A stretch of 64,000 nt of DNA, from positions 1 to 64,000 of the forward strand of contig NZ_JALLPO010000024.1 in assembly GCF_023276435.1 (NCBI RefSeq). Direction: 5' to 3'. The notes under the pieces are model-generated. The model had not been told where the DNA came from, searched no databases, and worked only from the letters and a program-made list of their open reading frames with translations. Below, in pieces: positions 1 through 64,000 of this stretch. The stretch comes from Sphaerisporangium perillae. GTDB lineage: Bacteria; Actinomycetota; Actinomycetes; Streptosporangiales; Streptosporangiaceae. Made by a program: the position numbers and the translations under genes. Position 1 is the first letter of the stretch. Each line of letters starts with the position of its first letter.

Positions 1-113
1 GACTCGGTCTGCAGAGCGAGAAGATCGGGAACTTCGAGCGGCTCCTGAATGCGCGCGAAAGATACGCGGCGGGGACCAGCGGGTACGGCGAAGGCGTTGC
101 GCGAGGCTGCCAA
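1..113 (-). CDS. rpoB: RNA polymerase beta subunit, N-terminal 37 residues, cut by the window edge
   Basis: The minus strand from 113 reads M-A-A-S-R-N-A-F-A-V-P-A-G-P-R-R-V-S-F-A-R-I, then QEPLEVPDLLALQTES. This is the start of actinobacterial RpoB, where the usual form is FAKI-EPLEVPNLLALQTES. The start is TTG with GGAAGGA six bases upstream. RpoB is the catalytic beta subunit of RNA polymerase and the rifampicin target; the resistance region lies beyond the edge. The normal neighbour upstream is rplL, but here there are about 420 bases without a gene and then an MFS exporter in the same orientation. The position is therefore not the standard ribosomal-protein locus, which suggests an additional rpoB as described in Nonomuraea. 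Identity is firm; extra-copy status is inference. Confidence 0.9.
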   Translation of the reverse strand, partial: MAASRNAFAVPAGPRRVSFARIQEPLEVPDLLALQTE

Positions 114-226
114 CAGATGTCCTTCCGGAAGGGCACGGATGGAATCGAACTGCGCGCACGCCAAACGCCCCAGCGGAATCCGGGGCGTCGAGAGGCAGCG
201 CGAGGAGCAGCATAACGCAAATTGCA

Positions 227-256
227 AACGTATGTCTACACTTACTGTAGTGTCAA
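227..256 (-). promoter_or_regulatory. Putative sigma-70 promoter for rpoB with embedded inverted repeat
   Basis: On the minus strand a perfect TTGACA (256-251) is followed after 18 bases by TACGTT (232-227). The spacer and -35 contain ACACT-N6-AGTGT (complement of about 239-254), an operator-like inverted repeat. The predicted leader to the TTG start is roughly 100 bases. The remaining upstream region, 257-477, shows nothing else I can support. Confidence 0.45.
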
Positions 257-477
257 CCTCGGTGCCGCCTTCAGCATCCCACAGGCGGGTGGACTCGTCA
301 ACTCTTGTGCCAGTCGCAGCCGGGCGTGCGGGCGCTCACGCGTCCTGCCCAGCGGTGCGCGCGGAGTCCAGGAACATGACGGGGTGAGGAAGGCCTACTC
401 ATTTGACCATTTCGTCATTTGATGTCGGATCCTTCGGCAGAATGATCAACGGGAGACGGTTGAGAAGGGATGGCTGA

Positions 478-570
478 ATGCGCGGGTCCACGAAGACGAT
501 CCTCCTCGCCGCGGCACTGTCGATCGGAGGGATCATCACCAATCCTGCGCACGCGGTCGCCTCCGCCCCG
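478..570 (+). pseudogene. Stub of a secreted-protein gene (signal peptide only)
   Basis: From ATG 478 the frame reads MRGSTKTILLAAALSIG, then GIITNPAHAVAS. This is a textbook Sec signal peptide: positive n-region, hydrophobic core and an AHA cleavage motif. A purine-rich GAGAAGGG lies just upstream. The frame then runs into arginine/proline-rich shadow sequence and overlaps the 3' end of the convergent MFS gene from 536, with no recognisable mature domain. It looks like the 5' end of a secreted-protein gene truncated by rearrangement. The original product cannot be identified. Confidence 0.45.
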
Positions 571-1978
571 CAGACGCGGCCAGTTCCTTCTCGGCTTCCT
601 TCCATACCGGTACGGCTGCCGCTGCCGTGCGGCGCCCGCCGCGCGGGCGTAGACCGAACCAGATGAGGACCACGCTGAGGAGCGTCACGGCCACGTTCAC
701 GCTCAGCGCGAGGTGGATGCCGGTCAGCTCCAGGCTCTGCGTCGCGGCGACGGAGCTCAGGATCGGGATGCCGACGGTGATGGCCACTTGCTGGGTCATC
801 GAGGTCAGGCCCGTGGCCAGGCCCTGCTCCTCGTTCGGCAGGCCCGAAGTCGCGGTCACCGCGTACGCCACAATGGAGGTGACGTGCCCGAAGAATCCGA
901 TGAACAGCGCGGGGATCAGGACCACGAGCGCCATTCGGCCGGTGCCGAGGAACACCAGTGGGAGGGTCGCCAGGCCCTGCACGGCCAGGCCCACGGCCAG
1001 GACCATGCGGCTGCCGAAGCGCCCGATGAAGCGGCCGGCGATCACCCCGGCGGCCACGGCCGCCAGGCCCGGAACGCCGAAGATCAGGCCGGTGGTCAGC
1101 GGGGAGAAGCCCAGGACCTTCTGTAGGTAGAGCGTCGTCAGGAAGATCATGGCGGTCTCCATGGTGAAGACCACGAGCCCCGCGTAGTTACCCCACTTCA
1201 CCGTGGGCCGCTTGAGGATGAGTACCGGGGCGAGCGGCGCGGGCGAACGCAGCTCGATCATCCAGAACGCGGCCAGCAGCAGCACGCCGATGACGGCCGA
1301 GGGGATGTTCTTCTCGATGACCGCGTAGATCACGGCCAGCAGACCGCCGGTCACGGTCACCGCTCCAGGCAGGTCAAGCTTCACCCGGTCGGGCAGGCTG
1401 CTCTCGCTGATCAGGAAGGGGGTGAGCAGCAGGATGACCAGGGCGACCGGGACGTTGATGAAGAACGCGGCCTGCCAGCTCAGCAGGCTGACCAGGGTGC
1501 CACCGACCAGCGCGCCGATGGTGAAGCCGGCGGAAAGCAGCGCGCCGTTGAGGCCGAGGATGCGGTCTCGCGTTGGGCCTTCCGCGAAGGTGGTGGTGAG
1601 CAGCGACAACGACGCGGGGATCGCCATCGCGGTGGCGAAGCCCTGCAGCACTCGGGCGGTCAGGAGCATTTCGGGGTCGGCTGCGAAGCCGCCGAGTAAC
1701 GAGGCCCCGGTAAGCAGGACCATGCCGGACAGGAACAGCCTGCGGCGACCGAACAGGTCCGCCAGCCGGCCGAACAGCAGGGTGAAGCCGGCCGCGGGCA
1801 GGGCGTATGCAGAGGTAATCCAGGGCAGCCCGGTCAATCCCATCCCGACGCCCGCGCCGACCTGAGGCAGAGCGACGTTCAGGATCGAGAAGTCGACGGA
1901 CATCATGAACCCGGCGCCGAGCAGAACGAGCAGGATCAACCGCTGCCTGCCGGTGATTGGGGGAGGTGATGTGGTCAC
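536..1978 (-). CDS. MFS drug-type exporter (DHA2, 14 TM)
   Basis: About 480 residues, integral membrane, probably a proton-coupled efflux pump of the EmrB/QacA group. The N-terminus (RQRLILLVLLGAGFMMSVD) and the FGRLADLFGRRRLFL loop-2 signature are diagnostic; the signature A-motif glycine and arginines are present. The hydrophobic pattern is long enough for 14 helices. I chose GTG 1978 (VTTSPPP) because AAGGGA lies eight bases upstream; an in-frame extension to 2041 has no ribosome site. The C-terminus is basic and cytoplasmic. The neighbouring genes give no hint of the substrate. Confidence 0.85.
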   Translation of the reverse strand: MTTSPPPITGRQRLILLVLLGAGFMMSVDFSILNVALPQVGAGVGMGLTGLPWITSAYALPAAGFTLLFGRLADLFGRRRLFLSGMVLLTGASLLGGFAADPEMLLTARVLQGFATAMAIPASLSLLTTTFAEGPTRDRILGLNGALLSAGFTIGALVGGTLVSLLSWQAAFFINVPVALVILLLTPFLISESSLPDRVKLDLPGAVTVTGGLLAVIYAVIEKNIPSAVIGVLLLAAFWMIELRSPAPLAPVLILKRPTVKWGNYAGLVVFTMETAMIFLTTLYLQKVLGFSPLTTGLIFGVPGLAAVAAGVIAGRFIGRFGSRMVLAVGLAVQGLATLPLVFLGTGRMALVVLIPALFIGFFGHVTSIVAYAVTATSGLPNEEQGLATGLTSMTQQVAITVGIPILSSVAATQSLELTGIHLALSVNVAVTLLSVVLIWFGLRPRGGRRTAAAAVPVWKEAEKELAASAGRRRPRAQDW

Positions 1979-2170
1979 GAGACGGTTCCCTTCTTCAAGA
2001 AACCAAAGATCAGCAGGCAGTACGGCTGAGCCGTACGGCAATGTGGCATGGCAGGCTCAACGCATGGCGATTAGGGGGAGCCGCGACCCCGCGCCGTCCG
2101 ATGGAGCGAGCCGACGCGGGGAACGCTCCAATGGAGCGGGACGACAGGGCTGACGAGGGAAAGCGGCGAG

Positions 2171-2524
2171 CTAGGGCGAATCCCGCTCCGCTGCCTCAGC
2201 GATGCGTTTGATGTTCGCCAACCGCCGATCCCAGTCGTCGGCGAGCGCGGCCATCCACCGCGCCGTCGTGTCCAGCGCGGCGGGCCGCACCGCGTACCGC
2301 ACTTCGCGTCCGACCCGGCTGCCGGAAACCAGCCCGGCGGCGTCCAAGACGGCGAGGTGCTTGACCACGGCCTGCCGCGTGACGGGAAGTCGTTCGGCGA
2401 GCGTCGTCGCGGTGGCCTCGCCCTGTGCGGCGAGCAGATCAAGCAGCTGACGTCGCGTCGGGTCGGCCAGCGCGACCAGGACGCTGTCGACCGACGCGAC
2501 GTCGCCGCGACGTTCGTCGGTCAC
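2171..2524 (-). CDS. ArsR-family winged-helix transcriptional regulator
   Basis: 117 residues. The DNA-binding core spans nearly the whole protein: LADPTRRQLLDLLA, then LAERLPVTRQAVVKHLAVLDAAGLV and a beta-wing with GREVRY. No metal-binding cysteines are present, so it belongs to the non-metal ArsR group that is commonly paired with SRPBCC proteins. The GTG start overlaps the stop of the SRPBCC gene as GTGA, so the two are translationally coupled. It probably represses its own operon. Confidence 0.88.
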   Translation of the reverse strand: MTDERRGDVASVDSVLVALADPTRRQLLDLLAAQGEATATTLAERLPVTRQAVVKHLAVLDAAGLVSGSRVGREVRYAVRPAALDTTARWMAALADDWDRRLANIKRIAEAAERDSP

Positions 2525-2967
2525 ACCGATGACTGTTCGGCGCGCGTCTTGAGCGCGTCGAAGACCTGGGGCCAGCCGCCGGTGTTGTCCTTCACCGCCT
2601 GGCTGCGCAGTTCCTCGGTCCCGGCCAGCGCCGCGAACCCGCTCTCGACGACGCGCAGTCGCGTCTTGTCGCCTTCCGGGGTCAACGTGAACTCCACGAG
2701 GGTGCTGTTGTCCTCGCGCAGCTCTTCACCAGGGAACGCGCTGGCCCAGCGGTATGCCAGGTACGTCGGCGGCTTGACCTTCTCCACCCGCACCGGGAAG
2801 TCGCCGTACTCGGCGTTCTTCGCCACCATCGTCTCGCCTTCTTTGGCCACGGTGCCGGACACGCTCGCCTGGTCGGCCACCCAGAACCCGGGTTCGGCCA
2901 CCAGCGACCAGACCCGCTCCAGGGATGCCGCGATCAGAGTTTCGCGTTCGATCCGATCCTCACTCAT
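2521..2967 (-). CDS. SRPBCC (AHSA1/START-like) domain protein
   Basis: 148 residues from ATG 2967, which has GAAGGAG upstream; a longer frame to 3108 has no support. The sequence begins IERETLIAASLERVWSLVAEP and ends with LRSQAVKDNTGGWPQVFDAL, the activator-of-Hsp90-ATPase-like fold that forms a hydrophobic ligand cavity. It is the first gene of a two-gene operon with the ArsR regulator. This pairing is common in actinobacteria, but ligands are generally unknown. No catalytic residues can be assigned. Confidence 0.85.
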   Translation of the reverse strand: MSEDRIERETLIAASLERVWSLVAEPGFWVADQASVSGTVAKEGETMVAKNAEYGDFPVRVEKVKPPTYLAYRWASAFPGEELREDNSTLVEFTLTPEGDKTRLRVVESGFAALAGTEELRSQAVKDNTGGWPQVFDALKTRAEQSSV

Positions 2968-3511
2968 GAGGGACTCCTTCAATGCCGCCTTGGATGTGCA
3001 ACCGTAGGATTGCACATCGGTCCTTCCAGGTGCAACCCTAGAGTTGCGTCCGCAGCCGAGTTCGAGGAAGCGGATGATCGCCAACAGCGGGGGACTCATC
3101 AACGACATCGAGCGTCATCATGCGCATTATGGGAGCTATCCGGCCTGCCTGCCGGCCGTCCACGCGGTCAACCGGTGCCCTCGGGCACGGTCCCATGTTG
3201 ACCGACTCGTCGAGAGTGACCCGGCTGGCCGGTCGGCCGTGGTGCCGCCCGGCCGCCCGTTGATCCACTCTGTTCGCTCGGGCAGCGGCTCGGGGATCCA
3301 TTCGCCCACGTATGCCGGCCGTGAGCCACAGGGGCCCCGATGTCAAAGAGACTGCCGTCGATCACGGCCGCAGCGCTCCTCGCCGGGCACTGGCGGGCGG
3401 CGGAGAGACCGATCGGAGAAGATGACCCTGAGCCACCGCCGCGCCTGTGGAAACGGGCGGTCTGCCGTTTCTGGTCTTGTCAGAACGTTGTGAATACGCA
3501 ATGCTTCGTGT
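2968..3511. other. Intergenic region, no supported gene
   Basis: Only shadow-like frames occur here. One start at 3340 reads MSKRLPSITAAALLAG, which resembles a short signal-peptide beginning, but nothing follows it. A hairpin with arms GAAACGG and CCGTTTC (3450-3471) sits 40 bases before the XRE gene and may act as a terminator or attenuator. Confidence 0.4.
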
Positions 3512-3784
3512 GTGAAAGGTAAGGCGAAGTCCACTCTGTTCAACCGGCTTGCTGTGTTGCGGGCCGAGCGTGGGGTGTCGCGGGCCGATCTGGCGGCGGC
3601 GGTCGGGGTGAATCCGCAGACCATCGGGTTTTTGGAGCGGGGCGACTATGGCCCCTCTCTCGACGTCGCCCTGAAGATCTGCGAGTTCTTCGCGCTGCCG
3701 GTCGAAGCCGTCTTCTCCCGCCGTCCCTTCGAGCCGATGTCGCACCAGCTCTACACCTCAAACCGATCGGGAGAGACATCATGA
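3512..3784 (+). CDS. Small XRE/Cro-type helix-turn-helix regulator
   Basis: 90 residues from GTG 3512. The fold is a compact lambda-repressor-like domain: NRLAVLRAERGVSRADLAAAVGV, then NPQTIGFLERGDYGPSLDVALKICEFFALPVEAVFS. This matches the YozG-like family of short regulators that accompany membrane proteins. The stop overlaps the ATG of the next gene as ATGA, so the two form one unit. No ribosome site is obvious, and the message may be leaderless. It probably controls its partner membrane protein; targets are unknown. Confidence 0.8.
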   Translation: MKGKAKSTLFNRLAVLRAERGVSRADLAAAVGVNPQTIGFLERGDYGPSLDVALKICEFFALPVEAVFSRRPFEPMSHQLYTSNRSGETS

Positions 3785-4335
3785 GCAGTGCCGCAGACCG
3801 TCGCCGGGCGTTGTTCGAGGAGCTGAAGGGGGCGACGCCGGAGGAGCGCCGCGAGGGCTTCCGTTCCTACCGTGAGGCGATCGTCGCCGAGCGGAGGGCG
3901 CGTCCTGTACCACGGTGGCTCGCGCGCCGGGCGGTTCGCCGATCGCTGGCCGTGCTGGCGGGCACCCCCGTCGTGTGCGGCGCGGTGGCCGCACTGACGC
4001 CCCGGGAGTCGCCGTCTTCCGCCCTGTTCGCCCTGGCAGGCGTGGTGGGCTTCCTGATGGCGTGGTTGCTGCTGCGCCGGGGGACCAAGCTGCTGGCCGA
4101 AGCGCCCGACACGGCCCTGGACGAGCGGGAACTGGAGGAACGCGCCGAGGCGATCCGCATGGCGTACGTGCTCCAGGTCTGCCTGCTGATCCTGCTGACG
4201 TTCGCGGCCATCGCCGATTCCCGCTGGAACCTGGATTGGCAGCCGCTGGTCCTCGGGGCGCTGCTGACCGCTTTCGTGCTGCCATCGGCCGTCGCCGCGT
4301 GGCGGTGGCGCGACCTCGACGACGCCGAGGACTGA
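3781..4335 (+). CDS. Four-TM membrane protein coupled to XRE regulator
   Basis: 184 residues. A charged cytoplasmic N-terminus of about 45 residues is followed by four hydrophobic segments: LAVLAGTPVVCGAVAAL, ALFALAGVVGFLMAWLLL, YVLQVCLLILLTFAAIA and PLVLGALLTAFVLPSAVAA. A charged helix (LDERELEERAEAIR) separates the two pairs. The acidic C-terminus is DLDDAED. I recognise no catalytic motif. The four-base overlap with the XRE gene indicates co-expression, as in other XRE/small membrane protein pairs. Function unknown. Confidence 0.7.
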   Translation: MSSAADRRRALFEELKGATPEERREGFRSYREAIVAERRARPVPRWLARRAVRRSLAVLAGTPVVCGAVAALTPRESPSSALFALAGVVGFLMAWLLLRRGTKLLAEAPDTALDERELEERAEAIRMAYVLQVCLLILLTFAAIADSRWNLDWQPLVLGALLTAFVLPSAVAAWRWRDLDDAED

Positions 4336-4354
4336 GGCGGCAGGATCGCCGCGA

Positions 4355-4373
4355 TCAGCGACGTGGTCGCTGA
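4355..4373. terminator. Hairpin between convergent genes
   Basis: TCAGCGAC, a three-base loop and GTCGCTGA form a perfect 8-bp stem between the ends of the membrane protein gene and the convergent dehalogenase gene. No U-tract follows, as is usual in high-GC actinobacteria. Confidence 0.5.
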
Positions 4374-4427
4374 CCTGGCAGGTGATCCTGATCCTCATGG
4401 TGGTGCCCACGCGCGCGTGAGGTCGCC

Positions 4428-5276
4428 TCAGAGCTTGGCCGCCCAGCGCTCGACGGCCGCCGTGATCGCCTCGGGCTGGTCCTCCGGAGTGTGGTGGCCG
4501 GCGACGCCGTCGTGCCGCGCTAGTTCCAGGCCGGCCATGTGCTCGGCGCACCAGGCGATCATGTCGGGGGTCATCATTGTGCCGGGGCCCGGCCGGAAGG
4601 TGATCAGCAGCTTGGGCACCGCGACGCTGCCGGCCATCCACCGGTCGTACGCCGCGACCCTGGCCACGACGTCGGCGGGCTCGCCGCCGAGCGGCATGGA
4701 GCGTGCCCACCTCAGCAGCGGCAGGCGGCTCTCCCTGGTCGGGTACGGCCGGGTGTAGACCGCCATGTCCTCCTCGGCCATCGGCGTGGCGACGGTGCCT
4801 GGCAGGCCCCGCAGGAAGGCGTCGTCGTCGAGGATCATGGTCTCCCCGACGCCTGGAGTCTTGATCGCCCGGAACAGTTCGCGACCGCCTTCGGGGAACT
4901 CCTCCCAGGACATCGGCTTGATGATGGTCTCGGTGAAGGCGATCCCGCGCACCCGCTCCGGGTGTCGCGCGGCCCAGTCGAAGGCGAGCGCACCGCCCCA
5001 GTCATGGCCGACGAGGATCACCTCGTCCAGTTCCAGGGCATCGAACCAGGCATCCAGGTAACGCGAATGATCGGCGAAGGTGTAGTCGATGGCGGGTTTG
5101 CCTGACTGCCCCATGCCGATCAGGTCCGGGGCCAGGCGGCGGCCCGAGCCGATCGCGGGCAGGATGTGCCGCCACAGATGGGAGGAGGTCGGGTTGCCGT
5201 GGAGGAAGACCATCGGTGATCCGGCGCCGAGGTCGCGGTAGAACATCGTGGAGTCGAGGATCTGCTGGACAGGCAT
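4428..5276 (-). CDS. Haloalkane dehalogenase-type alpha/beta hydrolase
   Basis: 282 residues from ATG 5276. The order is HGNPTSS oxyanion loop (about 26-32), nucleophile motif GHDWGG with Asp92 followed by the halide-binding Trp93, the DWAARHPERV strand, a cap domain and the terminal histidine in GHHTPEDQPE. This is the haloalkane dehalogenase pattern, in which the nucleophile is Asp rather than Ser. The enzyme would hydrolyse a carbon-halogen bond to an alcohol in the cytoplasm; the real substrate is uncertain because family members annotated this way are often promiscuous. It is the third gene of a minus-strand operon after the NmrA and PPOX genes, 14 bases behind the PPOX stop. Confidence 0.82.
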   Translation of the reverse strand: MPVQQILDSTMFYRDLGAGSPMVFLHGNPTSSHLWRHILPAIGSGRRLAPDLIGMGQSGKPAIDYTFADHSRYLDAWFDALELDEVILVGHDWGGALAFDWAARHPERVRGIAFTETIIKPMSWEEFPEGGRELFRAIKTPGVGETMILDDDAFLRGLPGTVATPMAEEDMAVYTRPYPTRESRLPLLRWARSMPLGGEPADVVARVAAYDRWMAGSVAVPKLLITFRPGPGTMMTPDMIAWCAEHMAGLELARHDGVAGHHTPEDQPEAITAAVERWAAKL

Positions 5277-5290
5277 GGCATAGCTCCGTT

Positions 5291-5662
5291 TCAGAGGTTG
5301 AGGGTGGTCACGCGGTCCACCGCGATCTCGATCACGACCCGGCCGGGCGGATCGGGCGGTGGCGTGCCGTACCGCGCGGTGTAACGGCGGACGGCTTCGG
5401 CGACGCGGTGGGGGTCGTCGGAGAGGGTGGCGGCGCCTTCGAGCGTGGCCCAGCGGAAGCCGTCCACCTGGCAGAGCGCGGCACGGCTGCCCGGGCAGGC
5501 GATCAGGTTGCGTGCCTTGCGCGAGGCGGCGACGGTCAGGACGCGGGCCAGGGACGCCCGGCCGTCCCAGGTGAAGCGGACGGCCACGACGTGCGGCGAG
5601 CAATCCGGCCGCAGAGTGGTCAGGCTGGCCACGCGCGGCTCGGACAGGAAGGCCGTGCTCAC
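5291..5662 (-). CDS. PPOX-class flavin/F420-binding split-barrel protein
   Basis: 123 residues from GTG 5662; the start overlaps the stop of the NmrA gene as GTGA. The sequence FLSEPRVASLTTLRPDCSPHVVAVRFTWDG is typical of the pyridoxamine-5'-phosphate-oxidase-like split barrel, and RKARNLIACPGSRAALCQVDG is the second half of the sheet. Actinobacterial members usually bind F420, sometimes FMN or haem. It presumably carries out a small-molecule reduction, but the substrate is unknown. It lies between NmrA and the dehalogenase and is very likely co-transcribed with both. Confidence 0.8.
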   Translation of the reverse strand: MSTAFLSEPRVASLTTLRPDCSPHVVAVRFTWDGRASLARVLTVAASRKARNLIACPGSRAALCQVDGFRWATLEGAATLSDDPHRVAEAVRRYTARYGTPPPDPPGRVVIEIAVDRVTTLNL

Positions 5663-6480
5663 CGGAAGGCTGCGATGTTGCGTGCGGCCCACTCGCCGAA
5701 GGCGTGCGGGGCGCGGCCCAGGACTCGCTCCACGTCGGAGCTGACGCGCTGCTCCTCGGGGGTGGGCTCGCCCAGGATGGCCAAAGTTCCCTCGACCACG
5801 GGCAGCGGCATGAACTGTGCCATCTGCGCGTGGGCCTCCTGCCGGGTTTGCTCGACGTAGCGGACGGGCTCCCCGAGCGCCTCGGCGATCGCTGCCGCGC
5901 GCGCACGTGGGGTGGTCGCCGCAGGTCCGGTCAGGGTGTAGGTGGCGCCGTGGTGCCCGTCCTCGCGCAGGACGGCGACGCCGACGGCGGCGACGTCGTC
6001 GGGGTCGACGAAGGGCAGGCCGACGTCGCCGAATGGGGCGGCGGCGGTGCGGTGCAGGCGGATGGGCTCGGCCCAGGCATAGGTGTTGGTGGCCAGGCCG
6101 CCGGAGCGCAGGACGGTCCACTCCAGGCCCGACTCGCGCACGGCCGCCTCGAACTGGCCGGCGTGCCGGTAGGCCTGCGGCCGGGTCCCGGCGCCCTGGC
6201 TGGACAGCAGGACGAGCCTGCGGACGCCCGCCACCTTGGCGGCTCCCACGATCCCCTGCGGATCCTCCCCGGCGACCAGGAGGAACACCGCCTCCGCACC
6301 CTCCAGGGCCGGGCGCAGGCTCTCGGCGTCGCCCAGATCGGCGGCGACCACGCGCACGCCCGCCGGGACGTCGGCCTCGGTGATGCGGCGGGCGACGGCG
6401 GTCACCCGCTCGCCCGCCCCGGCGAGCAGCCGAACCAGGGTCCGGCCGACGTTGCCCGTGGCACCCGTGATGACGAACAT
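5659..6480 (-). CDS. NmrA-family NAD(P)-binding protein
   Basis: 273 residues. The N-terminus is a Rossmann motif, GATGNVGRTLVRLLAG (about 6-21). It is followed by the RRI cofactor loop, VFLLVAGEDPQG and the VLLSSQGAG strand. The active-site YxxxK of classical SDRs is absent, as in the NmrA/quinone-reductase-2-like group, which senses redox state or reduces quinones. ATG 6480 has GGTAGGAG upstream. It is the first gene of the operon with PPOX and dehalogenase genes. Two copies of an 18-bp TetR-type operator lie 20 and 66 bases upstream, so it is probably repressed by the TetR at 14964. Confidence 0.85.
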   Translation of the reverse strand: MFVITGATGNVGRTLVRLLAGAGERVTAVARRITEADVPAGVRVVAADLGDAESLRPALEGAEAVFLLVAGEDPQGIVGAAKVAGVRRLVLLSSQGAGTRPQAYRHAGQFEAAVRESGLEWTVLRSGGLATNTYAWAEPIRLHRTAAAPFGDVGLPFVDPDDVAAVGVAVLREDGHHGATYTLTGPAATTPRARAAAIAEALGEPVRYVEQTRQEAHAQMAQFMPLPVVEGTLAILGEPTPEEQRVSSDVERVLGRAPHAFGEWAARNIAAFR

Positions 6481-6499
6481 GGTGATCTCCTACCAGTGA

Positions 6500-6517
6500 G
6501 TTAGTTGGCTGACTGAT
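6500..6517. promoter_or_regulatory. TetR-type operator O1 of NmrA operon
   Basis: GTTAGT-TGGCTG-ACTGAT, an imperfect GTTAGT-N6-ACTAAC palindrome placed 20 bases before the NmrA start. It is the weaker of two sites that resemble the operator covering the start of the tetR gene at 15567-15584. Confidence 0.6.
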
Positions 6518-6545
6518 AAGAACCGTAGCACATCTCGCCGCTATA

Positions 6546-6563
6546 GTTAGTTGGGTGACTAAC
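6546..6563. promoter_or_regulatory. TetR-type operator O2 of NmrA operon
   Basis: GTTAGT-TGGGTG-ACTAAC has perfect 6-bp arms. It matches the operator at the tetR gene (15567-15584, minus strand) at 15 of 18 positions and, like it, lies across a GTG start codon (here GTG at 6555). Confidence 0.68.
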
Positions 6564-6620
6564 TCACAGAATTCGAGGACAGGACCCGCGGGCGACGCAC
6601 GGCCGATCCCGCGGCTCGCG
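6555..6620 (+). pseudogene. Possible stub of a divergent tetR paralogue
   Basis: GTG 6555 begins V-T-N-S-Q-N-S-R-T-G-P-A-G-D. The tetR at 15575 begins V-A-N-S-T-K-S-R-A-R-G-T-D. In both, the 18-bp operator overlaps the GTG in the same register. After about 15 codons the resemblance is lost and no helix-turn-helix follows. I read this as the 5' remnant of the regulator that once faced the NmrA operon. Homology over so few codons is suggestive, not proven. Confidence 0.4.
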
Positions 6621-7135
6621 CCTGTCATCACGATGGTGTTGCTGCATGGGAAGCCACTTCACTGGTTCCGATGGGCGCCCTCCTGGGGCGAATCAACACC
6701 TTCGCCGCTCCCGCCACCGCCAACCATTGCCGTGCCCGTCACTAGGACCAGCAGTACCCACGCTCGTCCCGGCACCGAGCGTGCAGGAACTGCGGGCAGG
6801 ATCTGACGCCTTCGCTCATCACTGGGCCACGGAGACGGCCGCAGCCCAGCATGGCAAAGTCGCCCTCATCCCCTGAGACAGGCCGGCCTCAGGCCCTGGG
6901 CGTTCCGGCCAGCATCTGCCGCATCTCCTCCGACAACCGACCCGACATGGGCGAACCAGGTTGAACGGCGCCGCCGGCGCGGCGATGATCGAATCTGGGA
7001 GTGCCCGGCACGGTGCGCCGGCGCTGATTGAGTGGCAGGCACCCGGCGCCTCGAGGCGTCGACCGCTTCTCGTAGTCGGAAACGCGTGTCCGGTCAACCC
7101 GCCCGGCCGTCGCGACATCGTGCGAAGGAGAGTTC
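6621..7135. other. Intergenic region, no supported gene
   Basis: About 500 bases with only short shadow frames. I see no domain, RNA gene or repeat. The last 20 bases hold the GAAGGAGA ribosome site of the MFS gene. Confidence 0.4.
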
Positions 7136-8359
7136 ATGAACCCCCGGCCAACGTTGAACACATCGGAGCCGGGCGAGGAGTTCCGGCAGCGCTCGCAGTG
7201 GGTGACGATCTTCATCATCTACCTCGGCGGGGTCGTCGCGGCGATGAGCTTCGGCAAGTTCGCCTCGATCGGGCCGGTGGTGGCGGCTCAGTTCGGGTTG
7301 TCGCTGTCGCAACTGGGCTGGGTGATCTCGGCGGTCGTCGGCGTGGGAGCGGTCGCCGGCCTGCCCGCCGGGTACCTGGTCCGCCGCTTCGGCGCGGAGA
7401 GATCACTGGCCGTCGGCCTGGCCCTGATCGCGGCGGCGAGCGCGGCGACTGTGACAGCGGGCGACTTCGCCTGGTTGCTGGCCGTCCGGGGCCTCGAAGG
7501 CATCGGATACCTTCTGGTCACCATCTCCTGTCCGGCGCTGATCCTCCGCCTCGCCCACGAGCGGGACCGCGGCGCGGCCTTGTCGATCTGGGCCACGTTC
7601 GTCCCGGTGGGCATCGGGGCGAGCACGCTGGCTGGAGGCACGGTCGGCTCCGTTCTGGGCTGGCGCGGCTGGATCGGGCTGATCGCCGGCCTGACGTTCG
7701 TGATGGCGCTGGCCGTCTGGGTGCGGCTGCCGCGCAGGTCCGGGCGGCGGCCGGCGGCCGGGCCCGTTCCCCGGGCGAGGGCGCTGACGTGGCCGGCGGT
7801 GCTCGCCGCGTCCTTCTGCCTGACCGCGTTGGTGACCATTCCGGTGATCGTGCTCCTGCCCACGCTCCTCATCGAGCAGCACGGACGTTCGGCCGCCGCC
7901 GCAGGCACCATGACCTCGGTGATCTCGCTGCTCGGCGTGGTCGGCGGGCTGGCCGTGGGAGTTCTGCTCCGCCGGGGAACGCCGGTCGGCGTCTTGGCGC
8001 TGTTCGGACTCCTCGTCGTGCCGGCCGCCTGGCTCACGTACGGCGGCGACGGCTCACTGGCCGCGGCGCTGGCCGGCGCGGGGGTCATCTCTTTGGGGAA
8101 CGGATTCCTGGGGGCCCTCGTCTTCGCCGCCCTCCCTCTGGTGCTGGAGCGCCTCGACCACGCTGACGTCGGCAACGGCGTGGTCGCCCAGGCGGGCAGC
8201 CTCGGATCGCTGCTCGGCCCCCCGCTGTTCGGTCTGGTGGCCGGCGGGTTCGGCTTCCAGGCTCTCGTTCTGGTCATCGCCGTCGGGATGCTCGCCGCCG
8301 TCGGCTCGTTGCTGCTGGTCAGCGGACGAGCAGGCCGGCCCCTGCCGAGCGCCGACTGA
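7136..8359 (+). CDS. MFS transporter (CynX/NarK-like, 12 TM)
   Basis: 407 residues from ATG 7136, seven bases after GAAGGAG. The hydrophilic N-terminus is followed by WVTIFIIYLGGVVAAMSFGKF and LSQLGWVISAVVGVGAVAGLPAGYLVRRFGAERSL, the loop-2 signature of the major facilitator superfamily. Two halves of six helices are separated by a basic loop around RLPRRSGRRPAAGPVPRARA. It is probably a small-anion or metabolite transporter; the direction and substrate cannot be told. It stands alone, convergent with folD. Confidence 0.82.
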   Translation: MNPRPTLNTSEPGEEFRQRSQWVTIFIIYLGGVVAAMSFGKFASIGPVVAAQFGLSLSQLGWVISAVVGVGAVAGLPAGYLVRRFGAERSLAVGLALIAAASAATVTAGDFAWLLAVRGLEGIGYLLVTISCPALILRLAHERDRGAALSIWATFVPVGIGASTLAGGTVGSVLGWRGWIGLIAGLTFVMALAVWVRLPRRSGRRPAAGPVPRARALTWPAVLAASFCLTALVTIPVIVLLPTLLIEQHGRSAAAAGTMTSVISLLGVVGGLAVGVLLRRGTPVGVLALFGLLVVPAAWLTYGGDGSLAAALAGAGVISLGNGFLGALVFAALPLVLERLDHADVGNGVVAQAGSLGSLLGPPLFGLVAGGFGFQALVLVIAVGMLAAVGSLLLVSGRAGRPLPSAD

Positions 8360-8427
8360 ATCCCTGCCATCCAATTCACCGGTCGCGGCCACTCGGGTCA
8401 GCTCCGCGCCTCTCAACACACGCCGGA

Positions 8428-8451
8428 ACCGGCGGACTGCAGGCCGCCGGT
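8428..8451. terminator. Bidirectional hairpin terminator
   Basis: ACCGGCGG and CCGCCGGT form an 8-bp perfect stem with an 8-base loop. It lies between the convergent MFS gene and folD and can serve both. Confidence 0.55.
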
Positions 8452-8467
8452 CTCGACGACGCCGTGG

Positions 8468-9334
8468 TTAGGCGACGGCCACCGCACGTTCCGCCGCCGT
8501 GATGGCGTTGCGGAACAGCATCGCGACCGTGGTGGGGCCCACGCCGCCCACGCGCGGTGTGATCGCGCCCGCCACGCTCTCGACCGACTCGTCCACATCC
8601 GGGAGCAGGCGGCGGCCCTCGTAGCGGACGCCGCCGCCGACCACGACCGCGCCGGGCTTGACGTGCCCGGGCTGGATGATGCCGGGCACGCCCGCCGCGG
8701 CTATGAGGATGTCGGCTCGCTGGGTGTAGCGCGCCCAGTCGGGCACACCGGTGTGGACCACGGTGACGGCGGCGTTGGCGGTCGGGCGCTTCTGGCTGAG
8801 CAGCATGGCGAGGGGCCTTCCGAGGGTGGCGCCGCGGCCCAGGATGACGACCTCACGCCCGGACACCGGAATGTCGTAGTACGCGAGCAGGGCCTCGATG
8901 CCCGCCGGCGTGCACGGCAGAGGGCCGGGCATGCCGAGGGCCAGGCGGCCCATGTTGAGCGGGTGCATGCCGTCGACGTCCTTGTCCGGGTCCATGGCCT
9001 GCAGCGCGGCGTCGTAGTCCAGGTGCCCCGGCACCGGGTACTGCACCAGCAGCCCATGCACCGCCGGGTCGTCGTTGTAGGCGGCGATGGCGGCGTGCAG
9101 GTCGGCCTGGCTGGCGCCGGCGGGCAGGTGCGTGTGCGGCGAATCGAAGCCGAGCTCGGCGGCCTGACGCTGCTTGATACGGATATATCCGGTGCTGGCG
9201 TCATCGTCGCCGACGAGGATCGTGGCCAGAGACGGGGTGACGCCCTTTTCGGTGAGTACGGCGGCGCGGGCGGCTACGTCGTTGAGTACGCTCTCGGCGA
9301 CCGGGCCGCCGGGCAGCATGCGTGTGCTGGACAT
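8468..9334 (-). CDS. folD: Bifunctional methylenetetrahydrofolate dehydrogenase/cyclohydrolase
   Basis: 288 residues from ATG 9334 with GAGGAGA upstream. It interconverts methylene-, methenyl- and formyl-tetrahydrofolate in the cytoplasm. Visible family motifs are the STGYIRIKQRQAAELGF block containing the catalytic Tyr and Lys, VHGLLVQYPVPGHLD, DPDKDVDGMHPLNMGRL, the Rossmann segment VVILGRGATLGRPLAMLL and the terminal VGGVGPTTVAMLFRN. The ILGRGATLG replaces the more usual VIGRSxxVG, and the gene stands alone; it may be a second, divergent folD rather than the housekeeping copy. Confidence 0.9.
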   Translation of the reverse strand: MSSTRMLPGGPVAESVLNDVAARAAVLTEKGVTPSLATILVGDDDASTGYIRIKQRQAAELGFDSPHTHLPAGASQADLHAAIAAYNDDPAVHGLLVQYPVPGHLDYDAALQAMDPDKDVDGMHPLNMGRLALGMPGPLPCTPAGIEALLAYYDIPVSGREVVILGRGATLGRPLAMLLSQKRPTANAAVTVVHTGVPDWARYTQRADILIAAAGVPGIIQPGHVKPGAVVVGGGVRYEGRRLLPDVDESVESVAGAITPRVGGVGPTTVAMLFRNAITAAERAVAVA

Positions 9335-9498
9335 ACGTCTCCTCGAGCAGTGGTCGCCCAGGCGGTCGGCTTCCACGACGAGCTCCCCGATGGTCGATTC
9401 CATCCTCTTGCCGCCAGTCGCGCTCTCTCTAGGATGCCCGGCGCCTAGAAGGCCGCGTGAGCCGGCCAGGGTGGGGCCGGGTCACGCGGGTGGGGGAG

Positions 9499-9883
9499 TT
9501 AGGCGGGGGTGGTGAAGGTGTAGGTGCCGGCGCCGAGGTGGTAGCTGGCGGCACCCAGTACTGGGCGTCGGTCAGGTCGTCGGCGAACTTGTCGAGGAGC
9601 CCGTGGACGTCGAAGTTGAACGTGGAGGTGGCGGCGAAGATGCCGATGTCCCGGTCCAGCCGTGCCGCTCGTCACGCTGGGGGCAGTCGGTGGGCACCGA
9701 GAGCATGTTGGAGCGCGCGCCCCACAGGATGTTGTGCTGGAGCTGGTTGACCAGCGTGCTGGACGAGGTGAACGTGCCGGTCTCCGCGCCGTCGGTCCAC
9801 GCGGCGAGGCCGGTGAGGCCGGCGGTGGTGGGCGTGCCGGGGAAGCCGGTCAGCTCGACGTAGCGGTAGCCGTGCACGGTCAA
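9499..9883 (-). pseudogene. Remnant of GH78 alpha-L-rhamnosidase
   Basis: The minus strand reads HGYRYVELTGFPG, then LVNQLQHNILWGARSNMLSVP and TDCPQRDERHGWTG, the hallmark of the bacterial alpha-L-rhamnosidase catalytic entry. A one-base deletion near 9651 shifts the frame; after it the reading continues as DIGIFAATSTFNFDVHG, then LLDKFADDLTDAQ. This jumps directly to PPATTYHLGAGTYTFTTPA and a stop at 9499, the C-terminal end of such enzymes. So the piece lacks the N-terminal domains, most of the catalytic barrel has been deleted near 9565, and the frame is broken. It cannot be functional. Confidence 0.8.
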
Positions 9884-9889
9884 CCGCGG

Positions 9890-9985
9890 CTGGCCATCGG
9901 CCTGATCATCGTGTTCGCCGCCGTGCTGGTCCTGCTCGGGTTCCGAGACCCTGCGCGCGACGGGGCTGCCCGGCCACCCCCGTGA
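9890..9985 (+). pseudogene. C-terminal TM fragment of an unidentified membrane protein
   Basis: On the plus strand 9890-9985 reads LAIGLIIVFAAVLVLLGF, then RDPARDGAARPPP and a stop. It is a plausible C-terminal transmembrane helix with a short basic tail. Upstream, the frame runs straight into the antisense of the GH78 remnant, so the 5' part of this gene is missing. The parent family cannot be named. Confidence 0.35.
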
Positions 9986-9998
9986 CGGCAGGCTTCCC

Positions 9999-10379
9999 GT
10001 GACCGAGCCCTACGACCAGGACGTGGGGCCGGTGGCCGCCGCGCTGGTGGCCGGACCCTACCCGGAGTTCGGTGGCGTCCCCCTTTCCCAGGTGATCGAC
10101 TTCGCCTCCCAGCAGGACGTCGCCGACCGCACCGCGGAACGCCTCCTCCGCGGCTACGCTGTCCAGACCACGACCGTCCGCACCCTGCTGGCCGCCGCCG
10201 CCATCGCCTTCACCCGCGACCCCCTCGACTACGAGCGAGGCGACGTCACGGACGCGGTCGTCAAGGCCGCGGTGGCCACCATCGCGGCGGGCATCCGCGC
10301 CACGCCGAAGGCGGTACCGGAGGGTGATCGTGACAAGGCGGCAGGACGAGCCATTCTGGACCTGCTATCAGACGCCTAG
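9999..10379 (+). CDS. Hypothetical protein
   Basis: 126 residues from GTG 9999. I do not recognise it. It is mostly alpha-helical and alanine-rich, with an acidic N-terminus (TEPYDQDVGPVAAALVAGPYPEFGG), a segment SQQDVADRTAERLLRGYAV that looks like an amphipathic helix and a hydrophobic stretch TVRTLLAAAAIAF too short and polar-flanked for a clear membrane anchor. Codon use with strong third-position GC in this frame supports coding. It follows the membrane-protein fragment by 13 bases, so it may once have been the second gene of a now broken operon. Confidence 0.5.
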   Translation: MTEPYDQDVGPVAAALVAGPYPEFGGVPLSQVIDFASQQDVADRTAERLLRGYAVQTTTVRTLLAAAAIAFTRDPLDYERGDVTDAVVKAAVATIAAGIRATPKAVPEGDRDKAAGRAILDLLSDA

Positions 10380-10450
10380 TCATATCTCGCCGTACGGCGA
10401 GGCGTCGGTGATCTCGATGGCGCGCTGGATGTGGCAGAGGAACGGAGCTG

Positions 10451-11041
10451 TCAGTTTCGCTCTGGCTCGGCGCCGGGTTGGGGCGCGTCCTGGGGGGTCT
10501 TGCGCATGCCGATGACCGCGGCCGTCCCGACGATCGCCAGAAGGCCCAGGAGGCCCCATACCCATACGGGGATGCCTGACGTCGATGCGGTGGTCGCGGG
10601 GATGCTCTTGGCCGAGGGTTTCGGGGCGGCGCCGGTCGTCCCAGCGGCGGAGGGCTGGGCGGCGCCGTCTGATCCGGGTGAGGCCACGGTGAACGGGATC
10701 TCCCCTTCCACGGGGTGGCCGTCGGAGGACACGATGCGCCAGGCGATGACATAGCTCCCCGGGGGGAGCGGGCCGGCGACGTTCTCGAAGACCTTCGGCC
10801 CGTCGGTACGCGGGCTGCCGGATTCGAAGCGCCGTCCGGCGGCGTCGTGCAGGATCACCACGGGGAAGCTGACGTGCGCGCTGAACTCCAACTCGATCTG
10901 GTCGAGGCCGGTGACGACGGAGCCTTTGGCCGGGGAACTGCTTTTCAGGCTGTCATGCGCCAGGGCGGGCGGGGCCAGCAGGGTCAGCAGTACAGCGGGG
11001 AGGATGAGGAGCAGCAGTATTCGGATGGCGGGCGATCTCAC
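10451..11041 (-). CDS. CopC-domain copper-binding protein
   Basis: 196 residues from GTG 11041 with GGGAG upstream. The signal peptide ends at ALA, leaving histidine as mature residue 1 (HDSLKSSSPAKGSVV), the conserved Cu(II) ligand of CopC. The CopC beta-barrel follows (IELEFSAHVSFPVVIL, YVIAWRIVSSDGHPVEGEIPFTV, with the DGHPV copper-site motif). A low-complexity Ser/Ala/Pro linker then leads to a C-terminal helix WVWGLLGLLAIVGTAAVIG, giving an extracytoplasmic, membrane-anchored domain. It lies downstream of the YcnI gene, as in YcnI-CopC copper clusters. Confidence 0.88.
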   Translation of the reverse strand: MRSPAIRILLLLILPAVLLTLLAPPALAHDSLKSSSPAKGSVVTGLDQIELEFSAHVSFPVVILHDAAGRRFESGSPRTDGPKVFENVAGPLPPGSYVIAWRIVSSDGHPVEGEIPFTVASPGSDGAAQPSAAGTTGAAPKPSAKSIPATTASTSGIPVWVWGLLGLLAIVGTAAVIGMRKTPQDAPQPGAEPERN

Positions 11042-11068
11042 TGAGGACTCCCGAGATAGTGGGGCGTA

Positions 11069-11104
11069 AGGGTCACGCGCGCGGACCTTCGGGCGCGTGA
11101 CCCT
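11069..11104. terminator. Strong hairpin between ycnI-like and copC-like genes
   Basis: AGGGTCACGCGC and GCGCGTGACCCT form a 12-bp perfect stem with a 12-base loop. Lying between two co-directional copper genes, it may end or attenuate the first transcript rather than separate unrelated genes. Confidence 0.65.
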
Positions 11105-11123
11105 CTTTCGCCTGCTGGAACCG

Positions 11124-11879
11124 TCAGCCGCGGGAGCGCCGCATTCCGGCCACCCCGATGCCGGCCCCGAGGAGGCCGACCACGATGCCCAGCGCGCCCA
11201 GCACTCTGGCGGTGCCGTCGGATCCGCCGGCCGCGACCGGTGCGGCCTCCTTCACGGGAGTCACCGAGGGGGCGGCCGGCGAGGTGGCCGACGGCGAGGC
11301 GCTCGCGGTGTCGGCGTGACCGTCACCCGCGTCCTGCGTCGCGGCCACCAGCTTCAGGACCGGCGCCGGGCGCTCGGGCTCGGACCCGTCGGCCTTCGGG
11401 GCGTCGGTCCACTTGACGACCTCGCCGCCCGAGTAGGTCTGGACGGTCGGGAACACCAGCTGGTCCACGTTCTTGGGCAGCGGGCCCACGGAGACCTCGA
11501 ACTCCTGGAACTGGCCGGGCTGGATCTTCCCGCCCGTCCAGGTGATCTTCAGTACGGATTCGGTGACCTTGTCGCCGTCGTCGGAGACGACCGGCTTGGG
11601 CAGCTTGCCCTGGGTCAGCTTCACGTCCCAGCCCGGGACCGGGCGGACCGACACGAACGGGAGGGGGTGATCGGTGGGGAACTGGACTTCCAGCTTGGTG
11701 GTCGACTCCTTGTCCCGCTCGTTGGGCACCCGGAACCCGATCTTGGTCCAGCCGCCCTTCTCGGCGGTGCCGGGGTTGATCGTGACGTGGGCGAGCGCGG
11801 GCAGGGCAAGGCCGAGGGTGAGGGCGAGCGCACCGGCGGTGACGGTGACAGCGCGGCGGCAGATGGCGGTCAGTGCCAT
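11124..11879 (-). CDS. ycnI: YcnI-family (DUF1775) copper-associated protein
   Basis: 251 residues. Signal peptide ends ALPALA, giving mature N-terminal HVTINPGTAEKGGWTKIGFRVPNE. The first His and the later Trp are the mono-histidine copper site known in YcnI. The domain continues through PVPGWDVKLTQGKLP and VLKITWTGGKIQPGQFQEFEVSVGPLP, then WTDAPKADGSEPERPAPVLKL. A Ser/Ala/Pro-rich linker and terminal TM helix with RRSRG anchor it outside the cell. It is presumably a copper chaperone or sensor that works with the CopC protein encoded downstream and possibly the membrane protein upstream. Confidence 0.88.
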   Translation of the reverse strand: MALTAICRRAVTVTAGALALTLGLALPALAHVTINPGTAEKGGWTKIGFRVPNERDKESTTKLEVQFPTDHPLPFVSVRPVPGWDVKLTQGKLPKPVVSDDGDKVTESVLKITWTGGKIQPGQFQEFEVSVGPLPKNVDQLVFPTVQTYSGGEVVKWTDAPKADGSEPERPAPVLKLVAATQDAGDGHADTASASPSATSPAAPSVTPVKEAAPVAAGGSDGTARVLGALGIVVGLLGAGIGVAGMRRSRG

Positions 11880-11951
11880 GGGGATTCTCCGATTGTCTGC
11901 ATGAATGCCGAAGAGCGCGAGCCGTACGAGGGCGTACCGGCGCGCGAGGAA

Positions 11952-12542
11952 TCAGAAGACAGGCAGAGTCGGAGGGCCGCGCCTGAGGACCGCGTGCTGT
12001 AACAGGCGATTGTGAACGGGGAGGATGGCGGCCTGGGCCAGCCGGAACAGTACGGGGACCGTCCGGGGGGTCATGTCGCGCCGGAGCAGGGCGCAGAGCA
12101 CTGCCAGGCGGTGCAGCACATACGTGCCGATCCCGCGCACGACCGACCACAGCGCCGCCTCGCCCCGGGACAACCACCAGCCGGTCAGCAGCGCCGCGGT
12201 GAGGTGGGCGGTCAGCATGCCCACGCTCACGCTCAGGCCGTGCCCCCGCGGCAGGTCGGCCAGGCCAGGCCCATGAGTTGGGAGGCCGGGCGTGCCGGCC
12301 GGGCCGAGCAGCTGATGCAGGAAGGCCTGGGCGGCGAGCAGAAGCCCGGTCACCGTGGCCGGCGATCGTTCCCGCCCGGCCAGCGCCACCGTGATCGTCA
12401 TCACGACCAGCCCACCGGACAGCAGGAGCTGCGGGGCGGGGGCGGCCCCGCCCGCGAACCAGTGGGCCACCGAGGCAAGCGTCAAGCACACGACGGTGAA
12501 GACCGCCGACCGCGCGAGCCTCAACGGCAGATTGGCCTGCAT
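11952..12542 (-). CDS. Multi-TM membrane protein associated with copper cluster
   Basis: 196 residues from ATG 12542. Hydrophobic segments include SAVFTVVCLTLASVAHWFAGG, QLLLSGGLVVMTITVALAG, TGLLLAAQAFLHQLLG and SVGMLTAHLTAALLTGWWL; histidines within or near helices (AHW, FLHQLL, AHL) could be metal ligands. The tail is basic. Genes of this kind frequently precede YcnI and CopC in actinobacteria, so a role in copper handling is plausible, but no transport motif is seen. The interval to the kinase (12543-12761) holds only a short plus-strand frame, MSLGMHVLAGGALVRPEV, that I do not call. Confidence 0.65.
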   Translation of the reverse strand: MQANLPLRLARSAVFTVVCLTLASVAHWFAGGAAPAPQLLLSGGLVVMTITVALAGRERSPATVTGLLLAAQAFLHQLLGPAGTPGLPTHGPGLADLPRGHGLSVSVGMLTAHLTAALLTGWWLSRGEAALWSVVRGIGTYVLHRLAVLCALLRRDMTPRTVPVLFRLAQAAILPVHNRLLQHAVLRRGPPTLPVF

Positions 12543-12761
12543 GACGCCACGAATCGTCTCACAAGCCGCCGACATTCGGTTCCAATACGCGCGACACCTC
12601 CAGCGATCCGACGGTGTCGCTGGGCATGCACGTCCTGGCGGGGGGCGCCCTTGTGCGGCCGGAGGTCATCGCGGCGGCGATCCTCTCAACGGGAGCCGTG
12701 GCCTTCACGCTCACCAGGCGCCGGCGAGGGCTCGGCACGCACATGTCGCGACCTGCGCGAA

Positions 12762-14123
12762 CTAGCGATGGAGGGGGAGTCGAACTTCGAAGCGTGCGCC
12801 ACCGGTGGGGGAGTCCCCGACGCGAACAATCCCCGAGTGGGCCTGCACCACCTCGTTGGCGATCGCCAATCCCAAGCCGGTGCCGCCTCGGTCACGGCTG
12901 CGGGCCGAATCCAGGCGGGTGAACCTCTCGAAGATCCGAGTGCGATCGGCCTCGGCGATTCCGGCTCCGTCGTCGGAGACCGTCAAGAGCGCCTCATTCC
13001 CGTCGCGGCACACCTCGATATCGACCGTGTGCTTGGCGTGGCGTTGTGCGTTGTCCAGCAGGTTGATGAGCACCCGGCTGAGCTGGCTGGGCACGCCGTC
13101 CACGGTGACGCCGTCCCCCAGGTGTGACCGGATGGAGGGAACACACTCGGCGCGCCGGTTCAGCTCGGCACGGGCCAGGCCGGCCAGATCCACCCGCTCA
13201 TGCACGAAGGCGGCGTTGGATTCGAGGCCGGTCAGCAGGAGCAGGTCGGCCATGATCGCCTCAAGCCGATCGACATCGCTGAGGGTGCGGTCGAGCAGCC
13301 CTTCCGCTTCGATGTCGCGGGGGTGCATCTGGGCCTCCTCCAGCTTGACGCGCAGTCCGGCCAGCGGCGTGCGCAGTTCGTGGGAGGCGTCGGCGACGAA
13401 CCGCTTTTGGTCGTGCATGGCCCGTTCCAGCCGGTCCAGTGACTGGTTGAGAGTGCGGATCAGCTGGGCGATCTCATCGTCCCCCTGCGGCTCGGCGATC
13501 CGATGGCTCAGGTTGCGGAAGGTGATCTCGGCAAGCTCGGACCGGATGGTGTCCACGGGTCGCAGTACGCGCCCGGTGACCCGCCACGTGATCCAGCCGA
13601 CGAAGATCATCAATATGGCGGACTGCGCGGCGACGATGCCGTCGATGGAGTCGGTGGACATGATGGGGGAACTGCGGCGGGCGGCGTAGACGACCGGGGA
13701 GTCCAGTCTGGATTCGACCCGGAGCGTGGTGAGGCGAAGGCAGCCCGGTTCGGGGTTGGCGCAGGTTTGCAGATTTTGCAACGGATTCTGAGGGGTCGGC
13801 CAGGCCGTGCTCATCGGCGGCTTGTTCTCGGCGGCCGGGGACGCGGAGATGACATGCCGGTCCGGTCCTACGACCTGCACCAGGGTGACGCCGGGTATGA
13901 CAGGCATGATGACCGGAGACAGGTGGCCCGAACGAACGGCGGCCGCCACCGCGATCGCCTCTTGCTGCGTTTCGTTCCACGCCGCGTCGGTGATCACTTG
14001 CTGGATCATCCCGCTCATGAGCGTGGCCATGGGGATCAAGACGAGCATCGTGATCAAGATGGTCAACAGGGTGAGACGCCCTCGAATCGACCGCGGGTAC
14101 AGCCTTGACGACATCAACCCCAT
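12762..14123 (-). CDS. Sensor histidine kinase, apparently orphan
   Basis: 453 residues. TM1 at about 17-40; extracytoplasmic sensor 41-160 with two cysteines (CANPEPGC) that may form a disulphide; TM2 about 161-181 (SAILMIFVGWITW); HAMP linker; HisKA with phospho-acceptor His248 in FVADASHELRTPL; ATPase N-box VLINLLDNAQRHA, G1 VSDDGAGI and G2 GGTGLGLAIANEVV. The architecture matches VanS/TcrY-like kinases. No response regulator gene is adjacent on either side; the degenerate kinase upstream (14293-14783) suggests that a larger two-component locus has been rearranged. Its stimulus is unknown. Confidence 0.9.
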   Translation of the reverse strand: MGLMSSRLYPRSIRGRLTLLTILITMLVLIPMATLMSGMIQQVITDAAWNETQQEAIAVAAAVRSGHLSPVIMPVIPGVTLVQVVGPDRHVISASPAAENKPPMSTAWPTPQNPLQNLQTCANPEPGCLRLTTLRVESRLDSPVVYAARRSSPIMSTDSIDGIVAAQSAILMIFVGWITWRVTGRVLRPVDTIRSELAEITFRNLSHRIAEPQGDDEIAQLIRTLNQSLDRLERAMHDQKRFVADASHELRTPLAGLRVKLEEAQMHPRDIEAEGLLDRTLSDVDRLEAIMADLLLLTGLESNAAFVHERVDLAGLARAELNRRAECVPSIRSHLGDGVTVDGVPSQLSRVLINLLDNAQRHAKHTVDIEVCRDGNEALLTVSDDGAGIAEADRTRIFERFTRLDSARSRDRGGTGLGLAIANEVVQAHSGIVRVGDSPTGGARFEVRLPLHR

Positions 14124-14292
14124 ACCACAACGCTAGCCGCCGCAGCCCCACCGGCGGCTGAGGTCGAGGGAAAGCCCTACTCAGGAACCGTTCATGTTCC
14201 TCGACTCCCGTCGCGGGGCGGGTAAACAGAAGCGTGACATCTCGGGGAGGCCCGCCGCTTCGCCCTTCCGCTCATCGGCCCGGCCCCACCGC

Positions 14293-14783
14293 TCATGAGG
14301 ATCCGGCCGGCGCCGCGGGCAACCGGAGCACGAACCGGGCGCCACGCGGGCTGTCCTCGATGGTCAGGGCTCCGCCGCTCATCTCGGCGATCTGCCGGGC
14401 GATCGGCAGACCCAGGCCGGTGCCCCCGGGATCCCTCTCGCGGCTCTCGCGCAGGCGCACGAACCGCTGGAAGACGGTCTCGCGCTTGTCAGAGGGGATT
14501 CCCGCGCCGTCATCCAGCACCTCCAGCACCGCGATGCCGGCCGCGAACCGCAGATCGCCGCCGCACCCACTGTCCTGGTGAGACACCTTGATGGTGATCC
14601 TGGTGTCCGCATGCCGTTCGGCGTTGCTTTCGCGCCCGCCACTTCGTTGGTGAGGTACTCGGTGGCGAGCCCATGGATGGCGATCATGAGCACCGTGGCG
14701 CTCAGCGTGCACAGCACAGCCGCCGCCACGCCGGCGAACAGCGTGAGGCGAGTTCTGATGGGCCATTGCCGCAGCGGACGCAT
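14293..14783 (-). pseudogene. Histidine kinase remnant with central deletion
   Basis: ATG 14783 starts a kinase-like N-terminus, MRPLRQWPIRTRLTLFAGVA, with one TM segment. At about 14640 the homology jumps in another frame to the N-box SNAERHADTRI, then LEVLDDGAGIP, GGTGLGLPIARQIAEMSGG and ARFVLRLPA. The second TM, HAMP and HisKA, with the phospho-acceptor histidine, are missing. This is an internal deletion with a frameshift, so no functional kinase can be made. It resembles but is not identical to the intact kinase 170 bases downstream. Confidence 0.78.
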
Positions 14784-14963
14784 GACAACATCAGTCGACC
14801 ACCTTGGCGGGAGAGGCCGGTGACCGGGTAAGCCGTATCGGCCACCGGCCCGCCGGCGCCCGCTGCTGACGAGCTCAGGGCCTGATGTGGCGAACCAGGG
14901 GAGAAGCAGCTGAGGGGGCGCTGGTCACGTTCGGGAGACGGGGCACCGGTGAGGAACGGGAAC

Positions 14964-15575
14964 TCAGGAGTTCGAGCCCCTGGTGCCGTCGTTGGGCAGA
15001 GTGTCGAGCCAGCGGGTGAGGCGGTTTCCCTCGCGGGTCATGATCTCCGGGTCGCGCAGGGCGTTGGCCAGCAGTGACATGCCCTGGTAGGCGCCGACGA
15101 GCGCGATCGCGAGGTCGTCGGGGTCGGGCAGTCCCAGCTCGCGGAACTGGCGTTCCACCCAGTCCAGCAGCAACCGGATGACCTTGCCCGCTTCCAGGTC
15201 CATGCCTCCCTCCGCGCGTTTGTCGAGTTCGACGGCCAGGGTGCCGGTGGGACAGCCGTAGCGGGCGGCGACATCGCGCTGGCCGACCCACGCGCCGATC
15301 AGGGCCTTGAGGCGTTCGAGTGGATCGGGCAACTTGTCGAGTTCGCCGGTGAGTTCGGCAAGGTACCCGGAATGCTCGGCCAGGGCGGCCTGGACCAGCT
15401 CGTCCTTGGTCTTGAAGTAGTAGTACACGTTTCCGACAGGAACGCCGGCGGCGCCGGCGATGTCGGCGATGGTGGTGCGCTCCACGCCCTGCTGGTGCAG
15501 GACTTGGGCGGCGGCGGCCATCAGTCGGCGCCGTTTGTCGGTCCCCCGCGCCCGGGACTTCGTTGAGTTAGCCAC
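14964..15575 (-). CDS. TetR/AcrR-family transcriptional repressor
   Basis: 203 residues from GTG 15575. The N-terminal helix-turn-helix (about 14-60: RRRLMAAAAQVLHQQGVERTT, then IADIAGAAGVPVGNVYYYFKTKDELV) is followed by an all-helical ligand/dimer domain. The start codon lies inside an 18-bp palindrome, so the repressor probably autoregulates and the message has little or no leader. The same operator occurs twice before the NmrA/PPOX/dehalogenase operon at 6.5 kb, which I infer as its regulon. YYYFKTKDELV is typical of regulators of oxidoreductase operons responding to small hydrophobic or electrophilic compounds. Confidence 0.9.
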   Translation of the reverse strand: MANSTKSRARGTDKRRRLMAAAAQVLHQQGVERTTIADIAGAAGVPVGNVYYYFKTKDELVQAALAEHSGYLAELTGELDKLPDPLERLKALIGAWVGQRDVAARYGCPTGTLAVELDKRAEGGMDLEAGKVIRLLLDWVERQFRELGLPDPDDLAIALVGAYQGMSLLANALRDPEIMTREGNRLTRWLDTLPNDGTRGSNS

Positions 15576-15584
15576 CTCACTAAC
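15567..15584. promoter_or_regulatory. TetR operator overlapping tetR start codon
   Basis: Minus strand GTTAGT-GAGGTG-GCTAAC, with the GTG start at 15575 inside it. It matches the site at 6546-6563 in 15 of 18 bases. Confidence 0.65.
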
Positions 15585-15666
15585 GATAGCCCCGCGAGGA
15601 GCCGCGCGTGGAAGTTGAATGGCATTAAACCTTGTGATCCTTCAAGGGTATTGAGATGCTTGAGTC

Positions 15667-16119
15667 ATGGAGACCACGAACGCCCCGCGCAACCGCGACC
15701 TCCTCGCCGCCGCCAAGCGGATCGCCGTCGCCCTCGGCTACACCGCCGCCGAGGCGACCGAGCTCGCCGTCGAACTGGGGAAGGACGGTCGCCGCGACTG
15801 GCCCACAGCCGACCTGCTCTTGACCGCCCTAGCCGAGCTCGCCCGCCGCGACCCCGGCCGCCGTGACCCCGGCCGCCGTGACCTCGTCGGCGCCGTCGAG
15901 GCCGGCGAGATCCTCGGCGTCTCCAGGACCCGCGTGCACCAGCTCGCGGAGCGGCCCGACTTCCCCGAGCCCCGCTACGTCCTGGCTGCGGGCAAGCTGT
16001 GGGCCCGGGCCGACATCGTGGCCTTCGACGCCCGGTGGGACCGGCGCCCGGGCCGCCCGCCCAAGCCGGGCCGGGGAAGCACCATCCGCGAGGTACTCCC
16101 GGACGGGCACGGGGGTTAA
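15667..16119 (+). CDS. Small excisionase/MerR-like helix-turn-helix protein
   Basis: 150 residues. The N-terminal helical half (RDLLAAAKRIAVALGYTAAEATEL) is unassigned. The C-terminal half, DLVGAVEAGEILGVSRTRVHQL, then ERPDFPEPRYVLAAGKLWARADIVAFDARW, has the winged-helix arrangement of AlpA/excisionase-like DNA-binding proteins in which the site is read by the LGVSRTRV helix. The two halves are joined by a 15-bp tandem repeat giving RRDPGRRDPGRRDL. Such genes are common regulators in actinobacteria and are not necessarily phage-derived; no integrase is nearby. Its end overlaps the convergent methyltransferase by four bases. Confidence 0.65.
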   Translation: METTNAPRNRDLLAAAKRIAVALGYTAAEATELAVELGKDGRRDWPTADLLLTALAELARRDPGRRDPGRRDLVGAVEAGEILGVSRTRVHQLAERPDFPEPRYVLAAGKLWARADIVAFDARWDRRPGRPPKPGRGSTIREVLPDGHGG

Positions 16120-16919
16120 GGCTTGCGGGCGATCCCGCCGTACATGAGCCGCTGGCCGACGGTCAGGTTCTTGGGCACGGGCCCGTCCGGCCGCCACTGG
16201 GGCAGCGGCACGACGCCCGGCTCCAGCAGTTCGAAGCCGTCGAAGAAGGCGGTGATCTCCTCTGGCGTCCGGAACCGGCCGGTGCCGAGCAGCGCCAGGT
16301 ACTTCTTCTCGGCGTCGCGGGCTTCCTGACTGGAGTCGCAGAAGTGGGTGATGAACAGGTGGCTGCCCGGCGGCACCGCCGCCATGTACCCCTCGATGAT
16401 CCCTCTCGGGTCCTCGTCGTCGTGCAGATGGTGCAGGATGCCGACCAGCATCACGCCCACCGGCCGGTCGAAGTCGATGAGCTTGCGGAGGGCCGGGTCG
16501 GCCAGGATCGCCGCCGGGTCGCGAAGGTCGGAGGTGAGGACGGCCGTGCGGTCGTTCTCCGCCAGCAGCGCCCTGCCGTGGGCCAGCACCATCGGGTCGT
16601 TGTCGACGTAGACGACCCGCGCCTCGGGGTTCTCACGCTGCGCGACGTGATGGGTGTTCTCCAGGGTCGGCAGGCCGGAGCCGAGGTCGATGAACTGCGT
16701 GATGCCCTCACCGCACATGAACCGGACTCCTCGGCCCAGGATCTCGCGGTTGTAGGTCGCCACGTCGTAGATCTCGGGGACGACCTTCACGATCTCGGCG
16801 ACGAAGGCCCGGTCGACCTCGAAGTTGTCCTTGCCGTTGAGGACGACGTCGTAGGCGCGAGCGATGCTCGGCCTCGTCGTGTCGATGCTGGCCTTCCACT
16901 CATCCGACTTGTCCCCCAC
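16116..16919 (-). CDS. S-adenosyl methyltransferase (DUF574 family)
   Basis: 267 residues from GTG 16919 with GGAAGGA upstream. The family signature TTRPSIARAYDVVLNGKDNFEVDR is followed by FIDLGSGLPTLENTHHVAQRENP (SAM-binding loop), VVYVDNDPMVLAHGRALL and VGILHHLHDDEDPRGIIEGYM. This actinobacteria-specific family is very abundant, often many copies per genome. Its substrates are mostly unknown; members near biosynthetic genes have been linked to O-methylation, but nothing in the neighbourhood identifies a target here. Cytoplasmic, monocistronic. Confidence 0.9.
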   Translation of the reverse strand: MGDKSDEWKASIDTTRPSIARAYDVVLNGKDNFEVDRAFVAEIVKVVPEIYDVATYNREILGRGVRFMCGEGITQFIDLGSGLPTLENTHHVAQRENPEARVVYVDNDPMVLAHGRALLAENDRTAVLTSDLRDPAAILADPALRKLIDFDRPVGVMLVGILHHLHDDEDPRGIIEGYMAAVPPGSHLFITHFCDSSQEARDAEKKYLALLGTGRFRTPEEITAFFDGFELLEPGVVPLPQWRPDGPVPKNLTVGQRLMYGGIARKP

Positions 16920-17149
16920 AGGACGATCCTTCCGTCACTCCTGGCCCAATACGGATGATCATATGGTCGGAAAGGTCCGCCGAATGCGGCTTTCAGGTAA
17001 ATATCAAAACTCATATCTCCTGCCCGATGCGCCGGCTCCGCCGGCTCGAATTGTCGATCGTGGCAAGAGAGCGCCCCGCTGCCTGTCGGGGCAACGGGGC
17101 GCGGTGGCTGTGGTTTCAGGCGGGGTCCTGTCGTCGGCGGAATCCGCGA

Positions 17150-17602
17150 TCAGGATGCGAAACCGAGCTTGCGCAGCAGGTCCTGGTGCGCGAACTGTCC
17201 GTAGTACTCCAGCATTTCGGCGATGAGGCCACCTCGGAAGGTCACTCTGATGATGAGCCGGTTCTCGTAGCGACCGCCGTCGGCGAGTTCGGCGACCATG
17301 CGCTCCTCGATGATCGCGACGTCGGGGTCGTCCGTCTGGTGGAACCGGACGTCACGCACTGCGATGCTTCGCGCGCCGGCGACCAGGCCGGTGAACGCCG
17401 CGTGCAGCGCCGCACGTCCGGTGATGACAGCGGGCAGGCCGCTCACCGGCAGGGCGGCCTCATAGGTGGCGTCGTCGCACCAGTGGCTGATGAACTGGTC
17501 GATCTCGCCGGCGTACAGCAGTTCGCTGGAGCGGCGCCACACGTCCTCGTTCCGGGCGCGGGCGGCGCCGAGGTCGGCGGCCACGATGATGTCGGAAGTC
17601 AT
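17150..17602 (-). CDS. SnoaL-like (NTF2-fold) protein
   Basis: 150 residues from ATG 17602 with GAGGAG upstream. The cone-shaped alpha+beta barrel pattern is clear: RRSSELLYAGEIDQFISHWCDDATYEAALP, then GRAALHAAFTGLVAGARSI and RYENRLIIRVTFRGGLIAEMLEYYG. Members act as ketosteroid-isomerase-like enzymes, polyketide cyclases or hydroxylases, or simply ligand-binding proteins. No polyketide genes are present in the window, so no reaction is assigned. It lies 34 bases downstream of the hemerythrin gene in the same orientation and is probably co-transcribed with it. Confidence 0.78.
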   Translation of the reverse strand: MTSDIIVAADLGAARARNEDVWRRSSELLYAGEIDQFISHWCDDATYEAALPVSGLPAVITGRAALHAAFTGLVAGARSIAVRDVRFHQTDDPDVAIIEERMVAELADGGRYENRLIIRVTFRGGLIAEMLEYYGQFAHQDLLRKLGFAS

Positions 17603-17636
17603 TCTGAACTCCTCAGGTGGTGGGAATGGGCCTGAA

Positions 17637-18356
17637 CTAGGCGACGGCTCCTATGCCGCGCGGCGGTGTGGGGGTGCCGTGGATCCGGCGGGCGTAGCGC
17701 CGGAATGCCCGGCGTCCCAGCGGTGGCAGCAGGCGGCGCAGCGGCGGGGGAAGCTTCCGCAACTCGATCCCGATCACCTCGGGATCTCCCTCGTAGAGCA
17801 TCATCCCGAAGCCCAGGAACATCTGCCGTTTCGGAATCGCCGACATTCCTCGCACGGTGAACTCCTCCCACTCCTCGGCCGTGATGTGCCTTGCCATGAG
17901 CGGCAGCAGGTGGGTCTCCTCGGCGTGCAGGTGCTCGAACAGCGCCGTGCACAGGTCGGACAGGATCCCAGCCAGCGCCTCACCGTCCGAGGTGGACGCG
18001 GTACGCCGCCAGGTGCCGATTCCGGCGTGCGCCTGATCCAGTAGCGCCGCCACGCGCTCGTGCTGGCTCTGCATCAGGTGCACCAGCGGAGCGAGCTCGG
18101 TGGGAACCCGCTCGGACAGCACCGCCCACAGCAGTTCGTCTTCGATGCTGTGGTGGTGATGCAGCAGAGACAGGAACAGGGTCGCGTGGTCCGCGACGAT
18201 CGACACCCGGCGGCGGTCCCCTTCGGTGACCCCGCGGACCGCCGCCGGGGACAGGCCCAGCTCGCGGCGAAAACTGGTGTGCGCGACCCGCATCATCCGT
18301 ACGTCGGTGAGCCCCGGCCCGTGCAGCCGCTGCCCGTTGGTGGTCTGGCTGGTCAT
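17637..18356 (-). CDS. Hemerythrin-domain protein
   Basis: 239 residues from ATG 18356 with GAAGGAGA upstream. Iron-ligand motifs are spread as in bacterial hemerythrins: VAHTSFRREL, LLHHHHSIEDELLW, MQSQHERVAALLD and FEHLHAEETHLLPLMARHI (His and Glu ligands of a di-iron four-helix bundle). The C-terminal third is basic (RRLLPPLGRRAFRRYARRIHG) and unassigned. The protein may bind oxygen, NO or iron in the cytoplasm. It is divergent from the BTAD regulator and about 115 bases from it, so that regulator is a candidate controller. Confidence 0.87.
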   Translation of the reverse strand: MTSQTTNGQRLHGPGLTDVRMMRVAHTSFRRELGLSPAAVRGVTEGDRRRVSIVADHATLFLSLLHHHHSIEDELLWAVLSERVPTELAPLVHLMQSQHERVAALLDQAHAGIGTWRRTASTSDGEALAGILSDLCTALFEHLHAEETHLLPLMARHITAEEWEEFTVRGMSAIPKRQMFLGFGMMLYEGDPEVIGIELRKLPPPLRRLLPPLGRRAFRRYARRIHGTPTPPRGIGAVA

Positions 18357-18472
18357 GGCTTCTCCTTCCTCTCGGACGGACACAGCCTGCGCCGGCGTAC
18401 TTGGAAGCCATCCATGTCCGACTTAAAAGCACCTCCCTGACAAACGGGGACGCGCCGGTTAGCGTGGCCCGA

Positions 18473-21400
18473 GTGCGCTATCAGGTGTTGGGACCGGTCG
18501 AGGTGCTCGACGTCAACGCCGGCGGTGGCCCGGTACAACTCGGCGGCCCCAAGCAGCGCGCGCTGCTCGGCCTGCTGCTGGCCGCCGGCGGCAGGGTGGT
18601 CTCGATCCCCCGTCTCGTAGACGAACTGTGGGGTGACGACCCGCCGCCGAAGGTGCTGACCTCTGTGCAGGTCTACGTCGCCAACCTCAGACGGGCACTC
18701 GAACCGGACCGCCCGGCGCGGGCGCCGGCCCGAATCCTGATCACGCGCCCGCCTGGCTACGCCCTCGCGGCCGACTCGGTCGATTCCGCCGAGTTCGAAC
18801 GGCTGGTCAGTGCGGCGCACGGGGCCCTTGCGACCGATCCCGCGCACGCCAGAGCCCTCCTGCAGACCGCCGCCGGGCTCTGGCGCGGCGAGCCGTATGC
18901 GGACGTCGCCGCGGTGGCTCCCGGGCTGACCGCCGAGGCGGCCAGGCTGACCGAGCTGTGGCTGCTGGCGACCGAGGATCGCTTCCGCGCCGAGCTGGCC
19001 CTCGGCGTGCACGCCCGGCTCGTGGGGGAGATCGAGCAGCTGGTCGCCGCGCACCCGCTGCGAGAGACGGCGTGGGGACTTCTCTCGGTCGCCCTCTACC
19101 GGTCTCAACGCCAGGGCGACGCGCTCGACGCGCTGCGCCGCGCCAAGGAGGTCCTGGCGGATGAGCTCGGTGTCGATCCTGGTCCGGAGCTGAGGCGGCT
19201 CGAAGCGGCGATGCTGCGGCACGAACCGTCGCTGGACCCCATACCGGCTCCCGGCGAGGCGCCGGCATACGGCGCCGCGGTGGTCGTCAGGCCACCCGCC
19301 GCGGAGGCTGGGCTGGTCGGTCGGGACGAGTGGCTTGCGCGCCTCACCGGGCACCTCGTCGACGCGTCCGCCGGTCGCGGAACCGCGGTGCTGGTGACCG
19401 GTGAACCCGGCATCGGCAAGACCGGTCTGGCACGCGCGCTGAGCGCGACCGCCGCCGCGATGGGCATGCGCACCGGATGGGGACGGTGCGAGGAAGCCGC
19501 CGGCGCTCCGGCCCTGTGGCCGTGGTCCGAGGCGCTGCGACCACTGCTGGACACCGCGGGCGCGCCGGCCCGGGTCCCGGCTCTGGCCGCCCTGCTGCCC
19601 GACCGGGATGGCCCCGCCGACGCGGCGACGGCGACGGACGCCGACACGACGGCCTTCCGGCTCGCCGAGGCCACGGCCGCCCTGCTACGTGACGCCGGTC
19701 CGACCCTGCTCGTGCTCGACGACCTGCACTGGGCGGACGGGGACACGCTGCGCCTGGTTCGCCGACTCGGCGCGATGCTGGCCGGCCTACCCGTCGTGCT
19801 GCTTCTGACCAGCCGCGACGCCGAGGCCGACCGCACGCCCGAGTTGGCCGAGGCACTGGCAGACCTTGCCCGCGCCGATCTCGTCCGGGTCGGTCTACGC
19901 GGGCTGGACCAAGCAGGAGTGCGCGCGTATGTCCGGCTCCGCTGTGGCGTCGACATTCTCGACGAGGTCGCCGCGGCGTTGCGGGAACGCACCAACGGCA
20001 ACCCGTTCTTCGTCGGGGAGCTCGTCCGGCTGCTGGCGGACGAACGGCGTCTCACCGAGCCGGGCGCCGCGGCCGCGCTGCGGGTCCCGGACGGGGTTCG
20101 GGACGTCGTACGCCGGCGGATCTCCCAGTTGCCCGACGACGTCGAACCGCTGCTGTCGATGGCCGCGGCGTGCGGGCCGACGTTCGACGTCGATCTCGTA
20201 GAGGCGGCGTCCGGGCTGACCACGGACTCCGCGATGACCGCCACCGAGGCCGCCCTGCTGGCCGGATTGATCGTGGAGGAGGGGGCCGGCCACAGGTTCA
20301 CCCATGCCCTGGTCCGGGAGGCGGTGTACGCCCGGCTGTCACCGAGCCGGCGCCGTCAACTGCACGCGGCGCTCGCCGGGGTGATCGAGGAGCGGTCCGG
20401 CCGGGTGCGCGAGGCACGCTTCGCCGAACTCGCCCATCACTACGGGCGGGCCGGAGCCGAGCACGCTCGCGCGGCCTGGACCTACGCGTCGCGGGCGTCA
20501 GCGGTCGCAGCGCGGCAGCCTGCTCCTGCCGAGGCCGCCCGCCTCCAGGAGGCCGCGTTGTCAGCCGTGTCGCGCGACCGCACCGCCACGGCCGCCGACC
20601 TCTATGACGTCCTCATCGGCCTGGCGCTCGCCCGCAAACGCGCGGGCTACGAGCGGCAGGCGTGGGAGGCCACCCGTGAGGCGGCCGAGGTGGCCCTCGC
20701 GGGCGGGGATGTCGTGGCGGCGGCGCGGGCGGCGGTCACGACCGCCGCGGATGCGATCTGGAGCTGGCGCGAGTACCAGGTGGTGGACTTCGCCGGCGTC
20801 GCGCTGTTCGAGCGGTTGCTTCGGGAGCTTCCACCAGGGTACGAGGTGACGCGGGCGAGGTTGCTCGCCGCTCTCGCGGCCGAGATCTACTACGGCACGG
20901 ACACCGCCGACCGTGCCGTGGCACTGTCGACCGAGGCGGAGGCTCTCGCCCGGACCCACGGCAGCCGGGCAGACCTGGCCCGTGTGCTCGAACTCCGCCA
21001 CGTCGCTTACGAGCGACCGCAACTGTTGACCGAGCGGCTCTCCGTGGCCCGCGAACTGGTCGGCCTGGCCGAGTCCGCGGACGACCCCGCCGCGGTTGCC
21101 CGGGCGCTGGTGTTCCGCGGACGGGACCAGATCGAGCAGGGCGACATCGGTGCGGGACTGCGGGATTACCGGCATGCGCGAGAACTGGCCGAGATGCACG
21201 CGCTCGTCCCGGCTCTGGTCGCGCTCACCTGGGCCGACGCGATCGTGGCCATCGCCCGCGGCCGGTTCACCGAGGCGGAACAGGCCATCGCCAGGGCACA
21301 CGACTTTCACTCGGGCACGACGCTCGCGGGCACCACCACGGTCCCGATCACGCTCACGGTGACGCTGAACCTGGCACGAGGCACTTTGCCGGCGATCGAG

Positions 21401-21949
21401 CCGCTGCTGGCCGAGACCGCCGCCGTCACCGGTCTGGCCCTGCTGCGCGACTGGCACGCACTCGCTTTACTGCGGTCGGGTCGCACCGAGCAGGCGCGGT
21501 CCGTGCTCGGCCCGTGGCGGCAGCAGCCGGAGGTGCCGATGGACTACATGTGGCTGACCCACCTGGCGATCCGAGCGGAACTGTGGTCCGCGCTCGAGGC
21601 GCCGGACGCTGTGCGCGACCTGTTCACCTATCTCGCGCCCTACGCGGACCGGCTGGTGATCGGCGGCACGGGGGTCACCTTCGGCGGCTTCGCCGGACAT
21701 CACGTCGGTCTGCTCGCCCGGGCCTGCGGTGATCTGGACGGCGCCGCAGATCACCTGAGCGCGGCACTACGCCGCAACGAGGAGGCCGGTCTCCGGCCCT
21801 TCGCCGCGGCGAGTGCGCGCGAGCTGGCGACCACGCTGCGGCAACGCGACCGTCCCGGCGACCAGGAGAAGGCCGCCGCGCTCACCGCCCGCGCGGCCGC
21901 TCTGGCCGGCTCCAATTCGGCGGCGGATCCGCCCCATCTCCGAAGCTGA
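18473..21949 (+). CDS. AfsR/SARP-like BTAD regulator with AAA ATPase and TPR region
   Basis: About 1158 residues. I prefer GTG 18473 (VRYQVLGPVEVLD), the family's canonical beginning; ATG 18401 and GTG 18464 are in frame. Domains: OmpR-type winged helix about 1-95, BTAD about 100-245 (ending ELGVDPGPELRRLEAAML), AAA/AfsR ATPase about 285-620 with Walker A GEPGIGKTG near 311 and Walker B LLVLDDLHWAD near 411, then a long helical TPR-like region to the end. No C-terminal LuxR helix-turn-helix is present. Such large ATP-binding activators usually switch on a nearby biosynthetic or stress locus; candidates are the flanking hemerythrin gene or the deoxysugar cassette. Its own target is not shown by the sequence. 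Confidence 0.9.
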   Translation: MRYQVLGPVEVLDVNAGGGPVQLGGPKQRALLGLLLAAGGRVVSIPRLVDELWGDDPPPKVLTSVQVYVANLRRALEPDRPARAPARILITRPPGYALAADSVDSAEFERLVSAAHGALATDPAHARALLQTAAGLWRGEPYADVAAVAPGLTAEAARLTELWLLATEDRFRAELALGVHARLVGEIEQLVAAHPLRETAWGLLSVALYRSQRQGDALDALRRAKEVLADELGVDPGPELRRLEAAMLRHEPSLDPIPAPGEAPAYGAAVVVRPPAAEAGLVGRDEWLARLTGHLVDASAGRGTAVLVTGEPGIGKTGLARALSATAAAMGMRTGWGRCEEAAGAPALWPWSEALRPLLDTAGAPARVPALAALLPDRDGPADAATATDADTTAFRLAEATAALLRDAGPTLLVLDDLHWADGDTLRLVRRLGAMLAGLPVVLLLTSRDAEADRTPELAEALADLARADLVRVGLRGLDQAGVRAYVRLRCGVDILDEVAAALRERTNGNPFFVGELVRLLADERRLTEPGAAAALRVPDGVRDVVRRRISQLPDDVEPLLSMAAACGPTFDVDLVEAASGLTTDSAMTATEAALLAGLIVEEGAGHRFTHALVREAVYARLSPSRRRQLHAALAGVIEERSGRVREARFAELAHHYGRAGAEHARAAWTYASRASAVAARQPAPAEAARLQEAALSAVSRDRTATAADLYDVLIGLALARKRAGYERQAWEATREAAEVALAGGDVVAAARAAVTTAADAIWSWREYQVVDFAGVALFERLLRELPPGYEVTRARLLAALAAEIYYGTDTADRAVALSTEAEALARTHGSRADLARVLELRHVAYERPQLLTERLSVARELVGLAESADDPAAVARALVFRGRDQIEQGDIGAGLRDYRHARELAEMHALVPALVALTWADAIVAIARGRFTEAEQAIARAHDFHSGTTLAGTTTVPITLTVTLNLARGTLPAIEPLLAETAAVTGLALLRDWHALALLRSGRTEQARSVLGPWRQQPEVPMDYMWLTHLAIRAELWSALEAPDAVRDLFTYLAPYADRLVIGGTGVTFGGFAGHHVGLLARACGDLDGAADHLSAALRRNEEAGLRPFAAASARELATTLRQRDRPGDQEKAAALTARAAALAGSNSAADPPHLRS

Positions 21950-22078
21950 CTCCTTCACGTGGTTGTCGGGGGCGCCGCCGGAAACGAACAGGGAGGTGAG
22001 GTCGTCGGCACGTGCCCGGCGCCGATCCAGCGGTACGCGCGCAGGTGAGTAGGCAAAGGGGCCGGTGGGGAGGTCGCG

Positions 22079-22312
22079 GTGGTGCAGCATTCGGTGATCG
22101 GTTACCTGGTCTGGGCGGTCTTGTTCGGGGCCCTGTTCGCCTGGGAGGCGCTGGGCCTGGTCGGGGCCGCCGGCGTTCCCACCATCAGCGATGTCGTGCG
22201 CGCGGTCATGCGGTATCCGGTGGGGCGATGGGCACTGTTCGCACTGTGGTTGTGGTTCGGCTGGCACTTCTTCGTGCGCGGCTGGCACTTCCTGCTACAG
22301 GACACGTCGTGA
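22079..22312 (+). CDS. Small two-TM protein (DUF6186-like)
   Basis: 77 residues from GTG 22079 with GGGGAGG upstream. Two hydrophobic helices, VIGYLVWAVLFGALFAWEAL and WALFALWLWFGWHFFVRGWHF, separated by PTISDVVRAVMRYPVGR. The WLWFGWHFF ending and the tryptophan/histidine cluster resemble the DUF6186 family of actinobacterial membrane proteins, a recall-based match. It lies 34 bases before the next membrane protein, with which it is probably co-transcribed. Function unknown. Confidence 0.68.
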   Translation: MVQHSVIGYLVWAVLFGALFAWEALGLVGAAGVPTISDVVRAVMRYPVGRWALFALWLWFGWHFFVRGWHFLLQDTS

Positions 22313-22346
22313 CGGCCGACCGGCGGCCCGGCGACCCCCTACGGTG

Positions 22347-22784
22347 ATGCCGGTCTCCCTGGCCGTGACCCTCATGCTGACCGCCTACCTGCTGGTCATG
22401 GGCTACCTCGCTGCCGGGCTGTGGATCCTGCGCCGCCCGCCTGAGCAGGGGATAGGCCGACCCGTGGGCCGGGGCGCCAGACGGCCGGGTGCCGTTACCG
22501 CCAGATGGCCGGGTGCCGTTTGCGCCAGACGCGGGTGGCCGGGCCTGGTCCGTGCCGTGGCCGGTACCGCGCTCGGCGGGTATCTGCTGTTGATGGTCGT
22601 GCTGGCCGGCTACTCCCGCGTGGTGGCGCGGGTAGACGGCCACCTTCTGGCGAGCGCGCTCACCGGCTGCGCGGCGTTGACAGGGGTCGCGCTGCCGGTG
22701 TTCTTCCTCACCTCGTGGCTGACCGTACGGCGGCGGGGCGAGCGCCGTTCCGGCCGGCGTCCCACCCGCAGCGGGCCACGCTGA
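22347..22784 (+). CDS. Three-to-four-TM membrane protein (possibly DUF6256-like)
   Basis: 145 residues from ATG 22347 (GTG 22344 is also possible). TM segments: SLAVTLMLTAYLLVMGYLAAG, AGTALGGYLLLMVVLAGYS, LLASALTGCAALTGVALPVFFLTSWL. Between the first and second is a loop encoded by a 24-bp tandem DNA repeat giving RRPGAVTARWPGAVCARRGWPG. The basic tail ends at a TGA that overlaps the beginning of the GH105 remnant. Small membrane protein pairs of this sort are common in Streptomyces and relatives, but the role is unknown. The family name is tentative. Confidence 0.6.
   Translation: MPVSLAVTLMLTAYLLVMGYLAAGLWILRRPPEQGIGRPVGRGARRPGAVTARWPGAVCARRGWPGLVRAVAGTALGGYLLLMVVLAGYSRVVARVDGHLLASALTGCAALTGVALPVFFLTSWLTVRRRGERRSGRRPTRSGPR
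22473..22530. repeat. 24-bp tandem repeat inside membrane protein gene
   Basis: GCCAGAyGGCCGGGTGCCGTT occurs twice in a row (about 22477 and 22501), followed by a third partial unit, GCCAGACG. It lengthens the first loop of the membrane protein without breaking the frame. Confidence 0.6.
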
Positions 22785-23160
22785 TCGGCATCGTGCGCGA
22801 CCTGGTCGCCGCGTTCGCCCGCTACCAGGACCCGGCCACCGGGCAGCTGGTTCCAGGTCGTCGACCAGGGGAGCAACCCCGGCAACTGGACCGAGACCTC
22901 CTGCTCGGCGATGTACACGTTCACGATCTCGCGGGCGGTCGAGCGCGGCCATGTGGACGCGAGCTACAAGGCGAACGCCACCCGCGGGTACCAGGGCGTG
23001 TTGCAGAAGGCGTCCATCGGCTCCGACGGCCACACCAACATCTCGGACATCTGCATCGGGACCAACGTGGACGACGTCGTCAGTTTCTACTTCAACCGCC
23101 CCCGGGCGACCAACGACTTCCACGGCCTGGGCGCATTTCTGATCATGAACGAGCAACTGA
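22781..23160 (+). pseudogene. C-terminal remnant of GH105 unsaturated rhamnogalacturonyl hydrolase
   Basis: The frame starting near 22781 reads LIGIVRDLVAAFARYQDPATG, then QL. A two-base loss near 22849 shifts it, and it continues as FQVVDQGSNPGNWTETSCSA, MYTFTISRAVERG, ATRGYQGVLQKA and ATNDFHGLGAFLIMNEQL. This is the C-terminal third of YteR/GH105 hydrolases, which remove the unsaturated sugar from pectin fragments; the tail ending near residue NEQL is that of the family. The N-terminal two thirds are absent, the frame is broken and the neighbouring DUF gene overlaps its start. Confidence 0.8.
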
Positions 23161-23230
23161 CGCGAACGGGCACTGCCGGCTTCCTGCCCGGCCCCGGAGC
23201 CCAGGCGCCGGCCGGTTCGCCGTCGTCCCC

Positions 23231-23638
23231 TCAGGCCACCTCCTCGGGGGCGAAGTAGTCACGCAGCAGAGCGATCTTCCCGTCGCGGAGGCGGAAGATC
23301 TGCACCAGCGACAGGGTCGTGGTCCCCGCGCTCCCGTCCAAGGCGGTGTCGATCTCGGCGATGAACACGTCGGGATCGGCGGTGGTGTGCAGCACGTATC
23401 GGGACTTTTCCACATTCGGCGTGCGGTCGGTGCTCACCGGTCGCTCGTAGTACGCGGCCATCGCCTCGCGGATCTCCTCGCGCCCTTCCAGGCGTCTGGG
23501 GAAGACGTGACCGGGCGGGACGAGCGGCGCCTCGTAGACGCCGTCCACGGTGAACAGCTCAGCCAGTGCGCCGGCGTTCCGGGTCATCGCCCCGGCCCAG
23601 ATGTACCGCTCGAAGATCTCCTGCGGGGCCACCGGCAT
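23231..23638 (-). CDS. SnoaL-like (NTF2-fold) protein
   Basis: 135 residues from ATG 23638 with GAAGGAG upstream. Pattern: QEIFERYIWAGAMTRNAGALAELFTVDGVYEAPLVPPG, then GREEIREAMAAYYERP and IFRLRDGKIALLRDYFAPEEV, all typical of the SnoaL-like barrel. A central tunnel may bind a hydrophobic molecule. It shares only the fold with the one at 17150. It is transcribed away from the remnant upstream and lies 75 bases downstream of the acyl-CoA dehydrogenase-like gene, so co-transcription with that gene is possible. Confidence 0.78.
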   Translation of the reverse strand: MPVAPQEIFERYIWAGAMTRNAGALAELFTVDGVYEAPLVPPGHVFPRRLEGREEIREAMAAYYERPVSTDRTPNVEKSRYVLHTTADPDVFIAEIDTALDGSAGTTTLSLVQIFRLRDGKIALLRDYFAPEEVA

Positions 23639-23713
23639 GGCGCGCTCCTTCGCTGGGGGAAGCGCAGAAGTCTAATGCCTTACCGGGGTCGCGGCGGCGT
23701 GCTGCCCGGCTGA

Positions 23714-24976
23714 TCAGTGGGCGGTGGCGGTGCTCACGCGGTAGCTCAGGTAGTCGTTGTCACGATCTATGCCGAGTGCCTGACCGCTGAGGAAGTCCGC
23801 CGCGTCGATGTAGGTGTACGGCTGCATGAACCATCCAGCGCGCACGTCGCGGTAAAGCCGCGACAGCGGGTGCGACGCCCCGTAGCCGGCGCCGCCGACG
23901 ACGGTCAAGCAGTCGTTGACCACCGACTGCGCCAGCCGGTTCACCGCCAGCTTCGCGCACTGGAACGGCACCATCATTCGCCTGCCGCGCTCGTCCAGGT
24001 CACCGGTGAGGTCGTCGTTGAGCGCATCGGCATTGGCGAGCGCCGCTGCGGCCGTGGCCCGAAGCGTGTAGAGGTTGGTCTCGATGTCGGCGACGAGGGT
24101 CCGCACGGCCGCCGGCGGCGCGGTCGATCGGCGCGTGACCGCACCGACGGCGATGTCACGTGCGGCGCGTGCGACGCCGGCGTAGATGCCGAGCATGGTG
24201 ACCGAGCTGACGGTCTGTCCGGCCAGCGCACGGTCGCTGTGCGCACCGATCACTCCCCGGTGCAGCACGTCTTCCGCGGCGACCCGGCACCCGTCGAACA
24301 CGATGTCGTACGTGCCCGACGCGCGCATGCCAAGGCCGTCCCACTCGGGCAGGACCGTCAGCCCGGGTGTCGCGCGGTCGAGGACCGCGGCGGCGAGGGT
24401 GACCGGCTCGCCGTCGACGACCTTCTGGGTGTGCACCAGGAAGTGGGTGGCCATCGGCGCGAGGGTCACCAGCGTCTTGCGGCCGGACAGCAGCCAGTCG
24501 CCGCGCCCGTCGGGCGTCAGCCGGGTCACCGCCGTATGGTGGTCCCTCGCGCCGCCGCAGATCACGAGCCGGTCGGATGCCATGCCCCGCAGCAGCCGCT
24601 CCGCCAGCGCCCGCACCGGCGGCGAGCCGTGTTGCCATTCGTAGGCGAGAGTCAGGCCGCGGCTGAACTGCACGTGCAGGGCGAGCGCGGTGGAGGCGTC
24701 GGCCTCGGCGACGGCGGCCAGCACGGTCGCGACATCGGACAGGCACGAGACCCCCATGCCGCCGAGCTCGGCGGGGACGGTCCCTGCCATGACGCCGTTG
24801 TCGAGGAACCGCTCGAAGGTCTCCGTCGGGAACTCGCCGAACCGGTCGTGGGCGGCGGCGCCGTCCCGGATCCGGGCGACATCCTGCTCTACCAGGGCCA
24901 GCAGGGCTCGGCCGTTCGGCGTGACAGGCGCATCGAACCGTCCGGCAGGCAGGCGAGTGGCGCTCCAAGTCGACAA
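23714..24976 (-). CDS. Acyl-CoA dehydrogenase-fold flavoprotein, possible N-oxygenase
   Basis: About 420 residues if the TTG at 24976 is used; GTG 24925 is an alternative. The FAD fold is complete: N-terminal helical domain, RLLRGMASDRLVICGG, beta-domain with WLLSGRKTLVTLAPMATHFLV, and C-terminal helices ending with RLYRDVRAGWFMQPYTYIDA. The usual active-site Glu of acyl-CoA dehydrogenases (as in YEGTNE) is replaced by MQPYTYI. This fits the flavin monooxygenase branch of the fold, which includes sugar nitrososynthases such as KijD3 and RubN8. Its place near a 3-amino-3-C-methyl sugar cassette makes an N-oxygenase role possible. A plain dehydrogenase remains the alternative. Confidence 0.7.
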   Translation of the reverse strand: MSTWSATRLPAGRFDAPVTPNGRALLALVEQDVARIRDGAAAHDRFGEFPTETFERFLDNGVMAGTVPAELGGMGVSCLSDVATVLAAVAEADASTALALHVQFSRGLTLAYEWQHGSPPVRALAERLLRGMASDRLVICGGARDHHTAVTRLTPDGRGDWLLSGRKTLVTLAPMATHFLVHTQKVVDGEPVTLAAAVLDRATPGLTVLPEWDGLGMRASGTYDIVFDGCRVAAEDVLHRGVIGAHSDRALAGQTVSSVTMLGIYAGVARAARDIAVGAVTRRSTAPPAAVRTLVADIETNLYTLRATAAAALANADALNDDLTGDLDERGRRMMVPFQCAKLAVNRLAQSVVNDCLTVVGGAGYGASHPLSRLYRDVRAGWFMQPYTYIDAADFLSGQALGIDRDNDYLSYRVSTATAH

Positions 24977-25166
24977 TGGACACTCCGGGATGTCTGGGGG
25001 CGATGACGACCTTCGAGTTCAGCGGACGACCGGACCGGCGGCTTGAAATCGAGCGTAACACCGTAAAACGGTGTGGGACCGATGCACGGGCGAACCGCTG
25101 GATAGTGCGCAACTCGGAAGAAAACGCGGCCGCGAGGCGGAACGTGCTGATCGCGGCGCCGGGATC

Positions 25167-26243
25167 TCACGTCGCGCGAAGGTACTGGTCGGGCCGGCGC
25201 GGTCGCACACCCAGCGCGCGGGCGGCCTGCTGCGGCCAGTAAGGGTTGCGCAGCAGTTCACGGCCGAGCAAGACGGCATCGGCCTGACCGGAGGCGAGGA
25301 TCGACTCGGCCTGGTGGGGGTCGGTGATCTGGCCGACCGCGGCCACCGGCCGGTCGATCTCGGCGCGTACCCGGGCCGCGAACGGCACCTGGTATCCGGG
25401 ACCGGTGAGGATCTTCACCTCCGCGGCGTTGCCGCCGCTGGAGATGTCCAGCAGGTCGACGCCATGGGCGTGCAGCTCCTTGGCCAGCCGCACGGTGTCG
25501 TCCACGCTCCAGCCCTGGCCATCGGGGAGCCAGTCGGTGGCCGAGACCCGGAAGAACACCGGCAGCTCCTCGGGCCAGACGGCGCGGACGGCGTCGACGA
25601 CCTCCAGGGCGAAACGGATGCGGTTCTCGAACGGGCCGCCGTAGGCGTCGGTGCGGTGGTTGCTGTGCGGGGAGAGGAACTCGCCGATCAGGTAGCCGTG
25701 CGCGCCGTGGATCTCCGCGACCCGGAAGCCCGCCCGCAGCGCGCGCTCGGCCGCGGCGGCGAAGTCGGCCACGATGCGGCGGATCTGGCCGGCCGGCAGT
25801 TCCTCGGGTGCCGGGTAGCCGTCGGAGAACGGAATCGGGCTGGGCGCGACCGGCCGCCAGCCGCCTTCCGCGGTGCCGAGTGGAGCGCCGCCGCGCCAGG
25901 GCCGGTCGGCCGAGGCCTTACGCCCGGCGTGCGCGAGCTGGATGCCGGGCACGGTGCCGTGCCTGGACAGGAAGCCGGTGATCCGCGTGAACGCCGCCTG
26001 CTGGCGGTCGTTCCACAGGCCGAGGTCGGCGGGGCTGATCCGTCCCTCCGGGGAGACGGCGGTGGCCTCGGTCAGGATCAGTCCGGTGCCGCCCACCGCC
26101 CGGCTCGCGAGGTGGGCGAAGTGCCAATCATGCGGCGCTCCTATCTCCGGGCCGTCGGTGGCGGCAGAATATTGGCACATCGGTGCCATCCAGGCACGGT
26201 TCGGGATGGTCAGCGACCGGAGGGTGATGGGCGCGAAAAGCAT
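25167..26243 (-). CDS. Old yellow enzyme (YqjM-like NADH:flavin oxidoreductase)
   Basis: 358 residues from ATG 26243 with GAGGAG upstream. TIM barrel with FMN: APITLRSLTIPNRAWMAPMCQYSA (the Cys-Gln-Tyr flavin-tuning motif), GIQLAHAGRKAS, AEIHGAHGYLIGEFLSPHSNHRTDAYGGP with the paired His that bind the substrate carbonyl, and DAVLLGRELLRNPYWP. It reduces activated C=C bonds using NADPH. It starts 44 bases after the nucleotidylyltransferase stop and points the same way, so it is probably co-transcribed with the deoxysugar genes. Whether it works on a sugar intermediate is open. Confidence 0.88.
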   Translation of the reverse strand: MLFAPITLRSLTIPNRAWMAPMCQYSAATDGPEIGAPHDWHFAHLASRAVGGTGLILTEATAVSPEGRISPADLGLWNDRQQAAFTRITGFLSRHGTVPGIQLAHAGRKASADRPWRGGAPLGTAEGGWRPVAPSPIPFSDGYPAPEELPAGQIRRIVADFAAAAERALRAGFRVAEIHGAHGYLIGEFLSPHSNHRTDAYGGPFENRIRFALEVVDAVRAVWPEELPVFFRVSATDWLPDGQGWSVDDTVRLAKELHAHGVDLLDISSGGNAAEVKILTGPGYQVPFAARVRAEIDRPVAAVGQITDPHQAESILASGQADAVLLGRELLRNPYWPQQAARALGVRPRRPDQYLRAT

Positions 26244-26287
26244 GAGGATCTCCTCGTTCGCCCCCTTATGCGATGGCAGGGGACGGC

Positions 26288-27160
26288 TCAGTCCAGCGCA
26301 TAAGCGATCTCCGTGAGATGGCGACCGTAGTTCGACTGCCGCATTCCGGCGCCGAGTTCGTAACAGGCCTCGGCGTCGATGAAGCCCATCCGCAGGGCGA
26401 TCTCCTCGAGGCAGGCCACCCGCTCGTCCTGGTGTTTCTCGATGCCCTGCACGTACTGGCTGGCGGCCAGCAGGGAGTCGTAGGTGCCGCAGTCGAGCCA
26501 GGTGCAGTCACGACCCAGCCCGATCAGCCTCGCCCGGCCCTGCTTGAGGTACTCGAGGTTGACGTCGGTGATCTCCAGTTCGCCACGGGGCGAGGGGGCG
26601 AGCCCTCGGGCGATGTCGACGACCTGGTTGTCGTAGAAGTACAGGCCCGTGATCGCGTTGTTCGAGCGCGGTCGCGGCGGCTTCTCCTCGATGGAGACCA
26701 GCATGCCCTCGGAGTCGACCTCGCCGATGCCGTACCGCTCCGGGTCGGGCACGGGGTGGCCGAACAGGGTGCAGCCATCGAGCGACTCCCGGGAGCGGCG
26801 CAGCGATTCCGGGAACCCGGCGCCGTGGAAGAGGTTGTCGCCGAGGATGAGCGCCGAGTTGTCGCCGCCGATGTGGCCGGCGCCGATCAGGAACGCCTCG
26901 GCGATGCCGCGCGGCTCTTCCTGCACCGCGTAGGACAGGTTCAGGCCGAGCTTGGAGCCGTCGCCGAGCAGGCTCCGCATGACCGGGACCGCGGACGACG
27001 TGGATATGATCAAGATGTCGCGGATCCCGGCCAGCATCAGCACCGAGAGCGGGTAGTAGACCATCGGCTTGTTGTAGACGGCGAGCAGTTGCTTCGACGT
27101 CACCAAGGTCAGCGGGAACAGCCGTGTACCGCTGCCGCCGGCGAGAACGATTCCCTTCAT
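26288..27160 (-). CDS. rmlA: Glucose-1-phosphate thymidylyltransferase
   Basis: 290 residues from ATG 27160 with AAGGAG upstream. It makes dTDP-glucose from glucose-1-phosphate and dTTP. Motifs: MKGIVLAGGSGTRLFPLT, SKQLLAVYNKPMVYYPLSVLM, ALILGDNLFHG, GEVDSEGMLVSIEEKP and LGRDCTWLDCGTYDSLLAAS. The length and motif set match the RmlA type used in deoxysugar pathways. It is the activating step of the cassette, and lies between the glycosyltransferase and OYE genes. Confidence 0.92.
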   Translation of the reverse strand: MKGIVLAGGSGTRLFPLTLVTSKQLLAVYNKPMVYYPLSVLMLAGIRDILIISTSSAVPVMRSLLGDGSKLGLNLSYAVQEEPRGIAEAFLIGAGHIGGDNSALILGDNLFHGAGFPESLRRSRESLDGCTLFGHPVPDPERYGIGEVDSEGMLVSIEEKPPRPRSNNAITGLYFYDNQVVDIARGLAPSPRGELEITDVNLEYLKQGRARLIGLGRDCTWLDCGTYDSLLAASQYVQGIEKHQDERVACLEEIALRMGFIDAEACYELGAGMRQSNYGRHLTEIAYALD

Positions 27161-27313
27161 CGAATCTCCTTAGGCGTGGAGACCTCCGCCTTCAGACGGG
27201 GGTGGAAACGCGGCACGGTGTGGAATGGTGTCGGATGGTGCGGCGGGAACTCCGCACGATTCCGGTCCGTTCTTCGCGACCTCACCGAAGACCATCGCGT
27301 GGTCGCCTACGGG

Positions 27314-28603
27314 TCAAGGACGCGACGTGCGGTATTCGGCGGTGAGCTTCTCCAGCGCCGGCACGACATCGTTCGGGGTTGGCATCGCTCGCACCTCGGT
27401 GCGCACCTTGGCGGCGTTCGCCGCGAACGACGGGTCTTCCAGGACCAGCTTGAGACTGTCTCGCAGCACGTCGGCGGTCAGACTGCCGGCATTGACCGCG
27501 TACACCCCGGCGCCGCGGTGCTCCACCGCGTTCGCCATGGCCACCGAACCCCACCATTTCTCGACTTTGAAATCGTTGGGCACGATGATCTGCGGGACGG
27601 CGTGCTCGATCGCCGACGCGAAGGTCCCGCAGCCGCCTTCGTGGACGATCGCCGAACACGTGGGCAGCAGCGCGTTCAATGGGACGAAGTCGACGGCACG
27701 CACATTGTCCGGGAGATTCGGCACCGACTCGAGCTGTTTGGCGTTGAAGGTCGCGACCACCTCGAGGTCGAGGTCGGCCACCGCGTCGAAAAGCTCACTG
27801 GCCGAAGCCGACGTGCCCTCGATGTTGGCATCCCGATGCGAGATGCCCAGCGTTATGCAGACGCGCCTGCGGGTGGGCCGCTCGTACACCCACTTCGGTG
27901 TGGTCGCGGGACCGTTGAACGGCACGTTGCGCATCGGCAGGTAGTGCACGCCGTCCGGCCGCCAGACCCAAAGTGGCATGGGGGAGATGGTCCACTGCCC
28001 GACCGCCGCCGTCTCGTCGAAGTCGCGGCCGTGCTGCTCCAGGAGCGGCTGCAGCCAGTCCCGCAGTGGGTCGCCATCGGAGGCGAACCGGTCCTGGCAG
28101 GCCGCACGTAGCTGGGCCAGCCTGTCCACGGTGAACAGCATCCGGGCATGCGCGGCGCCGACGGCTCGGGCCGCCACCACGCCGGGCAGAGCGGTCGGGT
28201 CCGTGATGACCAGGTCGGGTCGCCACGTACGAGCGAAGCTCACCAGGTCATCGACCGTGGAGTCCGGGTAGAACACCCCATGTACGCCTGAGATGAGGTC
28301 CTTGTATTCGATGTACGGATCGCCCCAGCCGAAGTCGCTCTGTACCGACTTCCCGGTGCGCAGACCCCGCGGGTCGGCGGGCCCCGTCGCCCCGTCGATC
28401 GGCGGCACCTGCGCCACCTTCTCCTCCAGGAGGAGCATTTCGCCGATCGAGATGCCGGGCAGTCCGGTGTGCGCGATGTCGTCGGCCATATCCGGCGGAC
28501 CGGCGATGCACACCTCATGCCCCGCGTTACGGAGCGCCCACGCCATCGGCACCTGCACATACAGGTGTGACTTGAAGGGGTTGGTTACGAAGAGGATCCG
28601 CAT
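27314..28603 (-). CDS. DesVII/EryCIII-type glycosyltransferase
   Basis: 429 residues from ATG 28603 with GGAGG upstream. N-terminal acceptor half begins MRILFVTNPFKSHLYVQVPM; the C-terminal donor half has the nucleotide-sugar signature VHEGGCGTFASAIEHAVPQI. The long middle with WVWRPDGVHYLPMRNVPFNG is typical of macrolide/anthracycline glycosyltransferases of the activator-dependent DesVII group. It would transfer the dTDP-sugar made by this cassette to a hydroxyl (or nitrogen) of an unknown acceptor. A cytochrome P450-like activator (DesVIII/EryCII) is not found in the window. Its gene is divergent from the first methyltransferase. Confidence 0.88.
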   Translation of the reverse strand: MRILFVTNPFKSHLYVQVPMAWALRNAGHEVCIAGPPDMADDIAHTGLPGISIGEMLLLEEKVAQVPPIDGATGPADPRGLRTGKSVQSDFGWGDPYIEYKDLISGVHGVFYPDSTVDDLVSFARTWRPDLVITDPTALPGVVAARAVGAAHARMLFTVDRLAQLRAACQDRFASDGDPLRDWLQPLLEQHGRDFDETAAVGQWTISPMPLWVWRPDGVHYLPMRNVPFNGPATTPKWVYERPTRRRVCITLGISHRDANIEGTSASASELFDAVADLDLEVVATFNAKQLESVPNLPDNVRAVDFVPLNALLPTCSAIVHEGGCGTFASAIEHAVPQIIVPNDFKVEKWWGSVAMANAVEHRGAGVYAVNAGSLTADVLRDSLKLVLEDPSFAANAAKVRTEVRAMPTPNDVVPALEKLTAEYRTSRP

Positions 28604-29128
28604 CGGAGCCCTTCCTCCTAGGTGATGAGCGACAGCGGCTATTCCAGGTGACGCGCCCTGGCGGCAGCCGGCCGGTGGGACCTCTCGGCACACGCCCGAA
28701 ACGGGGGGCGCGCACGCTGCGGACGGTCGCCGCGTCAGTGGGTGGTATCCGGCCGGCTTTTCGTATCGTTAAGGCCCGCTTACTCGAGTCGACGTTCCCC
28801 AGTATGGCGTCAGGCGCCGTCGCGAGCGTCTTCTGGATTGCGTGCTTGGCCATCGCCGGAAGCCATGTGCGGTCGCCGGTCGGGGCGCACCGGCCCTGGC
28901 GGAACCTTTCGCGCCCCCCGGCGGGCGATCGCACCGTGTTCGAGGCGGGCCGGGAATTGAAAGGCGCAGTCATTGAAAAGTGTGCGGGGGGGGGCGGACA
29001 TAGGTGGCAGGAAGTGGTCAGGGGCGTTCAGCTTGCTGCCGCCGGTTTCTCTGGCTCTAGGGCTTTCATTTCCGGAGAGTTGTTCGTGCAAGGACGAAAT
29101 GAAAGCCCTCAGGAAAAGAGACGAAGAA
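28604..29128. other. Intergenic region between divergent glycosyltransferase and methyltransferase
   Basis: About 500 bases with no supported gene. It contains a run of nine Gs within 28983-28993 and probably the divergent promoters of the two halves of the cassette. A possible earlier start of the methyltransferase lies at ATG 29099 (AAGGAC upstream). Confidence 0.4.
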
Positions 29129-29872
29129 ATGACCGGAACCACTTCCACCGACCATTCCGTGCTCTTCGACGCCGAACACGCCAAGCTTTTCGACCTGGTG
29201 TACACCGCACGACGCAAGGACTACGCCGCCGAGTCCAAGGCCGTCGTGCAGCACATCCGCGCGCGCAAGCCCGGCGCCCGTTCGCTGCTGGACGTCGGCT
29301 GCGGCACCGGAGAGCACCTGCGCTCGCTGAAGGACGTGTTCTTCGATGTGGAAGGGCTCGACCTCACCCCCGCCATGCGGGAGCTGGCGAGGAACAAACT
29401 GCCGCAGGTGCCGATCCACGCCGGCGACATGAGCGACTTCGCGCTCCACCGCACCTTCGACGCGGTGATCTGCCTCCACAGCTCGATCGCGTTTCTCCCG
29501 CTGTCACGGTTGAAGCCGGCGATCGCCTGTATGGCGCGGCACCTCAACCCTGGAGGGGTGCTCATCGTCGAGCCGTGGTACTCGCCGGAGCGGGCAACCG
29601 ACCGCACCGTGGTCAGTGACATCGTGCGCCGGGACGACGGCCTGACCATCGCGCGCGTGTCGCGCGGCGTCATCCGTGACGGCGAGCACCACCTGGAGAC
29701 GCACTTCATCGTGGCCGACGCCGACGGCGTCCGTCACTCCGCCGACACCCAGGTGATGGGCATCTTCCGGCGGGAGGAGTATCAAGCCGCGTTCGCCGGG
29801 GCGGGCTGTGATCCGGAGTACTTCGAGGACGGACTGGCCGGCCGAGGACTGTTCGTCGCGGTCCGCCGCTGA
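29129..29872 (+). CDS. TylM1/DesVI-like sugar N-methyltransferase
   Basis: 247 residues from ATG 29129; ATG 29099 is an in-frame alternative. SAM-binding motif SLLDVGCGTGEHLRSL, then VEGLDLTPAMRELA, GDMSDFALHRTFDAVICLHSSI, the RHLNPGGVLIVEPWYSPE motif of this subfamily and the GRGLFVAVR ending. Relatives TylM1 and DesVI N,N-dimethylate 3-amino groups of TDP-sugars. It is a paralogue of the methyltransferase at 35360. Two such enzymes in one cassette suggest two methylation steps, or that one of them has shifted to an O-methylation. Confidence 0.85.
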   Translation: MTGTTSTDHSVLFDAEHAKLFDLVYTARRKDYAAESKAVVQHIRARKPGARSLLDVGCGTGEHLRSLKDVFFDVEGLDLTPAMRELARNKLPQVPIHAGDMSDFALHRTFDAVICLHSSIAFLPLSRLKPAIACMARHLNPGGVLIVEPWYSPERATDRTVVSDIVRRDDGLTIARVSRGVIRDGEHHLETHFIVADADGVRHSADTQVMGIFRREEYQAAFAGAGCDPEYFEDGLAGRGLFVAVRR

Positions 29873-29939
29873 CCATGCCGCCTTCGCCGAACCCCGCGGC
29901 CTCGCCCTTGCGCAGATGGTGGATGATCGTGCGGTTGGT

Positions 29940-30953
29940 TCAGGCGGGTGCGGTCGCCGCCAGATCGCCGTCCGGCGTCGCGCCGCTGTCGGGCAGGGCG
30001 AGCCACCACGGGTTCTCCCGCGCCCACTCGATCGTCCTGGTGAGACCCTCGCGCAGGTCCGTCGCGCACCGCCACCCGAGCATTCCTCTGATCTTGCTCG
30101 TGTCCGGGACCCGCCTGCGCAGGTCCTGGTAGCGGCCGCCGAGCCGGTCCCGCGTTTCGATCGGCACGCTCGCCTCGGCGCCGGTCAGCTCCGCGACCAG
30201 AGCGCTCAGCCGGGCCACCGTGGTCTCGACCGAGCTGCCGACGTTGAAGCACTCCCCGAAGGCGTTCTCGCTCGTGGCGACGGCGATCGTCGCGTTGACC
30301 GCGTCCTGGACATAGGTGAAGCACCGCGTCTGGCCGCCGCCGTCGTACACGACCGGCGGCTCCCCGTTCAGGGCCCGGTGGATGCTCCTGCTGACGACGA
30401 ACGCCGGCCGCTGCCGCGGGCCGTACACGTTGAAGTAGCGCACGATGGCCGTTCTGAGCCCGCGGTCGCGGGCGAAGGCGAAGGCGAGATGCTCGCCCAG
30501 CGCCTTGCTGGAGGAATAGCACCAGCGGTCGACGGCGGTGCTGCCCAGCACCCGGTCGTCGTCCTCTCGCCACGGGACCGCGGGGTTCTTCCCGAACACC
30601 TCGCTCGTGCTCGCGACGACGACCTTCGCGCCCGCCCTCGCGGCCAGGTCCAGCAGGTTCCGGGTGCCGAGCAGGTTGATGTCGATGACGTCGAGCGGAC
30701 GGTCGAGATAACGATCGACCCCGACGACGGCGGCGAAGTGGTAGACGGTGTCCACGCCGTCCTTCACCACCTCGGCCAGCCGTGCCGCGTCCCGGATGTC
30801 ACCGGTCACGTAACTGACCGAGGGCGGCGGCGACTGGCCGGGGGGCGGCGCGCCGCCGTCGAACACGGTGACCTCGTCGCCGCGCCGGACCAGTTCGTCG
30901 ACCAGATGACTGCCCAGGAACCCGCATCCTCCGGTTACCACGACCCGCGCCAT
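29940..30953 (-). CDS. NDP-glucuronate decarboxylase-like SDR
   Basis: 337 residues from ATG 30953. Extended SDR: Rossmann VVVTGGCGFLGSHLVDELVRRG, STSEVFG, WCYSSSKALGEHLAF with catalytic Tyr and Lys (YxxxK), RYFNVYGPRQRP and DLREGLTRTIEWARE. The STSEVFG plus WREDDDRVLGSTAVDRWCYSSSK block is that of glucuronate decarboxylases/CalS9-like enzymes rather than RmlB 4,6-dehydratases. It starts five bases after the dehydrogenase stop, so the two are coupled: oxidation of C6 followed by its loss yields a pentose. This assignment is family-based inference. Confidence 0.78.
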   Translation of the reverse strand: MARVVVTGGCGFLGSHLVDELVRRGDEVTVFDGGAPPPGQSPPPSVSYVTGDIRDAARLAEVVKDGVDTVYHFAAVVGVDRYLDRPLDVIDINLLGTRNLLDLAARAGAKVVVASTSEVFGKNPAVPWREDDDRVLGSTAVDRWCYSSSKALGEHLAFAFARDRGLRTAIVRYFNVYGPRQRPAFVVSRSIHRALNGEPPVVYDGGGQTRCFTYVQDAVNATIAVATSENAFGECFNVGSSVETTVARLSALVAELTGAEASVPIETRDRLGGRYQDLRRRVPDTSKIRGMLGWRCATDLREGLTRTIEWARENPWWLALPDSGATPDGDLAATAPA

Positions 30954-30958
30954 GACCG

Positions 30959-32308
30959 CTACCTTCCGATTCCCCGGTAGGCGAAACCATGACGCCGGAA
31001 CCGGCCGATGGTCTCGCGCGAGTAGTAGGCGCGGCCGTCGATGATGACGCACGACGGCGCCACCGACTCCCGGAGCGCGACGAAGTCGATGTCGTCGAAC
31101 TCGTCGTGCCGCGCCAGCACGGCGATGCAGTCGGCGCCGGACAGCGCCTCCCGCGCCGTCTCCACCGGCGCCAGCCCGAAGGTCTTCTTGACCTCGCCGG
31201 AGTCGGCGAGCGGGTCGAAGATGGCGACCTCGGCGCCGCCCTGCTGCAACCCGGTCACGATCGGCAGCGCCGGGGTCGCGCGAAGGTCACCGGTGTTGTT
31301 CTTGAACGCCACGCCGAGCACCGCGATCTTCGCCTCCTCCAGCTTCTTGCCGAACCTGGCCAGCTCCTCGACGATCAGGTCGACGGTGTAACCCGGCATG
31401 GAGTCGTTGACCTCACGCGCGACGGGGATCGTGTCCAGTTCGACGTCGCGGTCGCGGGCGGCCCGCCACACCATCCACGGATCCTTGGTCAGGCACGACC
31501 CGCCGACGCCCACGCTCGGCAGCAGGATGTTGACGTTTCCGGTGCCCTTGCGCATCGTGTTCGTCGCGGAGATCACCTCCAGCACGTCGACGTCCAGCAC
31601 GGCGCACAGTGTGGCCAGCTCGTTGGCCATCGCGATGTTGTGGTCGATCCACCAGTTGCTCGCCAGCTTCACCATCTCGGCGCTCTCCATCGACGCGCAC
31701 GAGATGATCTCGGCGCCGATCGTCCGCCGCCAGAACGCGCCCGCGGCGGCCACGCTGTCGGGGCACCATCCGCCGATGGCTATCGGGAACGTCCTCAGCT
31801 CGTGCAGGGCCTGCCCCTCCGACAGCCGCTCGGGGCAGAAGGCCAGCCCGAAGTCCTCGCCCACCTTCAGCCCGCCGCCCTCCAGCAGCGGGGCGACGAG
31901 GTTCCTGGACACACCCGGAGGCACTGTGCTCTTGAGGATCACGAGCTGGCCTTCGCGCAGATGGCCGGCCAGTTCCGTGCACGCGGTCCGCAGTGGCACG
32001 TCGACGAGTTCGGTGTCCCGGACCGGTGTGCTCACGGCGATGATCACCACGTCCACGCCGGACACCAGGTCGTAGTCGGTGGTGACCCGCAGCCGGCCCG
32101 AGTCCAGGCCGCTGTACAGCAACTCGGGCAGCCCCGGCTCGCTGAACCAGCAACGGCGTTGCTCCAACGCCGCGACCAGCGCCGGATTGACGTCGATTCC
32201 CACGACGTCCACGCCTTCGCCGGCAAGGACCGCCGCTACGGTCGACCCCACATAACCCATTCCGATTACCGCGGCGGAGGTATTCCCCTGATCAGACAAG
32301 AATTTCAT
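30959..32308 (-). CDS. Nucleotide-sugar (UDP/TDP-glucose) 6-dehydrogenase
   Basis: 449 residues from ATG 32308. NAD-binding GMGYVGSTVAAVLAGEGV near the N-terminus, middle helices with WWIDHNIAMANELATLC, and the catalytic cysteine at about residue 271 in GVGGSCLTKDP. The C-terminal domain carries VLGVAFKNNTGDLRATPA. It converts the C6 alcohol of NDP-glucose to an acid in two NAD steps. In calicheamicin and related pathways the homologue (CalS8) uses TDP-glucose and is followed by a decarboxylase, which is exactly the next gene here. Confidence 0.88.
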   Translation of the reverse strand: MKFLSDQGNTSAAVIGMGYVGSTVAAVLAGEGVDVVGIDVNPALVAALEQRRCWFSEPGLPELLYSGLDSGRLRVTTDYDLVSGVDVVIIAVSTPVRDTELVDVPLRTACTELAGHLREGQLVILKSTVPPGVSRNLVAPLLEGGGLKVGEDFGLAFCPERLSEGQALHELRTFPIAIGGWCPDSVAAAGAFWRRTIGAEIISCASMESAEMVKLASNWWIDHNIAMANELATLCAVLDVDVLEVISATNTMRKGTGNVNILLPSVGVGGSCLTKDPWMVWRAARDRDVELDTIPVAREVNDSMPGYTVDLIVEELARFGKKLEEAKIAVLGVAFKNNTGDLRATPALPIVTGLQQGGAEVAIFDPLADSGEVKKTFGLAPVETAREALSGADCIAVLARHDEFDDIDFVALRESVAPSCVIIDGRAYYSRETIGRFRRHGFAYRGIGR

Positions 32309-32531
32309 GGGTCACCCACTCTCAGGATGTGCCGATTGGCATACGAACAGCGTGTCAACCGGCACGTCGGGACGCATCTCCTGTGATGCCGTGACCCTTT
32401 TCACCGCGCCCGGGCCGCGCGGGTCCGCGGGCCCTGGATCGCACCGTTCCGCACCGCAATCCAGAAGGTGCGTCGCAAAGCCCGGTCGTACGACGATGCA
32501 GGCAGTCATACGACCTCATGGGGAGCCTCCG

Positions 32532-33956
32532 GTGCCTTCGCGACTCAATCAGCTCGACATGAGCATGCCCGTCGACCTCGCTGCCCGCGTCACCGCCTCG
32601 GCACGGACGACCGAGTCACGGGTGAGCCCCGGCGACGTCGGTGACTGGCTCGACGAGAAGCGAAGGCAGCCGTTCGAGAGCACCCTGATCGCACTGGACG
32701 AACTGACCGAACCAAAGGGATGGCGCTTCGCCGCCGACACCGGGAATCTGGAACACCACAGTGGCCGGTTCTTCACCGTCGAAGGAATGCACGTCAGGAC
32801 GAACCACGGTCACGTAAGAGAGTGGTGGCAGCCCATTCTCGTACAACGGGACATCGCCATCCTCGGAATAATCGCCAAGGAGTTCGACGGCGTCCTGCAT
32901 TTTCTGCTGCAGGCCAAGATGGAACCCGGCAACGCCGACATGGTGCAGTTGTCACCCACCGTCCAGGCGACGTCCAGCAACTACACCCAAGTGCATCGCG
33001 GAACGCGCGCCCCGTATGTCGAGTACTTCACCGAGCCGGGGCGGGGCCGGACCCTCGTCGACGTCCTCCAGTCGGAACAGGGCGCCTGGTTCCATCTGAA
33101 GCGCAACCGGAACATCGTCGTCGAGGTCACCGACGACGTGCCCCTCCACGAGGACTTCTGCTGGCTGACTCTCGGGCAGATCCGCCGGCTGCTCCAACGG
33201 CGCAACGTCATGAACATGGACGCCCGGACGGTCCTGGGGTGTCTGCCCATCGCGGCCCCGGCGAGCGGACCGGACCGCGGGAACATGTCCGGCAGCGCCC
33301 TGTGGCACTCTCCGGAGCCCGGCGGCATGCACTCGATGACGGAGATCCTCAGCTGGTTCACCGGCCGCAAGAGCGAGTACGAGCTGTCCGCCCGGCTGGT
33401 TCCACTGAACTCCCTGGTGGGGTGGCGCCAGGACAGCGAAAGAATCTTCCGTGAGGACGGCAGGAACTTCAGCATCGTCGGCGTGCGGGTGAACGCCCGG
33501 ACCCGCGAGGTGCACAGCTGGAAGCAGCCGCTGCTGGCGCCGCACGGCCTCGCCCTGGCCGGGCTGGTGGTCCGGCGCATTGGCGGAAGGCTGCACGCGC
33601 TGGTGCGCGCCGAAGTCCTGCCGGGCTACCGGGACACGGTGGAGCTCGGCCCCACCGTGCGGTTCATGATGAACGACTACGGCGCCACCCCGGCGGATCA
33701 TCGCCCGGAATTCCTCGAGTACATGCTGCTGGCGCGGGAGGGCGTCCGCTACGACGTCGTGCAGTCCGAGGAGGGAGGGCGTTTCCATCTCGCCGAGACC
33801 CGCTACCTCGTGGTGGAGGCCGACGACGACTTCCCCCTGCTGGTGCCGCCGGATTTCGCCTGGATCACGGTCGAGCAGTTGCTGGAGCTGCAACGGCACA
33901 GCTACTACCTCAGCATCGAGGCCAGAACCCTGCTCTTGTGCCTGAACAACCTGTGA
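32532..33956 (+). CDS. NDP-hexose 2,3-dehydratase family protein
   Basis: 474 residues from GTG 32532 (GGGGAG upstream; ATG 32496 is an alternative). The protein is an internal duplication, each half with a WWQPI/WKQPL strand, [23 protein letters not shown] and [15 protein letters not shown]. This is the EvaA/TylX3/DnmT family, which removes water from a 4-keto NDP-sugar to give the 3,4-diketo-2-deoxy sugar. It is divergent from the dehydrogenase gene, with a shared promoter region of about 220 bases, and is followed 34 bases later by the aminotransferase. Confidence 0.88.
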
Positions 33957-33990
33957 CAGAAAAATCGATCCCAAAGGAGTTCGTGCACCG

Positions 33991-35103
33991 ATGGCCATTC
34001 ATGTATGGGACCACCGCCGGGAGTACGAGAACGAGCGTGCGGACATCCTCGACGCGGTCGACACCGTGTTCCGCTCGGATCAGCTCATTCTCGGCGAGAG
34101 TGTGCGGGGCTTCGAGGAGGAGTTCGCCGGCTATCACGGAGTGGCGCACTGCGTCGGGGTCGACAACGGCACCAACGCGGTCAAGCTCGGCCTGCAGGCC
34201 CTGGGCATCGGCCCCGGCGACGAGGTCATCACCGTGTCCAACACCGCGGCGCCGACCGTGCTGGCCATCGACGGGGCGGGCGCCACTCCCGTGTTCGTCG
34301 ACGTGCGTCCCGGCACCTACCTCATGGACACCGACCAGGTGGCCGGTGCCATCACCGAGCGGACCAAGTGCCTGGTCCCGGTGCACCTCTACGGCCAGTG
34401 CGTGGATCTCGCCCCGCTCCAGGAACTGGCGGCGCGCCACGGCCTGAAGATCCTCGAGGACTGCGCCCAGGCGCACGGGGCGCACGGCTCGAACGGCCGG
34501 CTGGCCGGGACGACCGGTGACGCGGGCGCGTTCTCCTTCTACCCGACCAAGGTTCTCGGCGCGTACGGCGACGCCGGCGGCGTGATCACCTCCGACGACG
34601 AGACCGAGCAGAACCTGCGCCGGCTCCGGTACTACGGGATGGAGGACCGCTACTACGTGGTGCGCACGCCGGGGCACAACGCGCGGCTCGACGAGGTGCA
34701 CGCGGAGATCCTGCGCCGCAAGCTCCGCCGGCTGGACGACTACATCGCCGCCCGCCGTGCGGTCGCACAGCGTTACGCCGAGGGACTCAAGGACACCGGG
34801 TTGCTCCTGCCGGAGGTGGCCCCGGGCAACGACCATGTCTACTACCTCTACGTCGTGCGCCATCCCGAAAGGGACGAGATCCTCAAGGCGCTTCGCGAGT
34901 TCGACTTCAGCTTCCGCGTCAGCTACCCGTGGCCTGTGCACACCATGACCGGATTCGCGCACCTGGGCTACGCCAACGGCGACCTCCCGGTGACCGAGCT
35001 CGCCGCCAACGAGATCTTCTCCCTTCCGATGTACCCGTCGCTGCCGGAGGACCTCCAGGACAAGGTCATCACCGTCCTGCGCGACATCCTCGCCCGCGGC
35101 TGA
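33991..35103 (+). CDS. PLP-dependent NDP-sugar 3-aminotransferase (EvaB/DnmJ type)
   Basis: 370 residues from ATG 33991 with AAAGGAG upstream. DegT/DnrJ/EryC1 fold. The start [67 protein letters not shown] and catalytic Lys near residue 186 in [16 protein letters not shown] match 3-aminotransferases of the daunosamine and vancosamine pathways rather than 4-aminotransferases. It would use L-glutamate to aminate the 3-keto group produced by the 2,3-dehydratase. A perfect 14-bp hairpin follows the stop. Confidence 0.9.
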
Positions 35104-35125
35104 CGGCGCGCCGCCGCGACGCGAC

Positions 35126-35168
35126 GATCCCGGCATGAGCCGGCCTCCATGGCCCTCATGCCGGGATC
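35126..35168. terminator. Strong terminator hairpin after aminotransferase gene
   Basis: GATCCCGGCATGAG and CTCATGCCGGGATC form a 14-bp perfect stem around a 15-base loop. It lies between the plus-strand aminotransferase gene and the convergent methyltransferase. Confidence 0.8.
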
Positions 35169-35242
35169 GGTGCGTTGAGCAAGGCTGGACCCGGCATGGG
35201 CGATCGCATGAGTCCTGGCGGGGAACGTGGACGGCCGCAACC

Positions 35243-35314
35243 GAGAAGTGCCCTCCGTACTGGTCGCCGGAAGCCTCAAGGGCTCCCGTCATCCCAGTTC
35301 GAAGGGCACTTCTC
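35243..35314. repeat. 72-bp near-perfect inverted repeat (MITE-like or cruciform)
   Basis: Two arms of about 33 bases separated by five bases. The outer 21 bases of the left arm (GAGAAGTGCCCTyCGwACTGG) match the reverse complement of the right arm at 19 of 21 positions; the inner part pairs less well. It lies between two convergent genes, behind a separate strong terminator, so it is not simply the terminator. It may be a solo transposable-element end or structured RNA. Confidence 0.6.
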
Positions 35315-35359
35315 CGCGTTCCAGGGCCCTGAGCCGGTCACCGCTCGGTGGGCCCAGGC

Positions 35360-36088
35360 TCAGGACTTGACGCCGATGAGGAGGCCCGGGCGGTCCCGGC
35401 CGGTCTGGAGGAACTCGACAGAGGCGACTCCCGCCTCGGCGAACGCCGTCTCGTACTCGTGCCGGCTGAACAGCGACAGCATGTGGAGATCGGTGAAGTG
35501 CCGGATGCCGGATTCGGCATCGGCCACCAGGTAGTGCGCCGTCATGCGGTGGGCTCGGCCCTCCACCACCGTGTGGGAGAGCCGGGAGATGGTCTGTCCG
35601 CCGACCGTGACGACGTCACCCATGACGCGCCCGGACAGCGCGTTGTCCGGGAAGTACCAGGGCTCGACGACGAGGACGCCACCCGGCTTGAGATGCCGGC
35701 CGAAGCAGCGCAGCGCCGCGTTCAGCTGACCGGCGTCGTCCAGATAGCCGATCGCGCTGAACAGGCAGGTGATCGCGTCGAACCGCCGATCGAGACGGAA
35801 GTCCTTCATGTCGCCCTGGTGCAGCGGCACCCCCGGCAGCCTCTTCTGGGCGACCCGGAGCATGTCCTCGGCCAGGTCGACGCCCTCCACATGCTCGAAC
35901 GCGTCCGCGAAGGAGCGGAGGTTCCTCCCGGTGCCACAGGCCACGTCCAGCAGCGCGGAGGCGGAGGCGTTGCGCTCGCGGATGTACTTGACCAGCGTCT
36001 GGGAATCGGCCTCGTACGACCTGCCGCGCCCCTCGTAGAGGGCGTCGTATATCTCGGCGTTGCGGTAGATCGGCGACAGCTCGTCCAT
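35360..36088 (-). CDS. TylM1/DesVI-like sugar N-methyltransferase, second copy
   Basis: 242 residues from ATG 36088, two bases after the stop of the C-methyltransferase. Motifs: ALLDVACGTGRNLRSFADAFEHVEGVDLAEDM, GDMKDFRLDRRFDAITCLFSAIGYL, RHLKPGGVLVVEPWYFPDNALSG and the DRPGLLIGVKS ending. It is closer to TylM1/DesVI (ACGTG, FSAIGYL, EPWYFPDN) than the copy at 29129, so it is the better candidate for N-methylation of the 3-amino group. It is read from the complementary strand, in an operon with the C-methyltransferase. Confidence 0.87.
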   Translation of the reverse strand: MDELSPIYRNAEIYDALYEGRGRSYEADSQTLVKYIRERNASASALLDVACGTGRNLRSFADAFEHVEGVDLAEDMLRVAQKRLPGVPLHQGDMKDFRLDRRFDAITCLFSAIGYLDDAGQLNAALRCFGRHLKPGGVLVVEPWYFPDNALSGRVMGDVVTVGGQTISRLSHTVVEGRAHRMTAHYLVADAESGIRHFTDLHMLSLFSRHEYETAFAEAGVASVEFLQTGRDRPGLLIGVKS

Positions 36089-36090
36089 GG

Positions 36091-37308
36091 TCAGACCACC
36101 CGCACTTCGGGCACGTACAGGATCCACTGGCCGCCGGCCTCGCGGAACTGCTCTTCCTTCGCCATGATCTCCCCGGCGTGGTTCCAGGCGAAGAGCAGCG
36201 CGTAGTCCGGGTAGGAGGCGGCGAAGGCTTCCGACGGCCGGACCGGGATGTGCGCGCCGGGGCTCAGCCGATGCTGCTTGGCCGGAGTCGAGTCGCACAC
36301 GTAGGACACCAGATCGGGTCCTATGCCGCAGAAGTTGGTGACGGTCGCGCTCTTGGCCGTCGCGCCGTAGCCGACGACGGTCTTGCCGTTCTCCCGCAGG
36401 GAGCGCAGCAGACCGGCCAGGTCGTCGCGGATGCGGCTCACCGAGGACGCGAAGCCCTGGAGCACCTCGGGCTCCGCCAGGCCCTGGGCGTTCTCCTGGG
36501 CCAGCATCTGGGCCACCGACGGGGTCGGCTGCCGGGCGCCGGCACGGGCGAGCGAGTAACGGACCTCCCCGCCGTGCACCGGCAGCCGCTCCACGTCCAC
36601 CAACTCGAACCCGAACCGCTCGGCCATCGTCTGCACGGAACGAACCGAGAACAGATAGAAATGCTCATCGTAGATCTGGTCGAACGAGGTCTTCTCCACG
36701 ATGTCCCCCAGATAGGGGTCCTCGAAGACGAAGACGCCGCCGGGGCTGAGTAACGCGTCCACACCGCGCAGGAGCGAGTCCAGGTACGGAATATGACAGA
36801 TGGTGTTCGCCGAGAAGATCACGTCGGCCGGCCCTTCGGCCTCGCGGACGGCGACCGCGGTGGACTCCTCGAAGAAGTCGGTGCGCACGCGCACACCCCG
36901 CTCCCGCGCGACCTCCGCCACCCCTGTGGAGGGCTCGAACCCCAGATGGCGAATTCCGGACTCGGCGATCGTCCGCAGCAGGACCCCGTCGTTACAGCCG
37001 ATCTCGACGAAGAAGGGATCCGCGGCGCCGAGCTCGGTCTCGACGAAACCCAGGGCGGTCCGGGTGAAGTGCTCCCGCATCACCGACGACCCGGACGAGT
37101 AGTACGGGTAGTCGTGGTGGAACATCCGCTCGCGCGGAACCTCCTCGATCAACTGGACCATCGTGCAGGCCACGCAGCGTCCGACGGCGAGCCTGTAGAA
37201 GAACTCCGCGTCGACGTCGGCCGGGCGCGGGAACGCGTCGGAGAGCGGCTGGCGTCCGAGATCCAGGAACTCCTCGACCACACCGCCGCAGATTCGGCAT
37301 TCGGTCAC
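36091..37308 (-). CDS. NDP-sugar 3-C-methyltransferase (EvaC/TylC3 type)
   Basis: 405 residues from GTG 37308 with GGAGG upstream. N-terminal zinc-binding domain ECRICGG...CVAC, the start LGRQPLSDAFPRPADVD, SAM-binding EIGCNDGVLLRTIAESGI, ANTICHIPYLDSLLRGVDALLSPGGVFVFEDPYL and a C-terminal domain with VGYGATAKSATVTNFCGIG. This is the family of EvaC, TylC3 and NovU. EvaC homologues methylate C3 of a 3-amino-4-keto-2,3-dideoxy sugar, giving a branched sugar. Together with the 2,3-dehydratase and 3-aminotransferase it forms the vancosamine-type EvaA-EvaB-EvaC trio. Confidence 0.88.
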   Translation of the reverse strand: MTECRICGGVVEEFLDLGRQPLSDAFPRPADVDAEFFYRLAVGRCVACTMVQLIEEVPRERMFHHDYPYYSSGSSVMREHFTRTALGFVETELGAADPFFVEIGCNDGVLLRTIAESGIRHLGFEPSTGVAEVARERGVRVRTDFFEESTAVAVREAEGPADVIFSANTICHIPYLDSLLRGVDALLSPGGVFVFEDPYLGDIVEKTSFDQIYDEHFYLFSVRSVQTMAERFGFELVDVERLPVHGGEVRYSLARAGARQPTPSVAQMLAQENAQGLAEPEVLQGFASSVSRIRDDLAGLLRSLRENGKTVVGYGATAKSATVTNFCGIGPDLVSYVCDSTPAKQHRLSPGAHIPVRPSEAFAASYPDYALLFAWNHAGEIMAKEEQFREAGGQWILYVPEVRVV

Positions 37309-37433
37309 CGGCGCCTCCACCCTTCTTGGCCGGTCACCGCCGGCCGCTCGTGAAACGCATGTCCTCGGGCCCATGGCCCAGCATGTCCCCGCGAGGGTGA
37401 AGGCGCATCTCTCAACGTGCGCCGGGAGAATGC

Positions 37434-37466
37434 GGCGGAACCCCCAGGAGGCCTGAGGGTTCCGCC
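37434..37466. terminator. Hairpin terminator of the glucan operon
   Basis: GGCGGAACCC and GGGTTCCGCC form a perfect 10-bp stem, 20 bases after the stop of the GH3 gene. Confidence 0.7.
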
Positions 37467-37486
37467 GTCTCGTTCGCTGGACGGCG

Positions 37487-40400
37487 CTACGACCAGCCTT
37501 GCAGGCCGGCTCCGTATGGGTAGAGGGGGTTGCCGTACGTGGTCGGGACGGTCTGGGCCGCGTCGATGCGGGCACGGATCTCTGAGCGCTGGGCGGCGGT
37601 GGCGCCCAGGTCGTAGGGGATGTTCCAGTCCTCGACGGCGTCGGCGAGGACGTCGGTGCCGCCGGGCACGAGGATCTGGTCGAGGCTGCGCGGCAGCTGC
37701 CAGGGCAGGCGGCCGCTGGGTGTGTAGTCGCCGAACAGGAGGGCGGCGGTGGCCGGGCCGACCTCCTCGCCGCCCCGGTAGGTCATGACGATGGCGTCGG
37801 CGAGCCCGTTCCACTCGGTGATCACGGTGGGCCGCGGCAGGTCCATGACCACGACCACCGGGATCCCCTGGTTCTTGAAGTTCTGGATGATGGCCAGCTG
37901 GTCGGCGGGCAGCTGGGGTTGTTCCTTCACCCAGGCGGTGGCGTGCGTGTAGGTCGGCTCGCCGACGGCCACGATGGCGAGCTTCGGCGACGGCCCGGTG
38001 TCCTGGTACACGTTGACGCCCGCGGTGGCCGCCCGCGCCTTGATCGCGTCGAGGAGGTTCAGCGAGCCGTGCTCCTGGTGGAAGTAGCTCGTCCAGATGC
38101 AGCAGGCCGTGCCGTCGGTGGCCCGCGGGCCGGCGACGACGATGTTGTCGCCCGCCTTGAGCTTGATCGGCAGGACGCCGTTGTTCTTCAGCAGCGTGTT
38201 GGACTCTCGGGCGGCCTGGTTGGCGAGCGCGACGTACGACGGCTGGTGGAAACGGTAGGGGCCGTTCACCGGGTCGCCGTAGGGGTGGTCGAACACGCCC
38301 ATGGTGAACTTGAGGCGCAGGACCCGGGTCACCGCGTCGTTGATCCGCGCGATCGGGACGCCGGCGAGGAAGCTCGCCATGGTGAACCCGGCCGCGCCGG
38401 GGTCGGCCCCGCCCATCACGTCGGACCCGGCGTTCGCGGCCTTCGTCCATACCGTGGACGGCAGCCAGTCGGTGGTGATGAGACCGGTGTAGCCGAGGTT
38501 GTTGCGCAGGTAGGCGAGGATCGGGGCGCTGTCGCCCGCGCCCGAGCCGCCCGGGTCGAGGTAGGAGCTTCCGGCGTAGCCCGGCATGATGTTGACCGCG
38601 CCCGCCTCGATCGCGGCGCGGAACGGGATCATGTGGTACTTGATCGTCACCGCGTCGTAGGTGATCCCGGCCTCGCCGCCCGCGCCCTCGCCCGGCCAGT
38701 GCTTGACGGTCGCCAGCACCGAACCGGGGTTGAGCTCGGGGCCACCCTGGAGCCCGGCCACCAGCGCGCGGACCTGGGCGGCCGCGACGTCGGCGTTCTC
38801 GCCGTTGCCCTCCTGGATGCGCGGGTAGAGGACCTTGGTGCCGACCTCGGCGAGCGGGCCGAGGACGCCGCGCGCCCCGACCTCCAGTTCCTCGCGGCGC
38901 TGCATGTCGCCGAGCTTGTAGTCGAGCGCGTAGTTCTTCGCCGCGGCGAGCGCGCTCTGGAGCGGGTAGGTGGTCTGGTACCCGGCGATGGTGTCGCCCG
39001 CCGAGACCGGCGGGATGCCGAGCCGGGTCCCGGCCGCGCCCAGCAGGACGTTGTGCAGGTCGTTCGGCAACGCCGGGCCGAAGTGCCAGCCCGAGAGCGG
39101 GTAGACCTGGGCGTTGTAGAACATCTGGTACGCCTTCTCCTCAGGGGTCATCCTGCTGAGAAGGTCGTTGACCCGGGTCTCGACCGGCAGCCGCCAGTTC
39201 TCGTACGGCTCGATCGCCCCGTTCTTGTTGAGGTCGCGGGCGCCGTTGACGACGCCGACGCCGTCGGAGACCTGCTCGATGTCGGGCAGGTACAGGCTGA
39301 AGGTGCGGATGTTCGACGTGGTCCTGGCGCCCGAGCCGCTCACCGCGACGACGTACCACTTGTAGGTCCACCGGTCGGGGATGTCCCAGGCCGGCGTGTA
39401 GCTCGTACCGGCCGGCTCGGCGACCTTGGTGTACAGGTCGATCAGGTTGCCCGGCGCGGTGAAGTCGTAGTCGGTGCGGCTGACGTTCAGCCAGACCTCG
39501 TAGCGTGCCGCGCCGGAGACGGCCGCCCAGGAGAGCGCGGGCCGCCGGGTGTCGGTGATCATGGCCTTGTCGGCGGGGGCGGACAGCGCGAACTGGCCGG
39601 TGGTCGCCGGGGCCTTGGCCGGCGCGGACAGCAGCGGCGGGGCCGTGGCCGCGGTGTCGACCGTGCCGAAGACCTGGAACTCCCACAGCGAGTAGCCGTA
39701 GCCGGTCGCCCTGGACGTCCCGGAGAACCGGACGTAACGGCCGTTGCCCGTGACGTTCAGGTTCTCGACGCCGCCCTTGCCGGTGGTCGTGGAGTAGATG
39801 GGCGTCCAGGACGTGCCGTTGTCGGACACGTCGATGTGGTAGCCGGTGGCGTAGGCGGTCTCCCAGTTGAGCGTCAGCCCGGTGATGTGCCCGGCGCCGC
39901 CGAGGTCCACCCGCAGCCACTGGTCGTCGGAGGACAGGCTCGACCAGCGGGTGGTCGTCCGGCCGTCGAGCGCCGCCGCCGGAGCGTTGCCGCCCTCCCA
40001 GGACGAGGCCGTCACCTGCTTGTAGGCCGAGATCGGCGTCCCGCTCGGTGGGGTGGTGCCGCCGCTGGTGTAGACGGCGAACTCCCAGAGGGAGTAGCCG
40101 TAGCCGGTGGCGCGGGCGGTGCCGTACATCCGGACGTAGCGCCCGGACCCGGTGACGTTCAGGGTCTGGGCGCCGCCGGAGCCGGTCGTGGTGGTGTAGA
40201 TGGACGTCCAGCTCGTCGCGTTGTCGGAGACCTGGATCTGGAAGCCGCTGGCGTAGGCGGCCTCCCAGTTGAGGACGACCTTGCAGACGGACTTCACCGA
40301 GCCGAGGTCGACCTGGAGCCACTGCGGGTCGCCGGCCGCGCTGGACCAGCGCGTTCCGGGGTCGCCGTCGACGGCCGCCGAGGCGGGCATCCCGGCGTTC

Positions 40401-40963
40401 TCGGCGGACGAGGCCGTCGCGGGCCTGTTCAGCGCGGCGTTGGCACCGTCACAGCCGGGGGAGGTGCCGGAGTCGCCGTAGACCTGGAACTCCCACAGCG
40501 AGTAGCCGTACCCGTTGGCCCGTACGGTGCCGTACATCCGCACGTACCGCCCGGATCCGCTGACGGTCAGGTTCTGCGTGCCGCCGGTCCCGGTGGTCGT
40601 CGAATAGACGTCCGTCCAGGTCGAGGCGTCGGCCGACACCTGGATCCTGAACGAGGTGGCGTAGGCGGCCTCCCAGCTGAGGGTGACCTGGCTGATCGAC
40701 GCGGTGCCGCCGAGGTCCACCTGCAGCCATTGGGGGTCGCTGAACACGCTGGACCAGCGCGTCCCTGGGTCGCCGTCCACCGCGGCCGAGGCGGGGGTTC
40801 CGGCGTTCTCACTGGAGGAGGCCGTCGCGGTCTTGCCCTGCGAGAGCAGGACGGGTGCGGCGTACGCGACCTGTGGTGGCACGACGAGGACGCTCGCGAG
40901 CAGCGCCAGCATCACCGTCAGGACGGTCAGCGGCATGCGGCGGCGCAGAAGGAGGTGCTTCAA
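37487..40963 (-). CDS. Secreted GH3 glycosidase with three F5/8-type C domains
   Basis: 1158 residues; TTG start at 40963 with AGGAGA upstream. Signal peptide to about residue 35 (VAYA-AP). Three discoidin-like F5/8C modules at roughly 36-170, 173-303 and 310-435, each with W-PQWLQVDLG-like and YGYSLWEFQV endings; a fibronectin-like linker to about 570; then GH3, with TPEEKAYQMF, KHWPGEG near 752 and the nucleophile Asp in GLITTDW near 831. The C-terminal GH3 domain is complete. It would act on a beta-glucan outside the cell, bound by the F5/8C domains. It is the last gene of the operon led by the ROK regulator and beta-helix protein. Confidence 0.9.
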   Translation of the reverse strand: MKHLLLRRRMPLTVLTVMLALLASVLVVPPQVAYAAPVLLSQGKTATASSSENAGTPASAAVDGDPGTRWSSVFSDPQWLQVDLGGTASISQVTLSWEAAYATSFRIQVSADASTWTDVYSTTTGTGGTQNLTVSGSGRYVRMYGTVRANGYGYSLWEFQVYGDSGTSPGCDGANAALNRPATASSAENAGMPASAAVDGDPGTRWSSAAGDPQWLQVDLGSVKSVCKVVLNWEAAYASGFQIQVSDNATSWTSIYTTTTGSGGAQTLNVTGSGRYVRMYGTARATGYGYSLWEFAVYTSGGTTPPSGTPISAYKQVTASSWEGGNAPAAALDGRTTTRWSSLSSDDQWLRVDLGGAGHITGLTLNWETAYATGYHIDVSDNGTSWTPIYSTTTGKGGVENLNVTGNGRYVRFSGTSRATGYGYSLWEFQVFGTVDTAATAPPLLSAPAKAPATTGQFALSAPADKAMITDTRRPALSWAAVSGAARYEVWLNVSRTDYDFTAPGNLIDLYTKVAEPAGTSYTPAWDIPDRWTYKWYVVAVSGSGARTTSNIRTFSLYLPDIEQVSDGVGVVNGARDLNKNGAIEPYENWRLPVETRVNDLLSRMTPEEKAYQMFYNAQVYPLSGWHFGPALPNDLHNVLLGAAGTRLGIPPVSAGDTIAGYQTTYPLQSALAAAKNYALDYKLGDMQRREELEVGARGVLGPLAEVGTKVLYPRIQEGNGENADVAAAQVRALVAGLQGGPELNPGSVLATVKHWPGEGAGGEAGITYDAVTIKYHMIPFRAAIEAGAVNIMPGYAGSSYLDPGGSGAGDSAPILAYLRNNLGYTGLITTDWLPSTVWTKAANAGSDVMGGADPGAAGFTMASFLAGVPIARINDAVTRVLRLKFTMGVFDHPYGDPVNGPYRFHQPSYVALANQAARESNTLLKNNGVLPIKLKAGDNIVVAGPRATDGTACCIWTSYFHQEHGSLNLLDAIKARAATAGVNVYQDTGPSPKLAIVAVGEPTYTHATAWVKEQPQLPADQLAIIQNFKNQGIPVVVVMDLPRPTVITEWNGLADAIVMTYRGGEEVGPATAALLFGDYTPSGRLPWQLPRSLDQILVPGGTDVLADAVEDWNIPYDLGATAAQRSEIRARIDAAQTVPTTYGNPLYPYGAGLQGWS

Positions 40964-40988
40964 GGGGTTCTCCTGTGCGTGCGGGCGG

Positions 40989-42749
40989 CTACCAGCCGAC
41001 GGCGACCAGCAGATATTGGGGGTTTCCGTGCGAGATGAAGGAGGACTGGCCGGCGTAGTCGTCGTAGGGGAAGCCGTAGGCCAGGCGATCGATCGCGTGG
41101 TCGTGCCAGAACTTGGCGTAGTAGTTCGCCGGGGCGGCCTTGTAGTACTGGGTCGGATCCGACTGCTGCGCGTCGGACAGCCCCGCGACGTGCCGGTTCA
41201 GCGCCGCGCACATCTTGGGGGCCTCGGACAGCGGCCCGGCGCAGCCGGTGACCTGCGAGGTCGTGGCCGTGACGCCGTACTGTGCCGCGTAGCCGGTGAA
41301 GTAGTTCGCGTACGTCCCGCCGGGCTGGAAGATGGCCGCGCTGCCCGGCGCCGGGATCCGGTACGGGGCCTGGACCTGGGCCAGCTGCTTGAACTCGGCC
41401 GGCACCTCGTCGATGAACCGCTGGAACGTCGCCGCGCGGGACTCCTGGAAGGTGGCCTGATCCTCGCCGACGGACACGTCGTAGCCGTCGTGGGCGTGCA
41501 GCCGCATCGCGAGCTTCAGGCCGAACGCGTCCACCCGGGTGGTGTTGCCGTTGAACACCGACGGCCCGACGGTGAACTCGATGAAGTCGTAGTACTGGCT
41601 GTTCGGGGAGCCGAGGTAGAAGTACATCCGGCCCGCGGTGTTGGCCGGCATGTCGAAGTAGGGCTGCTCGGCGATCGAGTGGGCCTGGCCGTTGTAGCTC
41701 CAGTAGACCTGCGAGTCGGGGTACTGGCCGTTGGTCCGGTTGAGGATCTTGACCATGACGACGTTCTGGGCGGCGGGGATGTTCGAGGTGTCGCCCCAGA
41801 AGGTGTCCGGCGGGGGCGTCGGGTCGGTCGAGCCTCCCGTGGTGCGGACGGTGAAGCTCCACAGCGAGTAGCCGTAGGCGGTGGCGCGGGTGGTGCCGTA
41901 CATCCGGATGTAGCGCCCGGACCCCGAGATGTCGAGCGTCTGCGTGCCGCCGGTCCCGGTGGTCGTGGAGTAGATGGACGTCCAGTTCGCCGCGTCGTCG
42001 GAGACCTGGATCTGGAAGCCCCTGGCGTAGGCCGCCTCCCAGCTCAGCGCGACCTGGCAGACCGACCGGACCGACCCGAGGTCCACCTGGAGCCATTGTG
42101 GGTCGCTGAACGCGCTGGCCCAGCGGGTCCCGGCGTTGCCGTCCACCGCGGCCGAGGCCGGGGTCCCGGCGTTCTCGATGGAGGAGGCCGTCGCGGGCCT
42201 GCCCTGCGCGGCGTCGGCCGTGCCGCAGGCGGTGGTGGACGTCGTGCCGTAGACCTGGAACTCCCACAGGGAGTAGCCGTACGCGGTGCCCCGGACGGTG
42301 CCGTACATCCGCACGTACCGCCCGGATCCGCTGACGGTCAGGTTCTGCACGCCGCCCGCGCCGGTCGTGGTGGAGTAGACGTCCGTCCAGGTCGAGGCGT
42401 CCGCCGACACCTGGATCTTGAACGATTTCGCGTACGCGGCCTCCCAGTTGAGGGTGACCTGGCTCAACGTCGCGGTGGTCCCGAGGTCGACCTGGAGCCA
42501 TTGGGGGTCGCTGAACGCGCTGGCCCAGCGGGTTCCGGTGTCGCCGTCCACCGCGGCCGACGCGGGAGTTCCGGCGTTCTCCGTCGAGGACGCGGCCACC
42601 GGCCTGCCCTGAGAGAGCAGCGCGGGCGCGGCGGCCGCCGGGGAGGTCAGGACGGCGACGCAGGCCACGGCCAGCGCCAGGGCGCTGAGGATCGCCGTCA
42701 GTAAGCGGAGTCGGGGGGTGTGATGGGTCGTCGGACGAACGTTCATCAT
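40989..42749 (-). CDS. Secreted GH64 beta-1,3-glucanase with two F5/8-type C domains
   Basis: 586 residues from ATG 42749 with GAGGAG upstream (ATG 42746 also possible). Signal peptide to about 41 (TSPAAAAPALLS). F5/8C modules at about 42-170 and 173-303, then a DPTPPPDTF linker and the GH64 domain: ILNRTNGQYPDSQVYWSY, HSIAEQPYFDMPANTAG, EFTVGPSVFNGNTTRVDAFGL and the signature end RLAYGFPYDDYAGQSSFISHGNP. GH64 enzymes cleave laminarin/curdlan-type beta-1,3-glucan to oligomers. It sits between the GH3 and beta-helix genes, 25 bases before GH3. Confidence 0.9.
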   Translation of the reverse strand: MMNVRPTTHHTPRLRLLTAILSALALAVACVAVLTSPAAAAPALLSQGRPVAASSTENAGTPASAAVDGDTGTRWASAFSDPQWLQVDLGTTATLSQVTLNWEAAYAKSFKIQVSADASTWTDVYSTTTGAGGVQNLTVSGSGRYVRMYGTVRGTAYGYSLWEFQVYGTTSTTACGTADAAQGRPATASSIENAGTPASAAVDGNAGTRWASAFSDPQWLQVDLGSVRSVCQVALSWEAAYARGFQIQVSDDAANWTSIYSTTTGTGGTQTLDISGSGRYIRMYGTTRATAYGYSLWSFTVRTTGGSTDPTPPPDTFWGDTSNIPAAQNVVMVKILNRTNGQYPDSQVYWSYNGQAHSIAEQPYFDMPANTAGRMYFYLGSPNSQYYDFIEFTVGPSVFNGNTTRVDAFGLKLAMRLHAHDGYDVSVGEDQATFQESRAATFQRFIDEVPAEFKQLAQVQAPYRIPAPGSAAIFQPGGTYANYFTGYAAQYGVTATTSQVTGCAGPLSEAPKMCAALNRHVAGLSDAQQSDPTQYYKAAPANYYAKFWHDHAIDRLAYGFPYDDYAGQSSFISHGNPQYLLVAVGW

Positions 42750-42930
42750 GGCAGCTCCTCTTCGATGGAGCGGCGGACCGCGGTCCCGCGCCCGTCGCGG
42801 CGAGCCTGTGCGTCCCGTGCCGGGCCGCCGGTCGCCGCCGCCGTCCGCGATGCCCGCCCACCGCTCCCGAGGGCGGCGCGCCCAGGCCGGGCAGAGCCTC
42901 AGGCGCGCCGCCGGTCAGCGGTGCTCGGAA

Positions 42931-45090
42931 TCAGGGATAGCTGATCAGGTTGCTCGGGACCGTGGCGGTGCCCTGGGCGGGGCCGCCGGTGTTGTTGATG
43001 ACGTGGGCGATGGTCCCGTTGCCGCCAAGGGAGACGGTGAGCAGGTCGTGGAAGCGCACGCCGGCCGTGTCGGGCACCTCGAAGCCGCGGGCGGCCACGA
43101 TGGACGGGTCGACGTTGAAGTAGCAGTAGCTGCCGACGCCCCAGGCCTCATGGCTGGTGACCGAGTTCGCCACCTTGTAGGCGGCGTAGCCCTGAGTACC
43201 GCCGTTCATCCACGCCGCCTGGTTCGGCGGGTCGTAGGGCATCTCGTTCTGGAAGAAGATGGTGCGGCCGCCCTGCCCGTTCCAGATGACCTCGTACTTC
43301 TGGTAGTGCTCGACGAACAGGCCGTACGCCGTGACGTTGTTGCCGTTGACGATCAGGCCGGTGTCGGCCGGGTTGGTGGTCCAGCCGACGCCGGCGCCGT
43401 GGTCGGCCCGCCAGGCCCAGATGTGGTCGATGAGCGTGTTGTGGCTGTTCACCACCAGGCTCGTGGTCGCCCGCCCTGCCCCGGCGCCGCCGATCCGGAA
43501 GAAGACGTCCTGGATGGAGGCCGGGTTGGCCGCGTGGCCGGCCGAGGAGCCGTTCGGGCCGATCTGCAGCAGGACCGGCGAGTTGACCGTCCCGGCGTCG
43601 AAGAGCAGGCCGGCGATCTTGACTCCGTCGACGTCCGCGGTCGACATCGGGACCACGCCGTTGTCGGGGATCAGCGTGGGATAGCCGATGCCGAGGACGA
43701 CGGTGTTGGCCCGGGTCACGTTGATCGTCTGGTCGACGTGGTAGATCCCGGGTGTGAACAGCAGGTTCAGGCCCTGGGCCAGCGCCTGGTTGAGGGTGGC
43801 CGCGCTGTCGGACGGCTTGGCGACGTAGAAGCTGCTGAGCGGGAGCGAGGAGCCGGGCGTCGAGCCGCCCGACCAGCTCGCGCCGCTGGTGTTCTGGCGC
43901 AGCGAGGGCACGAAGACGTTGTAGTTGCCCGAGGAGTCGACGTAGAGGTAGGGCTTCTCCCTGGTCACCGGGCTCTGGGCGAGCGTGGTGTACGGCGGGT
44001 TCGGGAAGCTCTGCGCGGGCGCGCCGACCACTCCGGAGAACACCATGTTCCACACGCCGTTGGTCCAGCCGCCGATCTGGCTGTCCCGGGTGAGCCACTG
44101 CTGCTGGGAGTACGGCCCCACGGTTCCGTCGATCTTGCTGTCGGAGATGTAGCCGCCGCTGGCCCAGCCGTAGCCGCTGGGCGCCAGGTTGAGGTTGCCG
44201 CGCACGTGGATCCGCCGGAACGGCGCCGCCTGCGATACGGCCCAGCGGTTCTCACCGCCCGTCGGCGTGATGGACAGGTTCTCGGCCGACCGCCAGAAGT
44301 TCTGCGTGGCGTTGCCGCCGAACCAGCCGGCGTCGACGGTGACGCCGCCGTTGATGGTGACATCGTCGGGGTTGCGGCCCAGGCCGGCGATGGAGGTGTA
44401 GAAGCCGATGTTGGCGTTGACGTTGTAGCCGCCGGGCTTGAACAGCAGGGCGTACCGCTGGGTGCCGAACTGGTTGGACTCCTGGGTGCTGAAGACGGAG
44501 TCCAGCCTGCTCTGGATGGTGGAGCTCGCCATGGACGGGTCGAAGACGATCACGTTCGGGCCGAGGTCGCCGCCTCCCGGCAGGCCCGTGCCGCCGCCAG
44601 TGCTGCCGTAAACCTGGAACTCCCACAGTGAGTAGCCGTAGCCGGTGCCCCGGGTGGTGCCGTACATGCGGACGTAGCGTCCGGTGCCGGAGACGGCGAG
44701 GGTCTGGGTGCCGCCGGTACCGGTGCCGGTGGAGTAGATGTCGGTCCAGGTGGCGGCGTCGCCGGAGACCTGGATCTTGAAGGCCTTGCCGTACGCCGCC
44801 TCCCAGTTGAGCACCACCTGGGACACGGTGGCGGTCGCGCCGAGGTCGACCTGGATCCACTGGGGGTCGCTGAACGCGCTGGACCAGCGCGTTCCGGTGT
44901 TGCCGTCGACGGCGGCCGAGGCGGGGGTGCCGGCGTTCTCGGTGGACGACGCGGTGACCGGCCTCCCCTGCGACAGGAGGGTGTCGGCCGCCGCCGCGGG
45001 CCCCGCGACCAGGAACGACGCCACAAGAGCGATGAGGACGAGGAACGTCCCCGACAGGGATGGCCTGCCGGGACGTCGGGACAGGTGCAC
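42931..45090 (-). CDS. Secreted F5/8C plus right-handed beta-helix protein, unassigned specificity
   Basis: 719 residues from GTG 45090 with GAGGAG upstream. Signal peptide to about 34, one F5/8C module about 36-165, then a long beta-helix: YALLFKPGGYNVNANIGFYTSIAGLG, TVDAGWFGGNATQNFWRSAENL, LLFTPGIYHVDQTINV, SASxVGHAANPASIQDVFFRIGG and LIDHIWAWRADHGAG. The pattern is that of pectate-lyase-fold glycosidases such as GH55-like exo-beta-1,3-glucanases, and is often mis-annotated as adenylyl cyclase. I cannot point to catalytic residues. Gene order puts it with GH64 and GH3, so a beta-1,3-glucan substrate is likely. Confidence 0.75.
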   Translation of the reverse strand: MHLSRRPGRPSLSGTFLVLIALVASFLVAGPAAAADTLLSQGRPVTASSTENAGTPASAAVDGNTGTRWSSAFSDPQWIQVDLGATATVSQVVLNWEAAYGKAFKIQVSGDAATWTDIYSTGTGTGGTQTLAVSGTGRYVRMYGTTRGTGYGYSLWEFQVYGSTGGGTGLPGGGDLGPNVIVFDPSMASSTIQSRLDSVFSTQESNQFGTQRYALLFKPGGYNVNANIGFYTSIAGLGRNPDDVTINGGVTVDAGWFGGNATQNFWRSAENLSITPTGGENRWAVSQAAPFRRIHVRGNLNLAPSGYGWASGGYISDSKIDGTVGPYSQQQWLTRDSQIGGWTNGVWNMVFSGVVGAPAQSFPNPPYTTLAQSPVTREKPYLYVDSSGNYNVFVPSLRQNTSGASWSGGSTPGSSLPLSSFYVAKPSDSAATLNQALAQGLNLLFTPGIYHVDQTINVTRANTVVLGIGYPTLIPDNGVVPMSTADVDGVKIAGLLFDAGTVNSPVLLQIGPNGSSAGHAANPASIQDVFFRIGGAGAGRATTSLVVNSHNTLIDHIWAWRADHGAGVGWTTNPADTGLIVNGNNVTAYGLFVEHYQKYEVIWNGQGGRTIFFQNEMPYDPPNQAAWMNGGTQGYAAYKVANSVTSHEAWGVGSYCYFNVDPSIVAARGFEVPDTAGVRFHDLLTVSLGGNGTIAHVINNTGGPAQGTATVPSNLISYP

Positions 45091-45137
45091 TGCTTCTCCT
45101 CACGACAGGGGGTGCGCCACCGAGGTGGCGGGGTGTG

Positions 45138-45149
45138 GAGAGCGCTCTC
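45138..45149. promoter_or_regulatory. 12-bp perfect palindrome before the glucan operon
   Basis: GAGAGC-GCTCTC, 48 bases upstream of the beta-helix start. It resembles LacI-type boxes with a GCGC core, but no LacI gene is in the window. Confidence 0.5.
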
Positions 45150-45181
45150 TGGGCAAGAGAGTGCACATGTACAGGCCGTAG

Positions 45182-45210
45182 TGTCAATGCTTAATTTAAC
45201 GTTTATGACA
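45182..45210. promoter_or_regulatory. Candidate ROK-regulator operator
   Basis: TGTCA (45182-45186) and TGACA (45206-45210) bound a 29-bp AT-rich palindromic region whose centre includes CTTAATTTAAC. The right end covers the ROK stop codon. ROK regulators bind AT-rich palindromes, and this is the only AT-rich tract near the operon start. Confidence 0.45.
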
Positions 45211-46393
45211 TAGTGCTGATAGAAGCAGGAAATGTGGCGTCCTTGAGGAACCGCTCGATGACGAGGGTCGCCGCGCCCATGGCCACCGCGTCCGGGCCGA
45301 GGCGTCCCAGCACGATGGAGGCGGTCTTGTACGGCTGGGGGAGGGTGTTGGCCGCCGTCGCGGCGCGGATCTCCACCAGCCGGCTGGCCCCCAGCATCAG
45401 GCCCGCCCACCCCCCGATCACGATGCGCTCGGGGTTGAACAGGTGGATCAGGTTCGACAGGCCCACGCCGAGCAGGTCGACGGTCTCGTCGAGCACGGGG
45501 GAGCCCGTTTCGAGCAGGCGGGCCAGCGCCGTCTCCTCCTCGGCCGAGTCGGCCTCGATCCCGGCGCGGTCCAGGATGGCCTCGGCCCCGACGTACGCCT
45601 CCAGGCAGCCACGTCCGCCGCACTTGCACAGCCGCCCACCGGTAACGATCTTCAGGTGCCCGATCTCGCCGGCGGCCTGCCCGGTGCCGCGGTAGATGGT
45701 GCCGTCGGTGACGATCGTGCCGCCCACGCGCGAGCCGATCAGCATGACGACGGTGTCGGTCGTGCCGCGGCCCGTGCCGAACCACAGCTCGGCCTGGCCC
45801 ATCGTCTTGGCGCCGTTGTCGACGAACAGCGGCAGCGACGTGCCCGCCCGCAGCAGCGCCCCCAGCGGGACCGCCTCCCAGCCGAAGGTCTTGGCCCGCA
45901 CGAGCGCGTCGGGCCCCGGCTCGACGATGCCGGGGACGCCGACGCCGACGCCGAGCACCTGACCGGGGGAGACGCCGCCCTCGCTGATCACCGCGTCGAT
46001 CCCGACGAGGATGTGCCGCGCGACCAGCTCGGGCTCGTGCCGGGCCGAGTGGACCGCGTAGAGCGCGCGGGCGCGCTCGTTCATGTCCAGGTCGAACAGC
46101 TCGACCCGGACCTGCGTCTCACCCACGTCCACGCCGACCACGTAGCCGTACTCCGGGTTGACGCGCAGCAGGACCCGGGGCCGGCCGCCGTCGGAGTCGA
46201 CGTGGCCGGCCTCGACGATGACGTTGTCGCCGAGCAGGTCGCCGGTCATGGTGCTGACCGTGGCGCCGCTCAGCCCGGTCACGTCGCACAGATCGTTGCG
46301 GCTCGCGGGGCCGTCGAAATACAGCGCTCGCAGGAGCATGGCCCGGTTTCCGCGCCGTACGTCCCGCATGGTCCTGCGCTCCGACCTGCCCAT
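45203..46393 (-). CDS. ROK-family transcriptional repressor
   Basis: 396 residues. The N-terminal helix-turn-helix (RRGNRAMLLRALYFDGPASRNDL, then CDVTGLSGATVSTMTGDLL) is followed by a ROK sugar-kinase-like domain: GVDVGETQVRVELFDL, GVGVPGIVEPG, EIGHLKIVTGG and the zinc motif CKCGGRGCLEAY, with NPERIVIGGWAG. Family members sense a sugar and release DNA. It is the first gene upstream of the glucan operon and reads in the same direction, so it is the likely repressor of GH3, GH64 and beta-helix genes. The inducer is probably a beta-glucan oligomer or glucose derivative. Confidence 0.9.
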   Translation of the reverse strand: MGRSERRTMRDVRRGNRAMLLRALYFDGPASRNDLCDVTGLSGATVSTMTGDLLGDNVIVEAGHVDSDGGRPRVLLRVNPEYGYVVGVDVGETQVRVELFDLDMNERARALYAVHSARHEPELVARHILVGIDAVISEGGVSPGQVLGVGVGVPGIVEPGPDALVRAKTFGWEAVPLGALLRAGTSLPLFVDNGAKTMGQAELWFGTGRGTTDTVVMLIGSRVGGTIVTDGTIYRGTGQAAGEIGHLKIVTGGRLCKCGGRGCLEAYVGAEAILDRAGIEADSAEEETALARLLETGSPVLDETVDLLGVGLSNLIHLFNPERIVIGGWAGLMLGASRLVEIRAATAANTLPQPYKTASIVLGRLGPDAVAMGAATLVIERFLKDATFPASISTMS

Positions 46394-46456
46394 GGCCCGT
46401 CCTCCCCGCGACTTTCCCGGTCATGTTAATTCAAGGCACGAAGCGGCTGGTGGGAA

Positions 46457-46476
46457 GACCCGGCGTCAGTCGGGTC
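46457..46476. terminator. Hairpin downstream of the GNAT gene
   Basis: GACCCG and CGGGTC pair with an 8-base loop between the end of the amino-sugar glycosidase operon (46562) and the ROK gene promoter. Confidence 0.5.
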
Positions 46477-46561
46477 ACGGTGGCCTTCGCTTGGAAGGCA
46501 GTGACTTTATTCGAGACTTAGATTATTATCCGGCCCATACCTCGAGAAGGACGAGAGGTCG

Positions 46562-47215
46562 TCAGCCGGCGCGCAGGTCCATCACCATCGTCGAACCCCA
46601 GGGCGCGCGGCGTTCCTCGGTGAAGCCGCAGGCCAGGTAGAAAGCGTGAGCCCCAGGGTTGCCGCTGCCGACGCCCAGGTGGAGGCCGCGGATCTGACGT
46701 GATCGCAGGGCGCCGACCAGGGTGCGCATGAGCCTGCCTCCCAGGCCGGCCCGCTGCCCTCGCGGCAGGATGTCGATGTGGAGGTGCGCAGGGTACCGCT
46801 CGTAAAGCTCGTCGAAGGCGAACCTGCTTTCGTGCAGGTGCGCGACGCGCAGCCAGTCCTCCGTACCGTCGCCGGGGTCGGCGGCGAGTTCCCGGGGGTA
46901 CTGCTCGCGCAACCGCGGCCACCAGTTGTCCTCGAGCCAGGTCTCGAACCGCGGCGTGTCGGCGGTGGCCACGATGTAGCCGAGGACCCCCTGGTCGTCG
47001 ACCGCCACGAACGTCAGGCCCGGGTCCGCTATCGGGTACGGGCCGGCGTAGATGTGGGGGAGCAGGTCGGGATCGCTGTAGAGGGGGGTGGCGTCCCGGC
47101 CGGAGTCGCCGGTCCTGAGGCAGACGCGGTACATGCCGGGCAGGTCGAACGGCTCGTACGGGCGGATCACGGCCGCCGCCCCGGAGCGCTTCCCCGGCCG
47201 GTCGTCGGATGGCAT
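46562..47215 (-). CDS. GNAT-family N-acetyltransferase
   Basis: 217 residues from ATG 47215 with AGGAGG upstream. Acetyl-CoA-dependent fold: IRPYEPFDLPGMYRVCLRTGDSG, TFVAVDDQGVLGYIVATADT, HLHIDILPRGQRAGLGGRLMRTLVGALRSRQ (the Q/RxxGxG/A acetyl-CoA loop) and HLGVGSGNPGAHAFYLACGF. This type resembles the acetyltransferase domain paired with O-GlcNAcases and glucosaminidases. Eight bases after the GH9 stop, it may acetylate glucosamine or a derived amino sugar released in the cell. Other substrates cannot be excluded. Confidence 0.82.
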   Translation of the reverse strand: MPSDDRPGKRSGAAAVIRPYEPFDLPGMYRVCLRTGDSGRDATPLYSDPDLLPHIYAGPYPIADPGLTFVAVDDQGVLGYIVATADTPRFETWLEDNWWPRLREQYPRELAADPGDGTEDWLRVAHLHESRFAFDELYERYPAHLHIDILPRGQRAGLGGRLMRTLVGALRSRQIRGLHLGVGSGNPGAHAFYLACGFTEERRAPWGSTMVMDLRAG

Positions 47216-47223
47216 CCCGCCTC

Positions 47224-48942
47224 CTAGCGGACCGCTGAGACGGCGAGGAGGAACCACCCGGTGTGGGGGATCCACTGCTCGGCCCAGCGCCACGAATCTC
47301 CGCCGGCCGCCTGCTCGGCGGGCATGAAAGCGATGTCGTGCTCGTCGTCGAAACCGCTCGTCACGCCGTTGAGGATGCCGCCCGGCACGTTCTGGAACGC
47401 GGTGGAGTACTCGACGTTGTTCCGCCCCCGCCCTTGGATCATGGAGGAGTCGAACGGGTTGAGCCCGACCACCCAGTGCAGCTGGTCTTCGGCCAGTGTC
47501 ACAAGCCGGTCGCGCAGGACGGCGTCGCACTCCGGGAGCTCGGCGGCGAGCAGGGCGGCGTAGGCCACCGAGGAGATGTTGGCGTTCTCGCCCTGCCACC
47601 AGTAGCCGGTCTCGTTCTCGTGGGGATAGAAGAAGCTGGTACGGGGCTCCTTGCCGGCCGGCTGGACGTACTGGCGGAAATAGCCGAACGGGTTGTCCAC
47701 CTCGTCCACCAGGTGCGCCACATCCCGCAGAAGCGCCAGCGCCACCGCGCGTGCCCGAGGGGCGAGCGCCGAGCCGTCCAGCACCTCGGCGAAGCGCATG
47801 AGCGCCACGGCAGGCAGGCCGGACTCGGCGGCGTGGAAGAACGGCCGGCCCTCGGCGTCCCCGCGCAGGTAGCCGAAGCCCTTCGCCGTCTCGGTATAGC
47901 GGTCCATGAGCGACGCCGCCCGGCGCTCCGCGGCCTTCTCGAACACCGCCGAATCCGGGGCGCCGGGCACGGTCGCCGCGGCACGGTGCAGCTCGGCCGC
48001 GGCCATGAGCGCGCAGTAGTCGTCGATGACCGATTCCGTGCCGTCGTAGAGGTACTCGTGGTTGTGCTCCTCGAGGTGGGCGAACCCTCGGTGCGCGGCC
48101 CGGAAGTACTCCTCCGCCGTGAAGTCGCCGTGATCGCCGAGCGTCGCGGCCCGCGCGAGCGCGGCGATCGCCATTCCTCCTCCCTGGCGGTAGGCGGCCT
48201 GCCACCGCGTCGTGCGCACGCTGTCCTGCAGCGGCGCGTTGATCACGCGCTCGCCGAGGTCCTTCGTCAGCGCGTCGAAGATCGCCGTGTAGAAGTACCC
48301 CTCCTCCGACTGGAACCGCACGAGGAAGTCCGCCCCGTACAGCCCTTCGTCGCGCATCCTGGCTCCGAGGGTCCGGAACAGCTCGGGGTGCTTCGCGCCG
48401 AGCCGGTCACGGGCGGCCATGAACGCCCACGCGCACAGCGGAGTCTGCTGAGGGTTCATCATGCGGGTGTAGTTGAGATGGCTGAGGAACTTGCTGTGGT
48501 CGCCGGAGGCGTCCAGCCAGCCTCCGCGGGCGTCGACCTCGCGCCCGGAGTCGTCACCGTAGAACCGCGCGTGGCGGTCCTTCCTGTCGATCTCGCCGCT
48601 CGACCGGACCGCCTTGAAGTAGTACAGGACGTCCGACAGCGTCGAGTAATGCAGCCGGTGCGGCCCGATCGCGAACGGCTCGGACAGGTGGGTGCCGCCG
48701 GCCGTGACGACCTCGACGCGGAACCGGCCCTCGGTCCGCACATGGGTGAAGTCGACGCGCCGGAAGGTGCCGGCCGACCACCGGTCGGCCCGCAGTTCCG
48801 GGCCGACCGTCAGTTCGACCCTGGCGCCGGCGTCGTCGATGAGGAACGCGGCCTCGACGGCCACGGGTTCGCGTAGCAGGATCACGGCCTTCTTGGACCC
48901 CGGCGTGTTGTACCCGAGATGACTCGTCAGAATGCTCAGCAA
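47224..48942 (-). CDS. Cytoplasmic GH9 glycosidase, exo-glucosaminidase-like
   Basis: 572 residues; TTG start at 48942 with GGGGGT upstream. N-terminal Ig-like CelD_N domain (about 1-100), then the GH9 (alpha/alpha)6 barrel with GGWLDASGDHSKFLSHLNYT (catalytic Asp), WWQGENANISSVAY and WVVGLNPFDSSMIQGRGRNNVEYS. It lacks a signal peptide. Intracellular GH9 enzymes with this N-terminal domain include exo-beta-D-glucosaminidases acting on chitosan oligomers. Between GH1 and GNAT genes in an operon that also has GH20, it fits amino-sugar oligosaccharide breakdown. Cellodextrinase is the alternative. Confidence 0.8.
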   Translation of the reverse strand: MLSILTSHLGYNTPGSKKAVILLREPVAVEAAFLIDDAGARVELTVGPELRADRWSAGTFRRVDFTHVRTEGRFRVEVVTAGGTHLSEPFAIGPHRLHYSTLSDVLYYFKAVRSSGEIDRKDRHARFYGDDSGREVDARGGWLDASGDHSKFLSHLNYTRMMNPQQTPLCAWAFMAARDRLGAKHPELFRTLGARMRDEGLYGADFLVRFQSEEGYFYTAIFDALTKDLGERVINAPLQDSVRTTRWQAAYRQGGGMAIAALARAATLGDHGDFTAEEYFRAAHRGFAHLEEHNHEYLYDGTESVIDDYCALMAAAELHRAAATVPGAPDSAVFEKAAERRAASLMDRYTETAKGFGYLRGDAEGRPFFHAAESGLPAVALMRFAEVLDGSALAPRARAVALALLRDVAHLVDEVDNPFGYFRQYVQPAGKEPRTSFFYPHENETGYWWQGENANISSVAYAALLAAELPECDAVLRDRLVTLAEDQLHWVVGLNPFDSSMIQGRGRNNVEYSTAFQNVPGGILNGVTSGFDDEHDIAFMPAEQAAGGDSWRWAEQWIPHTGWFLLAVSAVR

Positions 48943-49035
48943 CGTCTACCCCCGATCGTGGGACACGTACAGGATGATGCCGGTGGGGGTCCGGACGGCA
49001 GGGGCCCCGCCATCCGGACGCCTCCTCGGGCGGGT

Positions 49036-50448
<1,413 letters not shown>

Positions 50449-50507
50449 CTTTCCAGTTCGTCAGTGGCGGGAGAAAGGCTGAGGTGAGCGGGCGCCCGCT
50501 AGGGCGA

Positions 50508-52076
50508 TCACGGCTCGTGCGAGATGGATTCGACCCATTTCTTGGTCTCCTCGATCTGCCCCTCCCGAGCGCGCCTCCAGACGCCGGTGCCCCCGGCCTG
50601 CCACGGGTGCGGGCCGTCGAGCGGGCGGTACTCCACGCCGAGCGCGTCGAGCCGTTCCAGGTGCTTCGCGAGGCGTTCCTCGAACTCGGGCAGATCGGTG
50701 ATCTCCCCGGACCACAGCACTTCGGCGAGCGCGCACGCGCGCGGGAAGGCGAGGTAGTCGAGGTGGCGCTCGGTGGGGACCCACTCCGTCCAGATCTGGA
50801 ACTGCCCGCCGAGGACTCGGGCGCGCCGGTCGGCGGGCCACTCGCCCGGGGCCGGGGAGAACGCCGCCACGTCGCCGAGGGTGATCGGACCCCCCTCGGA
50901 GCGCCGCTCGTCCGGCAGGTCGGACTGGTCGAAGTTGAAGTACGTCGGGAACAGCGGGGCGCGCACGACGTCGTGGGACGCCGCCGCGCGCTCCGCCACG
51001 CGGTGGCCGCGCCATGCCATGACGATGGTGTCGTCGAGCACGCCACCGGTGACGAAAGCCTCGTCCCACACGACCATGCGCACGCCGCGCCCGGCGAGGA
51101 ACTCGCCGAGGGAGCGCAGGAAGTGCCCGTGCATCTGCTTCACGTCGGTGTAGCCGTGCTCGGCCATCTCCCCGGCGATGACAGGGTCGGACGCCCACCA
51201 GCTCATGTCGCACTCGTCGCCCCCGAGGTGCACGTACGGGGCGCCGGTGGCGTCGAGGATCTCCTCCAGGATGTCCTGGAGGAAGGACACCACCGGACGT
51301 GCCGGGCTGATGGACGATCCGCCCGCCCAGACGGTGTCGAGGACGGCATGGTCGCGCCCGGGCTCGCCGAGCTCGGGGTAGGCGGCGCGCAGGGCTGAGG
51401 TGTGGCCGGGGACGTCGATCTCGGGGACGACCGTGATGCCCCGCGACCGCGCGTACGCCGACATCTCCGCCAGGTCGTCGAGCGAGTAGTAGCCGCCGTG
51501 CGGAGTCCCGTCCGCGACGCCGTCGGGGCCGAGCCGTGTCGAGGGCCGCCAGCTTCCCGTGCGGTGCAGCCGGGGGTGGCGGCGGCTTTCCACGCGCCAC
51601 CCCTGGTCGTCGGCGAGGTGCAGGTGCAGGCGATTGAAGCGGTGCGCGGCCAGCAGGTCGATGTAGCGCAGGACGGTGCGCTTGGGGAAGAAGTGCCGCG
51701 CGACGTCGAGCATGGCTCCCCGCCAGGCGTACGCCGGGCTGTCGGACACGATCCCGCACGGCACGCTCCAGCCGCCGGGCGGTGGCCCGCCACGGCGCCA
51801 GGCCTGGGCGGGCAGAAGCTGCCGGAGCGTCGTCAACGCGTTGACGACGCCTTCCGGCCCGCCGGCGCGGACGGCCAGACGTCCCTCGGAGATCTCCAGG
51901 TCGTAGGCGCCGGGCGCGTGCTCTTCGCCGGCGTCGCTCACCCTGAACCATGTGGTCTGAGTGGTATTAGCTGGACTGTCGTGCTCGGTTGCGAGGGAGG
52001 CCGGGACGCCGAGGTCGGCGAGGAAGCTCTGCACGACGGCCCGTGTCTCGTGGGAACCGATCACATCGAGTGCCAT
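50508..52076 (-). CDS. GH20 beta-N-acetylhexosaminidase
   Basis: 522 residues from ATG 52076 with AGGTGCAGGG upstream. N-terminal GH20b domain, then the barrel: WRGAMLDVARHFFPKRTVLRYIDLLAAHRFN, LHLADDQGWRVE, VPEIDVPGHTSALRAAYP, HLGGDECD with the Asp-Glu pair near 288, YFNFDQSD and FQIWTEWVP. Substrate-assisted hydrolysis releases terminal GlcNAc/GalNAc. It lacks an export signal, so it works on imported oligomers. First gene of the glycosidase operon, divergent from the ABC transporter. A TGTGGTCT-containing element (51951-51968) inside its 5' end resembles the operator at 59621. Confidence 0.92.
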   Translation of the reverse strand: MALDVIGSHETRAVVQSFLADLGVPASLATEHDSPANTTQTTWFRVSDAGEEHAPGAYDLEISEGRLAVRAGGPEGVVNALTTLRQLLPAQAWRRGGPPPGGWSVPCGIVSDSPAYAWRGAMLDVARHFFPKRTVLRYIDLLAAHRFNRLHLHLADDQGWRVESRRHPRLHRTGSWRPSTRLGPDGVADGTPHGGYYSLDDLAEMSAYARSRGITVVPEIDVPGHTSALRAAYPELGEPGRDHAVLDTVWAGGSSISPARPVVSFLQDILEEILDATGAPYVHLGGDECDMSWWASDPVIAGEMAEHGYTDVKQMHGHFLRSLGEFLAGRGVRMVVWDEAFVTGGVLDDTIVMAWRGHRVAERAAASHDVVRAPLFPTYFNFDQSDLPDERRSEGGPITLGDVAAFSPAPGEWPADRRARVLGGQFQIWTEWVPTERHLDYLAFPRACALAEVLWSGEITDLPEFEERLAKHLERLDALGVEYRPLDGPHPWQAGGTGVWRRAREGQIEETKKWVESISHEP

Positions 52077-52250
52077 CCCTGCACCTAAACGGCATAGTCC
52101 CGGGCGTGGTGATGCCGTCGACGGCCGCGGCAGAAGGGAGGAGTAGGGGTCCAAAGTTCGTCCCGACGTGTCGATTCGAGTGGCGCGGTCCATGGGCGAT
52201 CACGCCGTCCTACGTCGGCGAAGGTACTCGTTGTCTTTGTTTGGTGCAAG

Positions 52251-52279
52251 TGGTATCTTCCCGGTACTTCGCTGGTATC
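52251..52279. promoter_or_regulatory. Divergent control region of GH20 and ABC operons, direct repeats
   Basis: TGGTATC occurs at 52251 and 52273, 22 bases apart, between the divergent GH20 and transporter genes. A related AGTGGTATT lies at 51960 inside GH20. These are candidate sites for the GntR regulator at 58631. The rest of the 52077-52334 interval shows no gene. Confidence 0.45.
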
Positions 52280-52334
52280 CACCCAAGTAACCAAAGGTCA
52301 TCAGCGGTGGCGCGACTGGATGAAGAAGGTGAGC

Positions 52335-53324
52335 ATGGCGGTCAATCAAGCATCGCTCCGGGTGACACCACCTCCTGAAGGAAAACGCCCGGTTCCGCGC
52401 CGCACACCCGCAGCCGAAATTCCGTTTCTCGCGAAGTTATGGCGCGATTCGCCGCTGCTGGCCATGGTGGCGCCGGCGATGGTCGTCCTTTTGCTGTTCA
52501 CGTACATCCCGCTCCTGGGAAGCGTGATCGCATGGATGGACTACGTGCCTTTCCTTGGTTTCACGGGTTCCGACTGGGTGGGCTGGGACAACTTCACCGC
52601 GCTGTTCCAGGATTCGGCCTTTTGGAGCGCGGTGTGGAACACCCTGCAGATCACCTTCCTGCAGCTGCTGCTGTTCTTCCCGGTCCCGATCCTGCTCGCG
52701 GTCCTTCTCAACACCGTGGCGATGCCGTTCGCCAGACGATTCGTGCAGTCGGTCATCTACCTTCCGCACTTTCTGTCCTGGGTCGTCATCATCGCGCTGT
52801 TCCAGCAGATCGCGGGCGGAGCCGGCGTCATCAACAGGTTCCTCATCACGCATGGCGCGAGCCCGCTCGACATCATGACCAATCCGCAGATCTTCAAGCT
52901 CCTGCTCACCACGCAGGCGATCTGGAAGGACGCCGGGTGGGGGACGATCATCTTCCTCGCCGCGATCGCCGCGATCGACCAGGGTCTGTACGAGTCGGCC
53001 GTGATCGACGGTGCGGGGGCATGGAACCGGTTCTGGCACGTCACCCTGCCGGGAATGCGGCCGATCATCGTCCTGATGCTGATCCTGCGCCTCGGTGACT
53101 CGCTGACCGTGGGCTTCGAGCAGATCCTGCTGCAAAGAGACGCGGTCGGACCCGGCGCCGCCGAGGTCCTCGACACGTTCGTCTACTACAACGGCGTCAT
53201 CGACGGCAGCTGGGGAGCCGCGACGGCGGCCGGACTGCTCAAGGGAGTCGTCAGCCTCTTCCTGGTCCTCGCGGCGAACAAACTGGCCCACCGACTCGGT
53301 GAGGAAGGTGTCTACCGGCGATGA
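52335..53324 (+). CDS. CUT1 ABC transporter permease 1 (LplB-like)
   Basis: 329 residues from ATG 52335, preceded by AAGGTG; ATG 52320 is in frame 15 bases earlier. Six TM helices, starting near SPLLAMVAPAMVVLLLFTYIPLLGSV, with the EAA loop YESAVIDGAGAWNRFWHVTLPG, which contacts the ATPase. Family members LplB/YtcP import oligosaccharides such as rhamnogalacturonan or xylan oligomers. It overlaps the next permease by ATGA. No ATPase gene is present; actinobacterial CUT1 systems commonly share the multitask ATPase MsiK. Confidence 0.9.
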   Translation: MAVNQASLRVTPPPEGKRPVPRRTPAAEIPFLAKLWRDSPLLAMVAPAMVVLLLFTYIPLLGSVIAWMDYVPFLGFTGSDWVGWDNFTALFQDSAFWSAVWNTLQITFLQLLLFFPVPILLAVLLNTVAMPFARRFVQSVIYLPHFLSWVVIIALFQQIAGGAGVINRFLITHGASPLDIMTNPQIFKLLLTTQAIWKDAGWGTIIFLAAIAAIDQGLYESAVIDGAGAWNRFWHVTLPGMRPIIVLMLILRLGDSLTVGFEQILLQRDAVGPGAAEVLDTFVYYNGVIDGSWGAATAAGLLKGVVSLFLVLAANKLAHRLGEEGVYRR

Positions 53325-54214
53325 GCGTCATCGACCGACCCGTGTGGCTCGGCAGGCCCAAGCCCGTCGCCATCGCCCTGAAGGCCCTCGCGCTCGTCCT
53401 GATCAGCGGCGTCGTGATCTTCCCGTTCCTCGTCGTGATATCGACGAGCCTCGCGACCAAGGCGGAGATCGACGCGAACGGCGGCTACGTCCTGTGGCCC
53501 ACCCATGTCTCGTTCGATGCGTACCGGCAGATATTCGACGGGACGCAGGTGTCGCGATCCATCGTCATCAGCGTCGGGGTGACCGTGGCCGGAACCGCGT
53601 TCAGCCTGTTCTGCACGGTGCTCGCCGCCTACGGGCTGAGCCGGCGGGGATCGCTCTTCCAGCGCGGCCTGCTGACCTTCGTGCTGGTCACCCTGCTCTT
53701 CGGCCCCGGGATGATCCCGGTCTATCTGATGGTCAAGCAGCTCGGCATGCTCAACACGTACTGGGCCCTGATCATCCCCGGCGCGGTGAGCGCCTTCAAC
53801 ATCGTCATCATCCGGGGCTTCATCCAGGGCATACCGCAGGAGCTCTTCGACGCCGCCCGCATGGACGGCGCAGGGGAGTGGCGGATCCTGTGGTCGATCG
53901 TGCTGCCCCTGTCGAAGGCCGTCATCGCCGTCGTGGGGCTCTTCCTCGCGGTCGGCTACTGGAACAACTACTTCGGCCCGCTGCTGTACCTCAACGACAG
54001 CCAGATGTGGCCCCTGCAGCTCGTCATGCGTTCGTTCGTCCTGGAGAACCACATCTCGTCGAACGCGACCCAGATCCCGGGTCAGATCAGACCTCCCGCG
54101 CAGTCGATCCAGATGGCCCTCGTGGTGATCGCCACGGTCCCGATCCTGTGCGTCTACCCGTTCCTCACCAGGCACATGTCCAAAGGCATGCTCACCGGCG
54201 CGATCAAGGGTTAG
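53321..54214 (+). CDS. CUT1 ABC transporter permease 2 (LplC/YtcP-like)
   Basis: 297 residues. Six TM helices: LVLISGVVIFPFLVVISTSLA, VTVAGTAFSLFCTVLAAYG, LTFVLVTLLFGPGMIPVYLM, ALIIPGAVSAFNIVIIRGF, LSKAVIAVVGLFLAVGYWNNY and ALVVIATVPILCVYPFL. EAA loop ELFDAARMDGAGEWRILWSIVLPLS. It forms the heterodimeric channel with the upstream permease. The gene order permease-permease-binding protein, rather than binding protein first, is that of the LplB-LplC type. Confidence 0.9.
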   Translation: MSVIDRPVWLGRPKPVAIALKALALVLISGVVIFPFLVVISTSLATKAEIDANGGYVLWPTHVSFDAYRQIFDGTQVSRSIVISVGVTVAGTAFSLFCTVLAAYGLSRRGSLFQRGLLTFVLVTLLFGPGMIPVYLMVKQLGMLNTYWALIIPGAVSAFNIVIIRGFIQGIPQELFDAARMDGAGEWRILWSIVLPLSKAVIAVVGLFLAVGYWNNYFGPLLYLNDSQMWPLQLVMRSFVLENHISSNATQIPGQIRPPAQSIQMALVVIATVPILCVYPFLTRHMSKGMLTGAIKG

Positions 54215-54252
54215 CTGGCGCCCCCGCCCCCCATGTAGAGAAGGAATCGCAC

Positions 54253-55938
54253 ATGACCATCGACAACGGATCCGCCTCCCGGCCGCTGGTGAACCCTCTG
54301 AGCCGCCGGAACGTTCTCAAGGGCGCCGGACTGGGCGCCGCCCTCGCCGCTTTCGGTGTTCCCCTGGCCGCCTGCGGCTCGGGCTCGGGCTCGGGGTCGG
54401 GCGGTGGCGCCGCGGCGCCCGCCGCCGGCAAGTCGGTGCCCTTGCCGACCTACGTGCCGCCGGTCAAGCCCAAGCCCACGCTGGAAGGCAACGGGCAGGG
54501 GCTGATGGACGTCTACGACTCGTTCCCGCTGAACGGGCCGAAGACGGTGAACGGCCCCGTCGGGGACGGCGGCGAGTTCAACTTCCTCGTCATGACCTAC
54601 GGGGAGCCCGCGCCCCCTCTGGAGGAGAACGTCTACTGGCAGCTCCTGAACAAGGAGCTCAACGTCAAGGTGAATCCGATCCGGGTGCCCTTCGCCGACT
54701 TCGCCACGAAGTTCCCCGCGATGGTCGCCGGAGACGACCTTCCCGAGGTCGTCTCCATCCCGCTCTACATGAACGTCGCCCGGCTTCCGCAGCTCGCCGA
54801 GGCGCAGTTCACGGACCTGAGCGACCACCTGTCCGGCGACGCGGTGAAGAAGTACCCGAACCTGGCCGGCATCCAGGAGGCGGGCTGGCTCAATGGCTAC
54901 CTCAACGGCCGGATCTACGGCGTGCCGAAGTCCGACCCCGTTTACGGCGCGGGGCAGATCTACACCAAGACGGACGTCATCCAGGCGGCCGGCGCCAACC
55001 CGCAGCCGAAGAACCTCGCCGAGTTCAAGGACCTCGCCAAGGCGGTGACCAACCCCAAGGCCGGCGTCTACGCCTTCGGCGGCAGCATCTCGGAGTTCCT
55101 GCAGATGGCTTTCGGCGTCCCGAACAAGTGGACCCGCAACGCCGACGGCTCGTTCACCTCGGCCTACGAGCACCCGGGCTTCATTCCCGCCATCCAGGAG
55201 ATGGCCGGGATGTACAAGAGCGGTTACTTCCACCCGGACACCACCATGAACGCCAACCAGGGCAAGGTGCAGCGCGACGCGCTCTTCCGGTCCGGCAAGA
55301 TCGCGATGATCATGGACGGGACCCGCGCGGTCGGGATCGTCGCCGACGACAAGGATGTGGTCTTCGGGCTGATGGTCCCGTTCGCCAAGGACGGTGGCAA
55401 GGGCATCTACTGGACCGGCGGCGGCGCGTACGCCATGACGATGCTGAAGAAGACGAGTGACAAGAGCAAGATCGAACGCTTCCTGCGCGTGCTCGACTAC
55501 ATCGCCGCGCCCTTCGGCTCCCGCGAGTCCTTCATCATGAGCTACGGGGTCGAGGGCGCCGACTACACCGTCAAGAACGGCGTCGCCGTGCTGACCACGC
55601 GGGGCCAGCGCGAGCAGGACCTCGGACTGGCCTACATCGCGGGCGGCCCTCAGGTCCTGAACGACCCGCAGGGCGCGCCGGGGGTCGACAAGTTGAACTA
55701 CGAGTGGCAGCAGCAGGTCGTCCCGAATCTGCTGGCGAATCCCGCCCAGCACCTGTACTCCCAGACGCAGAACTCCAAGGGGGCCGCGCTGGAGCAGCAG
55801 ATGCAGGACGCCATCACCTCGGTGTTCCTCGGACGCGAGCAGCCGTCCACCCTCGCGCCCGCCGTGCAGAAGTGGAAGGCCGGCGGCGGCGACCGCATGG
55901 CCAAGGAGTTCGCGGAGGCGGCCGCCCAGGCCGGCTGA
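54253..55938 (+). CDS. Tat lipoprotein sugar-binding protein of CUT1 ABC transporter
   Basis: 561 residues from ATG 54253 with GAAGGA upstream. N-terminus SRRNVLKGAGLGAALAAFGVPLAAC combines a twin-arginine motif with a lipobox ending LAAC, so it should be exported folded and lipid-anchored. A Gly/Ser-rich linker precedes a family 1 extracellular solute-binding fold (NFLVMTYGEPAPPLEENVYWQLLNKELNVKVN, then PAMVAGDDLPEVV and EAGWLNGYLNGRIYGVPKS). At 560 residues it matches LplA-size binding proteins. It presumably captures amino-sugar or acidic oligosaccharides for the permeases above. Confidence 0.9.
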   Translation: MTIDNGSASRPLVNPLSRRNVLKGAGLGAALAAFGVPLAACGSGSGSGSGGGAAAPAAGKSVPLPTYVPPVKPKPTLEGNGQGLMDVYDSFPLNGPKTVNGPVGDGGEFNFLVMTYGEPAPPLEENVYWQLLNKELNVKVNPIRVPFADFATKFPAMVAGDDLPEVVSIPLYMNVARLPQLAEAQFTDLSDHLSGDAVKKYPNLAGIQEAGWLNGYLNGRIYGVPKSDPVYGAGQIYTKTDVIQAAGANPQPKNLAEFKDLAKAVTNPKAGVYAFGGSISEFLQMAFGVPNKWTRNADGSFTSAYEHPGFIPAIQEMAGMYKSGYFHPDTTMNANQGKVQRDALFRSGKIAMIMDGTRAVGIVADDKDVVFGLMVPFAKDGGKGIYWTGGGAYAMTMLKKTSDKSKIERFLRVLDYIAAPFGSRESFIMSYGVEGADYTVKNGVAVLTTRGQREQDLGLAYIAGGPQVLNDPQGAPGVDKLNYEWQQQVVPNLLANPAQHLYSQTQNSKGAALEQQMQDAITSVFLGREQPSTLAPAVQKWKAGGGDRMAKEFAEAAAQAG

Positions 55939-56037
55939 CCGTATGCGAGGCCACCGAGAAGCCATACACGAGGGGTTCCGCGCCGCCCCGCGGCGCGGAA
56001 CCGTCCCGCACGACTCCACGAACAACGGGGGTAAGCG

Positions 56038-56772
56038 ATGAAGTTGAGGAGTTCCCCGGCGGCCATGGTGATCGTCGACGGAACGGACATCCACCACGAC
56101 CTGATCGGCGCCGCACTGGCGCTCCAGGAGATCGTCGTCGAAGCCGGCATCCCCGCCGCGCGGGCGGTGGGGATGGACCGCTTCGACGACCCCATGCCCG
56201 CGACCGCGGAGGCGGACGTCTACGTCGTCTACCGGTCCGGCATCACGTTCGACCCGCGGCAGCAGAAGGCCCTGTCCGACCTGGTCGCGGGCGGCAAGGG
56301 CCTCGTGGCGCTGCACGCAAGCAACCTCTTCGGCTTCGGGGACGGAGGCATGGAGGCGGACCGCGAGGCGTTCGCGCTGGTCGGCTCCCGGTACGTCTCC
56401 CACGGTGACGAAGGCTCCGAGGGGCGCTTCGAGGTGAAGGTGCGAGAAGGGCATCCGGTGACCCGGCACCTGGGCGACTTCGCCATCGACGACGAGTTCT
56501 ACGTTCTCGAGTACGCCCCCGGCGTCGAGGTCCTCGCCGAGCGTCCGGCGGGCACCGGCACCGAGCCGGTCGCCTACGTACGCGATCACGGCGCCGGGCG
56601 CGTGTGCTACATCGCGCTCGGACACGATTCCCGGGCGTGGGGCAACCCCTGGTTCCGCCAGCTGGTGCGGCAGGCGACGCTCTGGGCGGCCGGCGTCCCG
56701 GATGAGGAGATCGCGTCGTGGTCGACGCGCTGGCCCCTCGGCAACGGGCGGAAGATCGGAGACGGAGCATGA
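56038..56772 (+). CDS. ThuA-like (trehalose-utilisation) domain protein
   Basis: 244 residues from ATG 56038 with GGGGG upstream. The glutamine-amidotransferase-like fold is visible: VYVVYRSGITFDPRQQKALSDLVAGGKGLVALHASNLFGFG, HPVTRHLGDFAIDDEFYVLEYA and GRVCYIALGHDSRAWGNPWFRQL. Some ThuA proteins act in disaccharide catabolism through 3-keto-glycosides or as sugar mutases/lactonases; the exact reaction is unsettled. It overlaps the isomerase ATG by four bases, so the two are coupled. Confidence 0.82.
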   Translation: MKLRSSPAAMVIVDGTDIHHDLIGAALALQEIVVEAGIPAARAVGMDRFDDPMPATAEADVYVVYRSGITFDPRQQKALSDLVAGGKGLVALHASNLFGFGDGGMEADREAFALVGSRYVSHGDEGSEGRFEVKVREGHPVTRHLGDFAIDDEFYVLEYAPGVEVLAERPAGTGTEPVAYVRDHGAGRVCYIALGHDSRAWGNPWFRQLVRQATLWAAGVPDEEIASWSTRWPLGNGRKIGDGA

Positions 56773-57572
56773 GCCCGCCGCCGATCGCCGCGCAGCTGTG
56801 GTCCCTGCACGACGAGGCGTCCCGTGACCTGCTGGGAGTGCTGCGGCGCGTCGCCGAGATCGGGTATTCCGCAGTCGAGACCATCAGCCTCTACGGCCAC
56901 TCCCCGGCCGCGGTGCGCGAGGTGACCGACGGGCTCGGCATCACCGTCTGCAGTGCCCACGCCCCCTTCCCGGCCGGAGACGGCGCCGCGGCGATCCTCG
57001 ACGAGTACGAGGAGCTCGGGGTCTCGACGCTCGTCTGGAGCCTGGAGCCCGAGGAGTTCACCACGCTCGACGGGATTCTCCGCGGGGCGGAACGGGTCAA
57101 CCAGGCGGCCGCGAACGCCGCCGGGCGCGGCATGCGAATCGCCTACCACAACCATTTCGCGGAGTTCGAGAACGCCTTCGGCGGTGAGCGGGCGTACGAC
57201 ATCCTGCTCCGCGAGCTCGATCCCTCGGTCGTCCTCGAACTCGACACCTACTGGGCCCGGACGGCGGGGCTCGAACCGGCGCCGCTCGCGGCGTCGCTCG
57301 GCGACCGCCTGGAGTTCGTCCACCTCAAGGACGGCCCGGCACGGGGCATGGACGACTTCATGCTGCCCTTCGGCCAGGGAGTGGTCGACGTCGAAGGCGC
57401 CGCGCGTGCGAACCCGGCGGTCAGGTGGAACATCGTCGAGATGGACCGCGCCCGTCAGGACATGTACGCGTTGCTGCGCGACTGCTACGACCATCTGGTC
57501 GGACGCGGACTCGCGACGGGAAGGCGTCACGTGGAGGGTCCCGGGGCGGACAGCGAGCTGGGGCGGCGATGA
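56769..57572 (+). CDS. TIM-barrel sugar isomerase/epimerase
   Basis: 267 residues from ATG 56769. Xylose-isomerase-like barrel with the metal-binding set: Glu in WSLEPEEF, His in AYHNHFAEF, Asp in VLELDTYW, His in FVHLKDG and Glu in IVEMDRA. The AYHNHFAEFE motif is common in inosose/keto-sugar isomerases and 3-keto-glycoside-associated enzymes. It is coupled to ThuA upstream and to the SDR downstream by ATGA overlaps. It may epimerise or isomerise a sugar intermediate; the substrate is unknown. Confidence 0.85.
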   Translation: MSPPPIAAQLWSLHDEASRDLLGVLRRVAEIGYSAVETISLYGHSPAAVREVTDGLGITVCSAHAPFPAGDGAAAILDEYEELGVSTLVWSLEPEEFTTLDGILRGAERVNQAAANAAGRGMRIAYHNHFAEFENAFGGERAYDILLRELDPSVVLELDTYWARTAGLEPAPLAASLGDRLEFVHLKDGPARGMDDFMLPFGQGVVDVEGAARANPAVRWNIVEMDRARQDMYALLRDCYDHLVGRGLATGRRHVEGPGADSELGRR

Positions 57573-58558
57573 ACCGGCTCAGAGTGCTGTTTCTCGGCGG
57601 CACGGGTGTGCTCAGCGCCGCCTGCGTTCGCGAGTTCCTCGCCTGGGACGTCGATCTGACCGTCCTGACCAGGGGCAGGACGCACCTGCGCCCCCTGCCC
57701 GAAGGCGTGCGGTCGCTCACCGCCGACGTGCGCGACGACCCTGCGACGCGCGCCGTGCTCGGTGACGAGACGTTCGACGTCGTCGTGAACTTCATCGGGT
57801 ACACCCCCGAGGACGTCCGGGCCGACGTGGCGCGGTTCGGCGGCCGCACGGGCCAGTACGTCTTCATCTCGACGGGTTCGGTGTACGCGCGGCCCGCGCC
57901 GTCGCTGCCGATCGTGGAGTCCTCCGCGCGGCGGAACAACGGATTCGAATATCCCACGCAAAAACTCCGCTGCGAGGAGGTGCTGGAACAGGCCTATCGC
58001 TACGAGGACTTCCCGGTGACGATCGTGCGGGCGGCCCACGTCTACGATGAGATGGTGATCCCGAACCTCGCCGGGTGGACCACCGTCGCCCGCTGGCGGG
58101 CGGGGAAACCGGTGGTCGTGCACGGCGACGGGACCTCGCTGTGGAATCTCCTGCACGCGCGTGATTTCGCCCGCGGCCTCGCCGGGCTGATCGTCAATGG
58201 GCGTGGAGTCGGGGAGAGCGTTCATATCACTTCGGATGAGCTGCTCACCTGGGACGAGATTCATTTCTCGCTCGCGCGCGCCGCGGGCGTCGAGCCCCGA
58301 ATCGTGCACCGGTCGAGTGAGGACATCGGGCGGGTAATCGCGTGGATGGGGCCGGTACTCGGCGAGGATTTCCGCCACTCGGTGATCTATGATAATTCCA
58401 AGATCAAGCGGCTTGTCCCGGAATTCTCCCCGCGGGTGCCGTTCACTCAGGGGGCGCGTGAGATTCTGGAGTGGTTCGACGCGGATCCATCGCGTCAACG
58501 CGTCGACGGTGACGTCGACGCGGCATTCGATCGCCTGGTCGGAGATCGCGATGGATGA
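57569..58558 (+). CDS. Extended/atypical SDR epimerase-reductase
   Basis: 329 residues from ATG 57569. Rossmann motif LFLGGTGVLSAACVREFL (atypical GGTG), VNFIGYTPEDV, FISTGSVYARP and the active-site Tyr-Lys in FEYPTQKLRCEEVL, then IVRAAHVYDE and VHGDGTSLWNLLHARDFARG. It resembles the NAD-dependent epimerase/dehydratase family used with sugars, with a substrate pocket of unknown specificity. It is the last gene of the ABC-ThuA-isomerase unit before the GntR gene. Confidence 0.85.
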   Translation: MNRLRVLFLGGTGVLSAACVREFLAWDVDLTVLTRGRTHLRPLPEGVRSLTADVRDDPATRAVLGDETFDVVVNFIGYTPEDVRADVARFGGRTGQYVFISTGSVYARPAPSLPIVESSARRNNGFEYPTQKLRCEEVLEQAYRYEDFPVTIVRAAHVYDEMVIPNLAGWTTVARWRAGKPVVVHGDGTSLWNLLHARDFARGLAGLIVNGRGVGESVHITSDELLTWDEIHFSLARAAGVEPRIVHRSSEDIGRVIAWMGPVLGEDFRHSVIYDNSKIKRLVPEFSPRVPFTQGAREILEWFDADPSRQRVDGDVDAAFDRLVGDRDG

Positions 58559-58630
58559 CGGCCGACGGTGCGGATCAGACATGACGAGGACGCTGTGTTC
58601 GCCGGAAGACGGATGAGGTCAGGGAAGGAC

Positions 58631-59404
58631 ATGGACAGGGTGAACATCGTGCCCCAGGCGACTCTCATCGCGTCCGACAATCCCGAGCCATTGTGGGTGC
58701 AGGCGGCCGAGGTGATCGAGCGCCGCGTGCGGGAAGGGGCTCTCCCCGCCGGAAGGCGCCTGCCCGCCGAGCGTGACCTGTGCGCCCAGTTGGGCATCAG
58801 CCGGGTGACGCTGCGCCGTGCGCTCCAGCACCTGGTCGAGGAAGGGATTCTGCGCTCGTCGCACGGCCGCGGCTGGTACGTCGCGGCTCGTACCGACCGC
58901 GAGTGGCCGAACTCCCTCGAGTCGTTCACCGAGACGGCGCGCCGCAAGGGCCTGGTCTCGACGTCGAAGGTCATTCGTGCCGAGGTCAGGGCGGCGTCCC
59001 TCGACGAGGCGGACGAGTTCGGCGTGGTCGCGGGCACCGACCTGTTCGTACTGGAACGCGTCCGCATGCTGGATGGCGTCCCGATAGGAGTCGACGCCTC
59101 CCGCGTGGCACTTCATCTCGCCCCCGGGCTCGCCGGCGCGGACTTCTCGCGCGCGTCACTGCTGGAGGAACTGGCCGGAGCCGGCGCGGAACCCATCGTC
59201 GCCGAGTCGATGATCGAGGCCAGAGGGTGCACGGTCGAGATCGCTCCGCACCTGGATCTCCGGCCTGGAGAGCCGGTGCTGGTCATGTACCAGTCCATGG
59301 TCGACGCCACCGGGCGCGTCGTGCTCGTGTCGACCATCACCTACCGGGGCGACAGGTATCGCCTGCGGACTTCCTTCGTCCGGGGCGGCGGAAGCTCCGT
59401 TTGA
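58631..59404 (+). CDS. GntR-family regulator with UTRA domain
   Basis: 257 residues from ATG 58631 with AGGGAAGG upstream; a GTG at 58568 is in frame. Winged helix (LPAERDLCAQLGISRVTLRRALQHLVEEGIL, then HGRGWYV) and UTRA effector domain (LDGVPIGVDASRVALHLAPGLAG, LRPGEPVLVMYQSMVDATGRVVLVSTITYRGDRYRLRTSFVR). The closing YRGDRYR is characteristic of DasR/NagR-like regulators, which bind GlcN-6-P or GlcNAc-6-P. It lies inside the amino-sugar region and probably controls the two divergent operons and the downstream SIS-kinase-dehydrogenase genes. Confidence 0.9.
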   Translation: MDRVNIVPQATLIASDNPEPLWVQAAEVIERRVREGALPAGRRLPAERDLCAQLGISRVTLRRALQHLVEEGILRSSHGRGWYVAARTDREWPNSLESFTETARRKGLVSTSKVIRAEVRAASLDEADEFGVVAGTDLFVLERVRMLDGVPIGVDASRVALHLAPGLAGADFSRASLLEELAGAGAEPIVAESMIEARGCTVEIAPHLDLRPGEPVLVMYQSMVDATGRVVLVSTITYRGDRYRLRTSFVRGGGSSV

Positions 59405-59620
59405 CGGCGCGGCCGGTCCACAGGCGACACGAACGACGTCACCTCCAGACCACCTGAAGACAGGACCCGGTACTCCGGCCGGGCGTGTTCCCGGACCCCG
59501 GACGCACGAGTGCCATCGCGCCGCCGGGCGGCCGCATGACACGTGCCGCACCATCCAGCACGAGAAGTTCATTGAGTACCACTGTCCGCAGAAGAGGCAA
59601 GCTGGCATAACCTTGGTATG

Positions 59621-59661
59621 CTGTGGTCTGCAGTGGCATTCATGAGAAATCTGTGGTCTGC
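59621..59661. promoter_or_regulatory. Two direct repeats CTGTGGTCTGC before the SIS operon
   Basis: CTGTGGTCTGC at 59621-59631 and 59651-59661, exactly 30 bp (about three helical turns) apart. GTGGTCT is the half-site of DasR-type operators, so the GntR regulator 200 bases upstream is the likely binder. A weaker relative, TGTGGTCTGAGTGGTATT, lies at 51951. The remainder of the 59405-59731 gap shows no gene. Confidence 0.6.
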
Positions 59662-59731
59662 CGCGATAGGGGTGCGCGCGTGGAGAGCACCGGCGCACAA
59701 CCCGTGAACCAGAAAAGGGAAAGAAGCTGAA

Positions 59732-60769
59732 ATGGCCGGATCGAGGATCCCCTATGTCGAGGGCCGGGCGACCCAGCCCGCAGCGCTCGAACGCGTCGCG
59801 GCCCACCTGGCGGCGCGGCTCGCCGTCCTTGGCTCCGAGGGCGGCGCGCTGGCCTCGTGCTCGCGACCGGTCTTCGTCGGCATCGGGGCGAGCTACGCCG
59901 CCCTCGCGTTGCCGCTGGAGATGCTGGCCTCCGGCGGAGTCCTCGCGCGCCGCGAGATGGCCGGAGAGATCGGATCCGGCATCGAGTTCACCGGCGCCGA
60001 CCTGGTGATCGGGGTCTCGCAGTCGGGGCGCAGCCCGGAGACCATCGACGCCCTCGCCCTGGTCCCTCGCGAGCGGCGGGCCGCCGTGGTGAACGTGGTT
60101 CCATCGCGCCTCGGCGACTCGGTCGCCCACCGCCTCGACCTCGGCGATGAGCCCGACAGCTACGCCTCCACCATCGGGTACACCGCCACCTTGATGGCGC
60201 TCGCGATGATGGCGCGCACCATGCTGGGACGTCCCGCCGGCGAGGTGGCGGCCGAATGGTCCGGCATCGGACCCGCGCTCGTGCGCCACGAGACCGCTCT
60301 CGCTCCCGTCGTGGACCAGGTGGCCCGGCTGGCCGAGAACGTGGTCGCCGCCGACGTCGTGGCCTCGGGCGCCGCGCGTTCCGCCTCCGAGTCGGGCGCG
60401 CTGCTGCTCCGCGAGGTCTGCCGCGTCCCCTCATCCGCCCTGGTCACCCGCAACTACCTGCACGGCGAGATGGAGTCGGCGGGCGGGACCCTGCACGTCG
60501 TCGTCGGCGACGGCCGCGAGGTGGAACTGGCACGCAGCCTCGCGGGCGCGGGCCACCTCACCCTGTGCGTCACCTCCGCCGCCGTCGACCCAGGCGGCCA
60601 CCTGCACGTGGTGCCGATTCCGGGCGACGCTCCCCTGCCCGTGCGCACCTTGCTCCAGACCCTGGTGATGCAACGGCTCGCGGGGTCGATGGCCGAGGTT
60701 CGCGGCGTGGAGATCGAGGACTTCGTCTTCGACAACACCGACACCAAGATCGAGGAGCCCGTCGGATGA
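59732..60769 (+). CDS. Double SIS-domain sugar isomerase/deaminase (GlmS C-terminal-like)
   Basis: 345 residues from ATG 59732. Two sugar-phosphate-isomerase domains: the first with VFVGIGASYAALAL and VIGVSQSGRSPETIDAL, the second with VVASGAARSASESGALLLREVCRV and LHGEMESAGG. It lacks a glutaminase domain, so it is of the GlmS C-terminal/AgaS/NagB-II type and probably deaminates or isomerises an amino-sugar phosphate such as glucosamine-6-P. It overlaps the kinase ATG by four bases, placing phosphorylation and isomerisation in one unit. Confidence 0.87.
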   Translation: MAGSRIPYVEGRATQPAALERVAAHLAARLAVLGSEGGALASCSRPVFVGIGASYAALALPLEMLASGGVLARREMAGEIGSGIEFTGADLVIGVSQSGRSPETIDALALVPRERRAAVVNVVPSRLGDSVAHRLDLGDEPDSYASTIGYTATLMALAMMARTMLGRPAGEVAAEWSGIGPALVRHETALAPVVDQVARLAENVVAADVVASGAARSASESGALLLREVCRVPSSALVTRNYLHGEMESAGGTLHVVVGDGREVELARSLAGAGHLTLCVTSAAVDPGGHLHVVPIPGDAPLPVRTLLQTLVMQRLAGSMAEVRGVEIEDFVFDNTDTKIEEPVG

Positions 60770-61662
60770 CAGGCCTCCTGGCCGGCGTCGACGTCGGGGG
60801 CACCAAGACGCACATCCGGCTGGCAGACCCGCGGACCGGACAGATCATCGCCGACAGCACGCTGCCGAGCTCGGGGTGGCAGACGCGCTCTCTCACCGAC
60901 GCGGCGGTCTGGCTGGCGGAGCGGGTCTATCCCCTTGTGCCGGCCGGTGACCGGATCCTCCACATGGTCGCCGGAGCGCAAGGATGCGAGACCGAGGAGC
61001 ACTGCGGCGCCCTGGCACGCGAACTGGGCGCCACGATGAGCGCCCCGGCGACGGTCGTCAACGACGCCGAACTGCTGGTGCCGGCGGCCGGGCTGGAAAG
61101 CGGCATCGGCCTGGTCTCCGGCACGGGCGCCGTCGCCGTCGGCAGGCACCGCGAAACGGGCCGCTTCATGTCCGCCGGAGGCTGGGGATGGGTCCTGGGC
61201 GACGAGGGATCCGGCTCCGCGCTCGTCCGCGACGCCGCCCGGGCAGTGCTCGCGCGCGCGGACGAAGGCGCGGGCACGGACGAGCTCGAGGTCGCGCTGC
61301 TCCGGTCGTTCGACGTCCCGGGCCTGGCCGAGCTCGCGGCCACGATGAGCTGGGACTCAGGCGTGGAGACCTGGAGCGCGCACGCTCCCGTGGTCTTCGC
61401 CGCCGCGGAGCGGGGGTCGGAGCTGGCGGCGACCGTGATCAGGGACGGCGGCAGGGCTCTGGCCCGGCTCGTGGTGTGCCTGGTCCGGCGGGGCGCCGGC
61501 GGCGCGGCCGTCGTGGTCGCGGGCGGAGTCATCGTGAACCGGCCACGCCTGCGAGAGCTGTTCGAGAACGAGCTGGCCTCCCAGCTGCCCGAGATGCCCG
61601 TCACGGTCCTGCGGGCGCCGCCCGTCCAGGGGGCCGTCGAGCTGGCGCGGCGTGCCGTCTGA
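60766..61662 (+). CDS. BadF/BcrD-type sugar kinase, GlcNAc kinase-like
   Basis: 298 residues from ATG 60766. ASKHA fold ATPase: AGVDVGGTKTHIRL (phosphate 1), VVNDAELLVPAAG, LVSGTGAVAVGRH (phosphate 2), GGWGWVLGDEGSGSALVRDA and VVAGGVIVNRPRLRELF (adenosine motif). The GGWGWxLGDEGSG stretch is that of N-acetylglucosamine kinases of the BadF family. It would phosphorylate the amino sugar at C6 after hydrolysis, feeding the SIS enzyme encoded just upstream. Confidence 0.9.
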   Translation: MTGLLAGVDVGGTKTHIRLADPRTGQIIADSTLPSSGWQTRSLTDAAVWLAERVYPLVPAGDRILHMVAGAQGCETEEHCGALARELGATMSAPATVVNDAELLVPAAGLESGIGLVSGTGAVAVGRHRETGRFMSAGGWGWVLGDEGSGSALVRDAARAVLARADEGAGTDELEVALLRSFDVPGLAELAATMSWDSGVETWSAHAPVVFAAAERGSELAATVIRDGGRALARLVVCLVRRGAGGAAVVVAGGVIVNRPRLRELFENELASQLPEMPVTVLRAPPVQGAVELARRAV

Positions 61663-61677
61663 GGCGAGGAGAAGGAC

Positions 61678-62595
61678 ATGCGGTACTCACAGGTCGTCGC
61701 GCCGCGCACGTCGGAGGTGGCCGAGGTCCCGGACCTGCCACCCGGCGCCGGGGAGGTCAAGATACGGGTGCTGGCGTCGGGGATCTGCGTGTCGGAGCTG
61801 CCCGTGTGGGCGGACCACGACGGCACCGACCCCGTACGCCTCGGACACGAACTGAGCGGTGAGATCGTGGAGGTCGGCTCCGGGGTGCATGGCTGGTCCG
61901 CCGGAGACCGGGTCACGGGCTTCGGGTCCCCGGTGTTCGCGGACACCGTGAACATCCAGGCGAGGTCGCTGCTCCCCGTTCCCGCCAACGTTCCGGCGCG
62001 AGCGGCGCTCGGCGAACCCGTCGCCTGCGTCGTCGAGGCCCTGTCCAGGTGCGATCTGCGGCCTGGGCAGCGGGTCGCCGTCGTGGGTCTCGGATTCATG
62101 GGGCTGACGGCGCTGCAGGTGGCGGCGAGCCGCGCGCCCGCCGGCATCGCCGGCGTCGACCCGGCGCCGCACCTGCGCGAGCTGGCCTTGGAGCTGGGGG
62201 CCGGCGACGTTCTCATGCCGGAGGAGGCCGCGGACGACCTGCGCGCGAAGTTCGATGTGGTCGTCGAGTTCTCCGGGAGCGCGTCCGGGCTGGGCCTGGC
62301 GGGCGACCTCGTCGCGGAGCACGGTGTGCTGTGCGTCGCCGGGTACCACCACGAAGGCCGCCGCGATCTGGACATCGAGCTCTGGTACCGCGGGGTCACG
62401 ATCGTCAACGGCTTCACCAGCCGGCGATGGCGCCTGATGGAGTCGATGGCCGAAGGCCTCCATCTGATGTCCGAACGCCGGCTGACCCTCGAGCCCCTGA
62501 TCACCCACAGTGTCACGCTGAACGACGTGGACAGGGGATTCGCCTACTTCGGCGACCGCCCCTCGGGGTTCGTCAAGTGCGTCGTCATTCCTTGA
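61678..62595 (+). CDS. Medium-chain zinc alcohol dehydrogenase-like protein
   Basis: 305 residues from ATG 61678 with GGAGAAGG upstream. It has GroES-like and Rossmann domains: ASGICVSELPVWADHDG with the catalytic Cys, LGHELSGEIVEVGSGV with His and Glu, GEPVACVVEALSRC and the NAD loop VGLGFMGLTALQVAA. The four-Cys structural-zinc loop is missing, which explains the short length. It is co-directional and 15 bases after the kinase, and may oxidise a sugar or polyol in the same pathway. The real substrate is not clear. Confidence 0.85.
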   Translation: MRYSQVVAPRTSEVAEVPDLPPGAGEVKIRVLASGICVSELPVWADHDGTDPVRLGHELSGEIVEVGSGVHGWSAGDRVTGFGSPVFADTVNIQARSLLPVPANVPARAALGEPVACVVEALSRCDLRPGQRVAVVGLGFMGLTALQVAASRAPAGIAGVDPAPHLRELALELGAGDVLMPEEAADDLRAKFDVVVEFSGSASGLGLAGDLVAEHGVLCVAGYHHEGRRDLDIELWYRGVTIVNGFTSRRWRLMESMAEGLHLMSERRLTLEPLITHSVTLNDVDRGFAYFGDRPSGFVKCVVIP

Positions 62596-62807
62596 CCGTG
62601 GCGAGCGCGAGTCGATGGATCGTCAGGGCCGGTAGCCGGTCTTGTATGCCTGGGCGCACTGGTCCTACCCCTTGACGATGCGACCAGATGGTCTCTAGCG
62701 TGACTTCGATCACACGCCCGGTGCGCCCGTTCCGGCGTTGCCCGACCCGCACGAGGGGTGCCCGCTCCGCGCGGATCCGCTCCAGGCGTCCGGCGAAAGG
62801 GGATTCG

Positions 62808-64000
62808 ATGTGCGACCCCGTCGCGAATTCTGCCCGGCACGCGGACAGTGGAGTGAGCCGGCGCCGGTTCCTGACCTTCCTGGTCGCCGCCCCGACGCTG
62901 ACGCTCGCGACCGGCCTGGCTCCTGAGGCGGCCCTGCCCGCGAACGCCGAGACGGCCCTGCCCGGCCTCCCGCAGCCCGCGGACATCATGGACCTCGGCG
63001 AGATACTCATCCTCGCCGGAACGCCGACGGCGCATCTGCTGGTGCTGGAGGTGACCGAAGAGGGCGAGGCCCACTTCGAGCTGCCCCGCGCGGAGGTGGG
63101 CCAGGGCATCACCACGGCGGTGGCGATGCTGGTGGCCGAGGAACTGGACCTCCCGCTTTCCAAGGTGCGGGTCCGGCTCGCCGACGCGCGGCCCGAGCTG
63201 CTGATGAACCAGCTCACCGGCAGTTCCAACACGATCCGCTCGGTCTACGGCCCGGTGCGCCGGACGGCCGCCGCCGCGCGAGCGCGCCTGATCGCCGCGG
63301 CCGGCGCGCAGTGGGGCCTGCCGGCCGACCGGCTGGTCACCCGGGACGGCGCGGTCGTGGCGCCGGACGGGCGCACGGCCCCGTTCGGCTCGCTCACGAC
63401 CATCGCGGCGAAGCTCTCCCTGCCGGATCTCACCGTCACGCCGAAGCCGGAATCCGAGCACCGGCTGGTGGGCACGCCGGCCTCGCGTATCGACGCCCGT
63501 GCGATGGTCACGGGCCAGATGCGGTACACGCTCGACCTCGACGTGGCCGGCGCCAAGCCCACGATGGTGCGGCGGCCACCGACGATCAACGGCACGGTGC
63601 GGTCGGTGAACAACGAGGCCGCGGTGCGGGCCATGCCCGGTGTGATCGATCTCGCCGTCGTCCCGACCGGCGTCGCCGTCATGGCCGAGACGTTCGGGCA
63701 GGCGCTGGACGCCAAGGACGCGCTCCAGGTCACCTGGAACGGCGGGACCGTCGACACCCTCTCGGACGCCGACATCCGCCTGCGGCTCCGCGCCGCCGCG
63801 CTGCCGTTCGTGGTGCCGCCGCTGCTGACCCTGCACCTGGACGCGGAGTTCGACTTCGCCTTCGTCAGCCACGCGCCGCTGGAGACCAACTCCGCGATCG
63901 CGGACGTGCGCGACGACCGGGCCGAGATCTGGGCCGGGCTCAAGTCCCCGATCGTCGCCAAGCAGACCATCGCCGCGGCGGTAGGCCTGCCGGCGGACCG
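62808..64000 (+). CDS. Tat-exported molybdopterin oxidoreductase subunit (IorB/aldehyde-oxidase-like), cut by window edge
   Basis: At least 397 residues from ATG 62808 with GAAAGGGG upstream; open to the right edge. N-terminus SRRRFLTFLVAAPTLTLATGLAPEAALPA is a twin-arginine signal. Then LPRAEVGQGITTAVAMLVAEELDLPL, LTGSSNTIRSVYGPVRRTAAAAR, MVTGQMRYTLDLDVAG and LETNSAIADVRDD are the molybdopterin-binding pattern of isoquinoline-1-oxidoreductase beta subunits and related periplasmic aldehyde oxidases. The [2Fe-2S] partner subunit is not seen upstream. The gap 62596-62807 holds no supported gene. Confidence 0.88.
   Translation, partial: MCDPVANSARHADSGVSRRRFLTFLVAAPTLTLATGLAPEAALPANAETALPGLPQPADIMDLGEILILAGTPTAHLLVLEVTEEGEAHFELPRAEVGQGITTAVAMLVAEELDLPLSKVRVRLADARPELLMNQLTGSSNTIRSVYGPVRRTAAAARARLIAAAGAQWGLPADRLVTRDGAVVAPDGRTAPFGSLTTIAAKLSLPDLTVTPKPESEHRLVGTPASRIDARAMVTGQMRYTLDLDVAGAKPTMVRRPPTINGTVRSVNNEAAVRAMPGVIDLAVVPTGVAVMAETFGQALDAKDALQVTWNGGTVDTLSDADIRLRLRAAALPFVVPPLLTLHLDAEFDFAFVSHAPLETNSAIADVRDDRAEIWAGLKSPIVAKQTIAAAVGLPAD

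Follow-up and report, generated by a model that had tools for sequence, protein, structure and literature searches.

What kind of sugar would be made by a deoxysugar cassette of the soil actinomycete Sphaerisporangium perillae, and to which natural product would it be attached? The cassette lies in a 64,000-nucleotide stretch at the start of contig NZ_JALLPO010000024.1 (contig C38; the whole stretch is referred to as the window). It comprises nine sugar genes at 26288-37308, all of them full length and with a codon-position GC typical for genes of this contig, and a first-pass annotation had predicted that they make a branched 3-amino-2,3-dideoxypentose. The same nine genes were found in the same order and with 69-91% identity in three out of 79 loci (S. 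melleum, S. corydalis and Sphaerisporangium sp. TRM90804), and because the order is kept in these other Sphaerisporangium loci, the set is not a chance assembly. The block conserved in the three species is larger than the nine genes, spanning 23714-37308, and starts with a sugar nitrososynthase (flavin-dependent N-oxygenase of the KijD3/ORF36/DnmZ type; 23714-24976, minus strand), which adjoins the cassette in loci L015, L016 and L017 with 83-87% identity. Cassette membership of an old-yellow-enzyme family NAD(P)H:flavin oxidoreductase (25167-26243, minus strand) is uncertain: it adjoins the cassette in L016 and L017 and has no match in L015. A SARP regulator at 18401-21949 was dropped as a part of the module, having no match in L015-L017. 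The surroundings of the cassette differ among the Sphaerisporangium copies and flanking genes are not shared. The window contains no tRNA, and its repeats are short and imperfect, none of them convincingly bracketing the cassette. Positions 46.5-62.6 kb of the window are syntenic with G206:C92:86.7-102.4 kb and partly with G157:C73, both from sister species; this synteny ends 9 kb before the cassette and no clean, exact empty insertion site was obtained.

Besides a glucose-1-phosphate thymidylyltransferase (RmlA; 26288-27160, minus strand; 396.6 bits in TIGR01207 with a cut-off of 360.65), the cassette encodes two enzymes whose family placement supports the predicted pentose branch. The NDP-sugar dehydrogenase (30959-32308, minus strand) passes TIGR03026 (367.6 versus 189.8) and matches CalS8 (PDB 4xr9) with an E-value of 9.9e-145, the next PDB match being at 2.3e-59, i.e. 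it resembles the TDP-glucose 6-dehydrogenase used for C6 oxidation in TDP-aminopentose pathways (CalS/AtmS/MdpA). The extended SDR (29940-30953, minus strand) has a UDP-glucuronate decarboxylase as its top PDB match (4lk3, 175 bits, 1.8e-50), ahead of the TDP-glucose 4,6-dehydratase 1r66 (132 bits, 2.7e-37), and stays below the 4,6-dehydratase cut-off (161.9 versus 365.1 bits). Its motif is TSEVFG, whereas two of the three RmlB enzymes of the genome carry TDEVYG; the S-E pair is kept in all 72 SDR relatives (from 72 of the 79 loci) and D-E is found in the two RmlB. On these sequence features, the SDR is predicted to be a TDP-glucuronate decarboxylase rather than a 4,6-dehydratase. The absence of a 4,6-dehydratase from the cassette was borne out, as the 4,6-dehydratase model matches on C38 only the SDR (161.3 bits) and 57851-58486 (30.9 bits), both below cut-off.

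Nitrogen and methyl branch were both predicted at C3. The 2,3-dehydratase of the EvaA type (32496-33956, plus strand; EvaA 4j7g, 1.7e-126) is the sole one found in the genome and passes its Pfam cut-off, as does the C-methyltransferase (36091-37308, minus strand), which matches the sugar 3-C-methyltransferase 5t64 (7.4e-207), presumably KijD1, and TcaB9 (4.2e-197). For the DegT-family aminotransferase (33991-35103, plus strand), 7b0d, QdtB (3frk) and 2oga, which we take to be DesV, rank first in the PDB, and CalS13 reaches just 1.1e-17; full-length DegT enzymes in this genome are confined to C32 (two), C38 and C48. These placements agree with C3 amination and with a methyl branch at C3, although among NCBIfam models the aminotransferase scores best with PseC, under the cut-off (213.6 versus 423.5), which counts against the C3 assignment. 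A C4 aminotransferase of the CalS13 or TlmJ-like type, as used in TDP-aminopentose pathways, was not found: searching the window with the TlmJ-like enzyme of relatives gave just a 32% match, at the gene of the C3-type aminotransferase. The 2,3-reductase that gives the 3-hydroxyl in calicheamicin and AT2433 has no counterpart either, since the Gfo/Idh/MocA candidate of relatives (L035:12977-14029; AtmS12 presumably belongs to this family) is without a match in the window, the own contigs read and L015-L017. Neither a 4-ketoreductase nor a 3,5-epimerase is present among the cassette genes.

The nitrososynthase extends this picture. Its PDB matches 3m9v (1.1e-156) and 4kcf (1.2e-156), both of which we take to be KijD3, are followed by the nitrososynthase 3mxl (1.5e-150) and DnmZ (4zxv, 2.6e-122), and the next acyl-CoA dehydrogenase-type chain comes only at 4e-28; no NCBIfam model scores over its cut-off. 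The enzyme occurs in 25 of 297 family genomes, 21 of them outside Sphaerisporangium, and within the genus, where 11 genomes were sampled, it is restricted to exactly the four with this SDR at 84% identity or more. Eleven of the 21 loci outside the genus were fetched, eight chosen for an SDR or UnbV on the same contig and three for high identity, and in all 11 the aminotransferase (70-74%) and the C-methyltransferase (64-77%) lie no more than about 10 kb from the nitrososynthase. The block thus holds the nitrososynthase, C3 aminotransferase and 3-C-methyltransferase of nitrosugar pathways, without the 4,6-dehydratase of a 6-deoxyhexose backbone (none over cut-off on C38), and because the nitrososynthase lies beside a pentose cassette, the nitrosugar set would be placed on a pentose backbone. 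The end product predicted at first, a pentose with nitrogen and methyl at C3, is therefore supported in part but incomplete, as the adjoining nitrososynthase points to oxidation of the 3-amine.

The cassette also encodes two sugar N-methyltransferases, NMT1 (29129-29872, plus strand; top PDB match CalS10 6uk5, 1.5e-65) and the N,N-dimethyltransferase NMT2 of the DesVI/TylM1 type (35360-36088, minus strand; 3bxo, 9.5e-74), which are 43-44% identical. They compete with the nitrososynthase for one nitrogen. According to the accessible part of PMC10951976, the predicted target of the kijanose N-methyltransferase is a second amine, at C4. With two enzymes of the DesVI/CalS10 type at hand, and with A. 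alba (G099) and the single-contig genome G129 lacking a nitrososynthase at E 1e-80, the final sugar may be a simple 3-dimethylamino-3-C-methyl pentose, the nitrososynthase being a passenger or acting on something other than this sugar. We consider this unlikely, because the nitrososynthase is present in all four Sphaerisporangium copies and in none of the seven other sampled members of the genus, and it accompanies this aminotransferase and C-methyltransferase in every fetched locus.

A second alternative concerns the backbone. The genome-wide search for 4,6-dehydratases found none over cut-off on C38, but three RmlB enzymes pass on C48, C32 and C50, and because of these a hexose is conceivable: TDP-4-keto-6-deoxyglucose from an RmlB elsewhere would be turned into a vancosamine- or evernitrose-like hexose by the 2,3-dehydratase, aminotransferase, C-methyltransferase and nitrososynthase, leaving the dehydrogenase and SDR (the pentose pair) to a second, plain pentose or another pathway. 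Supply from another locus seems to occur, since no RmlB and no pentose pair were seen in the 40 kb read for the enediyne-linked nitro triads of G074 and G212. The loci of G079, G131 and G260 combine triad, RmlB and pentose SDR. Set against this, one glycosyltransferase and the pentose pair are found in four of four Sphaerisporangium copies and RmlB in none, the 3,5-epimerase missing from the cassette genes would be needed for an L-hexose, and the stretches read from A. alba, G129, G021 and G175 likewise contain the pentose pair and lack RmlB. A hexose is therefore regarded as quite improbable.

The closest described sugar is that of maduropeptin, a C3-methyl-branched aminopentose with nitrogen at C4, for which MdpA1-A6 are proposed to act via TDP-glucose, TDP-glucuronate, decarboxylation, C3-methyl branching and amination, and whose carrier is a nine-membered enediyne containing a beta-tyrosine-derived unit, as proposed here for the cassette (PMC10951976, accessible part). 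The earlier claim that no described sugar has this combination holds only in part: maduropeptin comes near it, but the accessible part of PMC10951976 places the nitrogen at C4, names no 2,3-dehydratase and mentions no N-oxygenase. With calicheamicin and AT2433 (CalS/AtmS), the cassette shares the CalS8-like dehydrogenase, the decarboxylase, the 2,3-dehydratase and the CalS10-like N-methyltransferase (AtmS steps: PMC10951976, accessible part), whereas those pathways use C4 amination with no C-methyl step named and the cassette has a C3-type aminotransferase, a C-methyltransferase and no 2,3-reductase candidate. Within a literature search covering few subscription journals, the accessible parts of the papers (including PMC10951976, PMC5181780 and PMC8609351) did not bring enediynes together with nitrososynthases or nitrosugars. 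As in kijanose and evernitrose (KijD1-KijD3, ORF36), a 2,3-dehydratase, C3 aminotransferase, 3-C-methyltransferase and nitrososynthase are present. Both of those sugars are 6-deoxyhexoses whose pathways run via a 4,6-dehydratase, and the cassette has the pentose pair instead. The vancosamine pathway (EvaA-E) offers the same types of 2,3-dehydratase, aminotransferase and C-methyltransferase and includes a 4,6-dehydratase, an epimerase and a 4-ketoreductase, all of which the cassette lacks.

Which product would receive the sugar? Enediynes are a family of DNA-cleaving antibiotics, and the genome has an enediyne-type cluster: contig C70 carries an iterative PKS, UnbV, a DUF1702 pair and a thioesterase, labelled enediyne by this gene company rather than by comparison with labelled enediyne PKS, and C53 carries a tyrosine 2,3-aminomutase of a beta-tyrosine module, 82% identical to a Planobispora enzyme that scores 917.4 in TIGR03832 (cut-off 501). 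The cassette does not lie inside this cluster; the two are on separate contigs in all four Sphaerisporangium genomes, and no relatives of the sugar genes were found on C70 or the first 40 kb of C53. Within the genus, finding the cassette together with an enediyne core was not counted as evidence, as UnbV is present in 11 of 11 sampled members. Linkage was observed in relatives. On A. alba contig G006:C6, PKS (114483) and tyrosine aminomutase (149639) share the contig with the SDR, dehydrogenase, 2,3-dehydratase, aminotransferase and C-methyltransferase at 81-88% and a partial NMT2. In G129, the PKS lies at 3.269 Mb, accompanied by the aminomutase and by six cassette genes with 83-90% identity that reach to 3.321 Mb, which looks like one intact cluster; a split cluster with 2 Mb between PKS and sugars, suggested by UnbV at 5.33 Mb, was dropped in view of the full-length PKS homologue at 3.269 Mb near the aminomutase and sugar genes. 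In G175, from another genus, nitrososynthase, triad, pentose pair and UnbV lie within about 25 kb, and the 40 kb read there contain no RmlB. G175 also has a 4-ketoreductase candidate. Among the 297 family genomes, 66 have the pentose-type SDR, 115 UnbV and 54 both, 28 of them within 100 kb (Fisher p 4.7e-16, not corrected for relatedness), and 12 of the 66 are without UnbV. A full-length PKS homologue was present in 10 of 10 genomes tested and the aminomutase, at 78% or more, in nine.

The separate contigs in four species, the unshared flanking genes and the sister species G138, G157 and G206, which retain the core genes in genomes without pentose-type SDR and nitrososynthase, would also fit a pentose made for a different, unlinked aglycone, the enediyne link being merely ancestral. 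The glycosyltransferase argues against this. This EryCIII-like, activator-dependent enzyme (27314-28603, minus strand; a narrow pass in TIGR04516, 442.3 versus 440; no P450-like activator among ten annotated flanking proteins) is 66-70% identical to those in enediyne-linked loci of Planobispora, G129, A. alba and G021, and C70 and the first 40 kb of C53 lack a relative, the EryCIII-N family being confined to C38, C50 and C66. Moreover, no other natural-product core was found among the annotated flanking genes, which cover part of the window's genes. Transfer to another aglycone thus appears doubtful.

We favor, with some confidence, the reading that 23714-37308 is a self-contained deoxysugar module supplying a 2,3-dideoxy-3-C-methyl-3-N pentose from an unlinked locus to the enediyne of the same genome. 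RmlA would provide TDP-glucose, the CalS8-like enzyme would oxidize C6 to TDP-glucuronate, and the SDR would release C6 as CO2 to leave a 4-keto-pentose; the 2,3-dehydratase would yield a 2-deoxy-3,4-diketo sugar, to which the aminotransferase and the C-methyltransferase would add nitrogen and methyl at C3. N-oxidation by the nitrososynthase to a hydroxylamine, nitroso or nitro group and/or N-methylation would follow, and the glycosyltransferase of the module would attach the sugar to the product of the beta-tyrosine-type, probably nine-membered, enediyne cluster on C70 and C53. More tentatively, the sugar may be a nitro or nitroso, C3-methyl-branched 2,3-dideoxypentose brought to a nine-membered enediyne by a mobile module, and G175 may hold the same chemistry inside one cluster. 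We know of no described sugar of this kind.

To our knowledge, pentose formation by decarboxylation and the making of nitrosugars are known only separately; if the proposal is true, they would be united on an enediyne. The cassette enzymes offer a direct test of nitrososynthase and 3-C-methyltransferase action on a pentose. The arrangement also suggests that reading genomes for enediynes cluster by cluster can miss the sugar, as the core cluster seems sugarless while a near-complete module lies elsewhere.

Gene calling from codon-position GC placed nine genes at 26288-37308, encoding RmlA, an EryCIII-like glycosyltransferase, the N-methyltransferase NMT1, an SDR, an NDP-sugar dehydrogenase, a 2,3-dehydratase, a DegT aminotransferase, a second N-methyltransferase (NMT2) and a C-methyltransferase. 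Family scans agreed with the gene names of the first-pass annotation across the whole cassette, confirming its observation, and a 4-ketoreductase was absent among the cassette genes. The reported lack of a 4,6-dehydratase was borne out by a profile search of the window's contig (C38, 157349 bases, of which the window is 1-64000), which returned none over the cut-off, but not for the genome (9.3 Mb in 120 contigs), where three exceeded it, all on other contigs, so that the product may still be a hexose. At G000:C50:2108-5346, on another contig of this genome, a 4,6-dehydratase lies beside a second EryCIII-like glycosyltransferase, possibly as part of another glycosylation cluster.

The dehydrogenase matched CalS8 at 9.9e-145, the second-best structure following at 2.3e-59. 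UDP-glucuronate decarboxylases were the best structural match of the SDR (175 bits versus 132 bits for the top TDP-glucose 4,6-dehydratase), which scored far below the cut-off of the 4,6-dehydratase model. Its motif reads TSEVFG, as against TDEVYG in two of the three TDP-glucose 4,6-dehydratases (RmlB) of the same genome, the third not being matched by the motif pattern. Decarboxylases are marked by the S-E pair and 4,6-dehydratases by D-E; S-E was present in 72/72 SDR relatives (72 of 79 loci yielded one). With no C5 centre, a pentose can be made without an epimerase, in keeping with the gene content of the cassette.

The nearest structures to the aminotransferase were 7b0d, QdtB and 2oga, CalS13 reaching just 1.1e-17, and its best NCBIfam model was PseC at a score well under the cut-off. 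QdtB and DesV (2oga) are aminotransferases acting at C3. The C-methyltransferase was closest to the sugar 3-C-methyltransferase 5t64 (7.4e-207) and also to TcaB9. Pathway relatives in Planobispora, Salinispora and S. verrucosisporus carry an aminotransferase of another type with TlmJ as best structure (4.8e-154, measured on the S. verrucosisporus protein), alongside an oxidoreductase of the Gfo/Idh/MocA family and another kind of C-methyltransferase. The earlier interpretation is supported in part: family placement favours its pentose branch, C3 nitrogen and C3 methyl, but it had overlooked an adjoining nitrososynthase at 23714-24976.

This protein is an acyl-CoA dehydrogenase by Pfam and exceeded the cut-off of no NCBIfam model; it matched sugar nitrososynthase structures at 1.1e-156 to 2.6e-122, the next chain lying at 4e-28. 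Its gene adjoins the cassette in 3/3 syntenic loci. A family search found it in 25/297 genomes and, within the genus, in 4/11 sampled genomes, the same four that have this SDR at 84% or above. Beyond the genus, 11 of 21 loci were fetched: eight because an SDR or the enediyne marker UnbV shares the contig, and three because of their high identity. All 11 contain an aminotransferase (70-74% identical) and a C-methyltransferase (64-77%) within about 10 kb; in the stretches read, RmlB was present in 6/11, the pentose SDR in 5/11 (four with the dehydrogenase) and UnbV in 4/11, the SDR and UnbV proportions being biased by the choice of loci. In kijanose formation, as outlined in PMC10951976, the aminotransferase KijD2 is followed by the C-methyltransferase KijD1 and then the flavoprotein KijD3. 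The window thus carries the nitrosugar set, with its triad of nitrososynthase, aminotransferase and C-methyltransferase, and a pentose pair (dehydrogenase and SDR) replaces the 4,6-dehydratase. Against the proposed pathway stand the missing 4-ketoreductase and the competition of the nitrososynthase and two N-methyltransferases for one nitrogen, which could end as dimethylamino, N-hydroxy, nitroso, nitro or nitrone, the sequence deciding neither state nor order. Loci in G013, G079, G131 and G260 (L164-L171) that combine many glycosyltransferases with the triad and a pentose SDR are reminiscent of orthosomycin (everninomicin-type) clusters.

We infer delivery to an enediyne as the best-supported use of the cassette product. 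On contig C70 this genome encodes a KS-AT-KR-DH polyketide synthase of 1929 residues, accompanied by UnbV, a thioesterase homologue and two DUF1702 proteins, and on C53 a tyrosine aminomutase 82% identical to the Planobispora enzyme, which itself scores 917.4 bits against TIGR03832 (cut-off 501). Counterparts of many C70 proteins occur in the Planobispora cluster, but the sugar genes found there between acyltransferase and hydroxylase are absent from C70. Full-length synthase homologues occur in 10/10 genomes tested, with two in A. alba and an additional, more distant one (47%) in TRM90804. In A. alba, close cassette relatives lie inside an enediyne-type cluster on one 214,848-base contig, the NMT2 match covering 27% of the protein; in G129 the synthase is at 3.269 Mb and cassette genes extend to 3.321 Mb. 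Against the nitrosugar reading, no nitrososynthase was found at E 1e-80 in A. alba (G099) or G129. G129 also has an UnbV-like gene with a partial thioesterase match (G129:C1:5327860, L151), 2 Mb from its enediyne PKS cluster. In G175, from another genus, the triad with its nitrososynthase, the pentose pair and UnbV all fall within about 25 kb, and RmlB is absent from the 40 kb read; an epimerase/RmlD-like protein and one with a MycE-type methyltransferase N-terminal domain are also encoded there. Among 297 family genomes, 66 have the pentose-type SDR (counted at 56% identity or more, leaving out weaker matches and a partial one in G297), 115 have UnbV and 54 both (Fisher p 4.7e-16, relatedness ignored), so UnbV is missing in 12/66. 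Both lie on one contig in 32 genomes and within 100 kb in 28.

Against the link, UnbV is present in 11/11 sampled genus members, and the sister core genes of G138, G157 and G206 occur in genomes that lack both a pentose-type SDR and a nitrososynthase. Synthase and cassette lie on separate contigs in 4/4 Sphaerisporangium genomes, and the S. melleum and S. corydalis enediyne clusters contained no cassette gene, either in the 80 kb of each that were compared at first or in further stretches. For S. corydalis, about 35 kb of sequence separates the cassette from the closer end of its contig and about 10 kb the cluster from the end of its own, which puts the two at least about 45 kb apart; the contig ends of S. 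melleum leave room for a gap as small as about 7 kb. The four copies have nothing but cassette genes in common, no flanking gene matching at 60% identity/60% length in the stretches compared (about 4 kb for the S. melleum right flank). Synteny links the right flank of the window (46.5-62.6 kb) to a contig of 329,667 bases in G206, a genome whose UnbV is on a different contig. The cassette is apparently a separate mobile module. At 37487-45090 its neighbours are a GH3 and a GH64 glycoside hydrolase, both large and carrying repeated F5/8-type domains, and another large open frame; none of these was found beside the cassette in the other three species. G003 (L238, L240, L241) and G117 (L203-L206, L230, L231, L234) carry enediyne PKS and beta-tyrosine genes on separate contigs, each well away from the contig ends, so this genus may have its core and tailoring genes scattered. 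In Salinispora oceanensis, short fragments of an enediyne PKS (58 aa) and of UnbV at about 4.715 Mb of G004:C1 (L229:8170-10716), in a stretch free of N runs, lie about 25 kb from aminomutase and sugar genes, the full PKS being at 5.22 Mb; they look like a decayed enediyne core.

The system joins a calicheamicin/maduropeptin-type TDP-aminopentose pathway to the kijanose/evernitrose nitrosugar set. In G074:C50, G212:C61 and G063:C5 (L172-L177) the triad lies within about 20 kb of UnbV, with no pentose pair in the stretches read, and nitrosugars on enediynes may therefore extend beyond this cassette.
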